Positions 1 through 64,000 of a stretch of 64,000 nucleotides of DNA are shown in pieces. The notes under the pieces are model-generated. The model searched no databases. It was not told the origin of the DNA and saw nothing but the letters and a program-made list of their open reading frames with translations. Both the position numbers and the translations under genes were made by a program. Source of the DNA: Calditrichota bacterium (GTDB taxonomy: Bacteria; Electryoneota; B3-LCP). Within the stretch, counting starts at the first letter, position 1, and the number at the start of each line of letters is the position of its first letter. The DNA lies in assembly GCA_020051775.1 (NCBI GenBank), contig JAGVQJ010000048.1, forward strand, positions 1-64,000. Reading direction: 5' to 3'.

Positions 1-882
1 CCCTTCTGCATCCAAATAAGTGTAATATATTTCTCCATCTCCTTTTACATAAATCAGATAGCCGAAATTTACAAAAAAATGCAAACTTCGCACAGCTATT
101 CCAATCCACGTCTGGCTAGGATCAAGACCAGATCGTATTTTGGAAAACCTAAGTATTGCTTCGACTTCTATGTCTTGATAATCATTATCGCCAATTGTAA
201 TCCATGAACTCCTGAAAGACCATAGTGAACCAAATTCCAAACCATCGTCCAATAAATTACGGTGGCATTCTGGGGGTGATAGCATGAGGTTTTGGTCAAA
301 ACCAGTTTGTTTTGAAAATTCAAACGCTGATATTTGTCCAAAAGGCTTTGAAGGTTTGAAAGGCGCCGATGCCAAAGCAAAAAGAAGAGCTTCATGCAAT
401 TGTGCAGAAAATGTACTCATACCACTAAAAGAATTTTTTGAATAATGTGCGTGTCTAGCAGGTTGAATATCGAAAAGATATTTATTTGCAGTCAAATCAT
501 CATCATCTTTAATAATGATAATGTTATGCGGCGAACGACAACTCGTGGCCATCCCAAGTTCAAGAAGCACGTTCCCATTTTCTCCAGTGACATCAAAAAT
601 AAGCGCATCGGCTTGAGCAAGATAACTCCAAATATCAGAATGAATGATTCCAGGTGTTGATATTTTATCGGATCGTTTACATTCAACCGACGCACCAATT
701 TCTGCGCCGACAAAGTCACAGACACCTTGAATAAAATTTAAAAGGTCATCATATTTTTCTCTTGGATTAAAAGGACACGCTAAAAAACAAATAAGGTGGT
801 TTGCCGACTTTCGGGGCATTACTGGTGGTGATGAGATAACATCTTTTGGCCATACAGGACTTGAATTCCGATCGGCGCTCAT
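1..882 (-). CDS. TIR-like / nucleoside 2-deoxyribosyltransferase-like domain protein with C-terminal beta-rich domain; C-terminus truncated by window edge
   Basis: Hand translation of minus strand from ATG at 882-880 stays open to base 1 (294 codons): MSADRNSSPVWPKDV...HSDIWSYLAQADALIFDVTGENGNVLLELGMATS...YLFDIQPARHAHYS...YQDIEVEAILRFSKIRSG...WIGIAVRSLHFFVNFGYLIYVKGDGEIYYTYLDAEG. Missing from ORF track because it has no stop in the window. Confidence 0.8.
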   Translation of the reverse strand, partial: MSADRNSSPVWPKDVISSPPVMPRKSANHLICFLACPFNPREKYDDLLNFIQGVCDFVGAEIGASVECKRSDKISTPGIIHSDIWSYLAQADALIFDVTGENGNVLLELGMATSCRSPHNIIIIKDDDDLTANKYLFDIQPARHAHYSKNSFSGMSTFSAQLHEALLFALASAPFKPSKPFGQISAFEFSKQTGFDQNLMLSPPECHRNLLDDGLEFGSLWSFRSSWITIGDNDYQDIEVEAILRFSKIRSGLDPSQTWIGIAVRSLHFFVNFGYLIYVKGDGEIYYTYLDAEG

Positions 883-954
883 TTTATTCCCCTTATTTTA
901 GACTTCTTTTGTTCCTGCTGCGATTGAAGCGAAGCGATTCCCGGTCATTTCTCT

Positions 955-1042
955 GATCCCCCCCACCCCCCCCTTTTTAAGGGGGGGATGCTGTACGAAG
1001 AGGGTTGTTTCCCCCCTTAACAAGGGGGGATTAAGGGGGGAT
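955..1042. repeat. Poly-C/poly-G inverted repeat (CCCCCC..TTAAGGGGGG type intergenic repeat)
   Basis: gatccccccccacccccccccttttTAAGGGGGGG ... CCCCCCTTAACAAGGGGGGATTAAGGGGGG. Confidence 0.7.
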
Positions 1043-1099
1043 CGAACAGAAGGTAACATGCTTCGTCTCTAAAGGGCCAGAAGCATGCCACCCCCTTCA

Positions 1100-1167
1100 G
1101 GGAGGACAGACATTCCTGTCTGTCCAGCAGTTGACGTAGTGACGGTCAGACAGGAATGTCTGACCTC
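1100..1167. repeat. REP-like paired palindrome
   Basis: GGAGGACAGACATTCCTGTCTGTCC followed by GGTCAGACAGGAATGTCTGACCTCC; each arm is a hairpin and the two are inverted copies with one mismatch. Confidence 0.8.
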
Positions 1168-1177
1168 CCCTTTAACG

Positions 1178-2467
1178 TCAATCCATGTAATCCTGATAGA
1201 TGATGTACCCTTTGCAGAACTCCTGCACCTGGGCACGGACGGAGGCGATGGTTTGCTCGTCATCCGGTTTGGCCAACACCTGGATAATCCATTGGCCGAT
1301 CTGCTTCATTTCGGCATCTTTCATGCCGCGGGTGGTCAATGCCGGCGTGCCGATGCGAATGCCGGAGGTAACGAAGGGGCTGCGCGTCTCGAAGGGCACG
1401 GTATTCTTGTTGACGGTGATGCCCGCCTTTTCCAACGCTTCTTCGGCGGCTTTGCCGGTGATGTCCTTATTGCGCAGATCCACCAGCATGAGGTGGTTGT
1501 CAGTGCCGCCGGAAACGAGGTTGAAACCCGCCGAGGTCAGAGTTTCGGCCAGGCATTGCGCGTTCGTGATGATCTGGCGGCTGTATTCCTTGAATTCGGG
1601 CTGTAGGGCTTCCAGAAATGCCACCGCCTTGGCAGCGATGACGTGCATCAGCGGCCCTCCCTGGATGCCGGGGAAGGTGATGGAATCAATCGCTTCAGTG
1701 ATGGTCTTGGGCTTGGGCATGCCGGACAGCAGGATTTCGCCGCCTTTGAAATCGGAGACGACCAATCCGGCGCGAGGGCCGCGCAGGGTTTTGTGTGTGG
1801 TTGTGGTAACGGCGTGGCAATACGGCAGTGGCGAGGGGTGCAGATCTGACGCCACCAACCCCGCAATGTGCGCGATATCGGAAACCAGGTAGGCGCCGAC
1901 TTCATCCGCGATCTCGCGAAATTTGGCGAAATCAATGATGCGCGGATAGGCCGAGGCGCCGGTCATGATCATGCGAGGTTTGTGCTCTTTGGCCAGCGCG
2001 CGCACCTGGTCGAAATCAACGCGGCCGGTCTTCTCCTCCACTCCATAGGGGATGATCTTGTACAGTCTCCCGGAGAAATTGACGGGGCTGCCATGCGTCA
2101 GGTGGCCGCCGTGCGACAGGTTCATACCCATGACTATGTCGCCGGGTTGAAGTAGCGCCATGTAGACAGCCATGTTGGCTTGCGAACCGGAATGCGGCTG
2201 TACGTTGGCCCAGGCGCACTTGAAGAGCTGTCTGGCGCGTTCCTGTGCCAGCTCCTCGGCGCGATCCACGTATTCGCAACCACCATAGTACCGTTTATGC
2301 GGGTAGCCTTCGGCGTATTTGTTGGTCAGCACCGATCCCATGGCCTCTAAGACGGCGCGTGAAGTGAAATTTTCGGAGGCGATCATTTCCAGTGTATAAC
2401 TCTGACGTTGTAGTTCACCGCGAATGACGGCTTTGATTTCAGGATCAACTTCTTGCAGGCTTTTCAT
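1178..2467 (-). CDS. glyA: Serine hydroxymethyltransferase
   Basis: 429 aa; [56 protein letters not shown] (PLP lysine), [15 protein letters not shown]. Confidence 0.98.
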
Positions 2468-2507
2468 AGGGGTCTCCAGAAGGGAAATTAGGGTAGTACG
2501 GAAGCAG

Positions 2508-2541
2508 ATTATATATATATACCTCCCGCAGAGTGGGAGCG
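2508..2541 (-). terminator. Possible terminator between AI-2E transporter gene and glyA
   Basis: Minus strand CTCCCACTCTGCGGGAG hairpin followed by TATATATATATAA. Confidence 0.4.
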
Positions 2542-3606
2542 TTAGGTTTGCTTGTCCAGACTACGGCTTTCTCGGTAGGCCATGACGTCGGCAAATATGA
2601 TGGAGAGTACCGCCGCCACGGGTACTGCCAGCAGAGTTCCAAGGATGCCCTGAAGTTTTGTGCCGACCAAAAGGAACATGATGACCACAATCGGATTCAG
2701 GTCAACCTGTTTACCCATGACTTTGGGCACGAGGAAATTATTTTCAATCTGCTGGGCCAGGACATACACCAATAAGGCCAGCAGGGCCTTGGTGGGCGAT
2801 TGTGCCAGGGCGAAGAAAACTCCGGGTACGGCCGAAAGGAGCGGCCCGGCGTAAGGGATGATCTCGAGAACTCCGGCCAGGAGTGCCAGCAGAAAGGCGT
2901 ATTTGACGCCAATCAGACTTAGACCAATGAAAACGAGAACGAAAATGATGACGCAGAGAAGGACCTGGCCGCGCAGCCACAATCCCAATTTGGATTGAAG
3001 GCGGGGAATCAAGTCATGAATATAGGATTGGTACGGTTTTGGTGCGATTTTAGTAAAAAACGACCTCAACTCGCCCGCTGAGGCGACAAAGTAGATGGTC
3101 ATGACAAGAAAAGCGGCCAGCGAAAAAAGCCCGCCGAAAACCTTCATCACGGTGCTGATCACTCCGGAGGCGGCGCCGCCTACAAAATCACTTAATTTAC
3201 TCAGCCAGGAGTTGATCTGATCTCTGAGGTCAAATTCGCCGGGAAAGTTTATATTCTTCAGGACGTCAGTGACCTGGTCATAATAAGTGGGAAAATTAGC
3301 GACGAGATCGGAAATCTCATCGTAGACGGGGGGGATCAGAAGGATGATGGTTAACGTAACGGTGCCAAACACCAGAGTGAAGATAATCAAGACGCTTAAC
3401 ACCCTGGGGAGGCGGAATCCTTGCAGCCAATGCACCCACGATTCCAATGCCATGGACAAGATCAGTGCGGCCAGCGCCAGAATGAGAATCTCGCGAATCA
3501 GATAGAGCAGGAAAGCCAGCGCTACGAACAGCAAAAGTTTAACAATGGATCCACTGCTCAGGCTGAAAATAACGCGATGCGGATCTTTTCCGTTTTGTTT
3601 GGTCAT
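2542..3606 (-). CDS. AI-2E family transporter (UPF0118/YhhT-like)
   Basis: 354 aa, multiple TM segments, [23 protein letters not shown] and [23 protein letters not shown] typical of the family. Confidence 0.93.
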
Positions 3607-3646
3607 GATTCGGAGGTTTTATAGGAATGGGCAACGACTGAAGGAC

Positions 3647-4087
3647 TTAATAGTCACCCAGTTCGCCGATCTTATCTACTCTTCGCTGGTGGCGGCCACC
3701 TTCGAAGGGAGTGGAAAACCAAACATCCAGAATATTGAAAGCTTCGACGGGTTCAACGAAACGGGCGCCCAGGACAAGAACGTTGGCGTCATTGTGACGG
3801 CGACTCATCTCGGCCAACTCTGTCGTCAAGCATAGCGCCGCGCGAACACCTTTCACTTTATTGGCTACGATGGACATCCCTATACCCGATCCGCAAATCA
3901 GCACGGCTCGTTCAGCCGTTCCGGAGGCGACGTCTTTAGCCGCCAGAACGCCAAAGTCGGGATAATCCACAGAAGAATCATCGAAACAACCGCGATCCAA
4001 AATTTCGTGACTCTGTGAGATCAATCTCGACTTAAGATTCTCTTTGAGTTGGAATCCCGCATGATCAGAGGCCATTGATATTTTCAT
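3647..4087 (-). CDS. rpiB: Ribose 5-phosphate isomerase B
   Basis: MKISMASDHAGFQLKENL, VDYPDFG, CGSGIGMSIVANKVKGVRAALC. Confidence 0.96.
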   Translation of the reverse strand: MKISMASDHAGFQLKENLKSRLISQSHEILDRGCFDDSSVDYPDFGVLAAKDVASGTAERAVLICGSGIGMSIVANKVKGVRAALCLTTELAEMSRRHNDANVLVLGARFVEPVEAFNILDVWFSTPFEGGRHQRRVDKIGELGDY

Positions 4088-4099
4088 GGAAAACCCCGC

Positions 4100-5338
4100 T
4101 TATTCTGCCCAAGGCGGTTTGCTGCGTTGGAACCAAGATTCACCCAGGTTCAGGCCGAGACGAAATTTAAAGGTGTTTTCCTGCCCCCCGTTGCTATCCA
4201 AATTCCCACGCCGGCCAAACTCGAATCCCAGGTCAAAACGATCCACCCCTTGATGAAAAGGGTAACTCAAACCTGCTGAGGCCGTATAAACGTCCACCCC
4301 GCTACCGTCGCTGACCAGGTAGGTGGATTCTCTTCTGAGGCCAAAACGATATTGAAACCGTTGGAAGAAAGCGTCAGAATCCCAGGTCCCCGGAGTCCAT
4401 TCGGCGCCCATGCCGACATTGTTGGAGTTGCGATAGGTGGAGGAACCACCGGGAAGATTTTCAACGCTGGACCAATCACTATAAGCAACTTGCCCGGCCA
4501 CCAGCCATTTGGGAGCAATCTGGTAGCTTGCACCGAAACCGAACCGGGCGGCCAATTGGAGATCCTGTTGCGAGGTGACGATTGAATCTCCGCTGGTATA
4601 GGAAAAAATCCGGTCCAGTTGCAAAGGAACTTGAGGCTCGAATGTCGCTCCCAAAACCAGTTTTGGCGTCGGTTTCACAATGATGCCAATCGTCCCGCCA
4701 TACCCCAGGTACTGCTTGGATTTGGTGAACTGGACGTCTGAGTAACCGGGAGCATTGAAAACACTGGTGCGATATTCCTGGACATCACCCCAAGTCAAGT
4801 TGCCGGCAATACCCACACTTAAACCAGGCTTGGGCGCCCAGGCCAAACTCAACGCAGCTCGAGTCAAGCCTCCAATGCCCTGATAGGTTTCCAAGTAATC
4901 GGCGTTCGGCACGCCCGGAAGAGGACTGACCAATGTACCCGTCCAGGCGTACTTGAATTCCACGCGACTGTAGGGAGTCAAATGAAATCCTAATCCCCAG
5001 CCTTTTTTGATGGCGATAGCAATACCGAAATATTCAAGCTGCGCCCAGTCATCTGTGTCACTCGAATTGGGATCGGTCATCCATTGGCGAGAGATGTACC
5101 CGCCTATGGTGATTCTCGAGCGATGGAGGGTAGACAGCAGCGCCGGGTTGGCGAAATTAATCGTATTGGAATCTTCCAAAGCGAGGCCGGTGTTACCCAT
5201 GCCGATGGCGCGCGAAGAATTTACGTCTTCGAGGACGCCGACGCCCAACCCCGAGAATATCGAACCAGTGGCGTTTGCTCCCGACGCCATAAGGGCCAGA
5301 ACGGCAAGGCTGAGAAAATTGCGAGAAAACAGGTTCAC
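4100..5338 (-). CDS. Outer membrane protein, FadL/PorV-like beta-barrel
   Basis: Signal peptide; RAIGMGNTGLALEDSNTINFANPALLS motif; alternating beta-barrel strands. Confidence 0.65.
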   Translation of the reverse strand: MNLFSRNFLSLAVLALMASGANATGSIFSGLGVGVLEDVNSSRAIGMGNTGLALEDSNTINFANPALLSTLHRSRITIGGYISRQWMTDPNSSDTDDWAQLEYFGIAIAIKKGWGLGFHLTPYSRVEFKYAWTGTLVSPLPGVPNADYLETYQGIGGLTRAALSLAWAPKPGLSVGIAGNLTWGDVQEYRTSVFNAPGYSDVQFTKSKQYLGYGGTIGIIVKPTPKLVLGATFEPQVPLQLDRIFSYTSGDSIVTSQQDLQLAARFGFGASYQIAPKWLVAGQVAYSDWSSVENLPGGSSTYRNSNNVGMGAEWTPGTWDSDAFFQRFQYRFGLRRESTYLVSDGSGVDVYTASAGLSYPFHQGVDRFDLGFEFGRRGNLDSNGGQENTFKFRLGLNLGESWFQRSKPPWAE

Positions 5339-6597
5339 TGACCGCCTCCCCCCTGGATATATACAATGCGCAAGGCCGGTTTCAACGAATCGGCCAGCAT
5401 CTGCGGTCCATAAAAAGGCATTCTCGCCACATTCTGATATTCATTGGAAGAATTTACCCGCAGACCGAAATGGGTGCCGGGATGGAGAACCCAGTCATTC
5501 ACTAGCGTTGTGACGTTCAACGCTAAGGTGCCGGTGGCTTGGTCGTAAAGAGAAACCAGCGGTAGACTGATGGGGGTAGTTTCAGCAGTGGCCGGATCCT
5601 CGAGCCAACTGGAATCCGCCATGGGAAGACCGTAAGCTCCGCTAATGTGATCGAAAGCCAGTACGTTAGTGGTATCGGCATGGAGAATAAGTTCGGCGCG
5701 TTGCACCGCTACGCCATAGTGGGCCGTGAAGGCGCTGTCTATGTTAAAGCGCATGATCGTGCGGTAGGGCGCGCCGTTTCCCATCCAGATAAAGGTGCTG
5801 TCGACAGGGGTTAGGGTGGTAGAGTCTTTGGCAATGAAAGCATCCGAGGCAGCATTTAGGTAGAGGACGGTGTCCACCGGATCGCCGCCATGCGTAACGG
5901 TAGTATCGTAATTTTTCAGGAACATCTCCAGTTTGGGGCGGCGATTAATGTTAGAATTTTCAGCCGAAGCGAACCGCAACATGTAATTCTGATCGGTGGC
6001 GGCTTGTAGGTAGATTCCGTTGTTCCAGTAAAGCGTCTTACCGCCCGAACCTGCCGATAGCCAGGCACGCAGCAGGCTGTCAACCGGTTCCGGTAGAGTG
6101 AACCGTACTGTGTCACTATCCGAGGCGGCGACAGGAATTTGAATATTGGCGAAGGAGAGGCCCTGCGACAACGAATCCGTGTTGAAATTATCCCAATTGA
6201 CGCCAATTTCAGTCCAAGTCAATTGCTGATTGACCATGAACGCGGAGGCGCCCATAGGGCTGGTTCCATCCAAGGCCAGGCTGTCCAGTAAGAGTCGCAC
6301 GCGCAGTGAATCCACTAAGAAGCTGTCCGGCAGAGCTCCGGTAGGATTGAAGCGTAGCAGACTATTGGCATAGTACCCCTGATTGTATCCCAGGTAGAGA
6401 TAGCCGCTCACGCCAGTAGTCGTGGTAGTGCGATAAATTCGCACATCCTCAGGCGGCAGGATCATCTCATTGGGCAGGATATCGTTCAACCCTGGCGCCA
6501 GGTTGGATCCCACAGGTGAATCCTTCTGGGCGCAACCGATTATCATCAACCCTGCCAGGAACAGCAACGACAGCAGATTTTCAGGTGAGTGTTTCAA
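5335..6597 (-). CDS. Putative lipoprotein with DNRLRE-like beta domains
   Basis: Lipobox LMIIGCAQKDSP; repeated extracellular modules; 4-nt overlap with downstream gene. Confidence 0.6.
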   Translation of the reverse strand: MKHSPENLLSLLFLAGLMIIGCAQKDSPVGSNLAPGLNDILPNEMILPPEDVRIYRTTTTTGVSGYLYLGYNQGYYANSLLRFNPTGALPDSFLVDSLRVRLLLDSLALDGTSPMGASAFMVNQQLTWTEIGVNWDNFNTDSLSQGLSFANIQIPVAASDSDTVRFTLPEPVDSLLRAWLSAGSGGKTLYWNNGIYLQAATDQNYMLRFASAENSNINRRPKLEMFLKNYDTTVTHGGDPVDTVLYLNAASDAFIAKDSTTLTPVDSTFIWMGNGAPYRTIMRFNIDSAFTAHYGVAVQRAELILHADTTNVLAFDHISGAYGLPMADSSWLEDPATAETTPISLPLVSLYDQATGTLALNVTTLVNDWVLHPGTHFGLRVNSSNEYQNVARMPFYGPQMLADSLKPALRIVYIQGGGGQ

Positions 6598-6663
6598 TCG
6601 AAATTATCTCCGTAAATTGTATAATTTACATAAGGGGTTCCAGACAAGCAATGAAATAATGCG

Positions 6664-7662
6664 TTATTGGCTGTTGGATGGCCGCTTGATCGGTATTTTG
6701 CGGCCACAACGTGAGCAAAGATCGCCCTCCAAACCCACGATGCGCGTGCGATACGACGCCCTTTCCACTAAAATGGTTCCACATTCCGGGCAAATGGTAT
6801 CGGATGATCCGGGCACGGCAATGTTACCCAGGTAAACGTAATTCAGTTCCCTGGAAGCGATATCCCAGGCACGGCGCAGAAAGGATTCCGAGGTTGACGG
6901 CGCCTCGGAGCGGTAATGCGGGAAATAACGCGAAAGATGCAAGGGGAGGTCTGGATTCACTGAGGCAATCCATTGAGCTGTCGCCTGGACGGAAGCCTCG
7001 TTATCATTCCAACCCGTCACGACCAGATGGGCGATCTCAACATGCACGCCCGCTTTCCAGGCCAGACGGATACTGCGCTGCACCGGTTCCAAGCGCGCTT
7101 TGCACATCTTAACATAGAATTCGTCCTTAGGCGATTTCAGATCCACATTCATCGCATCCACATGGGGCAATAAACGGAGTAACGGTTCCTCCTCAATGTA
7201 GCCATTGGTAACCAGAACCACAGCATGGCCATTTCGGCGCAATTCGGGCGCCGTGTCCAGGATATACTCATACCACATCAACGGCTCGGAATAGGTGAAA
7301 GCGACGCCAATGGAACCCTGTGTTCCAGCCATTTTGACCAATTCACCCACTGGTAGATGCCGGGTGGGGACTTGTCCCTGAGAGATTTCGGCGTTCTGGC
7401 AGAAGAGACACCGCAGGTTACAGCCATTGGCTCCGACCGATAAAATCACCGAACCGGGATGGAAGTGGTACAGCGGTTTCTTCTCGATGGGATCCAGGGC
7501 CATGGAGGCGACCTCCGCATAATTAGCGGCCACCAGCTTTTTCCCAACTCGTTGCCGTACGCGACAGACGCCCGACTGTCCATCGCGGAGCTTGCAATGC
7601 TGCGGACAAAGATCACAGGCCAGTTTGCCCTTCTCGGCGTGGTAAAATTCGACTTCGCGCAT
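6664..7662 (-). CDS. amrS: AmmeMemoRadiSam system radical SAM enzyme
   Basis: CDLCPQHCKLRDGQSGVCRVR N-terminus and radical SAM motif NGCNLRCLFCQNAEISQ; C-terminal CPECGTILVERASYRTRIVG. Confidence 0.93.
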   Translation of the reverse strand: MREVEFYHAEKGKLACDLCPQHCKLRDGQSGVCRVRQRVGKKLVAANYAEVASMALDPIEKKPLYHFHPGSVILSVGANGCNLRCLFCQNAEISQGQVPTRHLPVGELVKMAGTQGSIGVAFTYSEPLMWYEYILDTAPELRRNGHAVVLVTNGYIEEEPLLRLLPHVDAMNVDLKSPKDEFYVKMCKARLEPVQRSIRLAWKAGVHVEIAHLVVTGWNDNEASVQATAQWIASVNPDLPLHLSRYFPHYRSEAPSTSESFLRRAWDIASRELNYVYLGNIAVPGSSDTICPECGTILVERASYRTRIVGLEGDLCSRCGRKIPIKRPSNSQ

Positions 7663-7944
7663 AGGAATTCACTGGCAGGTAAATCTCTCCACCTTAATGA
7701 AACTGCTAAAAAAGTGATCGGTTTAGGGTAGTTACTTTATAGTCAAAGATGCAGTTTAACTGACACTCATATTTAACAATAAGGTCTCATCCAGAGATCC
7801 CCGCATGGAATGGTATTAAGGATTTTATTTGGCGATAATAATCGTGGTGGGTATTTAGTAAGAATTTGGTATGCGACAACTCAGAAAAACAACAAATTTG
7901 GATCAGTCTGAAAAGTGAACGCGGTAAATATTCTGCAATAAAGC

Positions 7945-8050
7945 TTGACAATCGCCACGTTATCTACTACTTTATTATCGTGGTTGATTCGCAATACTCA
8001 TCTCGGTGCATCCCCTCGCTTAAGGTGGTTTAGGCGAGGGGTTCTTATTT
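7945..8050 (+). ncRNA. Candidate small RNA: promoter-like TTGACA-N17-TACTTT followed by hairpin and T-rich tail in a 440-bp gene-free gap
   Basis: TTGACA 7945-7950, TACTTT 7968-7973, hairpin CCCCTCGC/GCGAGGGG 8012-8041, then TTCTTATTT; no plus-strand CDS upstream. Confidence 0.3.
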
Positions 8051-8101
8051 ATCTGATGGCCCGAAGTTATGAGAACGAAGGATTGGGGAAATGTTTTATA
8101 C

Positions 8102-9034
8102 TTACGATGTATTGAATACCTTTACGGCCTCGCGAACAAAACCCTCTGACTTTGCCAGAAGGTCGCGTGCGCGTGGTGTGTCCACCTCGCACAAAGCCAT
8201 GACAATGGCTAATTTTACATTGCCTTCGGCGGCATCGAGCAACTCGCCCGCACGATCATAATCCAAATCAGCAGCGAGCATGAGCACGCGCCGGGAACGG
8301 GCTTTCAGTTTCTGTGAACCGGCGCGAAGATCCACCATCATGCCCTGAAATACCTTACCCATACGCACGAAGGCGGTAGTACTGATCATGTTCAGGATCA
8401 TCTTGGTGGCGGATCCGGCTTTCAACCTCGTTGATCCCATCAGGACTTCCGGGCCTAGAAGTGGAGCGATAATCACATCCGCCAGATGGCCTGTCTCTTT
8501 TTCAGGGTCAGGAAGGTTGCAGATTAAAAGCACCGTGGCGGCGCCAACCGAGCGGGCGTATTCCAGACCACCCAGCACATAAGGCGTACGTCGAGAAGCC
8601 GTAATGCCGATCAAAGTATCGCTTTCATTGAGGGCAATGGCCGCTAAATCCAGCCCCGATTGGTTCATGTCGTCTTCAGCGCCTTCGCGCGACCGGAAGA
8701 CGGCATCAGGACCGCCGGCGATGATACCCACCACTGCTTGAGGATCGCTGCCAAAGGTGGGTGGGCACTCTGCGGCGTCTATAACGCCCAATCGCCCGGA
8801 CGTACCGGCGCCAATATAAACAAGCCGGCCTCCGGAACGAAAAGAGTGGATGACCTGATCCACCGCTTTTTCGATCTCCGGAAGCACTTTACGGACAGCG
8901 GCGGTTACACCAGCGTCCTCATCGGACATGAATTCCAGAATCTGGCGAACGGAGTAGATATCCAGGTCGGTTGATCGCGGGTGGAGCGCTTCGGTCGTCA
9001 GCCCTTTGATTTCGTCGAAGACTCTACGGGACAT
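8102..9034 (-). CDS. murQ: N-acetylmuramic acid 6-phosphate etherase
   Basis: RSGGRLVYIGAGTSGRLGVIDAAECPPTFGSDPQAVVGIIAGG; GSTRLKAGSATKMILNMISTTAFVRMGKV. Confidence 0.97.
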   Translation of the reverse strand: MSRRVFDEIKGLTTEALHPRSTDLDIYSVRQILEFMSDEDAGVTAAVRKVLPEIEKAVDQVIHSFRSGGRLVYIGAGTSGRLGVIDAAECPPTFGSDPQAVVGIIAGGPDAVFRSREGAEDDMNQSGLDLAAIALNESDTLIGITASRRTPYVLGGLEYARSVGAATVLLICNLPDPEKETGHLADVIIAPLLGPEVLMGSTRLKAGSATKMILNMISTTAFVRMGKVFQGMMVDLRAGSQKLKARSRRVLMLAADLDYDRAGELLDAAEGNVKLAIVMALCEVDTPRARDLLAKSEGFVREAVKVFNTS

Positions 9035-9124
9035 AGCTTAAATGAGAAATGTTATAGCCCCAATATACGGAATTTGTGCGGGAATGTCAAGGGAAAGTAT
9101 TCCACAGACAGCAAACAGGTGTAA

Positions 9125-9175
9125 GCCGTAAGTGATAAAAAGGCGCTAAGGCGCCTTCAATTTTTCATTTTGCAC
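9125..9175. terminator. Possible terminator
   Basis: AAGGCGC TAAG GCGCCTT hairpin with flanking A and T runs. Confidence 0.4.
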
Positions 9176-9189
9176 TTTTTATCTTGCAT

Positions 9190-11337
9190 TCATTTGAGCG
9201 AAACCATCTTCAGAGTCGAGGCACAATTTCCAACCGTCAACCGGGCAAGATAGACACCCGAGGATAAATCCGACCCATCGAAGGTGACCTCGTGGGAACC
9301 GGCTTCCCTCCAACCATTAACCAGGGTCGTTACCAGTCTCCCGGCAGTGTCGTAGACCTTCAGGCGGACAAGGCTGCTTGTTGGTAGTTGGTAGTAGATA
9401 GCGGTGGAAGCATTAAAGGGGTTGGGATGGGAGGAGTGAAGGATGAAGGATGAAGGATAAATTTCTTGGGGATTAACACTTTCGACTCTCAACTCATCGC
9501 CCGAATTAGTCCAGTGACTAAACCCTGAATCCTGAATCCCGGATCCGAGTTTCCCAAACATGAAGATGTCTTTGCTGGTGTCCGATCCCACTACGGCATA
9601 AGCGTTATAATGATAGACACCCATCGAGGCTGAGCCGGGTACGGCTTGCAAACGCACCGGAGCCAGGATCGTACTCGCAGGTACGGTGACTGTTACCGGC
9701 CCTAAGACCGGGCCGAAGGTGCTGCTGTCAGGCAGGGTAACGTCGCACCAGACCAGTGCATTATAAGGCGAAGGATCGTGATTACTCAGGCGCAAAGTGT
9801 AATCCATACTGCCACCTTCTGTCTGGATCAAATACGGAAATTCGTGCGGAGTGAGAAGAACGCTAATGGGGAACCGCTGCTCGTAGTTGAAAGCTCCCAT
9901 GTCGGAACGGGTGCCGTCGGGATCTAAAGAATCGGGGTGGCCGGCATCAATACAGGGGCTACCCCACAATAGCCGGTAGTCGTCGTGATGCGGATCAACG
10001 AAAAGCGGATCGCTATCAATCATACTGAGGCCAGGCCAACCGGATTGAATATCGCAATAGCTTGCGTTCAAACTGCAAACCGGGGAGGTAATATAAATTT
10101 CGGGATCGCTGTTGTTCCAGAGTATGCTGTTTTCAAGAGTGGTTTCGTTCGGAGCATTGCCATGTATCCTTAACGAACCACCACTTTCATTTGAAATATT
10201 AGATACAAAACTGTTTTTGTAGATTATTGAACTGCATCCATAGGAATAAAAACCCCCACCAAAGCCCGCAGTATTGCGGGCAAAGATATTGTTTCGCACG
10301 ATGGGGGTTGTGAATTCTGTGCAATAGACTCCACCGCCACAGTAGGCCGTATGATTCCAAAGCAGGAAATTATTCTCAACAATTGGCGACCCATTCGACC
10401 AAAGAAAAATACCTCCTCCGCCGTTAAAAGGACCGACAGCGTTATTGAATTTAATAATGTTTCCTTTTATTAGAGGGCTACAATGATAAGAAAAAATACC
10501 CCCCCCGCTCCCTGCATTTTGAGCTTCGTTGCCAGTGATGCAATTATTTATGATTTGTGCATTGCTCCATCTCAAGTATACCCCGCCTCCCTGATCGCCC
10601 TTATTGTGAACTATAATATTGTTGTAGGCAAAAATTTCTGACGTGTCAGCTGCTGAGATCCCCCCGCTATTATTATTGATGATGACATTATTGCATATCA
10701 CTGCATCAGCGTTCCTTTGACACCGAATCCCGGCATCAAAATCCGCTATATTATCAATTACTAAATTATAGGCGATCAGGAGATCAGATAAATCGGCACA
10801 AATGGCTCCGCCATATTGAGCTGAATTTCTTTTGAACTTGCAATGAAGAATTTTACAATCAGCTCCCATGGTACTGTAAATAGCACCCCCGCGATACACT
10901 GCATGACAGCTATCGAACCAGCAATTTTCGATGGTGGCACTAGTTGAAACCGAGTAAATAGCACCACCATAATTTGCCGATCCGTGACGAAAACGGCAAT
11001 AGGCGAAACATGAAGAATCCGAGGCGTTATTCAGAAGAATGCCTTTCCAATGGCCGTTGGGCGAGGCAACCTCAAAAAGGATTGAATCCTGCAGGTTGCC
11101 GATGGCGGTTATTAAGGAACCGGTTTGCACTTGGAATTGGACATTGGCAGCAAACAGTACTTTTACACCCGGTTCAATTGACAGCGACTGCCCCGTTGGA
11201 ACGACAATCTCCCCCGTCACCAATACCGTATCCACATCCCACACGCCGGAGACGTTCCCGGTTACGGTGATGTGATCCGCGATGGCCTGGTTGGTAACCA
11301 GCCTAAAAATTAGCAGAGAGATGAAAAGCCGCAGCAT
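9190..11337 (-). CDS. Right-handed parallel beta-helix protein with T9SS-type C-terminal sorting domain
   Basis: Repeated NNxIxxNxAxxGGGIY beta-helix motifs; C-term HPNPFNASTAIYYQLPTSSLVRLKVYDTAGRLVTTLVNGWREAGSHEVTFDGSDLSSGVYLARL. Confidence 0.9.
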   Translation of the reverse strand: MLRLFISLLIFRLVTNQAIADHITVTGNVSGVWDVDTVLVTGEIVVPTGQSLSIEPGVKVLFAANVQFQVQTGSLITAIGNLQDSILFEVASPNGHWKGILLNNASDSSCFAYCRFRHGSANYGGAIYSVSTSATIENCWFDSCHAVYRGGAIYSTMGADCKILHCKFKRNSAQYGGAICADLSDLLIAYNLVIDNIADFDAGIRCQRNADAVICNNVIINNNSGGISAADTSEIFAYNNIIVHNKGDQGGGVYLRWSNAQIINNCITGNEAQNAGSGGGIFSYHCSPLIKGNIIKFNNAVGPFNGGGGIFLWSNGSPIVENNFLLWNHTAYCGGGVYCTEFTTPIVRNNIFARNTAGFGGGFYSYGCSSIIYKNSFVSNISNESGGSLRIHGNAPNETTLENSILWNNSDPEIYITSPVCSLNASYCDIQSGWPGLSMIDSDPLFVDPHHDDYRLLWGSPCIDAGHPDSLDPDGTRSDMGAFNYEQRFPISVLLTPHEFPYLIQTEGGSMDYTLRLSNHDPSPYNALVWCDVTLPDSSTFGPVLGPVTVTVPASTILAPVRLQAVPGSASMGVYHYNAYAVVGSDTSKDIFMFGKLGSGIQDSGFSHWTNSGDELRVESVNPQEIYPSSFILHSSHPNPFNASTAIYYQLPTSSLVRLKVYDTAGRLVTTLVNGWREAGSHEVTFDGSDLSSGVYLARLTVGNCASTLKMVSLK

Positions 11338-11576
11338 ATTAACCTCCTGGCTTGGGACATATTACTCAAAGGTAACTATACTTTCGGTTAAAATCAAGCG
11401 CAATTTTTTGCACCACGCCTAAATATTCATTTTTGGGAGGGATAACAAGGCGGATATTGGATTAGGAATGAGCATCCAAGGAGGTTTACTTTGAGAGACG
11501 GAAATAATACCATCCCTGTATCTCAAGTTCGGAAGATTTTACACGATATCTATTGTGGGCGAATCTTGAGTAATGT

Positions 11577-11993
11577 CTACTTTACGAGACGCTCGATATG
11601 TCGAGATAGGTCATCAAGACTGAACGGTTTGGGCAGGAATCCGTCGGCATTGTATTGCTGAATTTTACGCTTTACGGAGTCGTTGTAGCATCCGGACATC
11701 AGCAACACGGGAAGGTCAGGTCGTTGAGCTTTTACCCTTCGTAAAAGATCCAGACCGGAACTGCCTGGCATCTGGATGTCGCTGATGACTAAATCTACCC
11801 GAATGTTTACCAGTTTTTGCAGGGCTTGGTCGGCATCTGAAGCCAGTATGGGGTGATAGCCCAAATAATCTACCATCTGCTCCATCAACTCGCGCATAGC
11901 ATTATCATCATCCACGACCAGAAAATTTTTTCTCGATTGCCGTGATCGGCTGTAATCCCGGCGAATTCGCGCGTTTGGCATAGATGCATCCAT
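11577..11993 (-). CDS. Single-domain response regulator (receiver)
   Basis: FLVVDDDNAMRELMEQMV, DLVISDIQMPGSSGLDLLRRV, PVLLMSG, FLPKPFS. Confidence 0.92.
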   Translation of the reverse strand: MDASMPNARIRRDYSRSRQSRKNFLVVDDDNAMRELMEQMVDYLGYHPILASDADQALQKLVNIRVDLVISDIQMPGSSGLDLLRRVKAQRPDLPVLLMSGCYNDSVKRKIQQYNADGFLPKPFSLDDLSRHIERLVK

Positions 11994-12200
11994 CTTGTCT
12001 CCTTTCAGTCATCCTACAAAACCTACCCTAAGGCATCGTATATCATACATCAGATCCTTGCGCAATCTTGGATGACCGCAAATAATGTACCATAGTTAAC
12101 ATTGCGATGGTTGTACGAAATTCTACGAATTTCATTTGACCAAAAGGAAAGAAAGTTACTATGAGATAGTGCATAGATTGCAGAGTTAAAGGAGGATAAA

Positions 12201-12243
12201 ACACGACGGCCGACCCGTGGAACGATGGATCGGCCGTGTTTTG
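12201..12243 (-). terminator. Hairpin terminator, probably bidirectional
   Basis: ACACGaCGGCCGA...TCGGCCGTGTTTT just downstream of the minus-strand gene ending at 12277. Confidence 0.65.
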
Positions 12244-12276
12244 CTATGTATGCTGCACGTGATGATGATGGGGGGG

Positions 12277-13467
12277 CTATTTAACCAAAAGCGTTTTCTG
12301 GGTGTAGACAAATCCACCAGCTTTCATCTGCACCAAATAGAGACCGGAGGCAATGCCCTGGGCATTCCAGGAAACGCTGTGATAACCGGCATCCAGACGC
12401 TTATCAACCAGGGTAGTCACACGGCTGCCGAGAATGTTGTAAACCTCGATGCGCACCGAGGAAGCCTGGGGTAGACCGAATTGGAATTGCGCTGTTGGGT
12501 TGAAAGGGTTCGGATAAGGCGTCCCCAAAAAGAAGACATTGGGGATCTCTGCCACCGGTTCGGAGCCTTCCCAGCCAGAGGTTTCCCACCCCAGGAAGTC
12601 ATCCGGCAGCCCGTCTGCTCCTCCGGCTCCCTGTTTTTCGAAGGGGAAAGCATCCTGATGCACGATCTGATTGGGTTCCATGTCACCAACATGAGCACGG
12701 TAACCGTAAACGCCAGGCGGAGCACTCATGGGCACCGACTGAGTCATCTGACGGGTGAGGGTGGTATTAGCGGGCAGGTTCAGGTTCAAGCGCTGGAAAA
12801 TCGGCCCATAGATCGTGCCGTTGGGTAACATAACGTTGATCCAGACGTCGGTGAGCTGAGATTGAGTCGTGGTGTTGTGCACCTGGATAGTATATTGGAA
12901 ATTGCCGCCGCTTGGTCCAATCACAATCGGCGAGCCGGTGGGAATCAGGTCCACCGTAATGATAGGCGTGGAACCCAGAATTCGGTTCATCGTCGGTGGA
13001 AACTGTACCCCGTAAATCGTCGGCGCGTTCATGGGCGGCATCGAGTACTGGATAACCGATTCGGAGAAATATGTTCCCTGTATCGGTGTGGTGGCATGGA
13101 AAGCGCGCACATAACACAAACCGGTGCTTGTAGTTACAGTTCCCGGCAGGACGAACGTTCCGGCCGAAGGGGCTCCGCCGGTGATTCCCGCCTGGCAAGT
13201 TCCCATCAGCACGTCATCGCCGGTGGGAGCGCCCCAGAAACCGGGTTGAGTCGAAGGGTTATCCATGCCGTCTCCATCGGCGTCCCAGATCAATTGCAAT
13301 AGGGAGCCGACTGCCAGCGGTTGGCCGTTCTCATCAGCAACCACGCCGAAGAAGCCCGAAGCGTAGTTGGTCGCGGTAACCATAAATGGTTGGGCATGCA
13401 AGCCCAATACGATGAAGCCTAAGAGAATGAGCGGGAGCAGAATTAAAGGGAAAGTCATTTTTTTCAT
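12277..13467 (-). CDS. Secreted protein with T9SS C-terminal sorting domain
   Basis: Signal peptide; C-term YPNPFNPTAQFQFGLPQASSVRIEVYNILGSRVTTLVDKRLDAGYHSVSWNAQGIASGLYLVQM. Confidence 0.85.
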   Translation of the reverse strand: MKKMTFPLILLPLILLGFIVLGLHAQPFMVTATNYASGFFGVVADENGQPLAVGSLLQLIWDADGDGMDNPSTQPGFWGAPTGDDVLMGTCQAGITGGAPSAGTFVLPGTVTTSTGLCYVRAFHATTPIQGTYFSESVIQYSMPPMNAPTIYGVQFPPTMNRILGSTPIITVDLIPTGSPIVIGPSGGNFQYTIQVHNTTTQSQLTDVWINVMLPNGTIYGPIFQRLNLNLPANTTLTRQMTQSVPMSAPPGVYGYRAHVGDMEPNQIVHQDAFPFEKQGAGGADGLPDDFLGWETSGWEGSEPVAEIPNVFFLGTPYPNPFNPTAQFQFGLPQASSVRIEVYNILGSRVTTLVDKRLDAGYHSVSWNAQGIASGLYLVQMKAGGFVYTQKTLLVK

Positions 13468-14288
13468 TGTTCACCTCCTGAAATAACAGGAGCAGATGCA
13501 GGTACAACTGGCAGCAGTGCCGGAAAAGTACCCGAAACAGGGGTATTGGTTACCACTTCGGGTGTAGGTAACAATCCGGAGGCGCCCATGATGGGCTGTG
13601 GATAATTGGACCAATTGAAGCCTGTATGGCCGGGAGCCACGTAAAGCCAGTAGCCCTTTAAAGGTTCCAGTTGCGTTAAATTGCCTTGCCAGACACCGGT
13701 CTGGTTTTTCCAAGCGTATTGGAAGGAACCGTTCAGAGCGTCATAGCTCATGACCAGGTCGGATTGGAAGAGATAATTGCCGCCTGTAAAGCCGGTAAGT
13801 CCGGCCTGGGATAGTGGCGCGGGCGTCGCCCAAACGCTGCCTACGGCATTATAACCGGGAGTCATGGAACCCATAGCGTAAGATGGAGTTTCCACCACGT
13901 TGCCGAAGGTCATCAAAATCTGGGATTCCGGGTGAGTGGGTGGCACGTAAATCCAGTAGCTCTGGGTTTCGGAGAAGACGGTAAAATCCCCTTGCCAGGT
14001 GGAAGTGCCGGTATTATACCAAATCATCTGGAACTGGTTGGTGGTATGATCCCAACGCAGCACCTGGTCGGATTCGGAGGCGGTGGCGCCGCCGGTGAGT
14101 TGTCCGGCAAGCACATAGTTAACGCTCTTGTTGGCCGTTAACAACGGGAACGAGACCTGGGTGAATCCGCGAGGCACGTCTAACTTCCAGAAACCAACGG
14201 TGTTGGAAGGCCCGGATTCCGTCGCGTTCACCCGGCACAAGAAGCTTGCTAACAAGACCAGAACCGTGCCGGTAACCCGCCCTGACAT
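13464..14288 (-). CDS. Secreted hypothetical protein with two related internal domains
   Basis: Start refined to ATG at 14288 (MSGRVTGTVLVLLASFLCRVNA signal peptide, AGGAGTG Shine-Dalgarno); two similar segments (QMIWYNTGTSTWQGDFTVFSETQSYWIYV / QYAWKNQTGVWQGNLTQLEPLKGYWLYV); overlaps downstream gene by 4 nt. Confidence 0.7.
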   Translation of the reverse strand: MSGRVTGTVLVLLASFLCRVNATESGPSNTVGFWKLDVPRGFTQVSFPLLTANKSVNYVLAGQLTGGATASESDQVLRWDHTTNQFQMIWYNTGTSTWQGDFTVFSETQSYWIYVPPTHPESQILMTFGNVVETPSYAMGSMTPGYNAVGSVWATPAPLSQAGLTGFTGGNYLFQSDLVMSYDALNGSFQYAWKNQTGVWQGNLTQLEPLKGYWLYVAPGHTGFNWSNYPQPIMGASGLLPTPEVVTNTPVSGTFPALLPVVPASAPVISGGEQ

Positions 14289-14436
14289 GGTCACTCCTAT
14301 GGCATATTCCTGACAGTCGAAAGATAATATAAGATGAAATCTGCTCAAATGCAAGGATTATTTTAGTTCTTGTCCCGAATGTCGAAGCCGCATAATCCCT
14401 GCTATGGAAAAATCTGTCGCTGATTCAATAAAGCGC

Positions 14437-14955
14437 TCAGTGCGGGGCAACAGCCGTGCTGTCGAAGCTCAAGTCCTGATACTGGGCGGGATTCAGCTTA
14501 GGTGATTCTGCCGTAAAGGTTGCAATCGCCCAGATTTCTTCATCTTTAAGCGTGCCTTCATATTTCGGCATGCCGGACATTTTGATGCCGTTTTTTACGA
14601 TCCAGAAAAGTTGGGGAACAGACCATTCATTAGCCTCCTTGGTCAGATCCGGCGCCTGGGGATACATACTGGTGGCGCCGGGCTTGATACCCGGGGCGCC
14701 GTGACAGCCCTGGCATCGCTGGGAATAAAGGCGCGCTCCGGCGCGAAGGGTGGCTGGCTCCTGCACGGTCGCGGGAGTTTGCAGACCAGAAGCATGGTGT
14801 GCCACGGAGCGATCCAGAGTGAGATCCAACACTGAAAGCGTGAGGGCATTGTGGTGAGCAGTAGCGCCGATATTGTACCAACCGGACAGTAAGTAGGCGT
14901 AGCACACCAGAGCAACCCCCACCAGCGTGAGGACCACAGTAGACAATGTTTTCAT
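14437..14955 (-). CDS. Monoheme c-type cytochrome
   Basis: N-terminal TM/signal; single CQGCHGAPG heme motif; IKMSGMPKYEGTLKDEEIWAIATF. Confidence 0.85.
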   Translation of the reverse strand: MKTLSTVVLTLVGVALVCYAYLLSGWYNIGATAHHNALTLSVLDLTLDRSVAHHASGLQTPATVQEPATLRAGARLYSQRCQGCHGAPGIKPGATSMYPQAPDLTKEANEWSVPQLFWIVKNGIKMSGMPKYEGTLKDEEIWAIATFTAESPKLNPAQYQDLSFDSTAVAPH

Positions 14956-15227
14956 GAGACTTTTCCCCGACTAATCGAAGATGACAGCCAATTTGTTATT
15001 ATTTAGACTATACGGTAAGAATCCGGGTATATTGGGACGTGGCGGGTAACGTCTTCACTTTCAACCCTAACCTGTGTAATCATTGTCGGAGTGATTTTTC
15101 GATTTCTACTCCCCAAGCGTTCAGCATCTCCCCCATTTCTGCTTGAACTGAGCATTGTGAATCCTTATATTATAGTTTTCCCCTTCTGCCAAATCTGGCG
15201 CCATGCTAAACTGGGATAATCCGATCC

Positions 15228-15878
15228 ATGCCGTCCACAAGTAGTAAACTTCTGTGGGTGATTCTCTTCGCCGCCGCGATGGCCTACCTGGAATCAGCGG
15301 TAGTGGTTTATCTGCGGGCTCTCTATTACCCGCACGGGTTTGATTTTCCTCTCGTCATGGCGCCGCTGGACGCCGTCCTGGCTGTCGAGATCGGCCGTGA
15401 AGCCGCTACGATCGTCATGTTGGTGGCGATCGGCATCCTGTGCGGACGCAGTCCCCTGGAACGATTCGCTTGGGTGATGCTGTCGTTCGGAATCTGGGAC
15501 ATTATGTATTACGTTTGGCTCAAGGTCTTTATTGATTGGCCTGCGTCGCTGCTGACATGGGATATATTATTTCTGATCCCCGTGCCCTGGATCGGGCCGG
15601 TGCTCGCGCCGGTGCTGGTATCTCTGGCGTTAATCGGCGCGGGATTGTGGATCATAATCGCGATAGCTCGCAGCATTGTCTTAAAGCTGCCGTGGTGGGC
15701 ATGGTGGGCGGAGATCGGGGCGGGGTTGATCATCATTATTTCCTTTGTCCTGGATGTAAAGCAAGTCGTGGCGGGAGGCTACCCGCATCCATTCCGTTGG
15801 GAGATCTTTCTTGCAGGATTAATAGGTGGGTTGGGCGTTTTTGTGGCAACAGTACGAAAGGTGAAGCTCAAAAAATAA
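15228..15878 (+). CDS. Hypothetical integral membrane protein
   Basis: 216 aa, about six hydrophobic segments. Confidence 0.7.
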   Translation: MPSTSSKLLWVILFAAAMAYLESAVVVYLRALYYPHGFDFPLVMAPLDAVLAVEIGREAATIVMLVAIGILCGRSPLERFAWVMLSFGIWDIMYYVWLKVFIDWPASLLTWDILFLIPVPWIGPVLAPVLVSLALIGAGLWIIIAIARSIVLKLPWWAWWAEIGAGLIIIISFVLDVKQVVAGGYPHPFRWEIFLAGLIGGLGVFVATVRKVKLKK

Positions 15879-15879
15879 T

Positions 15880-15914
15880 TTCATCCTTCATCCTTCATTC
15901 CTCATCCTTTTATG
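15880..15914. repeat. Heptad tandem repeat TTCATCC/TTCATCC/TTCATTC/CTCATCC/TTTTATG
   Basis: Direct reading. Confidence 0.7.
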
Positions 15915-16577
15915 ATTCCAGAATATCTCACAAATTACCTAAAGACTTTAAGCGCCCAGAACCGCCGGCTTTTTGATTCGCCGCTGGTCTGGTTATTCGA
16001 TCCGCCGGAGCTGCCCCTGGATCCCCGCAGTCAGTTTCCCACCCTGCAGCGAACTTTTCTGGAGATCGGATTCGGGCACGGTGAAGTACTGGAAGAGTTG
16101 GTCGTTCGCCATTCGAATACGGCTTTCGTGGGGATCGAGCGCCGACCCTTTCGCGTGCGTAAAGCATTGAAACGGCTGCAGCGCGCAGGCGTCTCCAATG
16201 TTGCGCTGATTCGTGCTAACCTGGATTTGGTTGACCGGCCGTTATTCGTCGAAAACAGCTTTGACGGGATCCTGGTCAACCACCCCGATCCCTGGCCTAA
16301 ACGACGACACGAACGCCATCGCTTTTTCCAACCGGCCAGGATGGATTGGTTGGCGAGTATTCTCTCCCCCGGTGGACAGATCGAGGTGACCAGCGACCAA
16401 GCGGCCTACTTCTTCACGATTCTGCATTTATTCGAGACCGATGCGCGCTTTGATAGCCTTCTGCCGCCGCCCTTTTATACAGCCGAGCAGGAACCGGGAC
16501 GGCCTGTCAGCCGATTCGAAAGACATAAACGCGCTGCCGGAGAGATAGTACGGTTGCTGCGATTCAGGAAAATATAA
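15912..16577 (+). CDS. trmB: tRNA (guanine-N7-)-methyltransferase
   Basis: FLEIGFGHGEVLEELVVRHSNTAFVGIERR; FDGILVNHPDPWPKRRHERHRFFQP. Confidence 0.95.
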   Translation: MIPEYLTNYLKTLSAQNRRLFDSPLVWLFDPPELPLDPRSQFPTLQRTFLEIGFGHGEVLEELVVRHSNTAFVGIERRPFRVRKALKRLQRAGVSNVALIRANLDLVDRPLFVENSFDGILVNHPDPWPKRRHERHRFFQPARMDWLASILSPGGQIEVTSDQAAYFFTILHLFETDARFDSLLPPPFYTAEQEPGRPVSRFERHKRAAGEIVRLLRFRKI

Positions 16578-16578
16578 C

Positions 16579-17487
16579 ATGGAAAATCAAGCGCAATTCT
16601 TCCGCACGGTTTTTATCAGCAATCCCCGCTCAGGCTCGATGGGCAACAAGCGCAGTTTGATTCGCTTGATTGATCGCGTCTGGGGCGGAGCGAAAAAGCA
16701 TTATTCCATTCTGGTAACCACTCGGGCAGGGGAAGGCGAACGCCTGGCCAGAGAAGAGGCCGGCCGTGGCGCGGACCTGATTGTGGCCGTAGGTGGCGAT
16801 GGCACGCTGAACGAGGTAGTGCGCGGAGTATTGGGCACAAAAGCGGTCGTGGGTTTGCTGCCGGCCGGTTCGGGGAACGGTTTCGCCCGGCATTTCAATA
16901 TTCCTTTAAATCTGACCAAAGCCTGCCAGGGATTACTGCATCCCCGAGTCGTTCAATGCGATGTCGGCGTGGCTTCGGATAGGATTTTCATCGTCACGTT
17001 TGGCTGTGGTGTGGATGCTTCCATCAGCGACCGCTATCAGCACAGCACAGTGCGCGGTATGTTCTCCTATTTTTATCACGGTATCAGAGCATTCACTGAT
17101 TACCAAGGTATCGAAACACAGGTGCACGCCAACGGGCAACTCTTTTATGCCGGTCGCCCCCTGCTGTTGACGCTGGCAAACGTGCGAGGCTATGGCGGGG
17201 GTACAATCATTGCCCCGAACGCCAGCACCAGCGATGGATTATTAGATTTGGTTGCATTGAATTCTCTCGGACTTAAAGAAAGTATACTTCACTTGCGCGA
17301 GCTATTCAACGGAAGAATAGATGAAATCCCCGGCTATCATCATACTCAAATCCGTGAGGCTGTCATCGAACGCGCTCAAGATGGCGTCATTCACCTGGAC
17401 GGCGATCCCTATCCTGGAGATCGGGAAATTCGCATCCGCACCATACCCCAAGCCATTCCTCTGGCGCTGCCGGAGTATGGGCTTTAA
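16579..17487 (+). CDS. Diacylglycerol/lipid kinase family protein (DagK/YegS-like)
   Basis: ADLIVAVGGDGTLNEVVRGVLGTKAVVGLLPAGSGNGFARHF. Confidence 0.93.
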   Translation: MENQAQFFRTVFISNPRSGSMGNKRSLIRLIDRVWGGAKKHYSILVTTRAGEGERLAREEAGRGADLIVAVGGDGTLNEVVRGVLGTKAVVGLLPAGSGNGFARHFNIPLNLTKACQGLLHPRVVQCDVGVASDRIFIVTFGCGVDASISDRYQHSTVRGMFSYFYHGIRAFTDYQGIETQVHANGQLFYAGRPLLLTLANVRGYGGGTIIAPNASTSDGLLDLVALNSLGLKESILHLRELFNGRIDEIPGYHHTQIREAVIERAQDGVIHLDGDPYPGDREIRIRTIPQAIPLALPEYGL

Positions 17488-17631
17488 TCCGTGTAATCAT
17501 CACGATCACATCGGTAAAACAATTTTAGCGCTTGTTTCCACTTGACTTTCAGAGAAAACCTGCTTAGATTATGAACCGAGTCCGGCAAACACTCAGGCCG
17601 GCGGACTAACCTGGTTAAAAGGGAGTTCACC

Positions 17632-18102
17632 ATGAAATGGATAGCGAGGGCGGCGGCGACCAGTGTCTGTCTGGTCTTGTTAGCAGGGACCGGATGGGCT
17701 CTGCTGCCGAATTTTACCAAAGTGGATCTGATCCAACAGTCGGAAAGCATCGTGATGGGAACAGTTCTGGAAGTTAATTCTTCCTGGTCTGTAGATCACT
17801 CCGGGATTTTTACATACGTGCGGCTCGAGATCCGAGATCAGTTCAAAGGGCAACCGGTTGGGCAGGAAATCACCCTGCAAATTCCCGGTGGGCGCGTGGG
17901 CGAAATCACTCAGGTGGTTAGTGATGCGCCCAGCTTTGACGTGGGGCAGCAGGTTCTGGTTCATGTGTACACCCAGGATACCGGTTATCCTGGAGTGTAT
18001 GGATGGGAGAAGGGCAGCTTAACCGTTATGGGTGAGGCTATCCCCGATTACAATATGACCATAGAACAGTTCCGCCACCTGGTGGAAACAACCGCGAAGT
18101 AA
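17632..18102 (+). CDS. Secreted hypothetical protein encoded next to a matrixin protease
   Basis: Signal peptide ARAAATSVCLVLLAGTGWA; conserved-looking domain FKGQPVGQEITLQIPGG. Confidence 0.6.
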   Translation: MKWIARAAATSVCLVLLAGTGWALLPNFTKVDLIQQSESIVMGTVLEVNSSWSVDHSGIFTYVRLEIRDQFKGQPVGQEITLQIPGGRVGEITQVVSDAPSFDVGQQVLVHVYTQDTGYPGVYGWEKGSLTVMGEAIPDYNMTIEQFRHLVETTAK

Positions 18103-18120
18103 CCGGAAAGGAGATCAATC

Positions 18121-19401
18121 ATGATAAAACGAAACATTCCGGCCGCAGTCTTATGGGCCCTGGCCATCCTGCTGGCAGCAGGTTCAGTCCAGGCATACGT
18201 CCTGGAAGGATTCGACTGGTTATATTTAGGTTCAAGTCCTACGGTGGAACTGAAAATCAACCCAAACTGCGCTGACCCCTCTGCACCCAATGATTTACAG
18301 GCAATCCAGAACTGTTTCACCACTTGGACCAACTGCCCGGCTAACTTCAACTTTGCCTACAGTGGACCATGCACCAATACCAATTACATTGCCAATAATA
18401 TCAATGAAATGTGCTGGAATCCGGGATCCAGCGGCGGCGCCCTGGCTACTACGTATATGTGGTATCAGGGTAGCAACATGACTGAATCTGACTGCGTTTT
18501 CTGGGATAGTTGGACCTGGAGCACTTCATCCCCCAGTTTTACGCAGTTTGACGTCGAAAGCGTAGCCTTGCACGAATTGGGACACACCGTGGGATTGGGG
18601 CATTCTCAATTTTCACAAGCGGTGATGTGGCCCACCATCAGCAACGGTGAAGTTCAGCGGGTTTTGGATCAGGACGACCTCAACGGCATCATCGCCATTT
18701 ATGGGATACCTGCCGCTCCTTTCCTGGACGTCACCATGACGCCGGTCAATCCACCTATCGTCGTGCCGGCTCAGGGCGGCACATTCCAGTTTAACGCCTC
18801 AGTGATCAACTGGGGCCCCGCGCAACCCTTCTATGTCTGGGCACGGATCAAGTATCCGAATGGAACCTATACTACTCCGACCATTGGTCCAGTCATCATC
18901 AATCCGCCCGTGTGGACAAACGTGACTCGCCTGCGCATGCAGAACGTGCCGAGCACCTGGCCATCAGGTCAATACACGTACCTGGGGTATGGCGCTGTCA
19001 CGGTCACTTATCCGGCACTCGACAGCTCTTCCTTTACTTTTACTAAATCAGCGATTTCCGATGGCGGTCCGACCGTGTGGGACGCTGTTTGCTCGGGAGA
19101 ACCCTTCTCCGGAGAAGTGGTTGCCAACTTCTCCCCCACGACATACAATGTCGTTCAGGTTTCACCCAATCCTTTCAATCCCACGACCTCCATCCATTAC
19201 CAGTTAACAGTGAATAGTCGAGTTAGTTTGCAGGTGTATAACCAGGCTGGGAAACTGGTGACAGTGCTGGTTGATGGCAATAGAGAAGCCGGAACACATC
19301 AAGTGATCTTCGATGGTTCGCAATTGTCCTCGGGGATCTACTTCTACACCCTTAGGGCGGGCAATCAGACCGCGACCGGTAAAATGACTCTGATGAAGTG
19401 A
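18121..19401 (+). CDS. Matrixin-type metalloprotease with T9SS C-terminal sorting domain
   Basis: HELGHTVGLGHSQFSQAVMWP zinc motif; C-term NPFNPTTSIHYQLTVNSRVSLQVYNQAGKLVTVLVDGNREAGTHQVIFDG. Confidence 0.92.
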   Translation: MIKRNIPAAVLWALAILLAAGSVQAYVLEGFDWLYLGSSPTVELKINPNCADPSAPNDLQAIQNCFTTWTNCPANFNFAYSGPCTNTNYIANNINEMCWNPGSSGGALATTYMWYQGSNMTESDCVFWDSWTWSTSSPSFTQFDVESVALHELGHTVGLGHSQFSQAVMWPTISNGEVQRVLDQDDLNGIIAIYGIPAAPFLDVTMTPVNPPIVVPAQGGTFQFNASVINWGPAQPFYVWARIKYPNGTYTTPTIGPVIINPPVWTNVTRLRMQNVPSTWPSGQYTYLGYGAVTVTYPALDSSSFTFTKSAISDGGPTVWDAVCSGEPFSGEVVANFSPTTYNVVQVSPNPFNPTTSIHYQLTVNSRVSLQVYNQAGKLVTVLVDGNREAGTHQVIFDGSQLSSGIYFYTLRAGNQTATGKMTLMK

Positions 19402-19431
19402 GCCGTCGCTTCAAAATCGCTGAATAGACGA

Positions 19432-19453
19432 GGGGCACGGCGTTTCGTGCCCC
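19432..19453. repeat. REP-like/terminator hairpin
   Basis: GGGGCACG GCGTTT CGTGCCCC. Confidence 0.6.
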
Positions 19454-19492
19454 TGCGTTTAATGAGCATATCTTGCATAATCGGATCGTATC

Positions 19493-20206
19493 ATGCTGGA
19501 ACCATCGGTTAAGGCTACCATTCTGGCGGTTGACGATGAAGAGGACATCCTGGAGCTGGTGAAGGTCAATCTCAACCGCGAAGGGTATCGCGTACTCTGC
19601 GCCGCATCCGGAGAAGTGGCTCTGCGGCTGACGCGCGAGGAACATCCTGACCTGGTGCTGTTGGATTTAATGTTGCCGGGTGTGGATGGCCTGGAGGTGT
19701 GCCGGTCTCTGAAAAGCGATCCCGTCACCTCCCGGATTCCTATAATCATGCTGACAGCACGCAGCGAGGATGCTGACGTGGTCGTGGGATTGGAATTGGG
19801 AGCGGATGATTATGTCACCAAGCCCTTCAGCCCCAGGGTGCTGGTAGCCCGCGTGAAGAGCCTTTTACGCCGCAGAAAGGGCTCAGAACTCCATACTGAG
19901 GAGATCATCATCGGGGTCATGACAATATCCCCTGAACGATTCGAAGTTCGACTTGAAAATAAGCCACTGGACCTTACCTCCACTGAATTTCGTATCCTGG
20001 AACTCCTGGCCCGACATCCTGGTAGGGTTTTCAGCCGCGACCAAATCGTGGATAGCGCTCGCGGAGAAAATTATCCCGTCACCGATCGCAGTGTGGACGT
20101 GCACGTGGTGTCACTGCGCCGCAAACTCGGGAAGTATGGTGGCATGATTGACACCGTGCGCGGAGCAGGTTATCGGTTGCGGGATTCCTTCGGCGAGGAG
20201 GATTAA
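19493..20206 (+). CDS. phoB: Phosphate regulon response regulator (OmpR/PhoB family)
   Basis: Receiver ILAVDDEEDILELVKVNL, KPFSPRVLVARV and winged-helix DNA-binding domain; followed by phoR and pst genes. Confidence 0.9.
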   Translation: MLEPSVKATILAVDDEEDILELVKVNLNREGYRVLCAASGEVALRLTREEHPDLVLLDLMLPGVDGLEVCRSLKSDPVTSRIPIIMLTARSEDADVVVGLELGADDYVTKPFSPRVLVARVKSLLRRRKGSELHTEEIIIGVMTISPERFEVRLENKPLDLTSTEFRILELLARHPGRVFSRDQIVDSARGENYPVTDRSVDVHVVSLRRKLGKYGGMIDTVRGAGYRLRDSFGEED

Positions 20207-20209
20207 GAC

Positions 20210-21970
20210 GTGCCCAGGCGGAGTTTTACGCGTAGGTTCTTCCCCGTTTATCTGACCACGATTCTGATCGCCCTACTGGCTTTGGGTTTGATTTCGTCAC
20301 GCGTTGCCAGGAACCTGCACCTTTCACAGATTCGTCATGATCTGGAAATTTACGCACATTTGATTAGTTCAATGACAGGTGTGGCCGCGGCGGATAGTGC
20401 TGGGAAAACGGATTCGCTCTGCAAAGCCCTGGGTGTATCCAGCGGTATTCGTGTGACTGTGATTGCGGTAGACGGCTCGATCTTGGGGGATAGCCACGAA
20501 TCACCCCTCACGATGGAAAATCACGCCGACCGCCCGGAAATTCGTCAAGCCTTGGCAGGTCATACCGGGTCCTCAACGAGGCTCAGCCCCACACTCCAGC
20601 AGGAAATGACTTATGTCGCTGTTCCTCTACGCGATCATGAACAGGTTAGCGGTGTGGTTCGAGTTTCCATGTCCACGGCGTTGACTTCTCAGGCATTGAA
20701 TAGCGTTTACGTGGCAGTTGGATTAAGCAGTATCGTTATTGCCACCTTGACGGGCGCTGCCGGATTTGTTATTTTCCACCGCCTTCGAAAATCGCTCCTC
20801 AAAGTGAGGCAGGGAGCGCGCCGTCTGGCTGAAGGCGATCTGTCCCATAAACTTTCGGCGCCGGAATCATTGGAAATGGATGAATTGGCGCAGACGCTTA
20901 ATCTGATGGCGCTGCAGTTGGAGGAACGAATTCGCACCATCACTTACCAACGCGGCGAGATGGAAGCCGTTCTTTCCAGTATGATTGAGGGTGTGCTGGT
21001 ATTCGATCCCGAAGGGCGCGTTTTGAGCATGAATGCGGCTGCCTTAAAGCTGTTGGGAGTCACATTGCCGGAAGTGCGGGGGCGAAGCATCCAGGAAGTC
21101 ATCTTGAACCGAGATTTTCAACATTTCGTAGCGCGCGTGTTCAGCGAACGGGAGCGCATTGAGGAGGGATTAACCCTGCGTCGCGGAGCCATATTCGTGC
21201 AGATCCAAGGCGCACCACTGCACGATGCTTCCGGCCGGGACATCGGCGCCCTGGTCGTAGTCAACGACGTTACCCGACTGCGGCGGCTGGAAAATCTTCG
21301 GCGCGAATTCGTAGCCAATGTTTCGCATGAATTGCGAACGCCGATCACCGCTATTAAAGGATTCGTTGAAACCTTGCGCGAAGGCGGTTCCGACCCGGAC
21401 GAATCAGCTCGTTTTCTGGACATCATTGCCCGTCACACCGACCGGCTCAATGCCATTATCGAAGATCTCTTGAGTCTTTCCCGCCTGGAACAGGACGCAG
21501 AAAGCGGCGCCATCCAGATGCAGTCCGCCAGTCTTAAAGAGGTCATTATCTCGGCGCTGCAGATTTGCGAGCACAAGGCGATCGAGAAGAGTGTGACGTG
21601 CAGATTAGAAACTGAGGATGAATCTCTTGCCCGCATCAACGCACCAATGTTGGAACAAGCCGTGGTTAATCTGCTGGATAATGCCATCAATTATAGCGAA
21701 CCAGGGCAAACCGTCCATATCGGTATCGAAAAGACGGCCGCCGAAGGGATTATTTACGTTCGTGATGAGGGCTGCGGCATTGAGGAAGAACATATCCCGC
21801 GCCTGTTCGAACGTTTCTATCGAGTAGATAAAACCCGAAATCGTCAACAAGGCGGCACTGGATTAGGGTTAGCGATTGTCAAACACATCACCTTGGCGCA
21901 TAAAGGAAACGTCAGCGTCTCCTCCACCCCCGGCCAGGGGAGCACCTTCCGAATACACCTACCCCTTTGA
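20210..21970 (+). CDS. phoR: Phosphate regulon sensor histidine kinase
   Basis: HAMP, PAS, FVANVSHELRTPITAIKGFVETL, HATPase DNAINYSEPGQ, GTGLGLAIVKHI. Confidence 0.9.
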   Translation: MPRRSFTRRFFPVYLTTILIALLALGLISSRVARNLHLSQIRHDLEIYAHLISSMTGVAAADSAGKTDSLCKALGVSSGIRVTVIAVDGSILGDSHESPLTMENHADRPEIRQALAGHTGSSTRLSPTLQQEMTYVAVPLRDHEQVSGVVRVSMSTALTSQALNSVYVAVGLSSIVIATLTGAAGFVIFHRLRKSLLKVRQGARRLAEGDLSHKLSAPESLEMDELAQTLNLMALQLEERIRTITYQRGEMEAVLSSMIEGVLVFDPEGRVLSMNAAALKLLGVTLPEVRGRSIQEVILNRDFQHFVARVFSERERIEEGLTLRRGAIFVQIQGAPLHDASGRDIGALVVVNDVTRLRRLENLRREFVANVSHELRTPITAIKGFVETLREGGSDPDESARFLDIIARHTDRLNAIIEDLLSLSRLEQDAESGAIQMQSASLKEVIISALQICEHKAIEKSVTCRLETEDESLARINAPMLEQAVVNLLDNAINYSEPGQTVHIGIEKTAAEGIIYVRDEGCGIEEEHIPRLFERFYRVDKTRNRQQGGTGLGLAIVKHITLAHKGNVSVSSTPGQGSTFRIHLPL

Positions 21971-22039
21971 TTGTAAATCAAGGTGGAAATTGACAACGCT
22001 TCCACAATGTACCCTATCCCGAAATTTTGAAAAATTCAT

Positions 22040-22068
22040 TTGACTACGTAAGCGTAAATCGTTATATT
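22040..22068 (+). promoter_or_regulatory. Putative sigma70-type promoter upstream of porin-pst operon
   Basis: TTGACT-N17-TATATT. Confidence 0.5.
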
Positions 22069-22122
22069 GTAGTTCAATAGTACTACAATAGTACTACAAT
22101 AATATTTTTCTCGGATTAATTA

Positions 22123-22161
22123 TTAACAGAAATCTAACAGTTTTCTCATAAACCTTTAACA
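22123..22161 (+). promoter_or_regulatory. Putative Pho box (four 6-mers at exact 11-bp spacing)
   Basis: TTAACA(N5)CTAACA(N5)CTCATA(N5)TTAACA at 22123, 22134, 22145, 22156. Confidence 0.7.
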
Positions 22162-22272
22162 TACAATCCCTAAATTTGGCTACTGAGATGAAGAGCGGGT
22201 CATACCCTTAATTCAAGTTCGGTAGCCGGAATCCGCTGCAGGTGGACGATTCCACCGGAAAAAGGAGAAGTA

Positions 22273-23358
22273 ATGAAAAGAGCATTGTTCATCATCACAC
22301 TACTGGTTTGCAGTATGGCCATCGGCCTCAGTGCAGCAGAAATCAACACGGCTGGGACTTTCTCGGGGAAAGCATTCTTCAGCTATAGCCATGATTTCAC
22401 TGCCGATCGTGACTCAACTTCTGGGCAACCCAACGGTTTCTCGTTTTCGCGCATTTATTTCGGTTACGACCGCGACCTGGATGATAATTTCGGTATTCGC
22501 TTCCTGATGGACGTGGAAAATTCCGCTGGCGCCTGGCGTCCGTATATGAAGAACGCCTACATTTCGATGAAATGCAAATTGGTCGAAGGGAGTCGCTGGT
22601 ACATCGGTATGGTTCCCACCGCCTTGACTAACGTACCGGAAGCGAGTTGGGGTTATCGTTCGATAGCCAAAATGCCCATGGATCAATTCAGCGGCCTCTA
22701 TCCCTCCGGCACCGTAAGGTCTTTCGGCTCCACCGCCGACCTGGGTCTATACTGGAACGGGAGTTTAATGGAGAAAGCGCTACTAGTTGAGTTCAACCTC
22801 CTGAACGGCGCCGGATACAAGGCCGTAGAGAACGACATGTTCAAGAAAGTGAATCTGCGGCCCAGTCTGTTCCTGTTAGACAAAGCCATAACGGTATCAG
22901 CCTATGGCAGCTACGAAACCGTAAATGATAGCTCGAACGCCCTGGTTGTTTCCGGAATGGTTGGATTTGCTCATAAGATCAATGAAGTGGCAGTCCGCGT
23001 TGGAGTAGAGTATTCTCTCCAAAGCCTAAGCGAAAAACTCCCGCCCGATCCCGGTTCGACAGACAACAAGAGCCTAAACAGTACGGCGTTGGCGGCCTGG
23101 GCGGTAGTGGATGCCACCACAAAGTTAAGCGTTTTGGGACGCTTCGACATCTACGATCCCAACATTGATGCGGATGCCAAGGACGATCAGATCATGTACA
23201 TCGTCGGCGGAGTGGATTTCCATCCCATCAAGAATTTCCGCATCATCCCCAATGTGCAGATGCAAACCTTCCAGGTGGAGGATAATGCGGCTACCCTCAT
23301 GGTGGATGAAAGCAAGCCGATCAATACCGCTTTCGTCACCTTTGAGTATAGCTGGTAA
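22273..23358 (+). CDS. Outer membrane porin (phosphate-selective OprO/P-like)
   Basis: Signal peptide; SFSRIYFGYDRDLDDNFGIRFLMDVEN...MKNAYISMK; ends in VTFEYSW; located between phoR and pstS. Confidence 0.75.
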   Translation: MKRALFIITLLVCSMAIGLSAAEINTAGTFSGKAFFSYSHDFTADRDSTSGQPNGFSFSRIYFGYDRDLDDNFGIRFLMDVENSAGAWRPYMKNAYISMKCKLVEGSRWYIGMVPTALTNVPEASWGYRSIAKMPMDQFSGLYPSGTVRSFGSTADLGLYWNGSLMEKALLVEFNLLNGAGYKAVENDMFKKVNLRPSLFLLDKAITVSAYGSYETVNDSSNALVVSGMVGFAHKINEVAVRVGVEYSLQSLSEKLPPDPGSTDNKSLNSTALAAWAVVDATTKLSVLGRFDIYDPNIDADAKDDQIMYIVGGVDFHPIKNFRIIPNVQMQTFQVEDNAATLMVDESKPINTAFVTFEYSW

Positions 23359-23381
23359 AGTAACACGAAATTCATCGTAAT

Positions 23382-23406
23382 AGGGCGGGTGATTGTCGCC
23401 CGCCCT
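23382..23406. repeat. Intercistronic hairpin between porin and pstS
   Basis: AGGGCGGG TGATTGTCG CCCGCCCT, no following T-run. Confidence 0.6.
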
Positions 23407-23428
23407 CGTAATACTTGAAAGGGATTAT

Positions 23429-24478
23429 ATGTTAAAGGTTAGAGCATTGACATTCATTGGCGCTTTCGTTCTTCTGGTTGGGATTCCAACAGTATGGAGC
23501 GCTGATTCAGCCATCAATGGAGCCGGCGCTACCTTTCCCGCACCGCTTTACATGCAATGGGCCTACAAGTACAATCAGATTAACCCTGGGATCAGGATTA
23601 ACTACCAGTCCATTGGATCCGGCGGTGGGATTCAGCAAATCAAGAGCAAGACTGTGGATTTCGGCGCCTCGGATGCACCGCTGAAAAAAGCGGAGTTGGA
23701 TTCCTTCGGTTTGATCCAGTTCCCCATGGTAATGGGAGGCGTGGTTCCGGTGATTAACTTGTCGGGATTTCAAGCGGGTCAATTGAATTTGGATGGTCCG
23801 ATTCTGGCTGCTATCTTTCTCGGTAAGATCGCGAAATGGAATGATCCTGCCATCACAGCGCTGAACCCTGAAATGAAGCTCCCGGATAAAGCTATCGGCG
23901 TAGTCCATCGTTCCGATGGATCGGGTACCACCTGGATTTTTACCACGTATCTGGCCGGAGTCTCACCCGAATGGAAGGAAAAGGTCGGTGCAGACAAAGC
24001 CGTCTCCTGGCCAACAGGGACCGGCGGCAAAGGTAATGAAGGTGTATCGGTCACCGTCCAACAGATATCGGGCTCAATCGGGTACGTTGAATATGCCTAC
24101 GCCTTGCAGAACAAGATGACTTACACCCAGTTGAAAAGTCACGACGGCGACTTTATATCGCCCTCGCAGGAGTCATTCATGGCTGCCGCCGCCAACGCCG
24201 ACTGGAAAAACGCACCCGGCTTTTACATGGTTTTAGTCAACCAACCCGGCCAGGAAAGCTGGCCCATTACCGGCGCCACCTTCATCTTGATGTATAAAAA
24301 TCAATCCAAGGCCGATCTGAGCAAAACCATGCTCACCTTCTTCGACTGGTGTTTTCAACATGGAGACGACCAGGCCCAGAAACTCGATTATGTTCCCATG
24401 CCTGACAACGTCGTTAAAATGGTGGAAGACGAGTGGAAGGCCGTTGTACGCTCTAATAATCAGCCCCTTTGGCCCTGA
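23429..24478 (+). CDS. pstS: Phosphate ABC transporter substrate-binding protein
   Basis: INGAGATFPAPLYMQWAYKYNQINPGIRINYQSIGSGGGIQQI; start refined to ATG at 23429. Confidence 0.97.
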   Translation: MLKVRALTFIGAFVLLVGIPTVWSADSAINGAGATFPAPLYMQWAYKYNQINPGIRINYQSIGSGGGIQQIKSKTVDFGASDAPLKKAELDSFGLIQFPMVMGGVVPVINLSGFQAGQLNLDGPILAAIFLGKIAKWNDPAITALNPEMKLPDKAIGVVHRSDGSGTTWIFTTYLAGVSPEWKEKVGADKAVSWPTGTGGKGNEGVSVTVQQISGSIGYVEYAYALQNKMTYTQLKSHDGDFISPSQESFMAAAANADWKNAPGFYMVLVNQPGQESWPITGATFILMYKNQSKADLSKTMLTFFDWCFQHGDDQAQKLDYVPMPDNVVKMVEDEWKAVVRSNNQPLWP

Positions 24479-24487
24479 TCCAATTCT

Positions 24488-25420
24488 GTGAAATCTACGC
24501 GGAAAACTGCCCGGCGCAAAGGTGATTCTACTTTCAAGGGAATCACCTTTGCTGCTGCTCTGGCCATTCCCCTGCTGATGGCGGGGATACTGGTCGAACT
24601 CATTCGTAACTCGAGGTTGTCGCTAGCAGAGTTCGGATTGGGTTTCCTGACCAGCAACGTATGGAATCCAGTTTCCGGTCAATTCGGCGCTTTGAGCAGC
24701 GTGTTCGGCACCGCCATGTCCACAGCTATCGCCATGGTCATTGCCGTTCCTTTAGGTTTGGTGATTGCCCTTTTTCTGGTGGAACTGGCTTCGCCCCGTG
24801 TCAGCGCTTTTTTCGGCACCGCCATCGAACTTCTGGCCGCCATCCCCAGTATCATCTACGGCATGTGGGGGTTGTTCATCTTCGCTCCCTTCATGGCAAA
24901 TTACGTGCAACCCTTATTTCAGAAAACCCTGGGGTTTCTGCCGCTCTTTCAAGGCCCACCCTTGGGAATCGGCATCCTGACGGCCGGCATTATTTTAGCC
25001 TTCATGATTCTGCCCTATATCAGCTCGGTGACACGGGACGTTTTCGGTATGGTGCCGGTGGTCGTCAAAGAGGCCGCCTACGGTATCGGCGCCACCAACT
25101 GGGAGGTGACCCGGGGCGTCACTTTACCGTATTCGTTGCGCGGGATTGTGGGAGCAGGGTTTCTGGGCCTGGGTCGCGCGCTGGGGGAAACCATGGCGGT
25201 GACTTTTGTCATCGGCAATAATCACCATATTTCGGCTTCACTGTTTGCCAGCGGCAATTCTATTGCTTCTACCTTGGCAAACGAATTCACGGAAGCTTCT
25301 GAACCGCTCTACTTAAGTTCACTGGTGGAGTTAGGTCTGGTATTATTCTTGATCACGGTTATATTTCAGGCCGCCGCCCAAGGGTGGTTATGGAGTATTC
25401 GTAAAAAACTGGCAACGTGA
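24488..25420 (+). CDS. pstC: Phosphate ABC transporter permease PstC
   Basis: IPSIIYGMWGLFIFAPF; GVTLPYSLRGIVGAGFLGLGRALGETMAVTFVIGN; GTG start. Confidence 0.96.
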   Translation: MKSTRKTARRKGDSTFKGITFAAALAIPLLMAGILVELIRNSRLSLAEFGLGFLTSNVWNPVSGQFGALSSVFGTAMSTAIAMVIAVPLGLVIALFLVELASPRVSAFFGTAIELLAAIPSIIYGMWGLFIFAPFMANYVQPLFQKTLGFLPLFQGPPLGIGILTAGIILAFMILPYISSVTRDVFGMVPVVVKEAAYGIGATNWEVTRGVTLPYSLRGIVGAGFLGLGRALGETMAVTFVIGNNHHISASLFASGNSIASTLANEFTEASEPLYLSSLVELGLVLFLITVIFQAAAQGWLWSIRKKLAT

Positions 25421-26316
25421 TGGAACCACAACCCACAAATGTCGAGCGTTTGACCAAAGTCATGGAATTGCAGCCACTGGGCAAACGTCATCTCTTCAAT
25501 AATATCGTGAAAGTTGTTTCCAGCCTGGGCGCAGCCCTCGGGTTAGCCGCTCTGTTGTGGATTCTGTTCACTGTTATCCACAAGGGTGTCGGAGCATTAA
25601 ATTGGAACTTTTTCACCGCACTGCCCACACCGCCGGGAATCGAAGGCGGGGGGTTGGGCAGCGCCATCCTGGGGACCCTGATTATGACCGCTTTGGCTGC
25701 GGTTATCGGCATCCCCTTGGGGATGCTGGCGGGGATTTATCTGGCTGAATTTGGTCGAGGCACGAAGGTGGCGACGGCCGTTAGGTTTGTAACTAATATT
25801 CTCATCGGTGTGCCGTCTATCATCATAGGCGTATTCGTCTACACACTGGTCGTGGCGCCCAGCCATACCTTTTCCGGGTACGCCGGCGCCATAGCCTTAG
25901 CCGTGATCATGCTCCCGGTGGTCGTCCGCACGACCGAAGATATGCTCTCCCTTGTTCCTAATGCCTTGCGCGAGGCGGGGTTGGCGTTGGGAACGCCCCA
26001 CTGGCGCGTAATCTTGAATATCGTCTTTCGGGCTGCTCGCAATGGTCTTTTAACCGGCGTGCTCTTAGCCGTCGCCCGGGTCAGCGGAGAAACCGCTCCC
26101 CTGCTCTTCACCGCGTTGAACAGCAACTACTGGCTCCATTCCTTGCATGAACCGTTAGCCAATTTGACGGTGACCATTTTCAGCTTTGCGATGTCACCCT
26201 ACGCCGACTGGAAGAGTATGGCCTGGGGAGCTTCGTTGCTGATTACCGCAAGCGTGCTGGTGCTGACCATTATCGCCCGACTGGTCGTTCGCGGACGCTC
26301 CAAAGCAAGATCGTAG
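25417..26316 (+). CDS. pstA: Phosphate ABC transporter permease PstA
   Basis: GVPSIIIGVFVYTLVV; RVSGETAPLLFTALNSNYW; 4-nt overlap with pstC. Confidence 0.96.
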   Translation: MMEPQPTNVERLTKVMELQPLGKRHLFNNIVKVVSSLGAALGLAALLWILFTVIHKGVGALNWNFFTALPTPPGIEGGGLGSAILGTLIMTALAAVIGIPLGMLAGIYLAEFGRGTKVATAVRFVTNILIGVPSIIIGVFVYTLVVAPSHTFSGYAGAIALAVIMLPVVVRTTEDMLSLVPNALREAGLALGTPHWRVILNIVFRAARNGLLTGVLLAVARVSGETAPLLFTALNSNYWLHSLHEPLANLTVTIFSFAMSPYADWKSMAWGASLLITASVLVLTIIARLVVRGRSKARS

Positions 26317-26322
26317 GAATTC

Positions 26323-27159
26323 ATGGTAACTGATGAAAAGCTATATTCCGTACTGGACGGCATACAGCGACCCGAAATACGTCAGAACTCTGACTCGCCA
26401 AGCGACGAAATCGAAATCGCCACTCGCGGTTTGAATTTCTTCTACGGCCGGCAGCAAGCACTGTTCGACAATAACATAGACATCCTTCGCAATCGAATCA
26501 CCGCCATCATCGGACCTTCCGGGTGCGGGAAATCCACGCATATTCGCACCTACAACCGCATGCATGAGCTATACCGCGATCAGCATGCCACGGGGGAAAT
26601 TATCATGGGTGGTGTGAATATTCTCTCTACAGAGGTGGATACCATAGACTTGCGGCGCCGCATCGGGATGATCTTTCAAAAACCCAGCCCTTTTCCCATG
26701 AGTATATTCGACAACGTGGCTTACGGCTTACGGGTCAACTACCGCCTGAAGGGTGGCGAATTGGCGGAAAGAGTGGAGCAGGCTTTGCAACGAGCCGCTC
26801 TTTGGAATGAAGTCAAAGATAAGCTGGAGGAACCCGGGACAGCGCTTTCCGGCGGACAGCAACAACGCTTGTGCATCGCGCGCAGCATTGCCATCGAACC
26901 TGAAGTGTTGCTCATGGACGAACCCGCCTCGGCTATTGATCCCATTGCCACAGCCAAGATCGAAGACTTGATGTTCGAGCTGAAAAAGAACTATACCATT
27001 GTCATCGTTACGCACAGCATGCAACAGGCTGCTAGAGTTTCCGATTATACGGCGTTCTTTTTAAACGGACATATTGTGGAATATGGGGTAACCAAGAATT
27101 TATTCACCAATCCCAGGATGAAGCAAACACAAGACTATATCACCGGAAGGTTTGGATAG
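26323..27159 (+). CDS. pstB: Phosphate ABC transporter ATP-binding protein
   Basis: Walker [10 protein letters not shown], signature [16 protein letters not shown], Walker [14 protein letters not shown]. Confidence 0.98.
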
Positions 27160-27167
27160 GAGATAGC

Positions 27168-27827
27168 ATGTCCGTTCACCTGCAACGGGAAATCGAAAAA
27201 TTAAAACGGAAAGTTCTGACCATGAGCGCGATGGTTCAGGACACTATCACCGAAGCGGTTCGGGCCTTAAAGGAACGAGATGCTCGGTTGGCGGAAAAGG
27301 TCATTGAGTCAGACAACCAGATTGATCATCTGGAATTGGACATTGAGGAGGATTGTCTAAAGATCCTGGCTCTATACAATCCGGTAGCTACGGATCTTCG
27401 CTTCGTTATTACCGTCCTCAAGATCAACAACGACCTGGAACGCATGGCCGATTTGGCGGTGAATATTGCCGAAAGATCCAAATATCTGGCCGTGCAACGA
27501 AATATCAAGATCCCAGCAGAACTATCCGAGTCAGCGGAAATCGTCCAGCAGATGCTGAAGGATACCCTGACCGCCTTAATTCAGGAAAATCCGTTGTTAG
27601 CTCGTGAGGTCATACAGCAAGACAACGCGGTTGACGACATTCACCGCCGGATGTACTTTCTGGTGCAGAACAGTATGCGCGAGCATCTCGATCAGATCGA
27701 ATGCCAAATCAGCCTGCTGACCGTGTCACGCAACTTAGAGCGCATTGCCGACCAGATCACCAATATTGCCGAGGATGTCATTTATCTCGTTGAAGGGCAC
27801 CTGGTTCGGCATGGTGGCCTCCTATAA
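27168..27827 (+). CDS. phoU: Phosphate transport system regulatory protein PhoU
   Basis: VTDLRFVITVLKINNDLERMADLAVNIAER; SRNLERIADQITNIAEDVIYLVEG. Confidence 0.97.
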   Translation: MSVHLQREIEKLKRKVLTMSAMVQDTITEAVRALKERDARLAEKVIESDNQIDHLELDIEEDCLKILALYNPVATDLRFVITVLKINNDLERMADLAVNIAERSKYLAVQRNIKIPAELSESAEIVQQMLKDTLTALIQENPLLAREVIQQDNAVDDIHRRMYFLVQNSMREHLDQIECQISLLTVSRNLERIADQITNIAEDVIYLVEGHLVRHGGLL

Positions 27828-27841
27828 GCACCGGGAATACG

Positions 27842-27877
27842 AAAAAAGCCTGCCTCGCTAATGGGGCAGGCTTTTTT
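27842..27877. terminator. Bidirectional intrinsic terminator
   Basis: AAAAAAGCCTGCC ... GGCAGGCTTTTTT between convergent phoU and sensor kinase. Confidence 0.92.
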
Positions 27878-27895
27878 ATAATCTGTTTGGCGTTT

Positions 27896-29032
27896 CTATG
27901 CTGGAACTTCCAATTCTGCATCCCACTCACTTGCCTCAGTTTCGATTGCCGAATCCGTTTCCGCTGAATAACATGGGAGATAAATCCGGAAGGTTGTACC
28001 CTTCTCAGTTTCGGATTGAACTTCAAACCGTGCGCGGTACTTCCGCATCAATTGATGCGCGCTTGACAACCCCAACCCCGTGCCCACCGGTTCATCGCTG
28101 CGCTGCTGACCGGCCAACGGTTTGGTCGTGAAGAAAGGATCGAAGATTCGGTCCCGAATTTCAGGGTTTATGCCGCAGCCGGTGTCTGTCACTTCGATCA
28201 TCATACTACTTTTAAGTGAAGAAGTCCTGACACTCAGCCATTTTTTGTCACTGGCGTGCATGGCATCAATGGAATTACGCACGATATTAAGAAAGGCCTG
28301 TGAAAAATCACTGTAGACGCCACGGATGGTGGGAAGATCAGGATCGAAGTTGTAGGACTTGTTAATCTCGTGCTTGAACGCCAAATCTGCATTCAGGAAC
28401 TCCAGCTCTTCCGTCAGTAATTTGTTTAAATCAATTTCCTGCTCGTCTTGGCTCTGTTCCTGGCGGCTCTTGAAAAGCATATTATTGACTATAGCGCTGA
28501 TGCGCAGAGCCTGTTCAAGCATATCATCCATATAGGGTAGGTCAGAATGAGTCAATTTTAATAGCTCAATATGGGTGATAATGCCTTGCAGGGGTACGTT
28601 CACATTATGAGCAATGCCGGCGGCCAGTAAACCGATGCTGGCTAACTTAGATTGCTGCATCAGCTCCAATTGCAACTCCTTTTCCCGTGCTTGTTCTATT
28701 TTATGCTCGGTGATATCAATAACCGTTCCCTGAATAGTTCGAGGTTTATCATTGTCATTCGACACCAGGGAAGCATTTTCGAGAATCCATACTGAGGTAC
28801 CATCTCGCCGGCGCAGATGGAATTCGTACTCTGTCAAAGACCCTTGCTCCTCCAATCGCTTGATAAAAACTTCCCGATCCCCAGGATCTTGGAAGAAATC
28901 CTTGACGCTGGCGCCAATGACTTCAGAACGACAGGAGCATCCCAATATATGAGCATACGCGTCATTGCAATCCAGAAATTTGCCCTCAACTGTCGAGCAG
29001 AACACTCCCGCTACACTGCGTTCAAATAGCAT
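27896..29032 (-). CDS. PAS-histidine kinase (C-terminal half of a probably frameshifted sensor kinase)
   Basis: PAS domain; ATPase motifs NIVRNSIDAM, TDTGCGINPEIRDRIFDPFFTTK, GTGLGLSSAHQLM; the frame continues upstream without a start as GIEHELALSEQRYRMLFERS. Confidence 0.85.
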   Translation of the reverse strand: MLFERSVAGVFCSTVEGKFLDCNDAYAHILGCSCRSEVIGASVKDFFQDPGDREVFIKRLEEQGSLTEYEFHLRRRDGTSVWILENASLVSNDNDKPRTIQGTVIDITEHKIEQAREKELQLELMQQSKLASIGLLAAGIAHNVNVPLQGIITHIELLKLTHSDLPYMDDMLEQALRISAIVNNMLFKSRQEQSQDEQEIDLNKLLTEELEFLNADLAFKHEINKSYNFDPDLPTIRGVYSDFSQAFLNIVRNSIDAMHASDKKWLSVRTSSLKSSMMIEVTDTGCGINPEIRDRIFDPFFTTKPLAGQQRSDEPVGTGLGLSSAHQLMRKYRARFEVQSETEKGTTFRIYLPCYSAETDSAIETEASEWDAELEVPA

Positions 29033-29067
29033 CCGGTATCGTTGTTCCGATAAAGCAAGTTCGTGTT

Positions 29068-30519
29068 CTATTCCCTTTGCACCGTAACGTCTTCCAGAAT
29101 ATACAGCCGCCCGATGTGTTCTCCCAGTTGATTTTTCACCTGGGAGCTCAAACAGCGAATGGTCTGGCCGTTGCGAAGCGGAATTTCGTCAATGATCTCT
29201 AATCGGGCTTTATCCCAATTTGATACGTCAAAGAATTCTTTAAATCTTTGACCTTCTATTTGCAAGGCAGAACACTGATTAATTACTTCCCCTGCGGAAA
29301 TGTTCCGGCTGCGCAGTTCAGCTTCCAGGCTCTCAATTCCACAAATTTCGCAAAAGCGCCGATTGAAAAACAGTATATTTTCAGCACGAGTATCCACCAT
29401 CAAGAAACCCAAAGGTGAAGAGTCGGACATGGAGCGCAGAAACGTTTCATTCAACCGCAACTCTTCATTGGAATGTTCCAGTGTCGTGAGCAAGTGATTA
29501 ATCGTCACTGCGAGACTGTGTAATTCATCGTCTCCTGCAGTGTAGACTCTGTTTCTTAAATCTGAGGGGTTGGCAATTTTACCAACTTGTTGAGTCAGAT
29601 TCACCAAACGAGACAGAACAAGTTTTTCCATCAAGATGAAGATAACGATTCCAAAAGTTAAAGCAATCACAACAGTAGATAACGTAAAATACCACGCTGA
29701 CAAAAGACCCTGCTTGTAAATGTCTCGCGGCATTATGATGCTCAAAACCAACTTAGATTGACCGAAGACATCCTTTATTATTGTATAACCTGCCACCGTT
29801 TCCTGATCAATTGGTTGGATGAATTCTTTAAAGTCACTCTCCTGAGAAGTTACGCCGATACTACCAGGTATCGGCGTAACCATTTTATCCCGATTGTAAA
29901 TGTTTATCCTCATATGAGTGATTGTAGACAGATGCTGAGTGTACTGCTCATCCAGTTTGCGACCCATGATTAGTTGACCATGTGGAAAGCCTTCGGCATC
30001 GCTGGTCAGAATTGAATTTATGGATATAATTAGCGATTCAGACTCCGTGACTAATACCCCGTCACAATGGATAATGGCATTATTCAGTTGTAACCCGCAT
30101 AATCTTTCCATCTCCTGGGCGATTTCCAGCGGCACAGGTATTTGGGAACTGCTGGAATCATCGTAGTACCGGGCATGCAGGATTTTCCCGGAATTCTTTA
30201 CGAAAAATATATAATCAACATTCAAGTTTGTAAACGTTGTGGGGACAATGTTTGTCTCTATATAAGATTGGTTGGAATCAATCATAAACCGATAAGTGTC
30301 ATCCCAATAGGCATAATCCCGGCATATTCTATCTAAAGCAGATAATTCATTGGTGAAGGCGTCGTGCGCGCGAGCCAAATCGCGATATACACTATTCTGT
30401 TCAATTTTTTTATTGTCGTTGATAAGTATATAATACGTGATAAGATACTGGCCGGCAATCAACGCCAGAATGACGCCACTGATGATCAATAGAGTTTTCT
30501 TACGCAGACCCACTGACAA
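29068..30519 (-). CDS. CHASE4-like/HAMP/PAS sensor (N-terminal half of a probably frameshifted sensor kinase)
   Basis: TM, periplasmic CHASE4-like region, HAMP (LSRLVNLTQQVGKIANPSDLRNRV), PAS ending YILEDVTVQRE*. Confidence 0.8.
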   Translation of the reverse strand: MSVGLRKKTLLIISGVILALIAGQYLITYYILINDNKKIEQNSVYRDLARAHDAFTNELSALDRICRDYAYWDDTYRFMIDSNQSYIETNIVPTTFTNLNVDYIFFVKNSGKILHARYYDDSSSSQIPVPLEIAQEMERLCGLQLNNAIIHCDGVLVTESESLIISINSILTSDAEGFPHGQLIMGRKLDEQYTQHLSTITHMRINIYNRDKMVTPIPGSIGVTSQESDFKEFIQPIDQETVAGYTIIKDVFGQSKLVLSIIMPRDIYKQGLLSAWYFTLSTVVIALTFGIVIFILMEKLVLSRLVNLTQQVGKIANPSDLRNRVYTAGDDELHSLAVTINHLLTTLEHSNEELRLNETFLRSMSDSSPLGFLMVDTRAENILFFNRRFCEICGIESLEAELRSRNISAGEVINQCSALQIEGQRFKEFFDVSNWDKARLEIIDEIPLRNGQTIRCLSSQVKNQLGEHIGRLYILEDVTVQRE

Positions 30520-30730
30520 GCCCTTTTTTATTTATCCACAAGGAAAGGGGCACAGAGTATACCTTTTATGCGAATCGAGTAATATAATATTTAACAACTT
30601 AAACAAATACAAGTGGATTATTTTTAATTCTGACCCAACACCATTGACATCCTGGATATGGTACATTTTTGTTAAGTTAAGCAAACTTCAGATGGTAACT
30701 CTGAGTCCTAAGCGATTATCAGACACAAAA

Positions 30731-30755
30731 AAGGGCGCCGCGCAGGACGCCCTCA
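30731..30755 (-). terminator. Intrinsic terminator of cytochrome operon
   Basis: Minus strand GAGGGCGTCCTGCGCGGCGCCCTTTTTT. Confidence 0.8.
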
Positions 30756-30774
30756 GTAAGCAATGATTATCGGC

Positions 30775-32013
30775 TTATTTACCTTTATGACACTGCACGC
30801 ACAGTTCGCGATTGCCTTCTAAAGGTAGTAAAGGATTGGCTTTGGCAAGGTGAATCTGGTGGCAACTGATACAGGTCATGGGTTTCTGGGTGCGGGGATC
30901 CACGGCGCCGGAACCCAAGGGGTGGGTAATCTGGTGTTGATGCTTATGGCAATTGCTGCACAGAGCAATAGATTCATCTGCCAGAAACCGTTCCTGATCG
31001 GAGCCATGCGGAACGTGGCAAGAGGTGCAATTCTGGTCGCCGTGTGGAGACCCTTTATAATCTTCTGTGAAGCCCGTCACAGTCCCATGGCAGCCGAAAC
31101 AGAGTGACTTTTGATCCGTCTTCAGCAGCGGAGCATCGCCGGCTGCATGAGGATTGTGGCAGGTCGTACATTCATTCTTATCCGGCGGCACATGGCGATA
31201 CAGTGACGTGTAACTCTGAGCAATCTCCTTATGGCAACTCTGACACAAATCGTTCATTTTTCCTTTCAGTGCGAAACCCTTTCCCTGTGCTGATTGCAGG
31301 TTGCTGTGGCAAGCCTGGCAGTTGTTGGCGGCGAAGGGATTGTGCTGCATGGGCATAAGAAGACCCTTGCTCTTGGAGCCATGTGGGTTGTGGCACGCGG
31401 TGCAGTTCGCGCCGCGTAAGTCGTAACCTTTATGTACGGTGGAAAAGCGAGTATCAATTTTGTGGCAACTCGAGCAAAGTGTGTAGACGTCCTTCTTCGT
31501 CAAGTCGTCGTGTTCCGAACTATGGGCGTCGTGGCAAGTTGTGCATGATCCGTTGATCATCGGATCATGCTTAACAGGGCTGGACAACCAACCCTTAGCC
31601 TGTTCATGGCAACTGATGCAGACCTCTCGGATCGGCGCGCGGAGCTGATCGGCATACTGCGAGGCGTGAGCGTCATGACAACTCAGGCATTCCCCCTTGG
31701 CCACCGGATCGTGAACCACGGGTTTGTCCAGCTTGGCGGCTTCTTCGGAATGGCAACCATAACACACGTTTTTTGTTTCATCTTGCAGCAGCGCGTTGTG
31801 CCGGGCAGCGTGAGGATTGTGGCACTGCGAGCATTTTCCGTCGGTTTTCAGCGGAGTATGCACATGCTTGCTGCTCAGAGTCTGCTTGAAGGTATCGTGG
31901 CATTGCAGACAGACCTGCGGCTCATTCACCTGCACCTGCGAAAAGGCTGAAGTTACGAGCAGCCAGGTGGCGGCCAAAAGAGAGGCACCGATATGTTGAA
32001 GCGTTTTGGTCAT
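30775..32013 (-). CDS. Multiheme c-type cytochrome, doubled CXXCH family, 16 CXXCH motifs
   Basis: Start refined to ATG at 32013 (MTKTLQHIGASLLAATWLLVTSAFSQ signal peptide, ATGA overlap with upstream gene); 16 CXXCH counted by eye. Confidence 0.93.
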   Translation of the reverse strand: MTKTLQHIGASLLAATWLLVTSAFSQVQVNEPQVCLQCHDTFKQTLSSKHVHTPLKTDGKCSQCHNPHAARHNALLQDETKNVCYGCHSEEAAKLDKPVVHDPVAKGECLSCHDAHASQYADQLRAPIREVCISCHEQAKGWLSSPVKHDPMINGSCTTCHDAHSSEHDDLTKKDVYTLCSSCHKIDTRFSTVHKGYDLRGANCTACHNPHGSKSKGLLMPMQHNPFAANNCQACHSNLQSAQGKGFALKGKMNDLCQSCHKEIAQSYTSLYRHVPPDKNECTTCHNPHAAGDAPLLKTDQKSLCFGCHGTVTGFTEDYKGSPHGDQNCTSCHVPHGSDQERFLADESIALCSNCHKHQHQITHPLGSGAVDPRTQKPMTCISCHQIHLAKANPLLPLEGNRELCVQCHKGK

Positions 32014-34031
32014 TTCGAACCCTTGATTTCCTGATTTTGACCCGGATGGCATGATTGACAATCGCGCTCGGCAAAGGGAGCGTGCATTTGCGGCCCCATT
32101 AATCCCTCGCCGGGGGATGAATGTGGATCGTGGCACCCGGTACAGTTCAGATTCGCGCCGCTTAATCCCAAATGGCTGGATTTAAACTTCGCCTCCTCCC
32201 CATCGTGACAGCTCAGGCACATTGCGGGCATTTCCTTCCGCGCTAAGGCAGCCGTCTGCGTATAATGCGGCGCATGACAATCCAGACACAACCCTTCCGC
32301 CGCAGGATAGTGGGCCTTGTCGGTCTTCAAGGGGCCGGCGATTTCCTTATGACAGGTCAAGCACAGGTTTTTCGGCTGATCCAGTAATAAACTCGGATTG
32401 GCGCTGTTGTGGGGGGCGTGGCAACTGCCGCAGTCCCCAGATACAAAAGGCTGATGAGTGGTCGTGGCGGTTTTAAGTCCCACGGCCAAGTCACTGTGGC
32501 AGGAGGCACAGAGTTCGGATTTTGGCGCAGTCAAAAGATTGGCAAATTGACCAGCATGGGATTTATGGCAGCTTTGACAATCTTTATCCACGAAGGGGGC
32601 ATGATGCGAGATTTGGTCGGGCGCATTCAACATGTCGTTATGGCAGGAAACACACAATTCGCCTTGAGGCAGTTTCAGCAATTTGGCATTGTTTCCCTGA
32701 TGCGGTTCATGGCAATCGGCGCATTTTCCGGAATAAACCGGAGTGTGAATGTAAGCTTGATCGTAATCTTTCTTGGCGTCGGCGTGACAACCAAAGCAGA
32801 GATCGTCGGTCTTTGCGGTCAACAACTTCTTCTGAGGACTACCATGCGGGGTATGGCAATCGGTACAAGAGCCCTCCACAAAGGCGGCATGCTTGACGGG
32901 GGCTTCGGTTCCGCCAATGAGGTCGGTATGGCACTTGAGGCAGAGCTCGCGAGTTGAAACCGTCAGAAGCTTCTTGTCAGTCTGACCGTGCGCGATATGA
33001 CAATTGGCGCACGATTCAGCGGCGGGCGCATGTTTGACGGCATTGTTCAACTGCTCGCCAACGTCGGAATGACACTCCTGACACAGTTGGCGATCGGGCG
33101 CTTTCAATAACGCTTTTTGAGCCGAACTATGGGGTTGATGACAAGACAAACACTCACCTTGCGCCACCGGTGGGTGCGTACCCGACGGAGCCACCTGGGA
33201 TTGTTCATGACAACTATAACATAACTCTCCAGCCGTCGCGGCGATGGTAAAGTCGTTACCCTGGCCCGGCGCCGGGTGGCAAGCCTCACAGTTGCCTTCA
33301 GCCAGCGGCGCGTGAACTGATTGGCCCAGCAGTTTGTCATCAGACGAAGTATGCGGCTGATGACAGACCGTACAGCTTTTTTCCGCCACGGGATAATTGC
33401 GGTGCGCCTTAGTGAATGAAGCCGTGCCGGTTTCGTGGCACTTACGACAAAGGTCCTTTTGTTCGACCGTTAACAGATGCTCATGATCGCCACCGTGTAC
33501 GTCGTGGCAAGCCCAACAAGATTCCTTGATCTTGGAATGCCCCTTATTCTGCGTAAACTGGGTTTGTTCATGGCAACCGAAGCAGAGCTCTTCGGCGCTA
33601 CTCTTCAGCAGCATCCCGCTGTTCGAGGCGTGAGGATCGTGACATTTGAGGCATTGACCCTTCTGAGCCGGGTCATGCTGAAACTTCCCAGACAAGCCTA
33701 ACGATTCGGGTTTGTGGCAACCCACGCACAGTTCGGTTTCCGGTTTCTGCAAGCGCAACGCGCCGACTTTGCCATGAGGTTTATGACAGACGCCGCATTC
33801 ACCCTTTTCGACCGGTTGATGCAGGTTTTTACCCGGGAATTTACTCAATTCATGACAACCGGTACAATCGCCTTTGCCGGAAAAAAGTTGACCTTTCTTC
33901 ACTTGCGCAGAACCAGGATCAGACCACAGTACCGTTAAGGCTAAACCGGCCAGTATCAATATCGCGATAACAGTTCCTCCGCGTCGTGTCCGATTCTGTT
34001 GGCCGAGGAATCCTTTTAATGCACGAAGCAT
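32010..34031 (-). CDS. Multiheme c-type cytochrome, doubled CXXCH family, 26 CXXCH motifs
   Basis: TM/signal peptide; tandem CxxCHxPHxS...LL...LCxxCH units; 26 CXXCH counted by eye. Confidence 0.94.
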   Translation of the reverse strand: MLRALKGFLGQQNRTRRGGTVIAILILAGLALTVLWSDPGSAQVKKGQLFSGKGDCTGCHELSKFPGKNLHQPVEKGECGVCHKPHGKVGALRLQKPETELCVGCHKPESLGLSGKFQHDPAQKGQCLKCHDPHASNSGMLLKSSAEELCFGCHEQTQFTQNKGHSKIKESCWACHDVHGGDHEHLLTVEQKDLCRKCHETGTASFTKAHRNYPVAEKSCTVCHQPHTSSDDKLLGQSVHAPLAEGNCEACHPAPGQGNDFTIAATAGELCYSCHEQSQVAPSGTHPPVAQGECLSCHQPHSSAQKALLKAPDRQLCQECHSDVGEQLNNAVKHAPAAESCANCHIAHGQTDKKLLTVSTRELCLKCHTDLIGGTEAPVKHAAFVEGSCTDCHTPHGSPQKKLLTAKTDDLCFGCHADAKKDYDQAYIHTPVYSGKCADCHEPHQGNNAKLLKLPQGELCVSCHNDMLNAPDQISHHAPFVDKDCQSCHKSHAGQFANLLTAPKSELCASCHSDLAVGLKTATTTHQPFVSGDCGSCHAPHNSANPSLLLDQPKNLCLTCHKEIAGPLKTDKAHYPAAEGLCLDCHAPHYTQTAALARKEMPAMCLSCHDGEEAKFKSSHLGLSGANLNCTGCHDPHSSPGEGLMGPQMHAPFAERDCQSCHPGQNQEIKGSK

Positions 34032-34035
34032 GGGA

Positions 34036-35694
34036 TTATTTACCTCTTATGGCGCTGAATTGCAGCGCTTTCAGCGCTTCATGATTGATAGTGATTTTCG
34101 ATCCGGTATTAAGTTGCTCCAAGACGTCTTTTAAAATCCGATCAAACTCCATCTGCTTCAAGCTCTCCTGCACGGCGCCGCGGACTTGCGACAATGGTAG
34201 CGGTTCGCCGGGTTTGCGATCCGTTAACTTGATCAGCATGTACCCATCCAGGTTTTGGTAGGGACCTGTCACGACGCCGATACTCAGTGTATCCAGAACC
34301 TTACGCAATGATTCTGGAAATTCAACCAACTTGAGCCATCCACGGTCACCCGATTTCCCGGCATAACGATCAGTAGAACAGCTCCGAACCATCCAGGTGA
34401 AATCAGCGCCGGCATTCAACCGGGCTAATACACGGTCGGCGCTATCTTGATCTGCCACAGTTAACTGGCTTATTTTAACCTCACCCGAGGAATGGTAATA
34501 ATCTCGATGTGCTTGGAAAAAAGTATCCTCCATGACCGGTGTGATGACAACCTGTGGAGTGACCGTCTTGGACAAATAATCCATCACCAGTAGAGAATCG
34601 GAGTAGGCCTCCGTTTTCCATTTTACTCGTTCATTGTCTGTAATGTATCCTCTTGAAATCACCTCTCTTTGGAAAAGTCGGTGATTGATCATTTCCTTCA
34701 GCACGCTAAATTTCATCGGATTCAGCATTTCAGGACTGCGGCTCACTGCGCTATGCAATATCTTGTGGCGGAGCTGAGTAAGCGTGATGGTGGAATCCCC
34801 CACCGAAGCCAGCACCCAACCGGAATCCGAAGCGCTGTAGGCGCTCGTATCGGTAATGACGGCAGCCAAATTCAGCAAACTGTCATTGACAACCACGCCA
34901 AATTTTGATTTCAACGAGGCGATAAACTCCTCATGGACAGTGTCTAAAAGCTGCCGTTGCAATGTGGTTAGAATCCGGCCACGGAAAATACCCAATTCCG
35001 AGGTATCGGCCGGCTGCGAAGCCAGTAACCTGAAAATCGCGAAACCATCGCGGTAGGGAAAGGGGCCGCGCAATTCTCCAACCCGAGCAGAATCAACCTG
35101 GGGTCGCAGAAATTCGTTCAATTCGAGCCAGTACCGCAGCCCCTTATCACCGCCCCCGAGGCGGTATTGATCCCCGGCATATTGTGCGGCGATGTCCTCC
35201 AGTTTTGCTCCGGCCTTTAAAGCCCGTAGCGAGCTATCGGCTTGGGATTTCTGGTTCAGAATAACCAGATAAATATGAAATTTTCGGAATTGTTTCGCGA
35301 AAGTTTCGCTTATCTCCCCCTCGGTGATGGGGATGCTGTCCGGAAGATTCTCGCGCAGTAACAGTTCGACGGCGGCATTCAGCTTAAATTTCTCGATTCG
35401 CGCTTTGTAGCCGGGTTCCTGATTTAAGCCCATAGCGACAGCATCCTGGACCATCAGTCGTTCATTGATCAAGCGTTCCAAAAGCTTTTCAACGTCGAAA
35501 CTTGTGCGACTTGTGTCATGTTCGCCGCTATGAATGCGACCCAATTCTCTTGAAAAGGCGCGTGCGAAAATAGTGTCGCCATCAACAATGGCCAAAGCGG
35601 TTGATTCGATATTATCGCGAGCCGGGACAGACTGCGTTAAAAGCAGCAAAACTCCGACGACAACATATATTTGCTTAGGATGATTTATGAGCAT
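34036..35694 (-). CDS. Parvulin/SurA-type peptidylprolyl isomerase with two PpiC-like domains
   Basis: IAAQYAGDQYRLGGGDKGLRYWLELNEFLRPQVDSARVGELRGPFPYRDGFAIFRLL and SCSTDRYAGKSGDRGWLKLVEFPESLRKVLDTLSIGVVTGPYQNLDGYMLIKLTDR. Confidence 0.88.
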   Translation of the reverse strand: MLINHPKQIYVVVGVLLLLTQSVPARDNIESTALAIVDGDTIFARAFSRELGRIHSGEHDTSRTSFDVEKLLERLINERLMVQDAVAMGLNQEPGYKARIEKFKLNAAVELLLRENLPDSIPITEGEISETFAKQFRKFHIYLVILNQKSQADSSLRALKAGAKLEDIAAQYAGDQYRLGGGDKGLRYWLELNEFLRPQVDSARVGELRGPFPYRDGFAIFRLLASQPADTSELGIFRGRILTTLQRQLLDTVHEEFIASLKSKFGVVVNDSLLNLAAVITDTSAYSASDSGWVLASVGDSTITLTQLRHKILHSAVSRSPEMLNPMKFSVLKEMINHRLFQREVISRGYITDNERVKWKTEAYSDSLLVMDYLSKTVTPQVVITPVMEDTFFQAHRDYYHSSGEVKISQLTVADQDSADRVLARLNAGADFTWMVRSCSTDRYAGKSGDRGWLKLVEFPESLRKVLDTLSIGVVTGPYQNLDGYMLIKLTDRKPGEPLPLSQVRGAVQESLKQMEFDRILKDVLEQLNTGSKITINHEALKALQFSAIRGK

Positions 35695-35698
35695 ACGG

Positions 35699-36793
35699 TC
35701 ATTCTTCCGAGTGGTGCTGAGGTGAAGGTTGAAGCGTTTCAGGCGGCAAGGCGGAGACTAACTCCTTGAGCGATAGAGCCATCAACCGGGACGTTCCGTA
35801 TACCCGGCCGAGCTGGAAGATCTTGACGAAATCATCGCCGCGATGTTCCACCTGGCGAGCCCAGATCAACTGACCGCTCTCGGCCTTGAGCAACCGGAGA
35901 CTCACCTGTACTGTGGGTATGTCATTCTCTTCAAACTGATCCGTTTCTTGATAGCTCTCGGCCGCCCCAGTGAGGCAATAATCGGCGTCTAAGCTTTCCT
36001 GCAGGGTTTTCAAGGTGGCTAAATCTATCCCATCACGCGGAGCAATCCCAGAGGCAGAAAGTTGCTGGTTTAAAGCCCCGGGTTCAATCACCCGGTAGCC
36101 GCGCTGCATTAAAAGAGATACCAATATATTATCGGTCATTTGCCCTGCGGTAGTCAAAGAGCCGGTATACTCAAGGGGGATGACCATGATAGAGGATTTA
36201 GCCTTACTTTTACCCACGATTACTTGAGCATTAACGAACCACGCCATCCACCATTCACGCAGCTCCTGAATCATGTCATCTATCGCCAGCTCCGCCAAAC
36301 GGTCCGCGGAGGTAATAACTCCCAGGCCCAGCAATCCGGTATGATCCGCGCCAGTGGCGCTGCGAGTGGCGGCCCAAACAACCTCACCGGTGTAGCTGTT
36401 TAACAATCGAGCGGACAACCCAATTTCCGGTTGGTCACCTTTCCGATAACAATCAATGGAGCCTATCAAAATCCAGTTGGTACCGGTTTCGCGGCTGATT
36501 TCCTGGGCCTGTTGTTGGCTTAATTGTCCCGTGTCCCGCACACGATCGCGTCGCAGTAAATCCTGCAGAAGATCATCCTCTATCAGACCAAACCCCGCCG
36601 TAGTCAATCTCTCCCGGACTATGGGCATGAGATAGGTTTTAGCCTCCGCGTCAGACGTGACGTTGCGAAATGGGAGCGCTACCAATACGACCAGCGTCGT
36701 GTCGGCTTGATCCTGTGCGGCACTAGTGAGTGCGGACAGGAGCAGAATCACCACAAGACCGCATCCGGTCAATTTCGTCGCATGAAACCGCAT
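35699..36793 (-). CDS. Secreted protein with CsgG/FlgO-like repeats
   Basis: Two segments resembling TolB-N/CsgG folds (VALPFRNVTSD..., VIPLEYTGSLTTAGQ...). Confidence 0.55.
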   Translation of the reverse strand: MRFHATKLTGCGLVVILLLSALTSAAQDQADTTLVVLVALPFRNVTSDAEAKTYLMPIVRERLTTAGFGLIEDDLLQDLLRRDRVRDTGQLSQQQAQEISRETGTNWILIGSIDCYRKGDQPEIGLSARLLNSYTGEVVWAATRSATGADHTGLLGLGVITSADRLAELAIDDMIQELREWWMAWFVNAQVIVGKSKAKSSIMVIPLEYTGSLTTAGQMTDNILVSLLMQRGYRVIEPGALNQQLSASGIAPRDGIDLATLKTLQESLDADYCLTGAAESYQETDQFEENDIPTVQVSLRLLKAESGQLIWARQVEHRGDDFVKIFQLGRVYGTSRLMALSLKELVSALPPETLQPSPQHHSEE

Positions 36794-36808
36794 GAAATCC
36801 TGCCAGAA

Positions 36809-37387
36809 TTATTTGATCAGCGACTTTAAAACGTTGCGGGAGCATTCCCGCATCGTCTCGGCGTTGGATTTGGGTGAAAGTCCGAAGAGAGAAGCCATTA
36901 GACCAGGGCGACCATCGGTGCGTGTAGCGGACCAGACGGTCGCCCCGGTTTCGGTCTCCACCATACGCAGATCGAGTGTAACGGTATTGATGCTTATGCC
37001 CCCACTGCGGGTCGAACCCGATTCGCTGACACTACCGAAAATCAGAGCTTGAGCGCCCAAGCGCTTGCCTAAATCTTTGATTTGCTGCAAATCCAGACTG
37101 GGATTGCGAAGTGCGTTCATCTCGGACAAGGCTTTGGCAGTCTCGCCGGGTTCTATCACGATAAAAGTTTCACTGGCCAGCAGCTCGGTGAGGAAGGCCG
37201 TCGTGGCGTGCTTACCCGCCATCTGGGAAGCCGACAGGTTTTCAAAGGGAATGACCGCCACTTTTTCGACGTAACCGAAATTGAAGGAATGGTCCAGGAA
37301 GGCGTGTGAGCCCCCACAACTGGATATAAACAATAAAACCAGCAGCAACACTGCGAGTTGTACTCCAATGTGAGTTCGTGTCACCAT
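36809..37387 (-). CDS. CsgG/DUF799-like lipoprotein
   Basis: Lipobox LLFISSCGG; VEKVAVIPFENLSASQMAGKHAT; start refined to 37387. Confidence 0.65.
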   Translation of the reverse strand: MVTRTHIGVQLAVLLLVLLFISSCGGSHAFLDHSFNFGYVEKVAVIPFENLSASQMAGKHATTAFLTELLASETFIVIEPGETAKALSEMNALRNPSLDLQQIKDLGKRLGAQALIFGSVSESGSTRSGGISINTVTLDLRMVETETGATVWSATRTDGRPGLMASLFGLSPKSNAETMRECSRNVLKSLIK

Positions 37388-37397
37388 GATAGTACCT

Positions 37398-39515
37398 TTA
37401 GAAACTGGCATTCAGTCCCACCTGATAGGAGGAATTCTCCTCGGTTAGACCGTTGGTAATTTTATTATGAGAATATCCGGCAAAGCTGCTGACTCTATCG
37501 CTGATAAGGTAAGAGAGTTGCATGTTCAAGATTCGAGTACTATAATTTGATCCGAGGCTTCCGGTGTTGGTTTGAAAACGCAAATTGGCGCTGGTGGAAA
37601 TTTTTCGAGTCAAATCCCATCCGACGGAATAGTCCTGCGTAAGGCTCTCATTACCTTCCTCCTGCCCATAAGTAATGCCTCCTCGCAAGAAGAGTGCCGG
37701 AGTCATCCTGTAGTTAAAGCGCAGATCCGCTTCATCTCGATGGCCGTCCGGGTACAAATAATTGGACATATAGACTCGACGGGTTACCGTGCTGATCAGA
37801 TTCAAATTCTGATAAGGCGTGGCGTCGGCTGATAACCGGTAGGTCCAGCTGTCGGTAACGAGCGTAGAGGACGTTGTCGGCCGTTCGCTGCGTGAAAATC
37901 CGGTCTCAGTCAAGATGTTTAACCCGGGAATCAACACCGCCGACAGATGGAAAAGCGCCGAATGCGTCAATTGAGTTTGATCTTGATTCTGCCAGGATCT
38001 CAACCTCGATCCGGAGAGTGAGGTTTCCAAGGTTTTCAGCGGATTCAGCAAAAAGATCAGCGAATATAATTCTGTTTCGAGGGAGGTAACCAATCCCGTC
38101 CGATAATCTGTCAATCCGCGTTGATAGCGCCCTACGGAACTGAACTTGTCGTTGGGTCGGAAAGAAACCGTGCCCGAGACGTTGGCATCACGTCGTTGTT
38201 GCCCGGAAAGGTCCTCCACCTGCGACCCGAAAACCGCATCAGTGCTTAGCCGCCAATAGGAGTGCGCCTGGTAAGACAGACTGGCATTCACACGGTGATT
38301 CCGCGTCAGGTCTGGACCCAATCCCAGGATTTGATCGCTGATATAACCTTGAATTTCAGTAACGTAAACTTCCGGTTGCTCGTCCGTCGTGGTGTTGATG
38401 ACTTTAAAATAGCGGGCGGTGGTCGTAGGGAAACTTATCTCATAACGATGAAGTGGTCCGTTAAAAGTGGATAGTACGCCGCCGGCTTGAATCGTCCAGG
38501 CAAGATTATCGCCGCTGGTGTACACCGACCACGCCAGGGAAGGATCCGCGGTGCGATCAGTGTATAGGTAAATCACACTTAAGGTGCGCGCCAGAGAGAG
38601 ATCGAAGCCAATATTCTGGTGCAGAAAGGTGCCGCCGAGATTGATACCGGTAGATTGTTCCACGTTGCCGTCAATCAATGTCGCCAGCGTATCAAGAGGC
38701 CCCAAAGTGGGACTGGCATCCTGTTGGTAAAGCCCTATGACGGCAGGTATTTGTATAAACGGCATCACCGCCTGACTGGATTCCTGGCGACGGTGGGTAT
38801 AATTGAACATGTAATTACCGGCAAACAAAAGGCGGTTTTTAATCAAATTATTGGAATAATCCAACCTGAAAATATGCTGCTCCAGGTTTTGCGAGATTCC
38901 GCCGCTCAAATTATCGAACCGTTGATTAGTGTAAGTGTAATAGGAATTCGCATGCTTATAAGAATAATTGGCGGCATACTGAAATCGTCTCTCTTCATTA
39001 TCGGAAGGTAGTAGACCGGCGTTGATGGCGCTGTGACTCCAATCATACGACACAGTGCTTTGAGGAATGCGGCGATTGAAGGTGGTTTTAAAATAGATGC
39101 CGGCGCTACGACTTATCGTATTGTTCACGGTGGCACGATCCCGTATTTGACGATATCGCGCATGAACTCCCAAATTGAAGAAGGGATTAACCCAATTCAG
39201 ATTACCGGACGGCATCAATTCACCCTGCCAACCATTTGCTTCGGCAGTCTGAAAAGTTTGAATGTCATGGTAAGTCAAGGATAGATGTACGGAGATATAA
39301 GGCAAAAGTGAGCGGCTATAATTCATCATGTACTGCTGATCTAATGATCTAAGCCTCGAGGTATCCACTTCGGTATCCATTCCTAAAAAACGCGCGCTTC
39401 CATGCAGGTTGTTGAAGGCCGTTGCCTCCGGCGGACTCAGAGTCGTCCCCGCAAACATGATCAATATCAGGAAGGTTCTATGTACCAAACCCCATGTTTT
39501 CTGGAAATGTTTCAT
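37398..39515 (-). CDS. Large outer-membrane beta-barrel, candidate electron-conduit porin, with discoidin-like insertion
   Basis: 705 aa of alternating amphipathic strands ending in aromatic/Phe (SSYQVGLNASF); insert AWSVYTSGDNLAWTIQ...RYEISFPTTTARYFKVINTTTDEQPEVYVTEIQ resembles F5/8 type C. Confidence 0.75.
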   Translation of the reverse strand: MKHFQKTWGLVHRTFLILIMFAGTTLSPPEATAFNNLHGSARFLGMDTEVDTSRLRSLDQQYMMNYSRSLLPYISVHLSLTYHDIQTFQTAEANGWQGELMPSGNLNWVNPFFNLGVHARYRQIRDRATVNNTISRSAGIYFKTTFNRRIPQSTVSYDWSHSAINAGLLPSDNEERRFQYAANYSYKHANSYYTYTNQRFDNLSGGISQNLEQHIFRLDYSNNLIKNRLLFAGNYMFNYTHRRQESSQAVMPFIQIPAVIGLYQQDASPTLGPLDTLATLIDGNVEQSTGINLGGTFLHQNIGFDLSLARTLSVIYLYTDRTADPSLAWSVYTSGDNLAWTIQAGGVLSTFNGPLHRYEISFPTTTARYFKVINTTTDEQPEVYVTEIQGYISDQILGLGPDLTRNHRVNASLSYQAHSYWRLSTDAVFGSQVEDLSGQQRRDANVSGTVSFRPNDKFSSVGRYQRGLTDYRTGLVTSLETELYSLIFLLNPLKTLETSLSGSRLRSWQNQDQTQLTHSALFHLSAVLIPGLNILTETGFSRSERPTTSSTLVTDSWTYRLSADATPYQNLNLISTVTRRVYMSNYLYPDGHRDEADLRFNYRMTPALFLRGGITYGQEEGNESLTQDYSVGWDLTRKISTSANLRFQTNTGSLGSNYSTRILNMQLSYLISDRVSSFAGYSHNKITNGLTEENSSYQVGLNASF

Positions 39516-39532
39516 CAGCTCGCGTTAACCGA

Positions 39533-40945
39533 TTAGGGGAAGACAATGGCGCAAGGTTTCAGTCCCGTAGCAATCACGCCCTTGACTTGTCCCGCATTTC
39601 TGCCAATCAGACTGAGATTATTGGATTCGGAACAGACAACATACAGAAGTGCACCTTCAGGATCCAGAGCTAACCGCTTGGGGAAGGACTTCACTGCGAT
39701 CTGGTTTATATCCAAATTCAGCGCCAGTTTCAGTATGGCCACAAGGTTAAGGTTTTCGATAGAGCAATAGAGTGTACCGGCGCGAGCATCGCTGACCAGG
39801 TCATTAACGGAATGAGTGGTATTCAGCGTCCCGGAGACGGTGAAAGTCTCAGTATTAATCTGAGTGATAGTTCCAGAACCGTAATTGGCAACATAAAGCC
39901 TTTGGCCTGGCGCATCAAGCTCCAAGCTGACCGGATTAGATCCCACGGACAGGTTGCGCGGAGCCGCTGTCATGGTTGCGTTGAAGGCGGAAATGTCATC
40001 CGATAAGCTATTGGCCGTATAAACCCAGCCGCTGGCCGGATCAGCGACAATGTCGTTGGGGGCCGTACCCACGCTTATTTTATCGCGGCGACTGAAGTTG
40101 AAGGCATCAATAATGGAGACGCTGTTCGATCCGCGGTTGGCGGTAAAGAGCAGGCGTTCATCGCCGGACAGTGTCAGCGCGGAGGGCTCGTCGCCGAAAT
40201 CCAAGTCTATCAGCGCTCGAGGAATTCGCGTGTTCAACTCCAGAACCGAAACATTGTGAGACCCGGCATTGGCTACAAACAGTAGATTCCGTTTGACACT
40301 GACGGCTAAGCCGCGAGGTTTGGCACCGACTCGCACTATGCCAACTACCTCGCTACGAATGCGATCAATGACCGATAAGTTGTCGGATGCCTCATTGGCA
40401 ACAAATGCCAGGGCGGTAACCGGAGGGATTATTTTTTTCACCTGGCGAAAACGGCCGTAAGCGTTTGAATCTGCCAGGGGAGCCGACGTCCATTGTAAAA
40501 AAAGAGCCTTTGCCTGTCCTTGTTCTATGCTGACATTCAAGGGAAGCGAGATGATCCTGCGGGCGGAATCGGCGCTGTCGGCTTGGGTAACATGATTAGA
40601 GGCGAGAGAGAGGATTAAGGAATGGTACTGACCTGGGTCAACCAGGGATTCCGCCAATAGAATTTGTTGCTGGGAAAGTTCTTGCAGCTTGAGGCGGGGG
40701 GTAACCAGAGTAATTTCGTGAGAAGCGTATTCGCCTTGCAGTATCAGGCGTTCGAAGGTGAGAGTAGAATCGGAGTGAGTTGAGATTTTTTCGAGGTAAA
40801 TCGCGACTTGCCCGAACGACTCTTGGGCGCGAAGGCGCGGTGAACACGACCACAAGCTTAAAGTGATCAATAATAAGCAAAATTTTGCCGCCGCTGTAGC
40901 AAAGCAATGTCCGGTTTTCGACTTTTGATCCACGCGTGCTCTCAA
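39533..40945 (-). CDS. YVTN-family beta-propeller protein (possible lipoprotein)
   Basis: Repeats LAFVANEASDNLSVIDRI, LLFVANAGSHNVSVLEL, LLFTANRGSNSVSIIDAF, LYVANYGSGTITQINTE; exact start uncertain (TTG vs GTG at 40933). Confidence 0.88.
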   Translation of the reverse strand: MRARVDQKSKTGHCFATAAAKFCLLLITLSLWSCSPRLRAQESFGQVAIYLEKISTHSDSTLTFERLILQGEYASHEITLVTPRLKLQELSQQQILLAESLVDPGQYHSLILSLASNHVTQADSADSARRIISLPLNVSIEQGQAKALFLQWTSAPLADSNAYGRFRQVKKIIPPVTALAFVANEASDNLSVIDRIRSEVVGIVRVGAKPRGLAVSVKRNLLFVANAGSHNVSVLELNTRIPRALIDLDFGDEPSALTLSGDERLLFTANRGSNSVSIIDAFNFSRRDKISVGTAPNDIVADPASGWVYTANSLSDDISAFNATMTAAPRNLSVGSNPVSLELDAPGQRLYVANYGSGTITQINTETFTVSGTLNTTHSVNDLVSDARAGTLYCSIENLNLVAILKLALNLDINQIAVKSFPKRLALDPEGALLYVVCSESNNLSLIGRNAGQVKGVIATGLKPCAIVFP

Positions 40946-40961
40946 TTTATATTAAGCAGTG

Positions 40962-40995
40962 CAGGTCGGCGCCCGAAAATCTGGGCGCCGACCTG
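40962..40995 (-). terminator. Strong intercistronic hairpin downstream of OmcS-like gene
   Basis: 13-bp perfect stem CAGGTCGGCGCCC / GGGCGCCGACCTG, 8-nt loop, no strong T-run. Confidence 0.6.
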
Positions 40996-41044
40996 ACTGG
41001 AATGGGTACTATGACCGATCGCCATGTAGAAAGTAGATCGGGAT

Positions 41045-42124
41045 TTAAGGATTCAGTTCGTCGCCTTCATCCTTGTTGTGGCACTTGTTGCAGAGCGAGC
41101 GCTGATCGGCGCCTGACCCAGCGTACGGATTGGGCATAGCCCAAGAGCCGGATTCCACGCCTTCTTCAGACCACACGGTAATTTTGAAGTCCCAACGGCC
41201 AATGTCCGGGCCGGTGGTAGCGTGTGCACGGTGGCAAGTCAAGCACATGACTTTGGAATTGGCGGTCGGGCCGCCAGCCGAGGTGATGGTCATGGCCGGA
41301 TCTTCGAAGGGAACCATAGCCAGATAAGAGGCCGTGGGGTCGCCGCCGTTTTGATTGGCCGTACCAGCGTAGATGCCATAACGGGTGGCTTCTTCACCAG
41401 TCAGAGTAGATCCACTGGGGTGCAAGTTGTGTGTGGAGTTATGGAAATCCGCATGGCAATTGGAGCACCATTCGGACATACCGCCCTGATAAGCGGTGTG
41501 GTTGGCGTTGGATTCGGCTGAAGAGGTGCTGATGCCGGCAGCTTCCGGAGCCGGGTTGGTGAAGGTATACAGACCGTCCTGGATGGGACCGGTGGTGTTC
41601 AACAGGCGCATGTGTTCATTGCCATGCGGGTCGTGGCAACTGGTGCAGCCCAAGATGGAGGACGGGAAACTGCCGCCGGGGCCCATGGTGAAAGTGGGGT
41701 CAGCCGCCAGATTTTTACTCGGAGCAACGATGCTGTGACCGCCTTTGTAACCGGGGATGAAATTGGCGGTAAGGTGGCCGTTGTGGCCGTCATTCAGGTT
41801 ATCTTCCAACAAGAATACGAAATCGCCGGCGCCCTGTTCGGACTGGGGAGCCAACATGTTGGCAGACAGAACATAGCGGCCATTGGATGTTGTCCCTGTC
41901 TGCGTATGGCAAGACAGACAGACATCGCTGGGGGTTTCATCCTTCAACAGCCAGGAGTTTCCATTGGGGGCATTGGGATCAACCGGCTGACCATCTTGGC
42001 TGTTGTGCATCGTGTGGCATCCGCCACAATAAGCCACACCGCCATCGTGGAAGGCAAGAGCAATACCGCTTAATGATAAAGCCACGGCAATGCTCAGGGT
42101 ACCGACTAGTAATGCTTTACGCAT
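41045..42124 (-). CDS. OmcS-like hexaheme c-type cytochrome (candidate extracellular nanowire subunit)
   Basis: Signal peptide then AFHDGGVAYCGGCHTMHNS, CLSCH, GHSIVAP..LAADPTFTMGPGGSFPSSILGCTSCHDPHG, QGGMSEWCSNCHADFHNS, CLTCHRAHA, QRSLCNKCHNKDEGD; six CXXCH. Confidence 0.88.
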   Translation of the reverse strand: MRKALLVGTLSIAVALSLSGIALAFHDGGVAYCGGCHTMHNSQDGQPVDPNAPNGNSWLLKDETPSDVCLSCHTQTGTTSNGRYVLSANMLAPQSEQGAGDFVFLLEDNLNDGHNGHLTANFIPGYKGGHSIVAPSKNLAADPTFTMGPGGSFPSSILGCTSCHDPHGNEHMRLLNTTGPIQDGLYTFTNPAPEAAGISTSSAESNANHTAYQGGMSEWCSNCHADFHNSTHNLHPSGSTLTGEEATRYGIYAGTANQNGGDPTASYLAMVPFEDPAMTITSAGGPTANSKVMCLTCHRAHATTGPDIGRWDFKITVWSEEGVESGSWAMPNPYAGSGADQRSLCNKCHNKDEGDELNP

Positions 42125-42216
42125 GCTTTCCTCCTAAATCTCCATTCATGTTTGATCCTCCACAGATCGTTACCCCGGTGCGGTACAAAAGATGCTAACG
42201 TGTTGATTTGAAACTG

Positions 42217-43206
42217 CTATTCGTCCACGACGATGGTGCTTTCCATCTGCGATGGTGCGGATTCGACTTCTGCCGGAAGCTGCAGTACCTGTACCATGTT
42301 ATTGAATCCTTGCGTCACCCAGACACGGTTTCGAGCATCAACCATAATGTCAATTGGATGATAAAACCATCCTGGATCTTTGCCCATGCCGCCGAATTCG
42401 CCGTTGACTCTACCCGTGCTATCGTAGCTGACTACGGTGTGCCGGTGTTTATCCAAGACCAGCACGTTGTGGTTTAGGTCAGTTGAAACCGCCAGCGGGA
42501 AGGATAATTCGCCGTATCCTGCGCCGGACTGACCGACCACGGTGACCAATGAACCTTGAGTGTTGTAACAATAAACCGAGCCAAGCATGGGCAAAGGAAT
42601 GTAAATCAGGTCTCCATCCAGATGGATGGCGCCCAGCATCTGCTCGCGGCGAAGATTATCTTTCAAATCCTGGAAAATGGGGAACTCGTTTACGTAATCG
42701 CCGGATAAATTGCAGGTTATTATTCGACCACCTAATTCGTCTGTCAAAAACATCCGATCTTGATCCTTGATCACCAAACTGCCGATGGCCAGAGAATCGG
42801 AGTCAGGACCGCCCTGAATCACAAAGGGATATAGATAATCTCCATTATAATCAAAAACTTGAATAGAAGAACCGTTTACCAACATGCTCAGAATGTACAT
42901 CCGTCCTTGGTCATCAACGGCAATGTCTATGGGGGACTGCAACTTATCTTGGTTGGCGAATTCGAAAAGGTAGTTTCCTTGCGAATTTAAGATCACTACG
43001 CGGTTGTGGCCGGTATCAAGAAGATAGAACTCACCCGTGCGATGATCCTGACGCACTCGCCGGGGCTGGTCTAATTGCAGAGCCGTTTCCTCGGTTCCCA
43101 GCGCGAAAATAAACTTTGCCGATATTCTGGTGTAAGCATCCTGCCCCCAGGAAACTCCCATAGTGAGAAGCGTTACAAACAGAATAACAAGCGTCTTTCC
43201 GGCCAT
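42217..43206 (-). CDS. NHL-repeat beta-propeller protein
   Basis: FYLLDTGHNRVVILNSQGNYLFEF, VDDQGRMYIL, FGGMGKDPGWFYHPIDIMVDARNRVWVTQGFNNMVQVLQ. Confidence 0.9.
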   Translation of the reverse strand: MAGKTLVILFVTLLTMGVSWGQDAYTRISAKFIFALGTEETALQLDQPRRVRQDHRTGEFYLLDTGHNRVVILNSQGNYLFEFANQDKLQSPIDIAVDDQGRMYILSMLVNGSSIQVFDYNGDYLYPFVIQGGPDSDSLAIGSLVIKDQDRMFLTDELGGRIITCNLSGDYVNEFPIFQDLKDNLRREQMLGAIHLDGDLIYIPLPMLGSVYCYNTQGSLVTVVGQSGAGYGELSFPLAVSTDLNHNVLVLDKHRHTVVSYDSTGRVNGEFGGMGKDPGWFYHPIDIMVDARNRVWVTQGFNNMVQVLQLPAEVESAPSQMESTIVVDE

Positions 43207-43264
43207 TCTCCTCTTGATAAATTCTATTATTTTGTGTTATTTTTCACTTAAAGGCAAATAAATT

Positions 43265-43302
43265 GGGGATATTCCAGCCTGTCACGGCTCCAGAATATCC
43301 CC
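43265..43302. promoter_or_regulatory. Imperfect hairpin upstream of NHL/OmcS-like operon (leader/attenuator candidate)
   Basis: GGGGATATTC cAGCC tgtcac GGCTcca GAATATCCCC. Confidence 0.55.
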
Positions 43303-43405
43303 GGTATTCGGACGCTGTTAGCGTACTGCTCCACAAAACTCGAAAATAATATAAACAAAAAATTTCACAAAAGCAAGCGATTTTTTGCACAAATTATTTT
43401 CCGGA

Positions 43406-43421
43406 TGTGCAACGGATCACA
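43406..43421. promoter_or_regulatory. CRP/FNR-family-like operator
   Basis: TGTGC-AACGGA-TCACA. Confidence 0.45.
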
Positions 43422-43492
43422 TTTTTCGTTAATTTAGGAACGAACTCTTCTGTATAATCGTAATAAATATACAAAAATCCGGCACGTTATAC

Positions 43493-43508
43493 TGTGGTCT
43501 ACATCACA
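43493..43508. promoter_or_regulatory. CRP/FNR-family-like operator
   Basis: TGTGG-TCTACA-TCACA. Confidence 0.5.
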
Positions 43509-43544
43509 ACAACGACCCTCTATACGAAAAATTTACGAAACATG

Positions 43545-43573
43545 TTGACTTTGTGATATTTTTCATTTATACT
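43545..43573 (+). promoter_or_regulatory. Sigma70-type promoter for ribbon-helix-helix gene
   Basis: TTGACT-N17-TATACT. Confidence 0.65.
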
Positions 43574-43591
43574 TAAGGTGAGGAGATCATC

Positions 43592-43801
43592 ATGGACAAA
43601 GTGACTCTTAAAATTCCACGCCCGTTGTATAACCGCATCAAGCAGGTTATTGAACCTTCGGGATTCAGCTCGGTCAATGAATTCGTAGTTTACGTGCTAC
43701 GGGATCTGGTCGCCCAACTATCCACAGCCGAGCGTGATGAGCTGTCAGCCAATGAGGTCGAAGCCATTCGCAAACGCTTGAAGAGCATAGGTTACCTGTA
43801 A
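43592..43801 (+). CDS. Small ribbon-helix-helix (CopG-like) protein
   Basis: MDKVTLKIPRPLYNRIKQVIEPSGFSSVNEFVVYVLRDLV pattern; SD GAGGAG. Confidence 0.75.
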   Translation: MDKVTLKIPRPLYNRIKQVIEPSGFSSVNEFVVYVLRDLVAQLSTAERDELSANEVEAIRKRLKSIGYL

Positions 43802-43852
43802 CACGCTGGGGATTTCCCACCCCAAAAAATTTTTGCCTAAATGGTTCCAATT

Positions 43853-43878
43853 ATAGGAATATTATAGTACATTCCTAT
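43853..43878. promoter_or_regulatory. Inverted repeat upstream of hydrogenase operon
   Basis: ATAGGAAT-N10-ATTCCTAT. Confidence 0.5.
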
Positions 43879-43918
43879 CACGGAATTCTAGGAGTAAGCT
43901 GAGAAATAGAGGATAATT

Positions 43919-44950
43919 ATGAAAATACTGAAAATACCCAAAAAGAAGTTAGATCTGTTCGCTTCGATCCTTCACCAAGGCTGGGAACTCCACGCGCCGG
44001 TCGAACAGAATGGAAAATTTGCGTTTAAACCGCTGGATCAATGGGCTCAGGCTCGTCTCGCTTATAATCGCACCCTTCTGGCTCCCAAAAAGTATTTTCT
44101 TCCTCCCCAAGAGGCGATGTTCGAGTATCGGAATCATGAGGGTTACGTTCCTTCCCGCGAAGGGCTGGATAAGCGGGTCATCCTGTTCGGCGTGCATTCC
44201 TGCGACATTTTCGCCATAAACATCCTGGATGAGGTGTTCGCCGGAAAATATCCCGATCCTTACTACCAGATCCGTCGTAAAAATACCGCCATCATCGGTG
44301 TAGACTGCGTGCCTGATGAATACTGCTTCTGTCGTTCCATGCGGGCTGATTTCGTGGATAAAGGATTCGATTTGTTCTTCAACGACATCGGCGATTATTA
44401 TCTAACCGCAGTAGGAACCAGTCTCGGTGATGACCTTGTTCTGGCCACTGCGCAGCTCTTCGAAGAGATCAACGATAAAGATATCGCCGAATACAAGCAC
44501 CGCTCGTCCGAAAAGCAAAAGGCCTTCAAACTGGATGTGGAAATTCGCGACCTGCTGGGGATCTTTGAGCTTGAATACGAAAGCCAGATCTGGGATGAGT
44601 TGGGCGACCGCTGCCTTTCTTGTGGGAGCTGCAGCATGGTCTGTCCCACCTGTTACTGCTTCGATGTGATGGATCACATCAAACTGGGATCCAAAGAGGG
44701 GTCAAGGGTGCGCACCTGGGATTCCTGCCTGTTCCACAGCCATGCGTTGGTCGCCGGTGGTGAAAATTTCCGCAAGGAAAGATCCAGCCGCATTAAACAT
44801 CGCTACTATCACAAACAGAGCGGTTTCGTCGCCGAATTCGGGCGCCCAAGTTGCGTGGGTTGTGGTCGCTGTATCGAAAGTTGCCCGGTGAAGATTGACA
44901 TAGTCGAGGTGCTAAATCGGTTGCGAGGTGAAGAACATGCCATATCCTGA
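43919..44950 (+). CDS. hydB: Group 3b-type [NiFe]-hydrogenase/sulfhydrogenase beta subunit (4Fe-4S)
   Basis: CLSCGSCSMVCPTCYCFDV and CVGCGRCIESCPVKIDIVEV; HSCDIFAINILDEVF. Confidence 0.92.
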   Translation: MKILKIPKKKLDLFASILHQGWELHAPVEQNGKFAFKPLDQWAQARLAYNRTLLAPKKYFLPPQEAMFEYRNHEGYVPSREGLDKRVILFGVHSCDIFAINILDEVFAGKYPDPYYQIRRKNTAIIGVDCVPDEYCFCRSMRADFVDKGFDLFFNDIGDYYLTAVGTSLGDDLVLATAQLFEEINDKDIAEYKHRSSEKQKAFKLDVEIRDLLGIFELEYESQIWDELGDRCLSCGSCSMVCPTCYCFDVMDHIKLGSKEGSRVRTWDSCLFHSHALVAGGENFRKERSSRIKHRYYHKQSGFVAEFGRPSCVGCGRCIESCPVKIDIVEVLNRLRGEEHAIS

Positions 44951-45809
44951 AGAACGACTTATAAATGATCCGGTTCAGACCGACAATCCTTACTGGCCGC
45001 AAATGGCTCGGATCGTGCGCATCTACAAGATGGTCCCGGACAACTATGTTTTCACTCTGCGCTTTACGGATCAGCGCCGGGCGGAACGATTCAAGCATAA
45101 ACCAGGGCAGTTTATCATGCTTTCGGTGCCGGGAGCAGGTGAAGCGCCGATTTCGATTTCTTCCTCTCCTACAAGGCCGGGAATGCTGGAATTATGCGTT
45201 CGCCGCGTCGGAAGGGTAACTGATGCCCTGTATCGCATGCAGACGAACGACCTGGTTGGCCTACGAGGTCCCTATGGCAATGGCTTTCCTGTTGAGAAGA
45301 TCGCTGGGAACGACCTACTGATTGTGGCTGGCGGGTTGGGTATGGCCCCGCTGCGATCGCTACTATGGTATGTCCTGGATAATCGCGACAGTTTTAAAAA
45401 AGTTACGCTGATGTATGGGGCTAAAACTCCCGCTGACATGCTTTACCGCGAGGAGCTGCAATCGCTGGTGGATCGCACTGACATGCGTTGTTTGTTGATT
45501 GTGGATAGGGATCCCACCGGCGCCTGGAAAAATCATGTGGGATTGTTGCCCACACTGTTTGACCATGTTGCCCTTGAACCGGCCAATACTTATGCTGCTG
45601 TGTGCGGTCCTCCGGTGGTCTACAAGTACATTCTGCAAAAGCTTCTTGGGTTGAACTTTTCCAAGGATCGCATTTTAATGTCCTTGGAGCGGCGCATGAA
45701 GTGCGGCGTAGGGAAATGCTCACATTGCAGTGTTGGCTACAAATACACATGCATACACGGCCCCATTTTCACCTATTGGGATGCCATTAATTTACCAGAG
45801 TTAGTATAG
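44937..45809 (+). CDS. hydG: Hydrogenase gamma subunit (FAD/NAD(P)-binding, C-terminal FeS)
   Basis: Flavin site and NAD(P)-binding GNDLLIVAGGLGMAPLRSL; MSLERRMKCGVGKCSHCSVGYKYTCIHGPIFTYWD; overlaps hydB. Confidence 0.92.
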   Translation: MPYPEERLINDPVQTDNPYWPQMARIVRIYKMVPDNYVFTLRFTDQRRAERFKHKPGQFIMLSVPGAGEAPISISSSPTRPGMLELCVRRVGRVTDALYRMQTNDLVGLRGPYGNGFPVEKIAGNDLLIVAGGLGMAPLRSLLWYVLDNRDSFKKVTLMYGAKTPADMLYREELQSLVDRTDMRCLLIVDRDPTGAWKNHVGLLPTLFDHVALEPANTYAAVCGPPVVYKYILQKLLGLNFSKDRILMSLERRMKCGVGKCSHCSVGYKYTCIHGPIFTYWDAINLPELV

Positions 45810-45811
45810 TT

Positions 45812-45837
45812 GTCAGGGTCGAGACGACCTCGACTAC
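45812..45837. repeat. REP-like hairpin between hydG and hydD
   Basis: GTCAGGGTCG AGA CGACCTCGAC TACA. Confidence 0.55.
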
Positions 45838-45855
45838 AAATTGAGGATAGTGATA

Positions 45856-46611
45856 ATGTCAAAACCTAAAATAGGTATATTCGGGCTTACCGGATGCGCC
45901 GGCGACCAGTTGGTCATTCTGAACTGCGAAGACCAGCTCTTGGATCTGGTGGCCGCTGTAGACATCCGGGATTTCCTCACGGCGACGTCAGCCAATGACA
46001 CAGAAAGTCGGTTGGATGTGGCCTTCGTGGAAGGCGCCGTATTAAGTAAGCGCGATGAGGAAACCTTGAAGAAAATCCGCGAACGTTCCGACGTTTTGGT
46101 CGCTTTGGGGACTTGCGCCGTATGGGGCGGCATTCCCGCCTTAGATCGCGGACGGGATCGCTTGGAACTCCTGCAAACCGTCTACGGGAACAAAGCAGAA
46201 CAATACGATACAATGCCCACCAAAGCCCTACATGAAGTGGTCAAGGTGGATTTGAATATCTCAGGCTGCCCGATTGAAAAGGAGCAATTTCTTTCGAGCG
46301 TGGCTGATTTGCTGAATGGCAATCCTCCACTGCTGCCCGATTATGCCGTGTGCGCCGAATGCAAGTGGAAGGAGAACAACTGCCTATTAATCGAGAAGGG
46401 CGAAGTGTGTTGTGGTCCCTTAACCATTGCCGGGTGCAAGGCACGTTGCCCGGAGTTAAATGTCGCTTGCGCAGGCTGCCGGGGGCCCGCAACAGACGCC
46501 AATGTCAAATCAGCAGTGGCTTTATTCCAGGAGAAAGGAATCTCTTTGACTGATGTAGCCGCCAAGTTCAGAACATTTGCTCCGGTGCAGATTACGGACA
46601 AGCCGGAATGA
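45856..46611 (+). CDS. hydD: [NiFe]-hydrogenase delta (small) subunit
   Basis: KPKIGIFGLTGCAGDQLVILNCED; LGTCAVWGGIPAL; ISGCPIEKEQFL; start refined to ATG 45856. Confidence 0.93.
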   Translation: MSKPKIGIFGLTGCAGDQLVILNCEDQLLDLVAAVDIRDFLTATSANDTESRLDVAFVEGAVLSKRDEETLKKIRERSDVLVALGTCAVWGGIPALDRGRDRLELLQTVYGNKAEQYDTMPTKALHEVVKVDLNISGCPIEKEQFLSSVADLLNGNPPLLPDYAVCAECKWKENNCLLIEKGEVCCGPLTIAGCKARCPELNVACAGCRGPATDANVKSAVALFQEKGISLTDVAAKFRTFAPVQITDKPE

Positions 46612-46667
46612 CAGGTTGGTCAGATTCCGGGCAAGCCGGAATGACCCCGTTCACCGGAATGACCCCG
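46599..46667. repeat. Direct repeat array (CAAGCCGGAATGAC-type), overlapping hydD stop codon
   Basis: CAAGCCGGAATGAC at 46599-46612 and 46632-46645; CACCGGAATGACCCCG at 46652-46667. Confidence 0.75.
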
Positions 46668-46684
46668 ATTAAATGGAGAAGAGC

Positions 46685-47971
46685 ATGACCAAAACTATAA
46701 AAATAGATCATCTGGCCCGAGTTGAAGGGCATGGCGGCATCACTGTAACGCTCGAAAATGGCAAGGTTGACCAGGTGCATTTCGACATTTTCGAAGGCGC
46801 TCGACTGATCGAAGCGCTGGTTGTGGGACGCCCCTGGGCGGACATTCCGCAAATCGTGTCGCGCATTTGCGCTATCTGCTCGGCAGCGCACAGTTTGACA
46901 GCCATCAAGGCCATCGAAAATGCTTTCGATCTGAAAGCGAGTCCGCAGACGCATACGCTCAGAGATCTGCTTTATCGAGGTGAAAGCATCGAAAGCCATG
47001 CCCTGCACGTCTTCCTGCTGGCGGCGCCGGACTACTTGAACTACCCCAGCGCCATTGCTCTGGCTGCGGATATGCCGGAGGCAGTCCAGTTGGGCCTTCG
47101 GTTGAAAAAACTGGGTAATACGATACAGGAAGTGATCGGGGGGCGGGCGGTGCATCCAGTCAATGCCCTCATCGGCGGGTTCGGCAAAACCCCCTCGTTC
47201 GAGCAATTGGTTGCCTTGCGCCGGGACTTGCAGCAGGGCGTGAAAGGCTGCGAAAGCATGATGGAGGTTTTAGCGACGCTGCCGGCGGCGGATTTTATTC
47301 ATGCGCCCACCATATATGCAGCGTTGGACACCGCGGGAGAATACGGTTACTATCATGGCACTGATATACGTACAACCAGCGGCAAGACCGTTCCGCGCAA
47401 CGATTATCGCAAATTGACCAACGAACAACCAGTCGCGCATTCTCATGCCAAGCACAGCCATTATGACCATCTGCCTTTCATGGTGGGGTCGTTGGCGAGG
47501 GTGACATTATTTGGGGATAAACTAAGCGACAAGGCCAAAGCCGCTATGGTGAAATTGGCATTGAAGACGCCATCAAATAATCCCATGGATAACAACAAGG
47601 CTCAGGCGGTGGAATTGCTGTATGACGTCGAGTATGCCCTTGAGTTGGTGGAAAAGTTGCTGCGTAACAAGATCAAACCGGAGGCGCCGCTTCCTGTCCT
47701 TGTCAAGGCCGGGACCGGCACAGCAGCTTCGGAAGCTCCGCGTGGGATACTCTTCCACAGTTATACATTCGATAAAACCGGTCATTGCACGGCGGCCGAC
47801 GTTATCACACCCACGGCGCAGAATTTGGCCTGCGCAGAATACCACTTCCGCGCTATGGTGGAACAAAATCCCCAAGCTGAAACGTCGGTGTTGAAGAAAC
47901 AACTGGAGATGATCGCCCGGGCTTACGATCCTTGCATCTCCTGTTCGGTGCATCTGGTGGAGAAAAGATGA
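46685..47971 (+). CDS. hydA: [NiFe]-hydrogenase alpha (large) subunit
   Basis: IDHLARVEGHGGITVTLE; RICAICSAAHSLTAIKAIE (L1); AYDPCISCSVHLVEKR (L2); start refined to 46685 behind GGAGAAG. Confidence 0.95.
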   Translation: MTKTIKIDHLARVEGHGGITVTLENGKVDQVHFDIFEGARLIEALVVGRPWADIPQIVSRICAICSAAHSLTAIKAIENAFDLKASPQTHTLRDLLYRGESIESHALHVFLLAAPDYLNYPSAIALAADMPEAVQLGLRLKKLGNTIQEVIGGRAVHPVNALIGGFGKTPSFEQLVALRRDLQQGVKGCESMMEVLATLPAADFIHAPTIYAALDTAGEYGYYHGTDIRTTSGKTVPRNDYRKLTNEQPVAHSHAKHSHYDHLPFMVGSLARVTLFGDKLSDKAKAAMVKLALKTPSNNPMDNNKAQAVELLYDVEYALELVEKLLRNKIKPEAPLPVLVKAGTGTAASEAPRGILFHSYTFDKTGHCTAADVITPTAQNLACAEYHFRAMVEQNPQAETSVLKKQLEMIARAYDPCISCSVHLVEKR

Positions 47972-48438
47972 ATTCGACTCTGATCATCGGGTTGGGCAAT
48001 ACCTTGATGGGTGACGAAGGGATCGGCAGTTATATCGCCGAAGCTCTGGCTCTTGATCCCCGGTTGCCTTCTCATGCGAAGGTCATTCAGGGAGGTACTG
48101 ATCTCCTGCGATTGGCCGATAAAATGGAAGGCTATGACCGGATTATCCTGGTTGACGCCATGCTTGATCCTGTCAATTCCGGTCGGCTTGAGATCATTGA
48201 AGAGGACTTTTCCCGGTTTAAGGATCAACAGGACGGCGCTCATCACCTTTCTGTTATACAAGCCGTTGCATTAATGCGCTTGTCTAACCCCGCTTTAAGC
48301 CAGACTCATATAACTCTGGCGCTGGTCGGCATCAACAGCGTAAAGCGAACTGGGAGTCTCTCCCCTGCGTTGCAGATTAAACTTCGGGAACTGGCGAATG
48401 AAATCATGGGATTATTCGCGCAGGAGGTGTTTGAGTAG
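47968..48438 (+). CDS. Hydrogenase maturation protease
   Basis: MNSTLIIGLGNTLMGDEGIGSYIAEAL; ATGA overlap with hydA. Confidence 0.93.
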   Translation: MNSTLIIGLGNTLMGDEGIGSYIAEALALDPRLPSHAKVIQGGTDLLRLADKMEGYDRIILVDAMLDPVNSGRLEIIEEDFSRFKDQQDGAHHLSVIQAVALMRLSNPALSQTHITLALVGINSVKRTGSLSPALQIKLRELANEIMGLFAQEVFE

Positions 48439-48507
48439 CCGCAGCCACTGCTTTAAACATTGACGGAATCGCAGGTTCCCACAGAGTTAACAAATGACAT
48501 AGATTAA

Positions 48508-48536
48508 AAAATCCGCCCCACGTAAAGGCGGATTTT
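48508..48536. terminator. Bidirectional terminator between hydrogenase operon and T9SS cargo gene
   Basis: AAAATCCGCC ... GGCGGATTTT. Confidence 0.85.
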
Positions 48537-48562
48537 ACTTTGCAATATAGTTCGCGATTTCT

Positions 48563-50500
48563 TTACTTGATTAGCATCATCTTTTGTATGGTATTGAGAT
48601 CACCCGCTTGCATTCGGACGAAGTAAAGCCCCGTGGCCAATCCCGAACCATCGAAAGTTACTTCGTGTGGGCCCGCATCCCGCATACCTTCCGCCAAAGT
48701 CGCTACCGTTCTTCCTGAGATGTCAAAGACTCTTAAATTTACGTGGCTGACCGCTGAGAGCTGATATCTGATGGCTGTAGTGGGATTGAAGGGATTGGGG
48801 AAGGCCTCTAAATGCAAACCCGAAGGGATAGAGGCAGCCATTGGCTGCTCCCCGGGGAAGAGTTCACCCTGGCAATATGGTATTAGGATATCGGAACCGT
48901 CTCCACTCCCGATGATCGTAAATGTGAAGAAACTGCTGTCCACAGCCGGGTAAGAGAAGGTCCAGTTAGCGTAGCCAAGTTGAGTGTACAAACCCGGCGG
49001 CCAGGGGCCGGGCGTCAACATGCGCAGCCGAGTGACGACTACCCCCACAGGTGGATTGATTTGAACCGGCCCCAGGTTCGGCGCGGTATACGTACCATTA
49101 GGATTTTTTATCCGTCCCCAAATCCAGAACGGCGCCTGATTGGGACCGTGGTTCACGACCGTAGTGTTAAAAGGTATGGTTGGAGGGATATATGGCAGTT
49201 GGATTGCCAGAGTAACGTCAAGTTGCGGTTGACCAACCGGCGGGGTTTCCAAGATAATCGTGTTCTCATCGTAATCAATGCCCAGCCAAAAGACGTCGGC
49301 GTTGGCGTTGGTGTTGCTCTGGAATGCGAAGATGCCATGCTGGATGAATCCGAAATTCTCCGGGATGTTCTGTATTTGGGTGTAGGTTTGCGAAGTGGAG
49401 TCCCAATCAAAGATGCGCAGGGCCTGAGCAAGCTGCATGACAAACTCATCGCGGCCGTCGCCGTCCAAATCACCTGCGCAAAGGCCAGGCAATCCAAAGT
49501 AGCCGTCACTGATCGTGATTGTCTGTCGTACAGCGAAGGAATCATTCCCGATAGCTTCATAGATTTGTGTAATCCATCCCTGGCTGGAACTCGATCCCCC
49601 CACAATAAATTCCGGCCGGCCGTTGTTGTCCATGTCGTTGGCGTATACGCAGGCGTAGGCATTATAGGAATTCATGTTGGCGTGATAAATCGGCTGCAAG
49701 GCGTTCGGGCCTGAAGATTCAAAGACGAATATCTCACCTCCGCCGGTCGAAAAGACCACTTCCACCAAACCGTCGCCATCAAAGTCGGCTACGACCTTTT
49801 GGCCGGTGTTGTTGTTGGACACTGATTGGCTGAAGATCTGTTGGAACTGGTTGTTGCCGGTGTTCTCGAAGATGACCAGCCGGTTGTCGCTACCGAAGGA
49901 GTTCCAGCCGTGAATGATCTCCATTTGATTGTCCTGATCCAGATCGCCGATGGTCGTGTAGCCGGTGACATTGGGCATCGCCGGCGACTGCCAGACCTGT
50001 GAATTGGCGTACTGTCCCAAAGCAGGTGATTCGTAGATATACACCCAGGAACTCCACTGGCCGACCACGTCGGGCAGGTTGTCGCCATCCACCTGCCCAT
50101 AAGCATAAGGGATGAGACCGGCGCTGCTCTGGAAGGCTTGATTGTAAATATTGGAGCCTGCCTGCCTTTCATAACCTCTATATGTAAAGGTTGACCCTAC
50201 TCCAATGTACATGTAAGCCTCGAACAAACTGTCTCCGTCAGAATCGCCGCCCGACATGGTATTGTACATAGGGCCGACGGTACTGCCGATTTGCACTAAT
50301 GTGATGTCATCGGTGGCGGGATCCTGCGTCCAGGCGCCTTCCCGGCACTTGAAATAAGGTCTCGTACCAATGGGCATGATTTGACCATCTACTCCATAGA
50401 GTGGGCAGGGTTGGTTGGCATCGCTGTTGACTTGCGCACAGAGATTTTGTGTCAGTAATAGCGCCGCCGAACCGATGAACAAAATCTGAATCAATTTCAT
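48563..50500 (-). CDS. FG-GAP/VCBS-like repeat protein with T9SS C-terminal sorting domain
   Basis: Repeated DxDxDGxxE motifs (GDLDQDNQMEIIHGW, ADFDGDGLVEVVFS, GDLDGDGRDEFVMQL); C-term FPNPFNPTTAIRYQLSAVSHVNLRVFDISGRTVATLAEG. Confidence 0.9.
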   Translation of the reverse strand: MKLIQILFIGSAALLLTQNLCAQVNSDANQPCPLYGVDGQIMPIGTRPYFKCREGAWTQDPATDDITLVQIGSTVGPMYNTMSGGDSDGDSLFEAYMYIGVGSTFTYRGYERQAGSNIYNQAFQSSAGLIPYAYGQVDGDNLPDVVGQWSSWVYIYESPALGQYANSQVWQSPAMPNVTGYTTIGDLDQDNQMEIIHGWNSFGSDNRLVIFENTGNNQFQQIFSQSVSNNNTGQKVVADFDGDGLVEVVFSTGGGEIFVFESSGPNALQPIYHANMNSYNAYACVYANDMDNNGRPEFIVGGSSSSQGWITQIYEAIGNDSFAVRQTITISDGYFGLPGLCAGDLDGDGRDEFVMQLAQALRIFDWDSTSQTYTQIQNIPENFGFIQHGIFAFQSNTNANADVFWLGIDYDENTIILETPPVGQPQLDVTLAIQLPYIPPTIPFNTTVVNHGPNQAPFWIWGRIKNPNGTYTAPNLGPVQINPPVGVVVTRLRMLTPGPWPPGLYTQLGYANWTFSYPAVDSSFFTFTIIGSGDGSDILIPYCQGELFPGEQPMAASIPSGLHLEAFPNPFNPTTAIRYQLSAVSHVNLRVFDISGRTVATLAEGMRDAGPHEVTFDGSGLATGLYFVRMQAGDLNTIQKMMLIK

Positions 50501-50518
50501 GGCATGCCTCCTTTATTG

Positions 50519-50546
50519 ATGACAAATCATAAATGACAAATGACGC
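50519..50546. repeat. Heptad tandem repeat
   Basis: ATGACAA/ATCATAA/ATGACAA/ATGACGC. Confidence 0.75.
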
Positions 50547-50561
50547 AGTCGATCGCGTGTG

Positions 50562-51824
50562 TTATTTCAGCAACACCATCTTACCAGAAACGTTGGCTAC
50601 TCCTGAGGCCAGATGGTAGAGGTAAACACCAGAAGGCAAGTTTGAGCCATCGAAGATCATCTGATGCATTCCCGCCTCCTGCATTCCTTCCGCCAAAGTC
50701 GCTACTAGTCGTCCAGCGGTATCGTAGACTTTGAGACTTACCGGGCTTGCCGCTTGTAACTGGTAGCTAAGAGCTGTTGAGGAATTAAAGGGATTGGGTT
50801 GAGCATGGCAGATCGCAACGTCATGCGGGGCTGAAAAAGGATCCGGCAAAACACTCGTGATATTCTCATGATACCAAAGAGCCATTTCGTCCACAGCCGC
50901 TTCCAGACCATCCATGCTGTCGCCTACAGCAAATGTCGAGGCAGTTTGTACGAATTCGCCGGGAAACAGGGTATAAGGACCGGTGGAAATCAGCACGCGG
51001 TAATCCTGTACGGAATCCGGTTCAGGCCGGAAAGCGTAACCGCCGGAAGCGGGATGTATACCGGCCATAAACTGGAACATCTCGTCATCATTGCTGGGGT
51101 CGTCATTCCAATTCCACCATTGGAAGGAACAGAGCGGAAGCGGAGCCTCCAACAGCGCGATGCCGGTATAACCAAGCGATAGACCATAATCGCCGGTATC
51201 ATCTCCAGGCTCGGCGGGATCATCGCCATCCCACATATACCCCAGGGATCGTTGCGGCTGATAAGAAGCCCAGTCATCAATATTGCAGTTGGTCAGATCA
51301 CCGCTAGCCACGTCATAATCGAAGACCCAGGCAATATAGACACTGTCGAGATTGTAGCCGCCTGCATTACGAAGAGTTTGCAGGATTAGAAAGGCCTCGT
51401 CCGGTCCTTCCCCCGCTGGGAATGCGCTGACGATCTGGTCAACCTGCAATCCCAAAGGAAAATGCTCGGCTTGAGGAAACATATCGGTGTAAATGCATGT
51501 GTCTGCGAAAGTAGTGATTCCCAAAATGGTATACTCGTCATGCAGTAGTCCGCGAATGTCGTGCCATTCATACCCCGAACTATAATCGGCATGGGACACA
51601 TGCCGAACACCATTGACCACCGCGCCAACCCAGTATCGCCCTTCCCACAGGTAATCGAAACTGTTGACGGTCCCATACGGCCATTGGTTGGAAGGGTAGT
51701 TGTCATTAGGATCGCCAAAAATGCCGAAATTGGTTACAGCACTGACCAGGGTTGACGACTGTGCTGAGCAGATCATGGGGAGAAGAAAACAGAAGGCAAC
51801 CGCAAAGATGATTCTCCACTTCAT
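50562..51824 (-). CDS. Secreted protein with T9SS C-terminal sorting domain
   Basis: Signal peptide; C-term QPNPFNSSTALSYQLQAASPVSLKVYDTAGRLVATLAEGMQEAGMHQMIFDGSNLPSGVYLYHL. Confidence 0.88.
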   Translation of the reverse strand: MKWRIIFAVAFCFLLPMICSAQSSTLVSAVTNFGIFGDPNDNYPSNQWPYGTVNSFDYLWEGRYWVGAVVNGVRHVSHADYSSGYEWHDIRGLLHDEYTILGITTFADTCIYTDMFPQAEHFPLGLQVDQIVSAFPAGEGPDEAFLILQTLRNAGGYNLDSVYIAWVFDYDVASGDLTNCNIDDWASYQPQRSLGYMWDGDDPAEPGDDTGDYGLSLGYTGIALLEAPLPLCSFQWWNWNDDPSNDDEMFQFMAGIHPASGGYAFRPEPDSVQDYRVLISTGPYTLFPGEFVQTASTFAVGDSMDGLEAAVDEMALWYHENITSVLPDPFSAPHDVAICHAQPNPFNSSTALSYQLQAASPVSLKVYDTAGRLVATLAEGMQEAGMHQMIFDGSNLPSGVYLYHLASGVANVSGKMVLLK

Positions 51825-51867
51825 TACAATCCTCCTTGCATGTCAAATGACTACTTTAGTATTTGGC

Positions 51868-53412
51868 CTATTTCAGCAGCACCATTTTACCGGAAGCAAT
51901 AACTGATCCTGCGTTTATGCGATATAGATAGACACCGGAGGCTAAATTTGAAGCATCAAAGATCACCTGGTGCGCTCCTGGCTCCTGCCAGTTCCCAACT
52001 AGTACAGAAACCAACCTACCAGCGACATCGAAAACCCGCAGATCAACCCGGCTGAAAGCTGATAGCTGATAGCTGATCGCTGTGGTTTGATTAAACGGAT
52101 TCGGGTTAAGCCGCATCAGCGAGAGATTATCCAGAGCGACGCGAGTCCGTGGTTTAATCACGGGTGAGTTTTGGTCAAAGTAAAATGCCCCTATATCAGC
52201 GATGGTACTGTCAGGATCGAGCGGCAACGTCGGATCACCGGCATCAATGCAGGGCGAACCGACTGATAGGTGATAATCCCCTGTCGGGGGATTGACAAAT
52301 AGAGGTTCTACCAGGATATTGAAGAAAGCATCGCATGAATCGAGGTTGGCGTTGATCGTGTCAAGTTGCCCCAATCCGGGGGGCACCTCGCCTGCGAAGT
52401 TATCGGTTAGGGGATTGTAAACATCGCAATACTGCAGGATTGTATTGGGCGAGTTGATGAAGTGTATCGCACCGTAACCCTGGCTGCCTTCGATGATGGA
52501 ATTGATGATCGTCGGATAGGAGGTTTCGATGAAAAGTCCACCGCCCAGGGAGTCGGCGGAGTTTCCCGCAAAAGTGCAATTGGTTAAAACCGGCGCCGAG
52601 GGACTGAATCCGCCAGCCAGGATAGCGGCACCTCCACCGCTGGAATCGGCTGTGTTGTTGGAAAAAAGGCAGCGCGTGAATTCAGCGAGGGAATAATCGC
52701 TAAGTGATAAGCCTCCGCCGAACTCGCCGGAATGATTGTTGCTGAAGACGCAATCGGTCACGCGGGGATTGGAGAGGTGATTGGCGCATAAACCTCCGCC
52801 GCCGTGCCCGCTGACTCCCAGACCCAGATTGCAGATATTCCCCGAAACCAGGCAATTGGTGATGATAGGCGATGCGCCTGTACAGTAAATGCCGCCGCCG
52901 TTGTGTATACAGAGGTTGCCGCTGACTTCGCAGTCGGAAATATTCGCGTTCGCGTGGGATAGATAGATGCCTCCACCCCAGGTGGCGAGATTCCCGGTCA
53001 CCAGGCAATGAGAAATCGTAAGATCCACATAATAGGCGTTGATCCCGCTGTTGTTAAAACCCCTGACATGGCAATAGGATAACTGGCTGCCGGGCGAGGA
53101 ACCGGTCTGGAAAATAATACTGGCACCGGAATCCGGCCCGGAAGGTACGAAGAAAATGCTGTCCTGCGCCGTGCCTATGGCCTGCATCCAGCCATATATG
53201 ATGAAGGCGCTGCGAGCAGTAAATTGGAGACTCGCTCCCGGTTCAATAAGCAGTGAATCTGTGGCGCGAACAAAAATGGAATCGTCCACAATGTAAGTGT
53301 CCGGCGGTAGCGTCCCGCTCAAGAAACCGGAGATGTGCGTTTGCGCAAGAAGAGCGGTTTGCGAACCCATAATCAGCACGGCCGCCAGTAGACAAATGGA
53401 TTTGACCTTCAT
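51868..53412 (-). CDS. Right-handed parallel beta-helix protein with T9SS C-terminal sorting domain
   Basis: NxxxGxGGGxY/L repeats; C-term NPNPFNQTTAISYQLSAFSRVDLRVFDVAGRLVSVLVGNWQEPGAHQVIFDASNLASGVYLYRI. Confidence 0.9.
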   Translation of the reverse strand: MKVKSICLLAAVLIMGSQTALLAQTHISGFLSGTLPPDTYIVDDSIFVRATDSLLIEPGASLQFTARSAFIIYGWMQAIGTAQDSIFFVPSGPDSGASIIFQTGSSPGSQLSYCHVRGFNNSGINAYYVDLTISHCLVTGNLATWGGGIYLSHANANISDCEVSGNLCIHNGGGIYCTGASPIITNCLVSGNICNLGLGVSGHGGGGLCANHLSNPRVTDCVFSNNHSGEFGGGLSLSDYSLAEFTRCLFSNNTADSSGGGAAILAGGFSPSAPVLTNCTFAGNSADSLGGGLFIETSYPTIINSIIEGSQGYGAIHFINSPNTILQYCDVYNPLTDNFAGEVPPGLGQLDTINANLDSCDAFFNILVEPLFVNPPTGDYHLSVGSPCIDAGDPTLPLDPDSTIADIGAFYFDQNSPVIKPRTRVALDNLSLMRLNPNPFNQTTAISYQLSAFSRVDLRVFDVAGRLVSVLVGNWQEPGAHQVIFDASNLASGVYLYRINAGSVIASGKMVLLK

Positions 53413-54563
53413 GGGATCTCTCCTGAGAAAAATTCACGATCTATAGTTTCAGCGATAACCCGGCAACCTGCCTTGCGAGGATGGCCGTCCTGGTCGGCTG
53501 GATAAAGATCTGGACGACCGATTTGTGCTTGCAGCGATGGAAGCAAATCCAGATAAGTGATTTCGTGAGCTTTAAAAAAAGCAGTCAGCGAATCCCGCAC
53601 TTGCTGTTCGGCGTCCAGCATTTGCGTCAACGTATCGGCATGGTGCGAAATGCTGCCTTCGCTTATACAGGGTGAATAGACACTCTCTTTGGTGGGAATA
53701 AGCAACACGACGAAGCGTATTTCATGCGTCTTGCACAGAGAATCCATGCGGGCAAAAGCTGTTTCGCTCAAGCGTAATCCCTCGGTAATGCGCAAATCAC
53801 CCAGATCCAGCGCTTTGAACCAAGTGAAGGGTGTCAGTCCTGTTTTTACGTTTCGAGTCGTGTCTTCCAGGATTATAACGTCGGCGTCTTTTGAGTAAAA
53901 GTAGCGCATTTTCAACGCCGCAAAATTATCGGCAATGAACCTCACCAGCAGCCGGTAAAGAACACTGTGGGTAGAGAGCCACTCTCGCTGAATCCCCAGC
54001 AGGTGGCGCGGTTCGATGGCGATCTCTTCACTCGGGATGCCGGGCCGCCGCAGAGATTCCCAATATTCGAGACTGTAAACTAAAGTATAAGCATCGTACA
54101 AGTCATTGCCGAAGTAGAATCCTGCGATCACTGTTTGGGGGTGAAGAGAAACGGTGCGATGCTCCAGCAGCCAGTCGTAGTGAACCGGCCCATAGCCGCC
54201 CAGGGATAGGTTGTAAACCTGTTTCCCAGCTCTTTTCCCCAGAAGCGCAGGCCAGGAATTTTCCTTCGCTACCGACCAACCATAGGTTTGTGAGTCGCCG
54301 ATGGTCACGATAGCGACGCTATCCGGGATGGTCGAGTTGCGATAACCCCAAGCATCATGGCCGCCTGAATTCGGCCTTATAACCAATCCCAATATCTCAT
54401 CGGATTGAAGGCTAGGGGACAGATAATCGCCGGGATGCAAAACCAGTCGCAGAATGCCTTCACCAGTCAGAATGCTCGCCAGCATAGCAATAGCGGAAAG
54501 CAACAGAATTTGCCACCGGAAAGAGGCTCGTGACTTGGTCATAGGCGATTGGAATTCTTGCAA
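53409..54563 (-). CDS. Membrane-anchored SGNH/GDSL-like hydrolase
   Basis: N-terminal TM; IVTIGDSQTYGWSVAKENSWPALLGKR; LSLGGYGPVHYDWLL; 4-nt overlap with downstream gene. Confidence 0.75.
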   Translation of the reverse strand: MQEFQSPMTKSRASFRWQILLLSAIAMLASILTGEGILRLVLHPGDYLSPSLQSDEILGLVIRPNSGGHDAWGYRNSTIPDSVAIVTIGDSQTYGWSVAKENSWPALLGKRAGKQVYNLSLGGYGPVHYDWLLEHRTVSLHPQTVIAGFYFGNDLYDAYTLVYSLEYWESLRRPGIPSEEIAIEPRHLLGIQREWLSTHSVLYRLLVRFIADNFAALKMRYFYSKDADVIILEDTTRNVKTGLTPFTWFKALDLGDLRITEGLRLSETAFARMDSLCKTHEIRFVVLLIPTKESVYSPCISEGSISHHADTLTQMLDAEQQVRDSLTAFFKAHEITYLDLLPSLQAQIGRPDLYPADQDGHPRKAGCRVIAETIDREFFSGEIP

Positions 54564-54804
54564 CCCCGGCTGGCAAACAGCCGCAACATGGCCATTAATA
54601 TAGTATTTTCCAGGTATGACCTAATTTAACAAGAAATAACCAGAAAGTCAAGGGAATTATTCCGGGGCATGAAAATTCCCCTGAGTTTACGCCTTGATCA
54701 TGCGATAAATCGCCCCCCCTAATAAAAAAAGCTTGACATCCATTGATTATTTTACTAAATTAATATAATTCTACCCCCTTCAATCAAACTTGGGAGATCG
54801 AGTC

Positions 54805-56883
54805 ATGCGACGTTCACTACCAATTCTTGCTCTCACTTTGGCGCTGATCATTACCCCGGCTCTGGCCCAGTGGAATCTGCAACAAAACCTGGGCAATCTC
54901 GAGCCTATTAGTTTTGAGGACGTCTTCAATGACACGATCAAATATGATGATGGTGCGATCAACTGGTGGTACAATGGATTGACCAACTTCCGCCTGGCGA
55001 CGAAGTTCACACCTGCGGCTGCTTACCACTTGCAGAGAATCATGATCGCTCTCGACAGTTCCAGCACCGCGCCGATTACCATCTTTGTAAAAAACGACAG
55101 CGCGGGTTTTCCTGGTGGCACTCCACTTTGGTCGGGCAACCTGTTCTATAATGCCCCTTATACCTGGCTGGGTCTGACCGTGGATACTCTAAACCTGCCG
55201 CAGTACCACTTCTCGGCGGGGACTACATTCTGGATCGAGATCCGATCCAATGGTCCGCCGTTTGAAATCTACGACGCCTCCCCCACTCTGCCGACCCGAT
55301 CCAAAACCTGGTTTGCGCCCTGGGGCGGTTGGGTCAACTCTCCCGGCGACAACTTCATTCGCGTGGCAGGTGAGTATTCAACCAGCATCGTTGATGCGGG
55401 GTGTGATTCCATCTGGCACGGAGGCAACTTCTTTCTGCCTAACCCTAGCAGTATTTCAGTAAGCGCCCGCGTAAAAAATTTCGGATCCAGCACGGCGACT
55501 TTCAATGTAGCTTGCTCGTTATTCACGGAGTTGGGCGGTTCGTCTTTCACTTTCTTTCAGGCGCTGACCCCTCAGACGGTGACTTCACTGGCCTCCGGCG
55601 GTTTCACGACCGTGAACTTCCCCAGCGTCAACCTCCCTACAAGCAACCGCTATCGCCTCCGTGTCCGGACTCTGCTGGCCGGCGATGGCAATCCGGATAA
55701 TAATGCCTGGGATACCGAAACCCTAATTTATACCGCTCCTGCCGAACTTCGATATGACGACACTTTGTACGCCAATGCCGCTTATGCCCTGACGGGCAAT
55801 GGCTGGGCGATGAAGTTCAATCCCCACCAAACCGGTAATTATACTCTGGACCAATTCAAAGTCATGGCACAATTCGCAAACGGAGATTCGGCGGCAAGAA
55901 TCCAAGTGCTGGATGATAATGGCGCCTCCGGAGCTCCTGGAACAATACTTTACCAGACTGTCGCAATTATGACCACTGGTTGGAATGCGTTCAACGTCAG
56001 CCTCGCCAACCAAACCGGATCATTTTATGTGGCCTACATTTTCGAGCATGGCACCCACACTTCGGCTCTGCGGTACGATGATTATCCCTCGTCAGGACAG
56101 GGCTGGAGCAAGAGCGGCGCCATCTGGATCGCTGACGCCTCCGCCTCGGATTGGATGATTCGGGCGACTATCTCTTCATCTGCACTCCCACCGTCTTTAG
56201 ACGTGACTCTCACTCCGGTAAATCCACCGATCACCATCCCGGCCAACGGCGGCAGTTTCCAATTCAATACCGCAGTCGCCAGAACCGTCGGACCGCAAGC
56301 CGCATTCTGGGCTTGGGCGAGGATGAAATACCCCAACGGAACCTACAGCAGCCCTACATTAGGGCCGGTGCAGATCAATCCTCCGGTGGGCGTAACCATC
56401 ACCCGGTTGCGCATCCAGAACATCCCTTCTACCCATCCGGCCGGGGTGACTACCTACCTGGGTTACGCCAACACTACTTTCACCTACCCGGCCATTGATT
56501 CCAGCTCCTTCACTTTCACCAAGCTGGTAACTGTTGACAACGGCCCCTGGGTGAATGACTACACCTGTTCAGGTGAACTTTTCCCAGGAGAAGAGGTAAC
56601 ATTTGGCGAAATTCATCCTTCGGCCTTCCTCCTTTATCCGTGCAGCCCTAATCCCTTCAATCCGACAACAGCCATCCGCTATCAGCTTTCAGTTTTCAGC
56701 CATGTCAGTTTGAGAGTCTATAATACTACCGGGAGACTGATCGCAGAATTAGTGAACGGGGGGCAGCAGGCTGGAATCCATCAGGTGACCTTCGATGGAT
56801 CGAGATTGGCGTCCGGTCTGTACTTCTTGAGGATGCAAGAAGGTGACTTCAGCGCTACGCAGAAGCTAATGCTGGTGAAATAA
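54805..56883 (+). CDS. Secreted protein with T9SS C-terminal sorting domain
   Basis: Start refined to ATG 54805 (MRRSLPILALTLALIITPALAQ); C-term SPNPFNPTTAIRYQLSVFSHVSLRVYNTTGRLIAELVNGGQQAGIHQVTFDGSRLASGLYFLRM. Confidence 0.9.
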   Translation: MRRSLPILALTLALIITPALAQWNLQQNLGNLEPISFEDVFNDTIKYDDGAINWWYNGLTNFRLATKFTPAAAYHLQRIMIALDSSSTAPITIFVKNDSAGFPGGTPLWSGNLFYNAPYTWLGLTVDTLNLPQYHFSAGTTFWIEIRSNGPPFEIYDASPTLPTRSKTWFAPWGGWVNSPGDNFIRVAGEYSTSIVDAGCDSIWHGGNFFLPNPSSISVSARVKNFGSSTATFNVACSLFTELGGSSFTFFQALTPQTVTSLASGGFTTVNFPSVNLPTSNRYRLRVRTLLAGDGNPDNNAWDTETLIYTAPAELRYDDTLYANAAYALTGNGWAMKFNPHQTGNYTLDQFKVMAQFANGDSAARIQVLDDNGASGAPGTILYQTVAIMTTGWNAFNVSLANQTGSFYVAYIFEHGTHTSALRYDDYPSSGQGWSKSGAIWIADASASDWMIRATISSSALPPSLDVTLTPVNPPITIPANGGSFQFNTAVARTVGPQAAFWAWARMKYPNGTYSSPTLGPVQINPPVGVTITRLRIQNIPSTHPAGVTTYLGYANTTFTYPAIDSSSFTFTKLVTVDNGPWVNDYTCSGELFPGEEVTFGEIHPSAFLLYPCSPNPFNPTTAIRYQLSVFSHVSLRVYNTTGRLIAELVNGGQQAGIHQVTFDGSRLASGLYFLRMQEGDFSATQKLMLVK

Positions 56884-56885
56884 AA

Positions 56886-56917
56886 TAGTTGCTAGTCGCT
56901 GTTTGCTAGTTACTTGC
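56886..56917. repeat. Heptad tandem repeat
   Basis: TAGTTGC/TAGTCGC/TGTTTGC/TAGTTAC/TTGC. Confidence 0.75.
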
Positions 56918-56918
56918 A

Positions 56919-56939
56919 GGGGCGCACGGCGTGCGCCCC
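56919..56939. repeat. REP-like/terminator hairpin
   Basis: GGGGCGCAC GGC GTGCGCCCC followed by AATTTTT. Confidence 0.75.
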
Positions 56940-56983
56940 AATTTTTACCTCAGTTAAAAATTTGAAAATCCCCCCTTAAAACG

Positions 56984-57028
56984 TTGCGTCAGGTCTTCGT
57001 CCATCGAGTTGGACTTGGCCTGACGCAA
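56984..57028. repeat. Hairpin repeat, TTGCGTCAGGTCTT family
   Basis: TTGCGTCAGG ... CCTGACGCAA with inner TCCA/TGGA stem. Confidence 0.75.
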
Positions 57029-57048
57029 TTGGTTTGAGTTCGAGGATG

Positions 57049-59058
57049 CTATTTCAGAAGAAGCAATTTACCCGTTGCTACCTCCCCATCGGCGGTGAGA
57101 CGGTACAGATAAACACCGGAGGAAATTGACGAACCATCGAAGGTTGCTTGATGAGCGCCAGCCTCCTGCATCCCGTCTACCAGTTCGCTAATCAGTCTCC
57201 CTGAGATATCGTAGATGTTCAAACTTACATGGCTGAAAGCTGAAAGCTGATAGCTGATAGCTGTTGTTGGATTGAACGGATTGGGGTAGTTTCCCAATAA
57301 AGCAAACGCACCCGGTGTCTCACTATTGGTAAAGCTTTGAGTGCCATGAGGCCCCTTAGGCCTAAGACCGTCATCCCCCCCATCCAAACTGAAACCCTCG
57401 TCACCACCTCGCGTTCCCTGCTTGGTGAAAGCGAGAGTATCCCGACTGCAAATGGAACCGGGATTTTGCCCCAGGAAACCGACGAACAGATAGTTACCCG
57501 CCGGCGCCGTTGGAGGCACCATTTGCACCCGCGTCCGTTCAATCGAACTTCCGGGCGGCAGGTTCAAGTCTGCAGGACCTACTACTGGACCGTACCAGGT
57601 CCCGTTCGGCAACTGCACCTTGCACCAGAACTGGGTAACTCGGGCAACCGAATCGGTGTTGGTCACGGCCACATCGTAGTTGAAACTGCCGCCGGAAGCC
57701 GGAATGATCACAGGCGGGTTAAGCGGCGTCAGAGTCGTCTGGAGATAAAGCCCGGCCAATGCTGCTCCGGCATCTAAGCGGCGTAGCGGACCCGGAAAAA
57801 TTGGATTCAGTGAATCAATCCGGACGCTGGTGGCCAGGATATGATCCACAACCTGAGCATTACTTAGGCCCGGTTCTCGGGCCAGAATCATCGCCGACAG
57901 CCCCGCCGCCATAGGGTTGCAAAAGGAAGTCCCCGTCCAGACCTGGTAGCCGCCGCCGGGAACCGTACTGATATTGCCGCAAGGAGAGTAGCAGTCCACC
58001 CAGTTTCCGTAGTTCGTGTAGTATGCCAGCAGGTCATTCTGATCGGAGGCGCCAACCGCCATGACATGGTCGTAAGCGGCTGGATAATGCGGTGTTGGTG
58101 CGGCGTCAGATCCCGCCGCTGCCACGATGATTACTCCCAATCCCCAGGCGTTATTAATGACCGCTTGTTCGTAAACGGTATAGTAATAGGACCCATAAGA
58201 CAGGGATATGATATCGGCGCCGTTCGCGGCTAAGTAGGCGATGGCCTGAGTAGTGTTGTAGAGATAACTGCCGCCACATTTCGCGGTCATGATTTTCGCC
58301 TGACACCCCAAGCCGGCAATGCCGATCGAATTGTTGGTAACGGCAGTGGCCACACCCGCGCAGTAAGTCCCATGTCCGGCGGAATCCTGCACGATATTGT
58401 TATTTCCAGCGAAATTCCACCCCCAGAAATCGTCAATCATCCCGTTCAAATCATCATCCGCCCCATTCCATTCAATCGGCTCGATCATCCCGTTTTGGTT
58501 TAAATCTTCTCCCGGATTGATCCAGAGATTATCTCGCAGGTCGGGGTGTGTGGTATCGGTGCCGGTATCCACGAAACCGATCTTCACCGCGCTGCTGCCC
58601 AAGGTAAAATCCCAGGCGGTCGGAGCGTTAATTAAAGTCAACGGCCACTGCTGTGAAAACAGGGTGTCGTTAGGAGTGAAGCACGGTTTGTGGAGCACAT
58701 ACGGTTCCGCCGAAAGCACTCCCGGCAGAGAGGCATAGTCTCGGGCGACCGCCAGCGGGTCAAACTCCGGCGGGAATTCAGCGATATAGAATCGTGACAA
58801 ATCCCGAATTTGAAGATCTTCGGGCGCAGTTGACCAGGGAATGAGCTTGTCAATTCTGATCACCTGCCAGCGACCTTTAACAGCGGCCAGTTCTGGAGAA
58901 GTCTCCCCTCGCAGATCACCCACAGTGGGTGAAACCTCCACTACGATGTGCCCTTTCCAAAACAGTTCCGGCGTCAACGCTGTTTCATTCACTGCCTGCG
59001 TTTGAGCAACCGAGAACAGCGTCAAAACAGACAGACCCAGGATCAATTTCGTACGCAT
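57049..59058 (-). CDS. Subtilisin-like S8 serine protease with T9SS C-terminal sorting domain
   Basis: IGFVDTGTDTTHPDL (Asp), GHGTYCAGVATA (His), GTSFCNPMAAGLSAMIL (Ser); C-term YPNPFNPTTAISYQLSAFSHVSLNIYDISGRLISELVDG. Confidence 0.95.
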   Translation of the reverse strand: MRTKLILGLSVLTLFSVAQTQAVNETALTPELFWKGHIVVEVSPTVGDLRGETSPELAAVKGRWQVIRIDKLIPWSTAPEDLQIRDLSRFYIAEFPPEFDPLAVARDYASLPGVLSAEPYVLHKPCFTPNDTLFSQQWPLTLINAPTAWDFTLGSSAVKIGFVDTGTDTTHPDLRDNLWINPGEDLNQNGMIEPIEWNGADDDLNGMIDDFWGWNFAGNNNIVQDSAGHGTYCAGVATAVTNNSIGIAGLGCQAKIMTAKCGGSYLYNTTQAIAYLAANGADIISLSYGSYYYTVYEQAVINNAWGLGVIIVAAAGSDAAPTPHYPAAYDHVMAVGASDQNDLLAYYTNYGNWVDCYSPCGNISTVPGGGYQVWTGTSFCNPMAAGLSAMILAREPGLSNAQVVDHILATSVRIDSLNPIFPGPLRRLDAGAALAGLYLQTTLTPLNPPVIIPASGGSFNYDVAVTNTDSVARVTQFWCKVQLPNGTWYGPVVGPADLNLPPGSSIERTRVQMVPPTAPAGNYLFVGFLGQNPGSICSRDTLAFTKQGTRGGDEGFSLDGGDDGLRPKGPHGTQSFTNSETPGAFALLGNYPNPFNPTTAISYQLSAFSHVSLNIYDISGRLISELVDGMQEAGAHQATFDGSSISSGVYLYRLTADGEVATGKLLLLK

Positions 59059-59209
59059 AACAACCTCCCGGATGGTGATTTCCTGCCCTTGGGCAGGGTC
59101 CCCGCTACAAATTCAGCAATAATATAATGCTTTATTTTGCGGAATTCAAGCGCAAAATTTTGCGTAAATAAGATTTTTCCGCAGAAATACAAAGACGAAA
59201 AAAATAAAA

Positions 59210-59248
59210 GCGTCAGATCACGCCCTTTCGGGCTAAGACCTGACGCAA
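59210..59248. repeat. Hairpin repeat, second copy of TTGCGTCAGGTCTT family (inverted)
   Basis: Reverse complement reads TTGCGTCAGGTCTTAGCCCGAAAGGGCGTGATCTGACGC. Confidence 0.75.
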
Positions 59249-59253
59249 TCATA

Positions 59254-59310
59254 AGTCGGGGTCGAGGACGACCCCGACTACAGTTAGAGGCCGAGGATGA
59301 CCCCGACTAC
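59254..59310. repeat. Two adjacent GTCGGGGTCG..CGACCCCGAC-type hairpin units
   Basis: GTCGGGGTCGAGGACGACCCCGACTACAGTTAGAGGCCGAGGATGACCCCGACTAC. Confidence 0.7.
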
Positions 59311-59316
59311 GCTACT

Positions 59317-59351
59317 GTTGAGACTATAGACTTGAGACTTGAGGCTACTTC
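59317..59351. repeat. Heptad tandem repeat overlapping the stop of the C25 peptidase gene
   Basis: GTTGAGA/CTATAGA/CTTGAGA/CTTGAGG/CTACTTC. Confidence 0.65.
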
Positions 59352-61627
59352 AGAAGCATCATTTTCTGCACGGCGCTGAAATCTCCCGTCTCCATGCGGA
59401 GAAAATACAGACCGGAGGGCAGCCTCGAACCATCGAACGCCACTTCGTGAGTGCCGACGGCTTGAGCACCGTCCACCAGCGTTGCCACCAACCTCCCGGC
59501 AGTATCAAAGACTTTCAAGCTGACGTGGCTTGTAACCAATAGTTGATAGCTGATGGCAGTCGTTGGATTGAACGGATTGGGGCGATTTTGATTCAACGAG
59601 GTGATTCCCGGCAACGTCTGGCTGTTGGAAATCTTTTCCTCAGTCTGATGATCACGAGCAGGGGTAATACTCACCGGCGCGATGTTAGGCAATGAGTTCG
59701 CTGTGGTGACGGTCAATGTGAAACTACCCGGCTGCGTAGGCGCCGGATGGAAATTCAGCGTGACCTGGCCTGACGCATTGGTAATACCCGTGGCGTAAAT
59801 ATCAGCGTTCATGCCGCAGACCATGGCTCCGGGTTGTGGATTACCGGAATTCATCACGGTGACGGCAAATGTGGAGTCACCAACTTGCAGCGTGGAGTCA
59901 TGCGTCACCGTCAGCGGGTAGGGAGTCAAAGTGCGAATCATCAGCGAAGGATCGCCGAAGATATTCCAGTTTTTGAATTCGTTCTCGCCTTGAGATCCGA
60001 AGTTATCAATCATCAAGCCGGAACCGTTGAAACAGTAGCCGCCCAGGGTGAGCATCGAATCGGCGCAGAGCAGATCCACGCCCTCATCCTGCATGTCGTA
60101 GGGCGGGAACCAAGTCTGACTGATCTTGGACATGTAGCAGCCGATGGCTCCAGTGGGAGCGCCGTTAGCGGAGTTTGTGGCGCGCATGAGCGCTTCTGCG
60201 ATGCAGGTCGTATTGTGGAATTGACCCACATTGCAGGCCACCGTCACGATGTGCGGCAAACGGTTGTCATTGACCAGATAAGCGACGTTGTAGATGCTGA
60301 AGTTGGGCGGCCCGAACATGGTGGTACTGCCATGTCCGGCATAATTCCAAACGCTGCGGCCCATGTTTATATAATGGGTGATCATCTCGGTGGTGCCCCA
60401 GTTCATGTAGACCGAATCCATCTGGGTGTAATTCCAGTGCAGGAAGTTATTGGCAATCAGGGTGATATGGTCGGTGTCGTGGGCTTCGGGGTTGCAGGGG
60501 CCGCTTAAGTCGGCGGTGCCGAACCCGAGGTGGAACCAGTCGGCGTTCGGATCGGGATATTTCTCATATCTCATAGTGCGGACGAGCTGCGTCTTCACAT
60601 GGGAGTTAGTTTCGGCGGAAAAACGGCCTACAAAGATGCTCGGATACCAATCGCTGGGGCCCATCAGGGAATAGACCGGATCTGAACCCGTAGTGTAGGC
60701 CGGCACCTGGGCAGCGTCGCCCACTAGAAGAACGTACGTTAAGTCATGCGTGTTGTAGTAATTTTGTATATACTCCTTGACCTGGGTTGTGGTCGTTCCC
60801 ACCTGACTGATAGGAACCATGACAGTGGGGATGCCCTTCTGGTTCTTCCAATCCACCAGGTATTGCATTAGAGGCATGAAGGCATCATAGCAGATGACCA
60901 GCATGCCGCCGGACTCGTCCAAGACGGGATAGCGGTCGTCATCGTAATTGACGAAGTGGCGGCGATACAACTGATGAAATTGGGGATCCATCTTTTCCAA
61001 CGGTTTCTGGCGCAGCAGCACATTTTCGCCACCGGGAGCCATGCGGTTAACTTCCACTGTGACATGGGTATAAACGCGCAAGATGCGCTGAACTGGATTG
61101 TACTGGAAGGCGTTCAATTCCACGACCATGCCTCGCAGGTCTCGAACGACGTAAGGATCGCGCAGATTGACCAGCTTGCTGGGATAAAAGGCGTCCGTGC
61201 GATAGACGTCGGAGAAGGTGTAGGGCACATTTCCGGGTTCGACGTCGCGAGTCAGGTGTCCCTTCGAAGGAGCCAGATCCACATTAGGGAAATCCACATA
61301 TTCGGCGCTCAGGATCTGGTAGTCCATCACGCCTTCATCGGGGATGACCAGCGAGCGGCAAAAACGCGGCAGCCTGGGGTTACCGACTTCTTCGATGGTA
61401 CTCTCCTTGCGCAGCTTGTCCAGCAGCGTCCAGGTTTTGCCGTCAATGTTGATCTGTTGCTGGGAATACCCGTTGACGGTGTAATCCAGCACGGTAGACA
61501 TGCCGTCTGATTGCGGGACGGTGACCGTGACTGGCTGATCAGCGCTGGTTAGAGTTACCCATTCGGCCTGGAGGACTGCCAAGGGGCAAACCAGCAGAAC
61601 AAAAGCGACAATCGAACGTAATGACAT
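59345..61627 (-). CDS. Gingipain-like C25 family cysteine peptidase with T9SS C-terminal sorting domain
   Basis: LTYVLLVGDAAQVPAY, SVWNYAGHGSTTMFG (His), HIVTVACNVGQFHNTTCIAEALMRA (Cys); C-term RPNPFNPTTAISYQLLVTSHVSLKVFDTAGRLVATLVDGAQAVGTHEVAFDG. Confidence 0.93.
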   Translation of the reverse strand: MSLRSIVAFVLLVCPLAVLQAEWVTLTSADQPVTVTVPQSDGMSTVLDYTVNGYSQQQINIDGKTWTLLDKLRKESTIEEVGNPRLPRFCRSLVIPDEGVMDYQILSAEYVDFPNVDLAPSKGHLTRDVEPGNVPYTFSDVYRTDAFYPSKLVNLRDPYVVRDLRGMVVELNAFQYNPVQRILRVYTHVTVEVNRMAPGGENVLLRQKPLEKMDPQFHQLYRRHFVNYDDDRYPVLDESGGMLVICYDAFMPLMQYLVDWKNQKGIPTVMVPISQVGTTTTQVKEYIQNYYNTHDLTYVLLVGDAAQVPAYTTGSDPVYSLMGPSDWYPSIFVGRFSAETNSHVKTQLVRTMRYEKYPDPNADWFHLGFGTADLSGPCNPEAHDTDHITLIANNFLHWNYTQMDSVYMNWGTTEMITHYINMGRSVWNYAGHGSTTMFGPPNFSIYNVAYLVNDNRLPHIVTVACNVGQFHNTTCIAEALMRATNSANGAPTGAIGCYMSKISQTWFPPYDMQDEGVDLLCADSMLTLGGYCFNGSGLMIDNFGSQGENEFKNWNIFGDPSLMIRTLTPYPLTVTHDSTLQVGDSTFAVTVMNSGNPQPGAMVCGMNADIYATGITNASGQVTLNFHPAPTQPGSFTLTVTTANSLPNIAPVSITPARDHQTEEKISNSQTLPGITSLNQNRPNPFNPTTAISYQLLVTSHVSLKVFDTAGRLVATLVDGAQAVGTHEVAFDGSRLPSGLYFLRMETGDFSAVQKMMLLK

Positions 61628-61643
61628 GACTCCTCCGTTGGGA

Positions 61644-61718
61644 ATTATAAATTATAAGTTATAAATTATAAATAAACATATACTTATAACTTAGAATTTA
61701 TGATTTGAGATTTATTTA
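61644..61718. repeat. Two blocks of AT-rich heptad repeats
   Basis: ATTATAA/ATTATAA/GTTATAA/ATTATAA and TTATAAC/TTAGAAT/TTATGAT/TTGAGAT/TTATTTA. Confidence 0.75.
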
Positions 61719-63718
61719 AGTAGCACCATTTTCTGTATAGCACTATAATCCCCTGCTTGTAAGCGGCAGAAGTAGAGGCCGGAAGGCAGACCAGTGGCAT
61801 TCCAGGTAACCTGATGAGAACCTGCGTGGCGGAAACCGTTAGATAGGGTGGTGACCAGTCTGCCGGAATTATCATAGATCTGCAATTTCACCTGTGAGGC
61901 AATAGGTAGATCGTAGGATAATCTTGTGACGGCGTTGAAGGGATTGGGGGAGGGTAGGTACATGAGAAATTCGTGGGGTACAGCTACACCTAGAACAGTG
62001 GTTTCCAATGGCTGCCAATTTACAATGCTGATACTGGAGTACTTAATCGTCGCATAGTCAGGAGTTGATTCTATACAATCACTATAACCTGTAATAAATA
62101 CATTCCCATTAATATCGATAGCTAAACTACGTGATTGATCGTATTGGTTTCCAATTCCGTTATATAGTGCTACCCATTGTAAATCACCGGCATTGTTATA
62201 CTTGTTCGTGGCATAATCATATGTCTCTCCTCCAGAACCCAATCCCGTTACGTACACGTTACCGTCTTCATCCAATGCCAGACAATAAGCCACATAAAAT
62301 GCATTCCCAGGTCCACTATAGCGCGCCACCCATTGCTGTTCTCCATCGTTGTTGTACTTGACAGTAGCACAGACAGAGTAGTAAGGATAATATTCTTGAA
62401 ATGCACTTTCTCCAGTAACATAGACGTTTCCCTCTCTATCTACGGCCACGCTATGTGCTATATCATCACCATGACCGACCCAGCCATAAGTAGCCACCCA
62501 CAGTTGATGCCCGGATGAATCGTATTTAATAGTCGTATAGTCCATGTTATCATAACCTCCAGGTTGAACACAACCTCCTGTCACATAAACATTTCCATCC
62601 CTATCTACGGCTAAACCATAAGCCAAATCTTCATAATATCCCGATTCACTGTAGCGCGCAATCCATTGTTGCTCTCCAAATGAATTATATTTGATCGTGG
62701 CATAATCCGGATTAACTGGACCACCGTAGCTAAATCCCGTTACATAGGCATTGCCATTTTCATCAACAACCAGACTTGAGGGAATATCGTAGCCATTTAC
62801 TGGCCCATCGTAGCGCGCTTCCCATAATTGTTGTCCGGCGGCATTATACTTAACCGTGGCATAATCATACATTGTACCAATTCCCATACTTTCCCCCGTA
62901 ACATAAACATTTCCAATATTGTCTACTGCCACACTCTTGCCAATATCCCCACCATTACCCGGTCCATTATAGTGTGCTACCCACAGCTGATGCCCGGTCG
63001 CGTCGTATTTTATTGTGGTGTAATCATCGTGAGTCTCAGTCCTAGAACTATATCCTGTAACAATTATATTCCCATCTCCGTCTAATACCAGCTTGTTAGC
63101 CACATCAACTCCATTTGCTGATCCGTTGTAACGGGCTTCCCATTCTTGTTGACCAGCTGCGTTGTATTTGAAAGTAGCATAATCCCCCGATGTTGCACTA
63201 CCCCAGCTACCACCCGTTACATATACGTTTCCATCCAAGTCTGCTGCCAGACTCGTACCAAAATCCCAATAATTTGCAGTCCCATTATAACGTGCTGCCC
63301 AGTGCTGTGTCACACCACACCGTAAAATTTGCTTCTGGAACAGTAATTCGTCTTGCGCCCAAACGGTATTAGGATAGGAACCAACATAAACATGCAGAGT
63401 GTAATAACCCACCTGTGCAGACGCGTATATTAATTCCTGGCGCTCCCAACTGATACTTTGCCCAGGAGGGAGTAACTGTGTAATAGGACCATAACCCGGT
63501 CCAGTAATTACACTAGGTTTAATCACTTTGCCCCAGACATCAATGCTTTGCAGCATGGAACCAAGGTTGGTTACAGTTACACGGTATGAAATCGTACCCC
63601 CTGTATCTGGCAGGACGGTGGCAGAGAGCGGAACCAGCTCCACAGAGAAGTTCTGGCAGAAACTCAAACGCGTCATTCCCAGCGTAAAAACAAAGACGTA
63701 AACAAGATACGGTTTCAT
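61712..63718 (-). CDS. SBBP-repeat beta-propeller-like secreted protein with T9SS C-terminal sorting domain
   Basis: Eight ~55-aa repeats xWxARYNGxxNxxDxAxSLAVDxxGNVYVTGxSxxxxxxxDYATIKYNxxGxQ; start refined to 63718 (SD GGAGG); C-term SPNPFNAVTRLSYDLPIASQVKLQIYDNSGRLVTTLSNG. Confidence 0.92.
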   Translation of the reverse strand: MKPYLVYVFVFTLGMTRLSFCQNFSVELVPLSATVLPDTGGTISYRVTVTNLGSMLQSIDVWGKVIKPSVITGPGYGPITQLLPPGQSISWERQELIYASAQVGYYTLHVYVGSYPNTVWAQDELLFQKQILRCGVTQHWAARYNGTANYWDFGTSLAADLDGNVYVTGGSWGSATSGDYATFKYNAAGQQEWEARYNGSANGVDVANKLVLDGDGNIIVTGYSSRTETHDDYTTIKYDATGHQLWVAHYNGPGNGGDIGKSVAVDNIGNVYVTGESMGIGTMYDYATVKYNAAGQQLWEARYDGPVNGYDIPSSLVVDENGNAYVTGFSYGGPVNPDYATIKYNSFGEQQWIARYSESGYYEDLAYGLAVDRDGNVYVTGGCVQPGGYDNMDYTTIKYDSSGHQLWVATYGWVGHGDDIAHSVAVDREGNVYVTGESAFQEYYPYYSVCATVKYNNDGEQQWVARYSGPGNAFYVAYCLALDEDGNVYVTGLGSGGETYDYATNKYNNAGDLQWVALYNGIGNQYDQSRSLAIDINGNVFITGYSDCIESTPDYATIKYSSISIVNWQPLETTVLGVAVPHEFLMYLPSPNPFNAVTRLSYDLPIASQVKLQIYDNSGRLVTTLSNGFRHAGSHQVTWNATGLPSGLYFCRLQAGDYSAIQKMVLLK

Positions 63719-63857
63719 GCCTACCTCCAACAATAATTTGAATAATCGGGATAAGATCCACCGATTTCAGATTTCCGCACCTAATGATCCCGGCAGACGG
63801 CTGCGCCAGGTAGTGGCCACTATGTGGGAGAGACAACAGCACCGGACGGCCCCGAAA

Positions 63858-63916
63858 AATCCCCCCACCCCCCCTTTCCGCCAGTAGGCGGACCCTTATG
63901 GGGAATAAGGGGGGAC
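63858..63916. repeat. Poly-C/poly-G intergenic repeat, related to 955-1042
   Basis: ATCCCCCCACCCCCCCTTTCCGCCAGTAGGCGGACCCTTATGGGGAATAAGGGGGG. Confidence 0.6.
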
Positions 63917-64000
63917 AATAAGGAATATAGTGAAATAAATCGCCAAAGTCAAGTGCAAATTTTTGCATAAGCAAAAAAAAGTGTCCGGTCACCGCTTCGC

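Follow-up and report, generated by a model that had tools for sequence, protein, structure and literature searches.

The closest described relative of the locus reported here is the Geobacter osc operon (GSU2504-GSU2493), which passages of PMC13194489 and PMC12977616, drawing on Shen et al. (2025), link to nanowire folding and secretion. Haem ligation in OmcS includes one histidine contributed by a neighbouring molecule (PMC6584659). Two further systems invite comparison: the PelBC exopolysaccharide exporter (PDB 9H80), whose architecture is PelC12-PelB (PMC12141448), and MtrCAB and other porin-cytochrome conduits (PDB 6R2Q).

We analysed a stretch of 64,000 nucleotides, referred to as the window, in which nine open reading frames lie on the (-) strand in the order NHL propeller, OmcS-like cytochrome, YVTN propeller, outer-membrane barrel, two CsgG-like proteins, double PpiC protein, 26-haem cytochrome and 16-haem cytochrome, with tight packing from the YVTN gene on. 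The initial annotation had described this same-strand run, and every ORF was confirmed on the (-) strand where it had been placed. Its counts of 26 and 16 haem motifs are likewise borne out: CXXCH occurs 6 times in 41045-42124, 26 times in 32010-34031 and 16 times in 30775-32013, and is found in none of the other six genes. Pfam matches cover NHL, a YVTN/lactonase propeller, CsgG/LpoB/GNA1162-like domains in two genes, and PpiC rotamase in two stretches. The terminator called at 30731-30755 is real; it occupies 30754-30731 (-), closes the operon and consists of a 9-bp stem followed by a T run (folding z -2.8).

This nine-gene run is very probably an osc-type (omcS-companion) nanowire assembly operon. 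The initial annotation was right to place an OmcS homologue at the centre of a functional island, which homology and co-occurrence support, but the gene set is not the new conduit layout it had suggested, since the order is that of the published Geobacter osc block (PMC12977616). Gene content, order and haem counts agree between the two, the shared set being an OmcS-family cytochrome, a propeller, the barrel, two ring-type proteins, a prolyl isomerase, the 26-haem protein and a second giant cytochrome. An OmcS-family hexahaem gene lies directly upstream of the block, the arrangement by which an osc locus is recognised. Profiles of each block gene match the equivalents in Geomonas and Geobacter sp. 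AOG1; the Osc names that we give gene by gene are assigned from gene order, domain content and number of haems, the G. sulfurreducens sequence compared being OmcS. The window differs from Geobacter in having one wire-type cytochrome where Geobacter has omcS/omcT/oscC, and in the propeller gene, which most relatives from the window's phylum lack.

The block recurs well beyond the window, in agreement with the expectation that its genes should co-occur in relatives. It is collinear in 27 of 32 locus-strands from several phyla, among them those of Geomonas and Geobacter sp. AOG1, in which OmcS-family genes precede it, and it is found in Desulfobacterota, Nitrospirota, Acidobacteriota, Krumholzibacteriota, Fibrobacterota and five relatives within the window's phylum. 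Across 39 genomes of that phylum, the OmcS-like, barrel, PpiC and 26-haem genes occur together in the same six and are jointly absent elsewhere. RpoB identity is 68% or more inside the phylum, as against 55-58% to the named genomes across most of the protein (61% over one part). The NHL-repeat protein is a six-bladed propeller and comes first in the run (42217-43206 (-); Pfam NHL/DUF5128); in the fetched loci, 34 pairs of neighbouring genes have an NHL gene immediately upstream of one from the OmcS family. The YVTN/lactonase-type propeller at the OscD position (39533-40945 (-); Pfam Lactonase, E 5.5e-19) is optional within the phylum, being present in the window and in G013 and not found in relatives G014, G026, G027 and G028. 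Because the same block in Geobacter is osc, with its link to nanowire folding and secretion, we consider that the locus primarily makes and exports a wire, rather than serving as a stand-alone Mtr conduit. The function of the block in Geobacter comes from published work; in this organism it is predicted from sequence.

The predicted wire subunit is an OmcS-family hexahaem cytochrome (41045-42124 (-)). It matches OmcS (PDB 6ef8) with E 1.4e-37, so that the label 'OmcS-like' is backed by homology, and all 12 haem-ligating OmcS histidines are kept, including the cross-subunit donor; H40 of the window protein corresponds to His16 of mature OmcS. Compared with the OmcS nanowire (PDB 6EF8, 6NEF), the protein has the same six CXXCH motifs and six matching distal histidines, whereas it is about 50 residues shorter and of low identity, and its polymerisation is predicted.

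Directly 3' of the wire gene is an intercistronic stem-loop (40957-40999 (-)) with a 17-pair stem and one bulge, whose best 50-nt dG is -35.3 kcal/mol (z -7.4 against dinucleotide shuffles). Equivalent hairpins follow 28 of 37 in-operon OmcS-family genes, compared with 7 of 30 comparable gaps. The stem-loop would keep the subunit more abundant than the machinery, and as a simple RNA mark it may separate wire-subunit genes from their paralogues. These features bear on the possibility that the protein is exported as a monomeric or matrix-bound cytochrome that makes no wire. Its distance from OmcS and shorter length fit such a reading, as does the statement, in passages of PMC12977616, that among the Geobacter relatives only OmcS itself has been shown to form a wire. 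Nevertheless, we judge it unlikely, since the 12 haem-ligand histidines, hence the cross-subunit donor too, are kept both in the window protein and in five block-adjacent homologues from the phylum, and the hairpin pattern is that of wire genes.

The barrel at the OscE position (37398-39515 (-)) was modelled with AlphaFold2 (pLDDT 86.2) and has about 28 strands in the model. Its best PDB fold match is MtrB (6r2q_B, E 1.3e-9), a moderate likeness with TM 0.41-0.44. The barrel has no Pfam match, the MtrB family included, and no PDB sequence hit to MtrB, so membership of the MtrB family was rejected and the likeness is one of fold. A discoidin/CBM32-like domain is inserted at residues ~253-393 (E 0.0057 against CBM32 2jd9); it contains a conserved Trp and is the most conserved part of the protein, whose identity to its Geobacter relatives is only about 18-20%. 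A search of a viral fold library with the barrel returned nothing informative except F5/8C names far down the list.

Both giant cytochromes have MtrA (6r2q_A) as their best PDB hit. The 26-haem protein at the OscI position (GSU2495; 32010-34031 (-)) matches it with E 2.7e-19, and exactly 26 motifs are present in 19 of the 22 complete homologues assigned to it; GSU2495 of Geobacter likewise has 26 haems, according to passages of PMC12977616. For the 16-haem protein at the OscJ position (GSU2494; 30775-32013 (-)) the value is E 1.6e-16, and 14 of 20 complete homologues contain 16 motifs. Its start is most likely the ATG at 32013, which overlaps the stop of the 26-haem gene as ATGA, and not the GTG at 32136.

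Together, the barrel and these cytochromes raise the alternative of a stand-alone conduit in the Mtr sense, in which one of the two giant cytochromes, of 26 or 16 haems, would sit in the barrel as a stationary wire through the membrane, the OmcS-like protein would act only as a terminal surface cytochrome, and the chaperone and ring would merely assemble the conduit. The MtrB and MtrA matches are what such a conduit would predict; the modelled barrel, at about 28 strands, is in principle wide enough to admit a cytochrome, as the initial annotation had supposed; and the genome lacks an MtrB_PioB family barrel, so that something must carry electrons across. The resemblance to MtrCAB extends to the pairing of a wide barrel with MtrA-like multihaem proteins. 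The MtrCAB barrel has 26 strands, and the present operon differs from MtrCAB in the discoidin-like insert of its barrel, in encoding a PpiC chaperone along with PelC-like proteins, and in having no MtrC-type decahaem. Against such a conduit stand the lack of a detectable sequence relation to MtrB and the only moderate similarity of fold. Porin-cytochrome conduits are not known to have PelC-like partners, and in Geobacter the same block is tied to the folding and secretion of wires even though several Pcc conduits exist besides. A conduit of this kind is thus quite improbable.

Of the two proteins described as CsgG-like, the 200-aa one at the OscF position (36809-37411 (-)) is a PelC/LpoB-like lipoprotein, in which a hydrophobic signal is followed by a Cys at position 32 that is shared by all 22 homologues; its profile matches PelC 5t11 (E 7.4e-12). 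The 364-aa protein at the OscG position (35699-36793 (-)) is a tandem two-domain PelC/GNA1162-like periplasmic protein. Its AlphaFold2 model (pLDDT 85.0) consists of two alpha/beta domains with only short core strands and contains no long transmembrane hairpins, and it matches PelC by profile (9h80, E 1.2e-12) and by Foldseek (TM up to 0.76). The earlier description holds insofar as Pfam places both in the CsgG/LpoB/GNA1162-like group, but the 364-aa protein has tandem domains nearer PelC/GNA1162. A CsgG-type pore was rejected for both, PelC/GNA1162 and LpoB fitting better and the modelled protein having no pore hairpins. Both proteins are nearer PelC, the lipoprotein that forms a ring beneath the Pel exporter, and ring formation is predicted here too. 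As in PelBC, PelC-type proteins are encoded beside an outer-membrane barrel, whereas the PelBC barrel belongs to a different, larger family, the partner here has tandem domains, and the substrate is presumably a cytochrome. That the locus is instead a PelBC-like polysaccharide exporter adjoining unrelated cytochromes, as the ring proteins and CBM32-like insert might suggest, is hardly credible, given that a glycan synthase or deacetylase was not found in the run and that the block order, cytochromes included, is kept across phyla.

Returning to wire assembly, we propose a route through ring, barrel and feeder cytochromes whose details we regard as about evenly poised between right and wrong. 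The double-PpiC (SurA/PpiD-like) peptidyl-prolyl isomerase at the OscH position (34036-35694 (-); Pfam Rotamase_2, E 8.3e-21, two stretches), which co-occurs with the rest of the block in the same genomes, would keep the haem-loaded subunit competent. The PelC-like periplasmic ring would then pass the subunit into the barrel, through which it would cross the outer membrane to polymerise outside as its histidine ligates the neighbour's haem. Both giant cytochromes would remain periplasmic and pass electrons into the wire at the barrel or close to it, while the propellers and the discoidin-like domain may handle wire morphology or docking. The importance of OmcS wires for Fe(III) reduction is disputed in parts of the published work, and expression of OmcS filaments has reportedly been achieved in Shewanella; therefore, the block may be an aid and not a requirement.

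The wire gene falls outside the OmcS type and the OscC type alike, and its grouping with either is rejected (AU p 0.0016 and 0.0008), so that orthology to OmcS rather than OscC does not hold. The cross-phylum set provides an outgroup for the question, raised in passages of PMC12977616, of whether OmcS descends from the GSU2501 type. An osc-type operon with a single wire-subunit gene in a deep-branching uncultured phylum bears on nanowire origin, and one wire gene plus the block may be the ancestral form. More tentatively, and rather doubtfully, the Osc outer-membrane unit could be a dual machine: an MtrB-type barrel seated on a PelC-type ring would export the wire subunit and would also, together with the MtrA-like cytochromes of 26 and 16 haems, charge the wire at its base, OmcS and OscC having arisen later by duplication from one ancestral wire gene with its block. 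The same set offers a concrete model for how a wire may cross the outer membrane and receive electrons, comprising a PelC-like ring, an MtrB-like barrel with a discoidin-like insert and MtrA-like feeders. Wire-gene identity is nearly flat against host distance, but the window's family stays undivided in the tree (98/89), and we do not claim lateral transfer. The host itself also differs from Geobacter, being FCB-like with type IX sorting tails.

The nine-gene run described in the initial annotation was borne out by ORF, Pfam and motif checks. All nine genes lie on the minus strand at 30775-43206, in the order NHL protein, OmcS-like hexahaem cytochrome (41045..42124), YVTN propeller, barrel, 200-aa and 364-aa ring-type proteins, PpiC protein, 26-haem and 16-haem cytochromes. 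The three cytochromes carry 6, 26 and 16 CXXCH motifs, the most likely start of the 16-haem gene is 32013 rather than 32136, and the terminator said to close the operon proved real. Two papers (PMC13194489, PMC12977616) describe a Geobacter operon in which omcS, omcT and oscC precede an eight-gene block, GSU2500-GSU2493, associated with the maturation and export of OmcS. In this block OscH is assigned to folding, OscE/F/G to secretion and OscD to morphology; oscI (GSU2495) encodes 26 haems and is followed by oscJ (GSU2494). Gene order and haem counts agree between this block and the window, and from order and domains we infer a gene-by-gene assignment of Osc names. The operon very probably serves nanowire assembly and is of the osc type, a known kind found here in a new lineage, to which the window brings structural and evolutionary additions.

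The hexahaem protein is a homologue of OmcS (PDB 6ef8, E 1.4e-37). In the OmcS filament histidines supply all 12 axial ligands, 11 from the subunit itself and one from its neighbour (PMC6584659). Twelve histidines are conserved when the proteins are aligned with OmcS, six in CXXCH motifs and six elsewhere, and all are kept in the window protein (12/12) and in its five block-adjacent homologues from the phylum. Because all twelve are kept, which histidine the neighbour donates (presumably His16) is immaterial to the comparison.

We searched 39 genomes of the phylum for the OmcS-like, barrel, PpiC and 26-haem genes. A block-adjacent OmcS-like gene and the other three occur together in the same six genomes (the window's, G013, G014, G026, G027 and G028) and are missing together from all others. 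The PpiC search also gave weak matches in G038 and, as an additional copy, in G014, and both resemble different isomerases. All that a seventh genome (G029) carries of this set is an OmcS paralogue with seven motifs. This second OmcS-family paralogue occurs in G026-G029 (L021, L023, L024, L025), with its seventh CXXCH near the C-terminus, and lies away from any block. In 79 loci fetched from named genomes by OmcS query, a sample that cannot reveal blocks lacking an OmcS-family gene, 32 locus-strands held at least three of six block genes and 27 were collinear; extra gene copies and split operons are among the exceptions. Block genes occur in Geobacteraceae, other Desulfobacterota, Nitrospirota, Thermoanaerobaculia (Acidobacteriota), Krumholzibacteriota and Fibrobacteria, and of the 22 homologues assigned to the 26-haem gene, 19 carry exactly 26 motifs. 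At L039 and L066 the PpiC, 26-haem, 16-haem and NHL genes form a divergent module, apart from the OmcS-YVTN-barrel-ring genes.

In a careful 61-row tree, whose root was not inferred, the window protein falls in a 20-row clade (support 100/100) from its own phylum, Krumholzibacteriota, Calditrichota, Fibrobacteria and Thermoanaerobaculia. A separate 37-row clade (100/97), drawn from Desulfobacterota and Nitrospirota, holds both OmcS and the OscC-position genes. Forcing the window clade together with either OmcS types (AU p 0.0016) or OscC types (AU p 0.0008) was rejected, for groups named after the tree was seen. The simplest reading of these sequences is that one wire gene with its block would be older than the OmcS/OscC split, a point relevant to the ancestry question posed in PMC12977616.

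The initial annotation had read the island as a transmembrane electron conduit. Its giant cytochromes both find their best PDB match in 6r2q chain A of the Mtr complex (26-haem, E 2.7e-19; 16-haem, E 1.6e-16), which we take to be MtrA, the molecule name in the file being evidently wrong; these matches are inflated by low-complexity CXXCH spacing and are a lead, not proof. An AlphaFold2 model of the barrel (37398..39515, minus strand; 27 sequences; pLDDT 86.2, pTM 0.59) has MtrB as its top PDB fold match (E 1.3e-9, TM 0.41/0.44), with TonB receptors, ushers and LptD ranking lower. Because of the MtrA matches and MtrB-like fold, the conduit stays alive as a possible second role of barrel and giant cytochromes, and the primary assignment is nanowire assembly. 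By a hand count of the DSSP string, the model comprises 11 strands, an insert of ~150 residues and 17 further strands. Such a ~28-strand barrel would measure ~5 nm across the backbone (a hand estimate from usual geometry and the predicted strand count), comparable to the 4 nm OmcS filament (PMC6584659). The insert is similar to discoidin/CBM32 domains (profile E 0.0057 against 2jd9) and, by strand parity in the model, would sit outside the cell. Conservation within the protein is highest here (mean pairwise identity 0.30, versus 0.22 in the barrel strands), and the insert contains the only invariant alignment column, W340.

The ring-type proteins had been called CsgG-like, and for the 364-aa protein (OscG position) this did not hold: its model, two tandem alpha/beta domains (pLDDT 85.0), lacks pore hairpins, and CsgG ranks below PelC among the fold matches. 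Its profile matches PelC (9h80, E 1.2e-12), and its model superposes on PelC with TM up to 0.76 by target length. The profile of the 200-aa lipoprotein at the OscF position likewise matches PelC (E 7.4e-12). The PelB barrel of Pseudomonas carries a ring of twelve PelC lipoproteins (PMC12141448). The likeness gives concrete shape to the secretion role of OscE/F/G; no such comparison was met in the osc and nanowire literature searched, and the primary osc paper, outside that search, may contain it.

Directly 3' of the wire gene lies a stem-loop with a near-perfect stem (40957-40999, minus strand, z -7.4). Counting hairpins at shuffle p <= 0.05, we found one after 18/25 block-adjacent and 10/12 tandem-upstream OmcS-family genes across all loci, giving 28 of 37 in-operon copies (window and loci L017-L064), in a survey begun after the first cases were noticed and with related loci not independent. 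Controls gave 5/22 for OmcS-family copies with no block seen, 11/110 for block genes and 7/30 for other genes whose same-strand gap is 80 nt or longer. Stem sequences are unlike between loci, a T run adjoins the hairpin at some loci and is absent at many, and several tandem operons have a hairpin after the upstream OmcS-type copy and none after the block-adjoining one. By analogy with puf-type operons, the hairpin may keep the wire subunit in excess. It is a candidate expression-ratio element and may also mark wire-subunit genes.

Several other loci were observed. At L020-L023 (G027 contig 6, G028 contig 2), haem-biosynthesis genes (hemC, hemD, ferrochelatase, amine-oxidase-type, GlutR, ALAD, class-III aminotransferase) are flanked by an osc-type block and the 7-CXXCH OmcS paralogue. 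Contig 102 of the window's genome (L106, 7068-13015) carries a row of 11-haem, cytochrome b561-type, 9-haem, 308-aa and 17-haem (N-terminal membrane segment) proteins, a candidate inner-membrane quinol-to-periplasm module. Within the window, the interval 27896-30519 encodes a CHASE4-HAMP-PAS protein and, 35 bp further on in a different frame, a PAS histidine kinase; these are either one sensor kinase that is split or frameshifted, or two genuine partners. Beside the operon and divergent from it lies a cytoplasmic-type NiFe hydrogenase set (43919-48438; Fer4_22, FAD/NAD reductase, large subunit). At 9190-13467, 18121-19401 and 48563-61627 the window encodes many proteins that bear type IX sorting tails, among them a subtilase, a matrixin and a peptidase of the C25 gingipain family.

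Follow-up and report, generated by a model that had tools for sequence, protein, structure and literature searches.

Solved structures of cytochrome nanowires come only from Geobacter and two archaea (PMC12954529), and in OmcS one of the heme ligands is supplied across the subunit interface (PMC9473688, PMC12307469). In G. sulfurreducens, an omcS-companion (osc) operon, GSU2501-GSU2493, has been described by Shen et al. 2025 (Cell Chem Biol 32:239), whose findings are relayed here through PMC12977616 and PMC13194489. There the eight genes downstream of the hexaheme cytochrome gene GSU2501 (oscC), a block spanning GSU2500-2493, are tied to the maturation and secretion of OmcS (PMC12977616), with folding assigned to OscH, secretion to OscE, OscF and OscG, and morphology to OscD (PMC13194489, citing Shen et al. 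2025). A need for osc in nanowire folding, secretion or morphology is known from G. sulfurreducens only (PMC12977616, PMC13194489). OscC is entered as periplasmic in one table and is not a known wire-forming protein (PMC13194489). The osc machinery has already been published as "widespread and ancient," and among open-licence papers we found no dedicated report on OmcS in several FCB phyla.

The window analyzed here, a stretch of 64,000 nucleotides from the contig JAGVQJ010000048.1 of a Calditrichota bacterium, contains a run of nine closely spaced minus-strand genes (43206..30775). The second of these (41045..42124, minus) encodes an OmcS-like secreted hexaheme c-type cytochrome that occupies the OscC position and is a candidate nanowire subunit. 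Its open reading frame, read from 42124 to 41045, begins with an ATG preceded at a distance of a few bases by AGGAGG, and specifies 359 amino acids with six CXXCH motifs, whose histidines are residues 37, 73, 164, 224, 298 and 349. The signal peptide ends ...IALA, leaving a predicted mature N-terminus, FHDGGV, that is the counterpart of FHSGGV in OmcS. A sequence-only reading of this DNA had described a secreted protein of this length with six heme motifs, and this description holds. The gene is the single OmcS-type hexaheme gene in the host genome.

Searches of Pfam and NCBIfam with the hexaheme protein return only doubled-CXXCH and weak decaheme domain matches, as would be expected if it were some unspecialized multiheme protein (NapC, c3 or DmsE-like) whose likeness to OmcS derives from CXXCH spacing alone. 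More specific comparisons make such an identity exceedingly improbable. When the protein was compared by phmmer with all PDB sequences, OmcS (6EF8/6NEF) was the only strong match (E=1.4e-37), and a profile built from ten relatives likewise recovered OmcS as the only strong match (E=1.1e-49); the two proteins are 39% identical over 320 aligned columns. Because multiheme proteins can match one another through their heme motifs alone, 200 control shuffles were prepared in which every CXXCH and every histidine was left in place. The best of these scored 14.8 bits against OmcS, compared with 132.5 bits for the real protein, and the other multiheme open reading frames tested from the host genome scored 7 bits or less. 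An AlphaFold monomer model of the hexaheme protein has low confidence (pLDDT 59, pTM 0.63, from an alignment of 36 homologues) and was used solely for the identity of its lone PDB match by Foldseek, which is OmcS (6ef8_A, E=4.7e-16, TM 0.63). These observations confirm, by sequence and by fold, that the 359-aa protein is a true, full-length OmcS homologue, with a predicted mature form of approximately 335 residues compared with 407 in OmcS. The sequence-only reading had proposed this homology, had called for sequence, profile and structural comparison with OmcS, and had named a generic NapC- or c3-like nearest family as the finding that would speak against it; the nearest family proved to be OmcS. 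A c3/NapC identity is refuted by the shuffle control together with the match of the surrounding operon, in which nine genes are syntenic with those of Geomonas.

The heme ligands of OmcS are conserved in the same order. An alignment of 36 homologues, which span several phyla, shows that the histidines of all six CXXCH motifs are invariant, as are six further histidines, H26, H40, H130, H167, H235 and H301, and all twelve align with histidines of OmcS. Specifically, H26, H40, H130, H167 and H301 correspond to H2, H16, H110, H147 and H335 of OmcS, whereas two nearby residues, H228 (in DFHNS) and H235 (in NLHPSG), align with H247 and H257, respectively. The histidine contexts listed in the sequence-only reading (AFHDGGV, TMHNS, GGHSIV, DPHG, DFHNS and RAHA) are all present and aligned with OmcS histidines, and five of the six distal ligands it assigned are invariant. 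The exception is H228, which is retained in 27 of the 36 homologues; since H235 is retained in all of them, H235 is probably the sixth distal ligand, and H228 was probably misassigned. We take H16 of OmcS to be the inter-subunit ligand, bound to heme 5 (at H332) in the adjacent subunit. The equivalents of this pair in the present protein are H40 and H298.

The genes surrounding the hexaheme gene, which the sequence-only reading had not noticed, strengthen the case for a filament, as they make up a full osc operon. In the following, osc names are given by gene order and protein type. The run opens with an NHL-repeat beta-propeller gene (42217..43206, minus; Pfam NHL, 2.1e-10), whose orthologues in relatives, and also in Geomonas, are found at the equivalent position. 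Downstream of the hexaheme gene lies a gene for an OscD-like beta-propeller of the YncE/lactonase type, identified by Pfam and NCBIfam and likely to be a lipoprotein (39533..40945, minus; 25% identity to Geomonas, E=6e-25), followed by an OscE-like outer-membrane barrel (37398..39515, minus), which is recognized from its AlphaFold model, Foldseek matches and Geomonas counterpart (E=7e-18). The next gene specifies an OscF-like lipoprotein with an LpoB/CsgG fold (36809..37411, minus), as judged from domain matches, a Geomonas match and co-occurrence, and it is followed by a gene for an OscG-like protein with GNA1162/LpoB/CsgG-like domains (35699..36793, minus), as judged from domain and Geomonas matches. 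An OscH-like peptidyl-prolyl isomerase chaperone of the SurA/PPIC type (34036..35694, minus; Pfam Rotamase_2, 8e-21; Geomonas E=9e-29) precedes two large cytochromes. These are an OscI-like 26-heme protein composed of 13 doubled CXXCH units (32010..34031, minus; 36% identity to Geomonas over 660 aa) and an OscJ-like 16-heme protein (30775..32013, minus), which is named from the Geomonas comparison. The start of OscJ has been reassigned from the sequence: the listed GTG open reading frame begins at 32136, and the likely start is the ATG at 32013, which overlaps the OscI stop codon as ATGA. Directly past the last gene is a terminator-like hairpin with a T-run (30731..30754, minus), a weak assignment, as such sites are no commoner here than in shuffled sequence.

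BLAST comparisons with Geomonas edaphica (L055) and with MAGs of Nitrospirota (L045), Krumholzibacteriota (L029) and Fibrobacteria (L028) reveal that gene order is shared as far as each contig reaches. In four loci (L055, L045, L028 and L040) the available sequence stops in or before the 16-heme gene, which is why the best match there to the 16-heme gene of the window is the 26-heme gene. The order hexaheme-OscD-OscE-OscF-OscG-OscH-26-heme-16-heme is that of the G. sulfurreducens operon and of the Geomonas loci L055, L046 and L050, and seven osc-type genes are thus collinear with the hexaheme gene. Judged by gene order and protein type, the cluster matches the published osc assembly operon, although outside the hexaheme gene its proteins are only 20-36% identical to their Geomonas counterparts. 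The cluster also differs from the Geobacter and Geomonas operons in having one hexaheme gene where those have two or three; it is headed by the NHL gene and resides in an FCB-type host. Similar operons are present in records from Krumholzibacteriota, Fibrobacterota, Acidobacteriota, Nitrospirota and Planctomycetota. In one MAG labelled Desulfosudis (L039), the cluster is arranged as two divergent halves, with the NHL, 16-heme, 26-heme and OscH genes on one strand and the NHL, hexaheme, OscD, OscE, OscF and OscG genes on the other.

The AlphaFold model of OscE is confident (pLDDT 87.5) and contains approximately 28 predicted long strands by manual count, along with an inserted F5/8-type-C-like beta domain that also occurs in homologues, some of which match F5/8 type C in Pfam. 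Its best PDB fold match by Foldseek is MtrB of the Mtr complex (6r2q_B). This raises the alternative of a porin-cytochrome conduit like MtrCAB, in which a large outer-membrane barrel is likewise encoded with multiheme cytochromes; OscE would then enclose a large multiheme cytochrome that conducts across the membrane, while the hexaheme protein would be a monomeric surface terminal that does not polymerize. The presence of 26- and 16-heme cytochromes in the same operon as the barrel fits such an arrangement. Moreover, the MtrB_PioB barrel family (PF11854) has no match in the host genome at E<=0.01, so that the osc cluster could fill the conduit role. The resemblance of OscE to MtrB is weak, however, at TM 0.40 and 7% identity, and hundreds of generic barrels match as well; the invariance of the H40 and H298 equivalents is what would be expected of an interface pair. 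Mtr operons are not known to contain counterparts of OscF, OscG and OscH, the secretion-type (CsgG/LpoB-like) and chaperone-type partners encoded here. On balance, we consider a conduit unlikely, although it is the strongest of the alternatives to a filament.

The phylogenetic position of the protein was examined with a tree of 35 hexaheme proteins, which groups it, with 100/100 support, with sequences of FCB-type bacteria, Calditrichota and Acidobacteriota. This clade lies outside the entire Desulfuromonadota/Nitrospirota radiation, which includes OmcS and the hexaheme genes adjoining OscD, and a topology test rejects placing the protein together with OmcS (AU p=0.002). An OmcS orthologue is thereby ruled out. 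The tree places the protein before the split of OscC, OmcS and OmcT, as a homologue of OmcS with the same anatomy. An RpoB tree, in which rows L034 and L035 represent wrong-frame open reading frames and are to be ignored, places the host among the members of its phylum and pairs that phylum with a Calditrichota MAG, with Krumholzibacteriota and Geomonas branching separately. The base composition, which is even across the window, gives no sign of recent import. The sequence-only reading had placed the host outside Desulfuromonadota and had proposed a wide phylogenetic extension of OmcS-like nanowires; the host assignment holds, but the extension is not new in kind, given the published breadth of osc and the operons in five other phyla. 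What this case contributes is a single-subunit version of a known system, whose deep clade lies outside the split between OmcS and OscC.

Among 39 genomes of the host phylum, seven carry an OmcS-like gene and six carry an OscF gene; all six are among those seven, and none of the 32 genomes without an OmcS-like gene has OscF. By random draw this co-occurrence has p ~2e-6, a value that is indicative, as the genomes are related. The OmcS-like gene of the seventh genome, together with extra copies in three others, represents paralogues situated away from the osc cluster. A second, osc-independent OmcS-like clade was also observed in this phylum (L016, L017, L018 and L024), with most of its open reading frames containing seven CXXCH motifs, and in L023 and L025 an osc-independent OmcS-like gene has a two-component system and genes for heme biosynthesis as neighbors. 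Chloroflexi/Anaerolineales records L095, L097 and L100 encode OmcS-like proteins with six to seven hemes, accompanied by an NHL gene in L095 and L100; L095 has a 1699-aa open reading frame with seven hemes. No OscE, OscF, OscG or OscH gene occurs within the available stretches of these three records, and their proteins possibly form filaments without outer-membrane machinery.

The position of the hexaheme gene directly before OscD, which is that of OscC (GSU2501), allows another function to be envisaged, namely that of an OscC-type periplasmic electron carrier or an assembly helper for another filament subunit. A sole hexaheme gene directly upstream of OscD is also the arrangement in Geobacteraceae that lack omcS. 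Up to three hexaheme genes can be present in operons of this type (L042), and OscC is listed as periplasmic and not known to form filaments (PMC13194489). In the present genome, a carrier or helper would leave an assembly system with no wire to assemble, as the operon encodes no other subunit and the genome no other OmcS-type protein. The protein also lacks none of the ligand pattern seen in OmcS. We therefore regard a carrier or helper role as quite improbable.

Filament, conduit and carrier or helper share the same anatomy. We consider it probable, from the sequence evidence assembled here, that the osc-type operon directs the assembly and export of an OmcS-type filament composed of the 359-aa cytochrome. 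The points in favor are OmcS as the only strong PDB match, the shuffle and in-genome controls, the twelve invariant histidines, the nine-gene collinearity, the roles assigned to the osc genes in Geobacter, the co-occurrence with OscF, and the further multiheme, cytochrome c assembly and c3-type genes of the genome. Against it stand the placement of the sequence outside the OmcS clade, the status of OscC as the closest positional Geobacter counterpart and not a known wire (PMC13194489), and the low confidence of the monomer model, which is uninformative on the subunit interface. Also counting against this reading, recent strain tests indicate that the reduction of Fe(III) oxide does not depend on OmcS itself (PMC11077965).

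From this evidence we infer polymerization, an export route and a direction of electron flow. The signal peptide would direct export of the 359-aa protein, which would acquire six bis-His c-type hemes and fold with the aid of the OscH isomerase-chaperone, and the OscE barrel and its lipoprotein/CsgG-like partners OscF and OscG would move it across the outer membrane. Outside the cell, H40 of one subunit would supply the remaining ligand of heme 5 (C294-x-x-C297-H298) in the following subunit, so that the subunits join head to tail and their hemes form an unbroken chain along the filament. Electrons would enter by way of the 26-heme OscI, the 16-heme OscJ and small periplasmic c3-type carriers, and would pass along the filament to acceptors outside the cell or to partner cells. 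The operon also suggests that filament-based extracellular electron transfer occurs in several little-studied, mostly uncultured phyla. It is also conceivable, though we advance it tentatively, that the FCB lineage retains an early-branching nanowire module in which one hexaheme protein, older than the duplications that gave rise to OmcS, OmcT and OscC, uses the same export machinery. If so, the osc operon would predate OmcS and would have been assembled originally around an OscC-like wire, and filaments with a distinct, shorter subunit would exist across FCB phyla. A single deep-branching subunit bears on the question, posed in PMC12977616, of whether osc evolved for an OscC-like ancestral wire or was later recruited for OmcS.

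The host genome contains many other multiheme genes and a cytochrome c assembly protein. It also encodes a tetraheme c3-type protein of 142 aa, a candidate periplasmic carrier. PF14522 has no match in any open reading frame shorter than 221 aa, and small triheme proteins of the PpcA type are accordingly not evident by this family. Beside the osc operon, and divergent from it, is a NiFe-hydrogenase cluster (43919-48438, plus) that encodes a Fer4 subunit, a FAD/NAD reductase subunit, the small and large subunits and a HycI protease, and its Fer4 gene also adjoins the NHL gene in a relative (G014, 75% identity). This proximity suggests that H2-linked electrons might feed the osc system. Elsewhere in the window lies a Pho regulon block (19493-27827, plus) that comprises a response regulator, a PhoR-type kinase, a porin, PstSCAB and PhoU. 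Many secreted proteins (9190-14354, 18121-19401 and 48563-63733) bear FCB-style C-terminal sorting tags of the form SGVY or SGLY with LLK or LVK endings.
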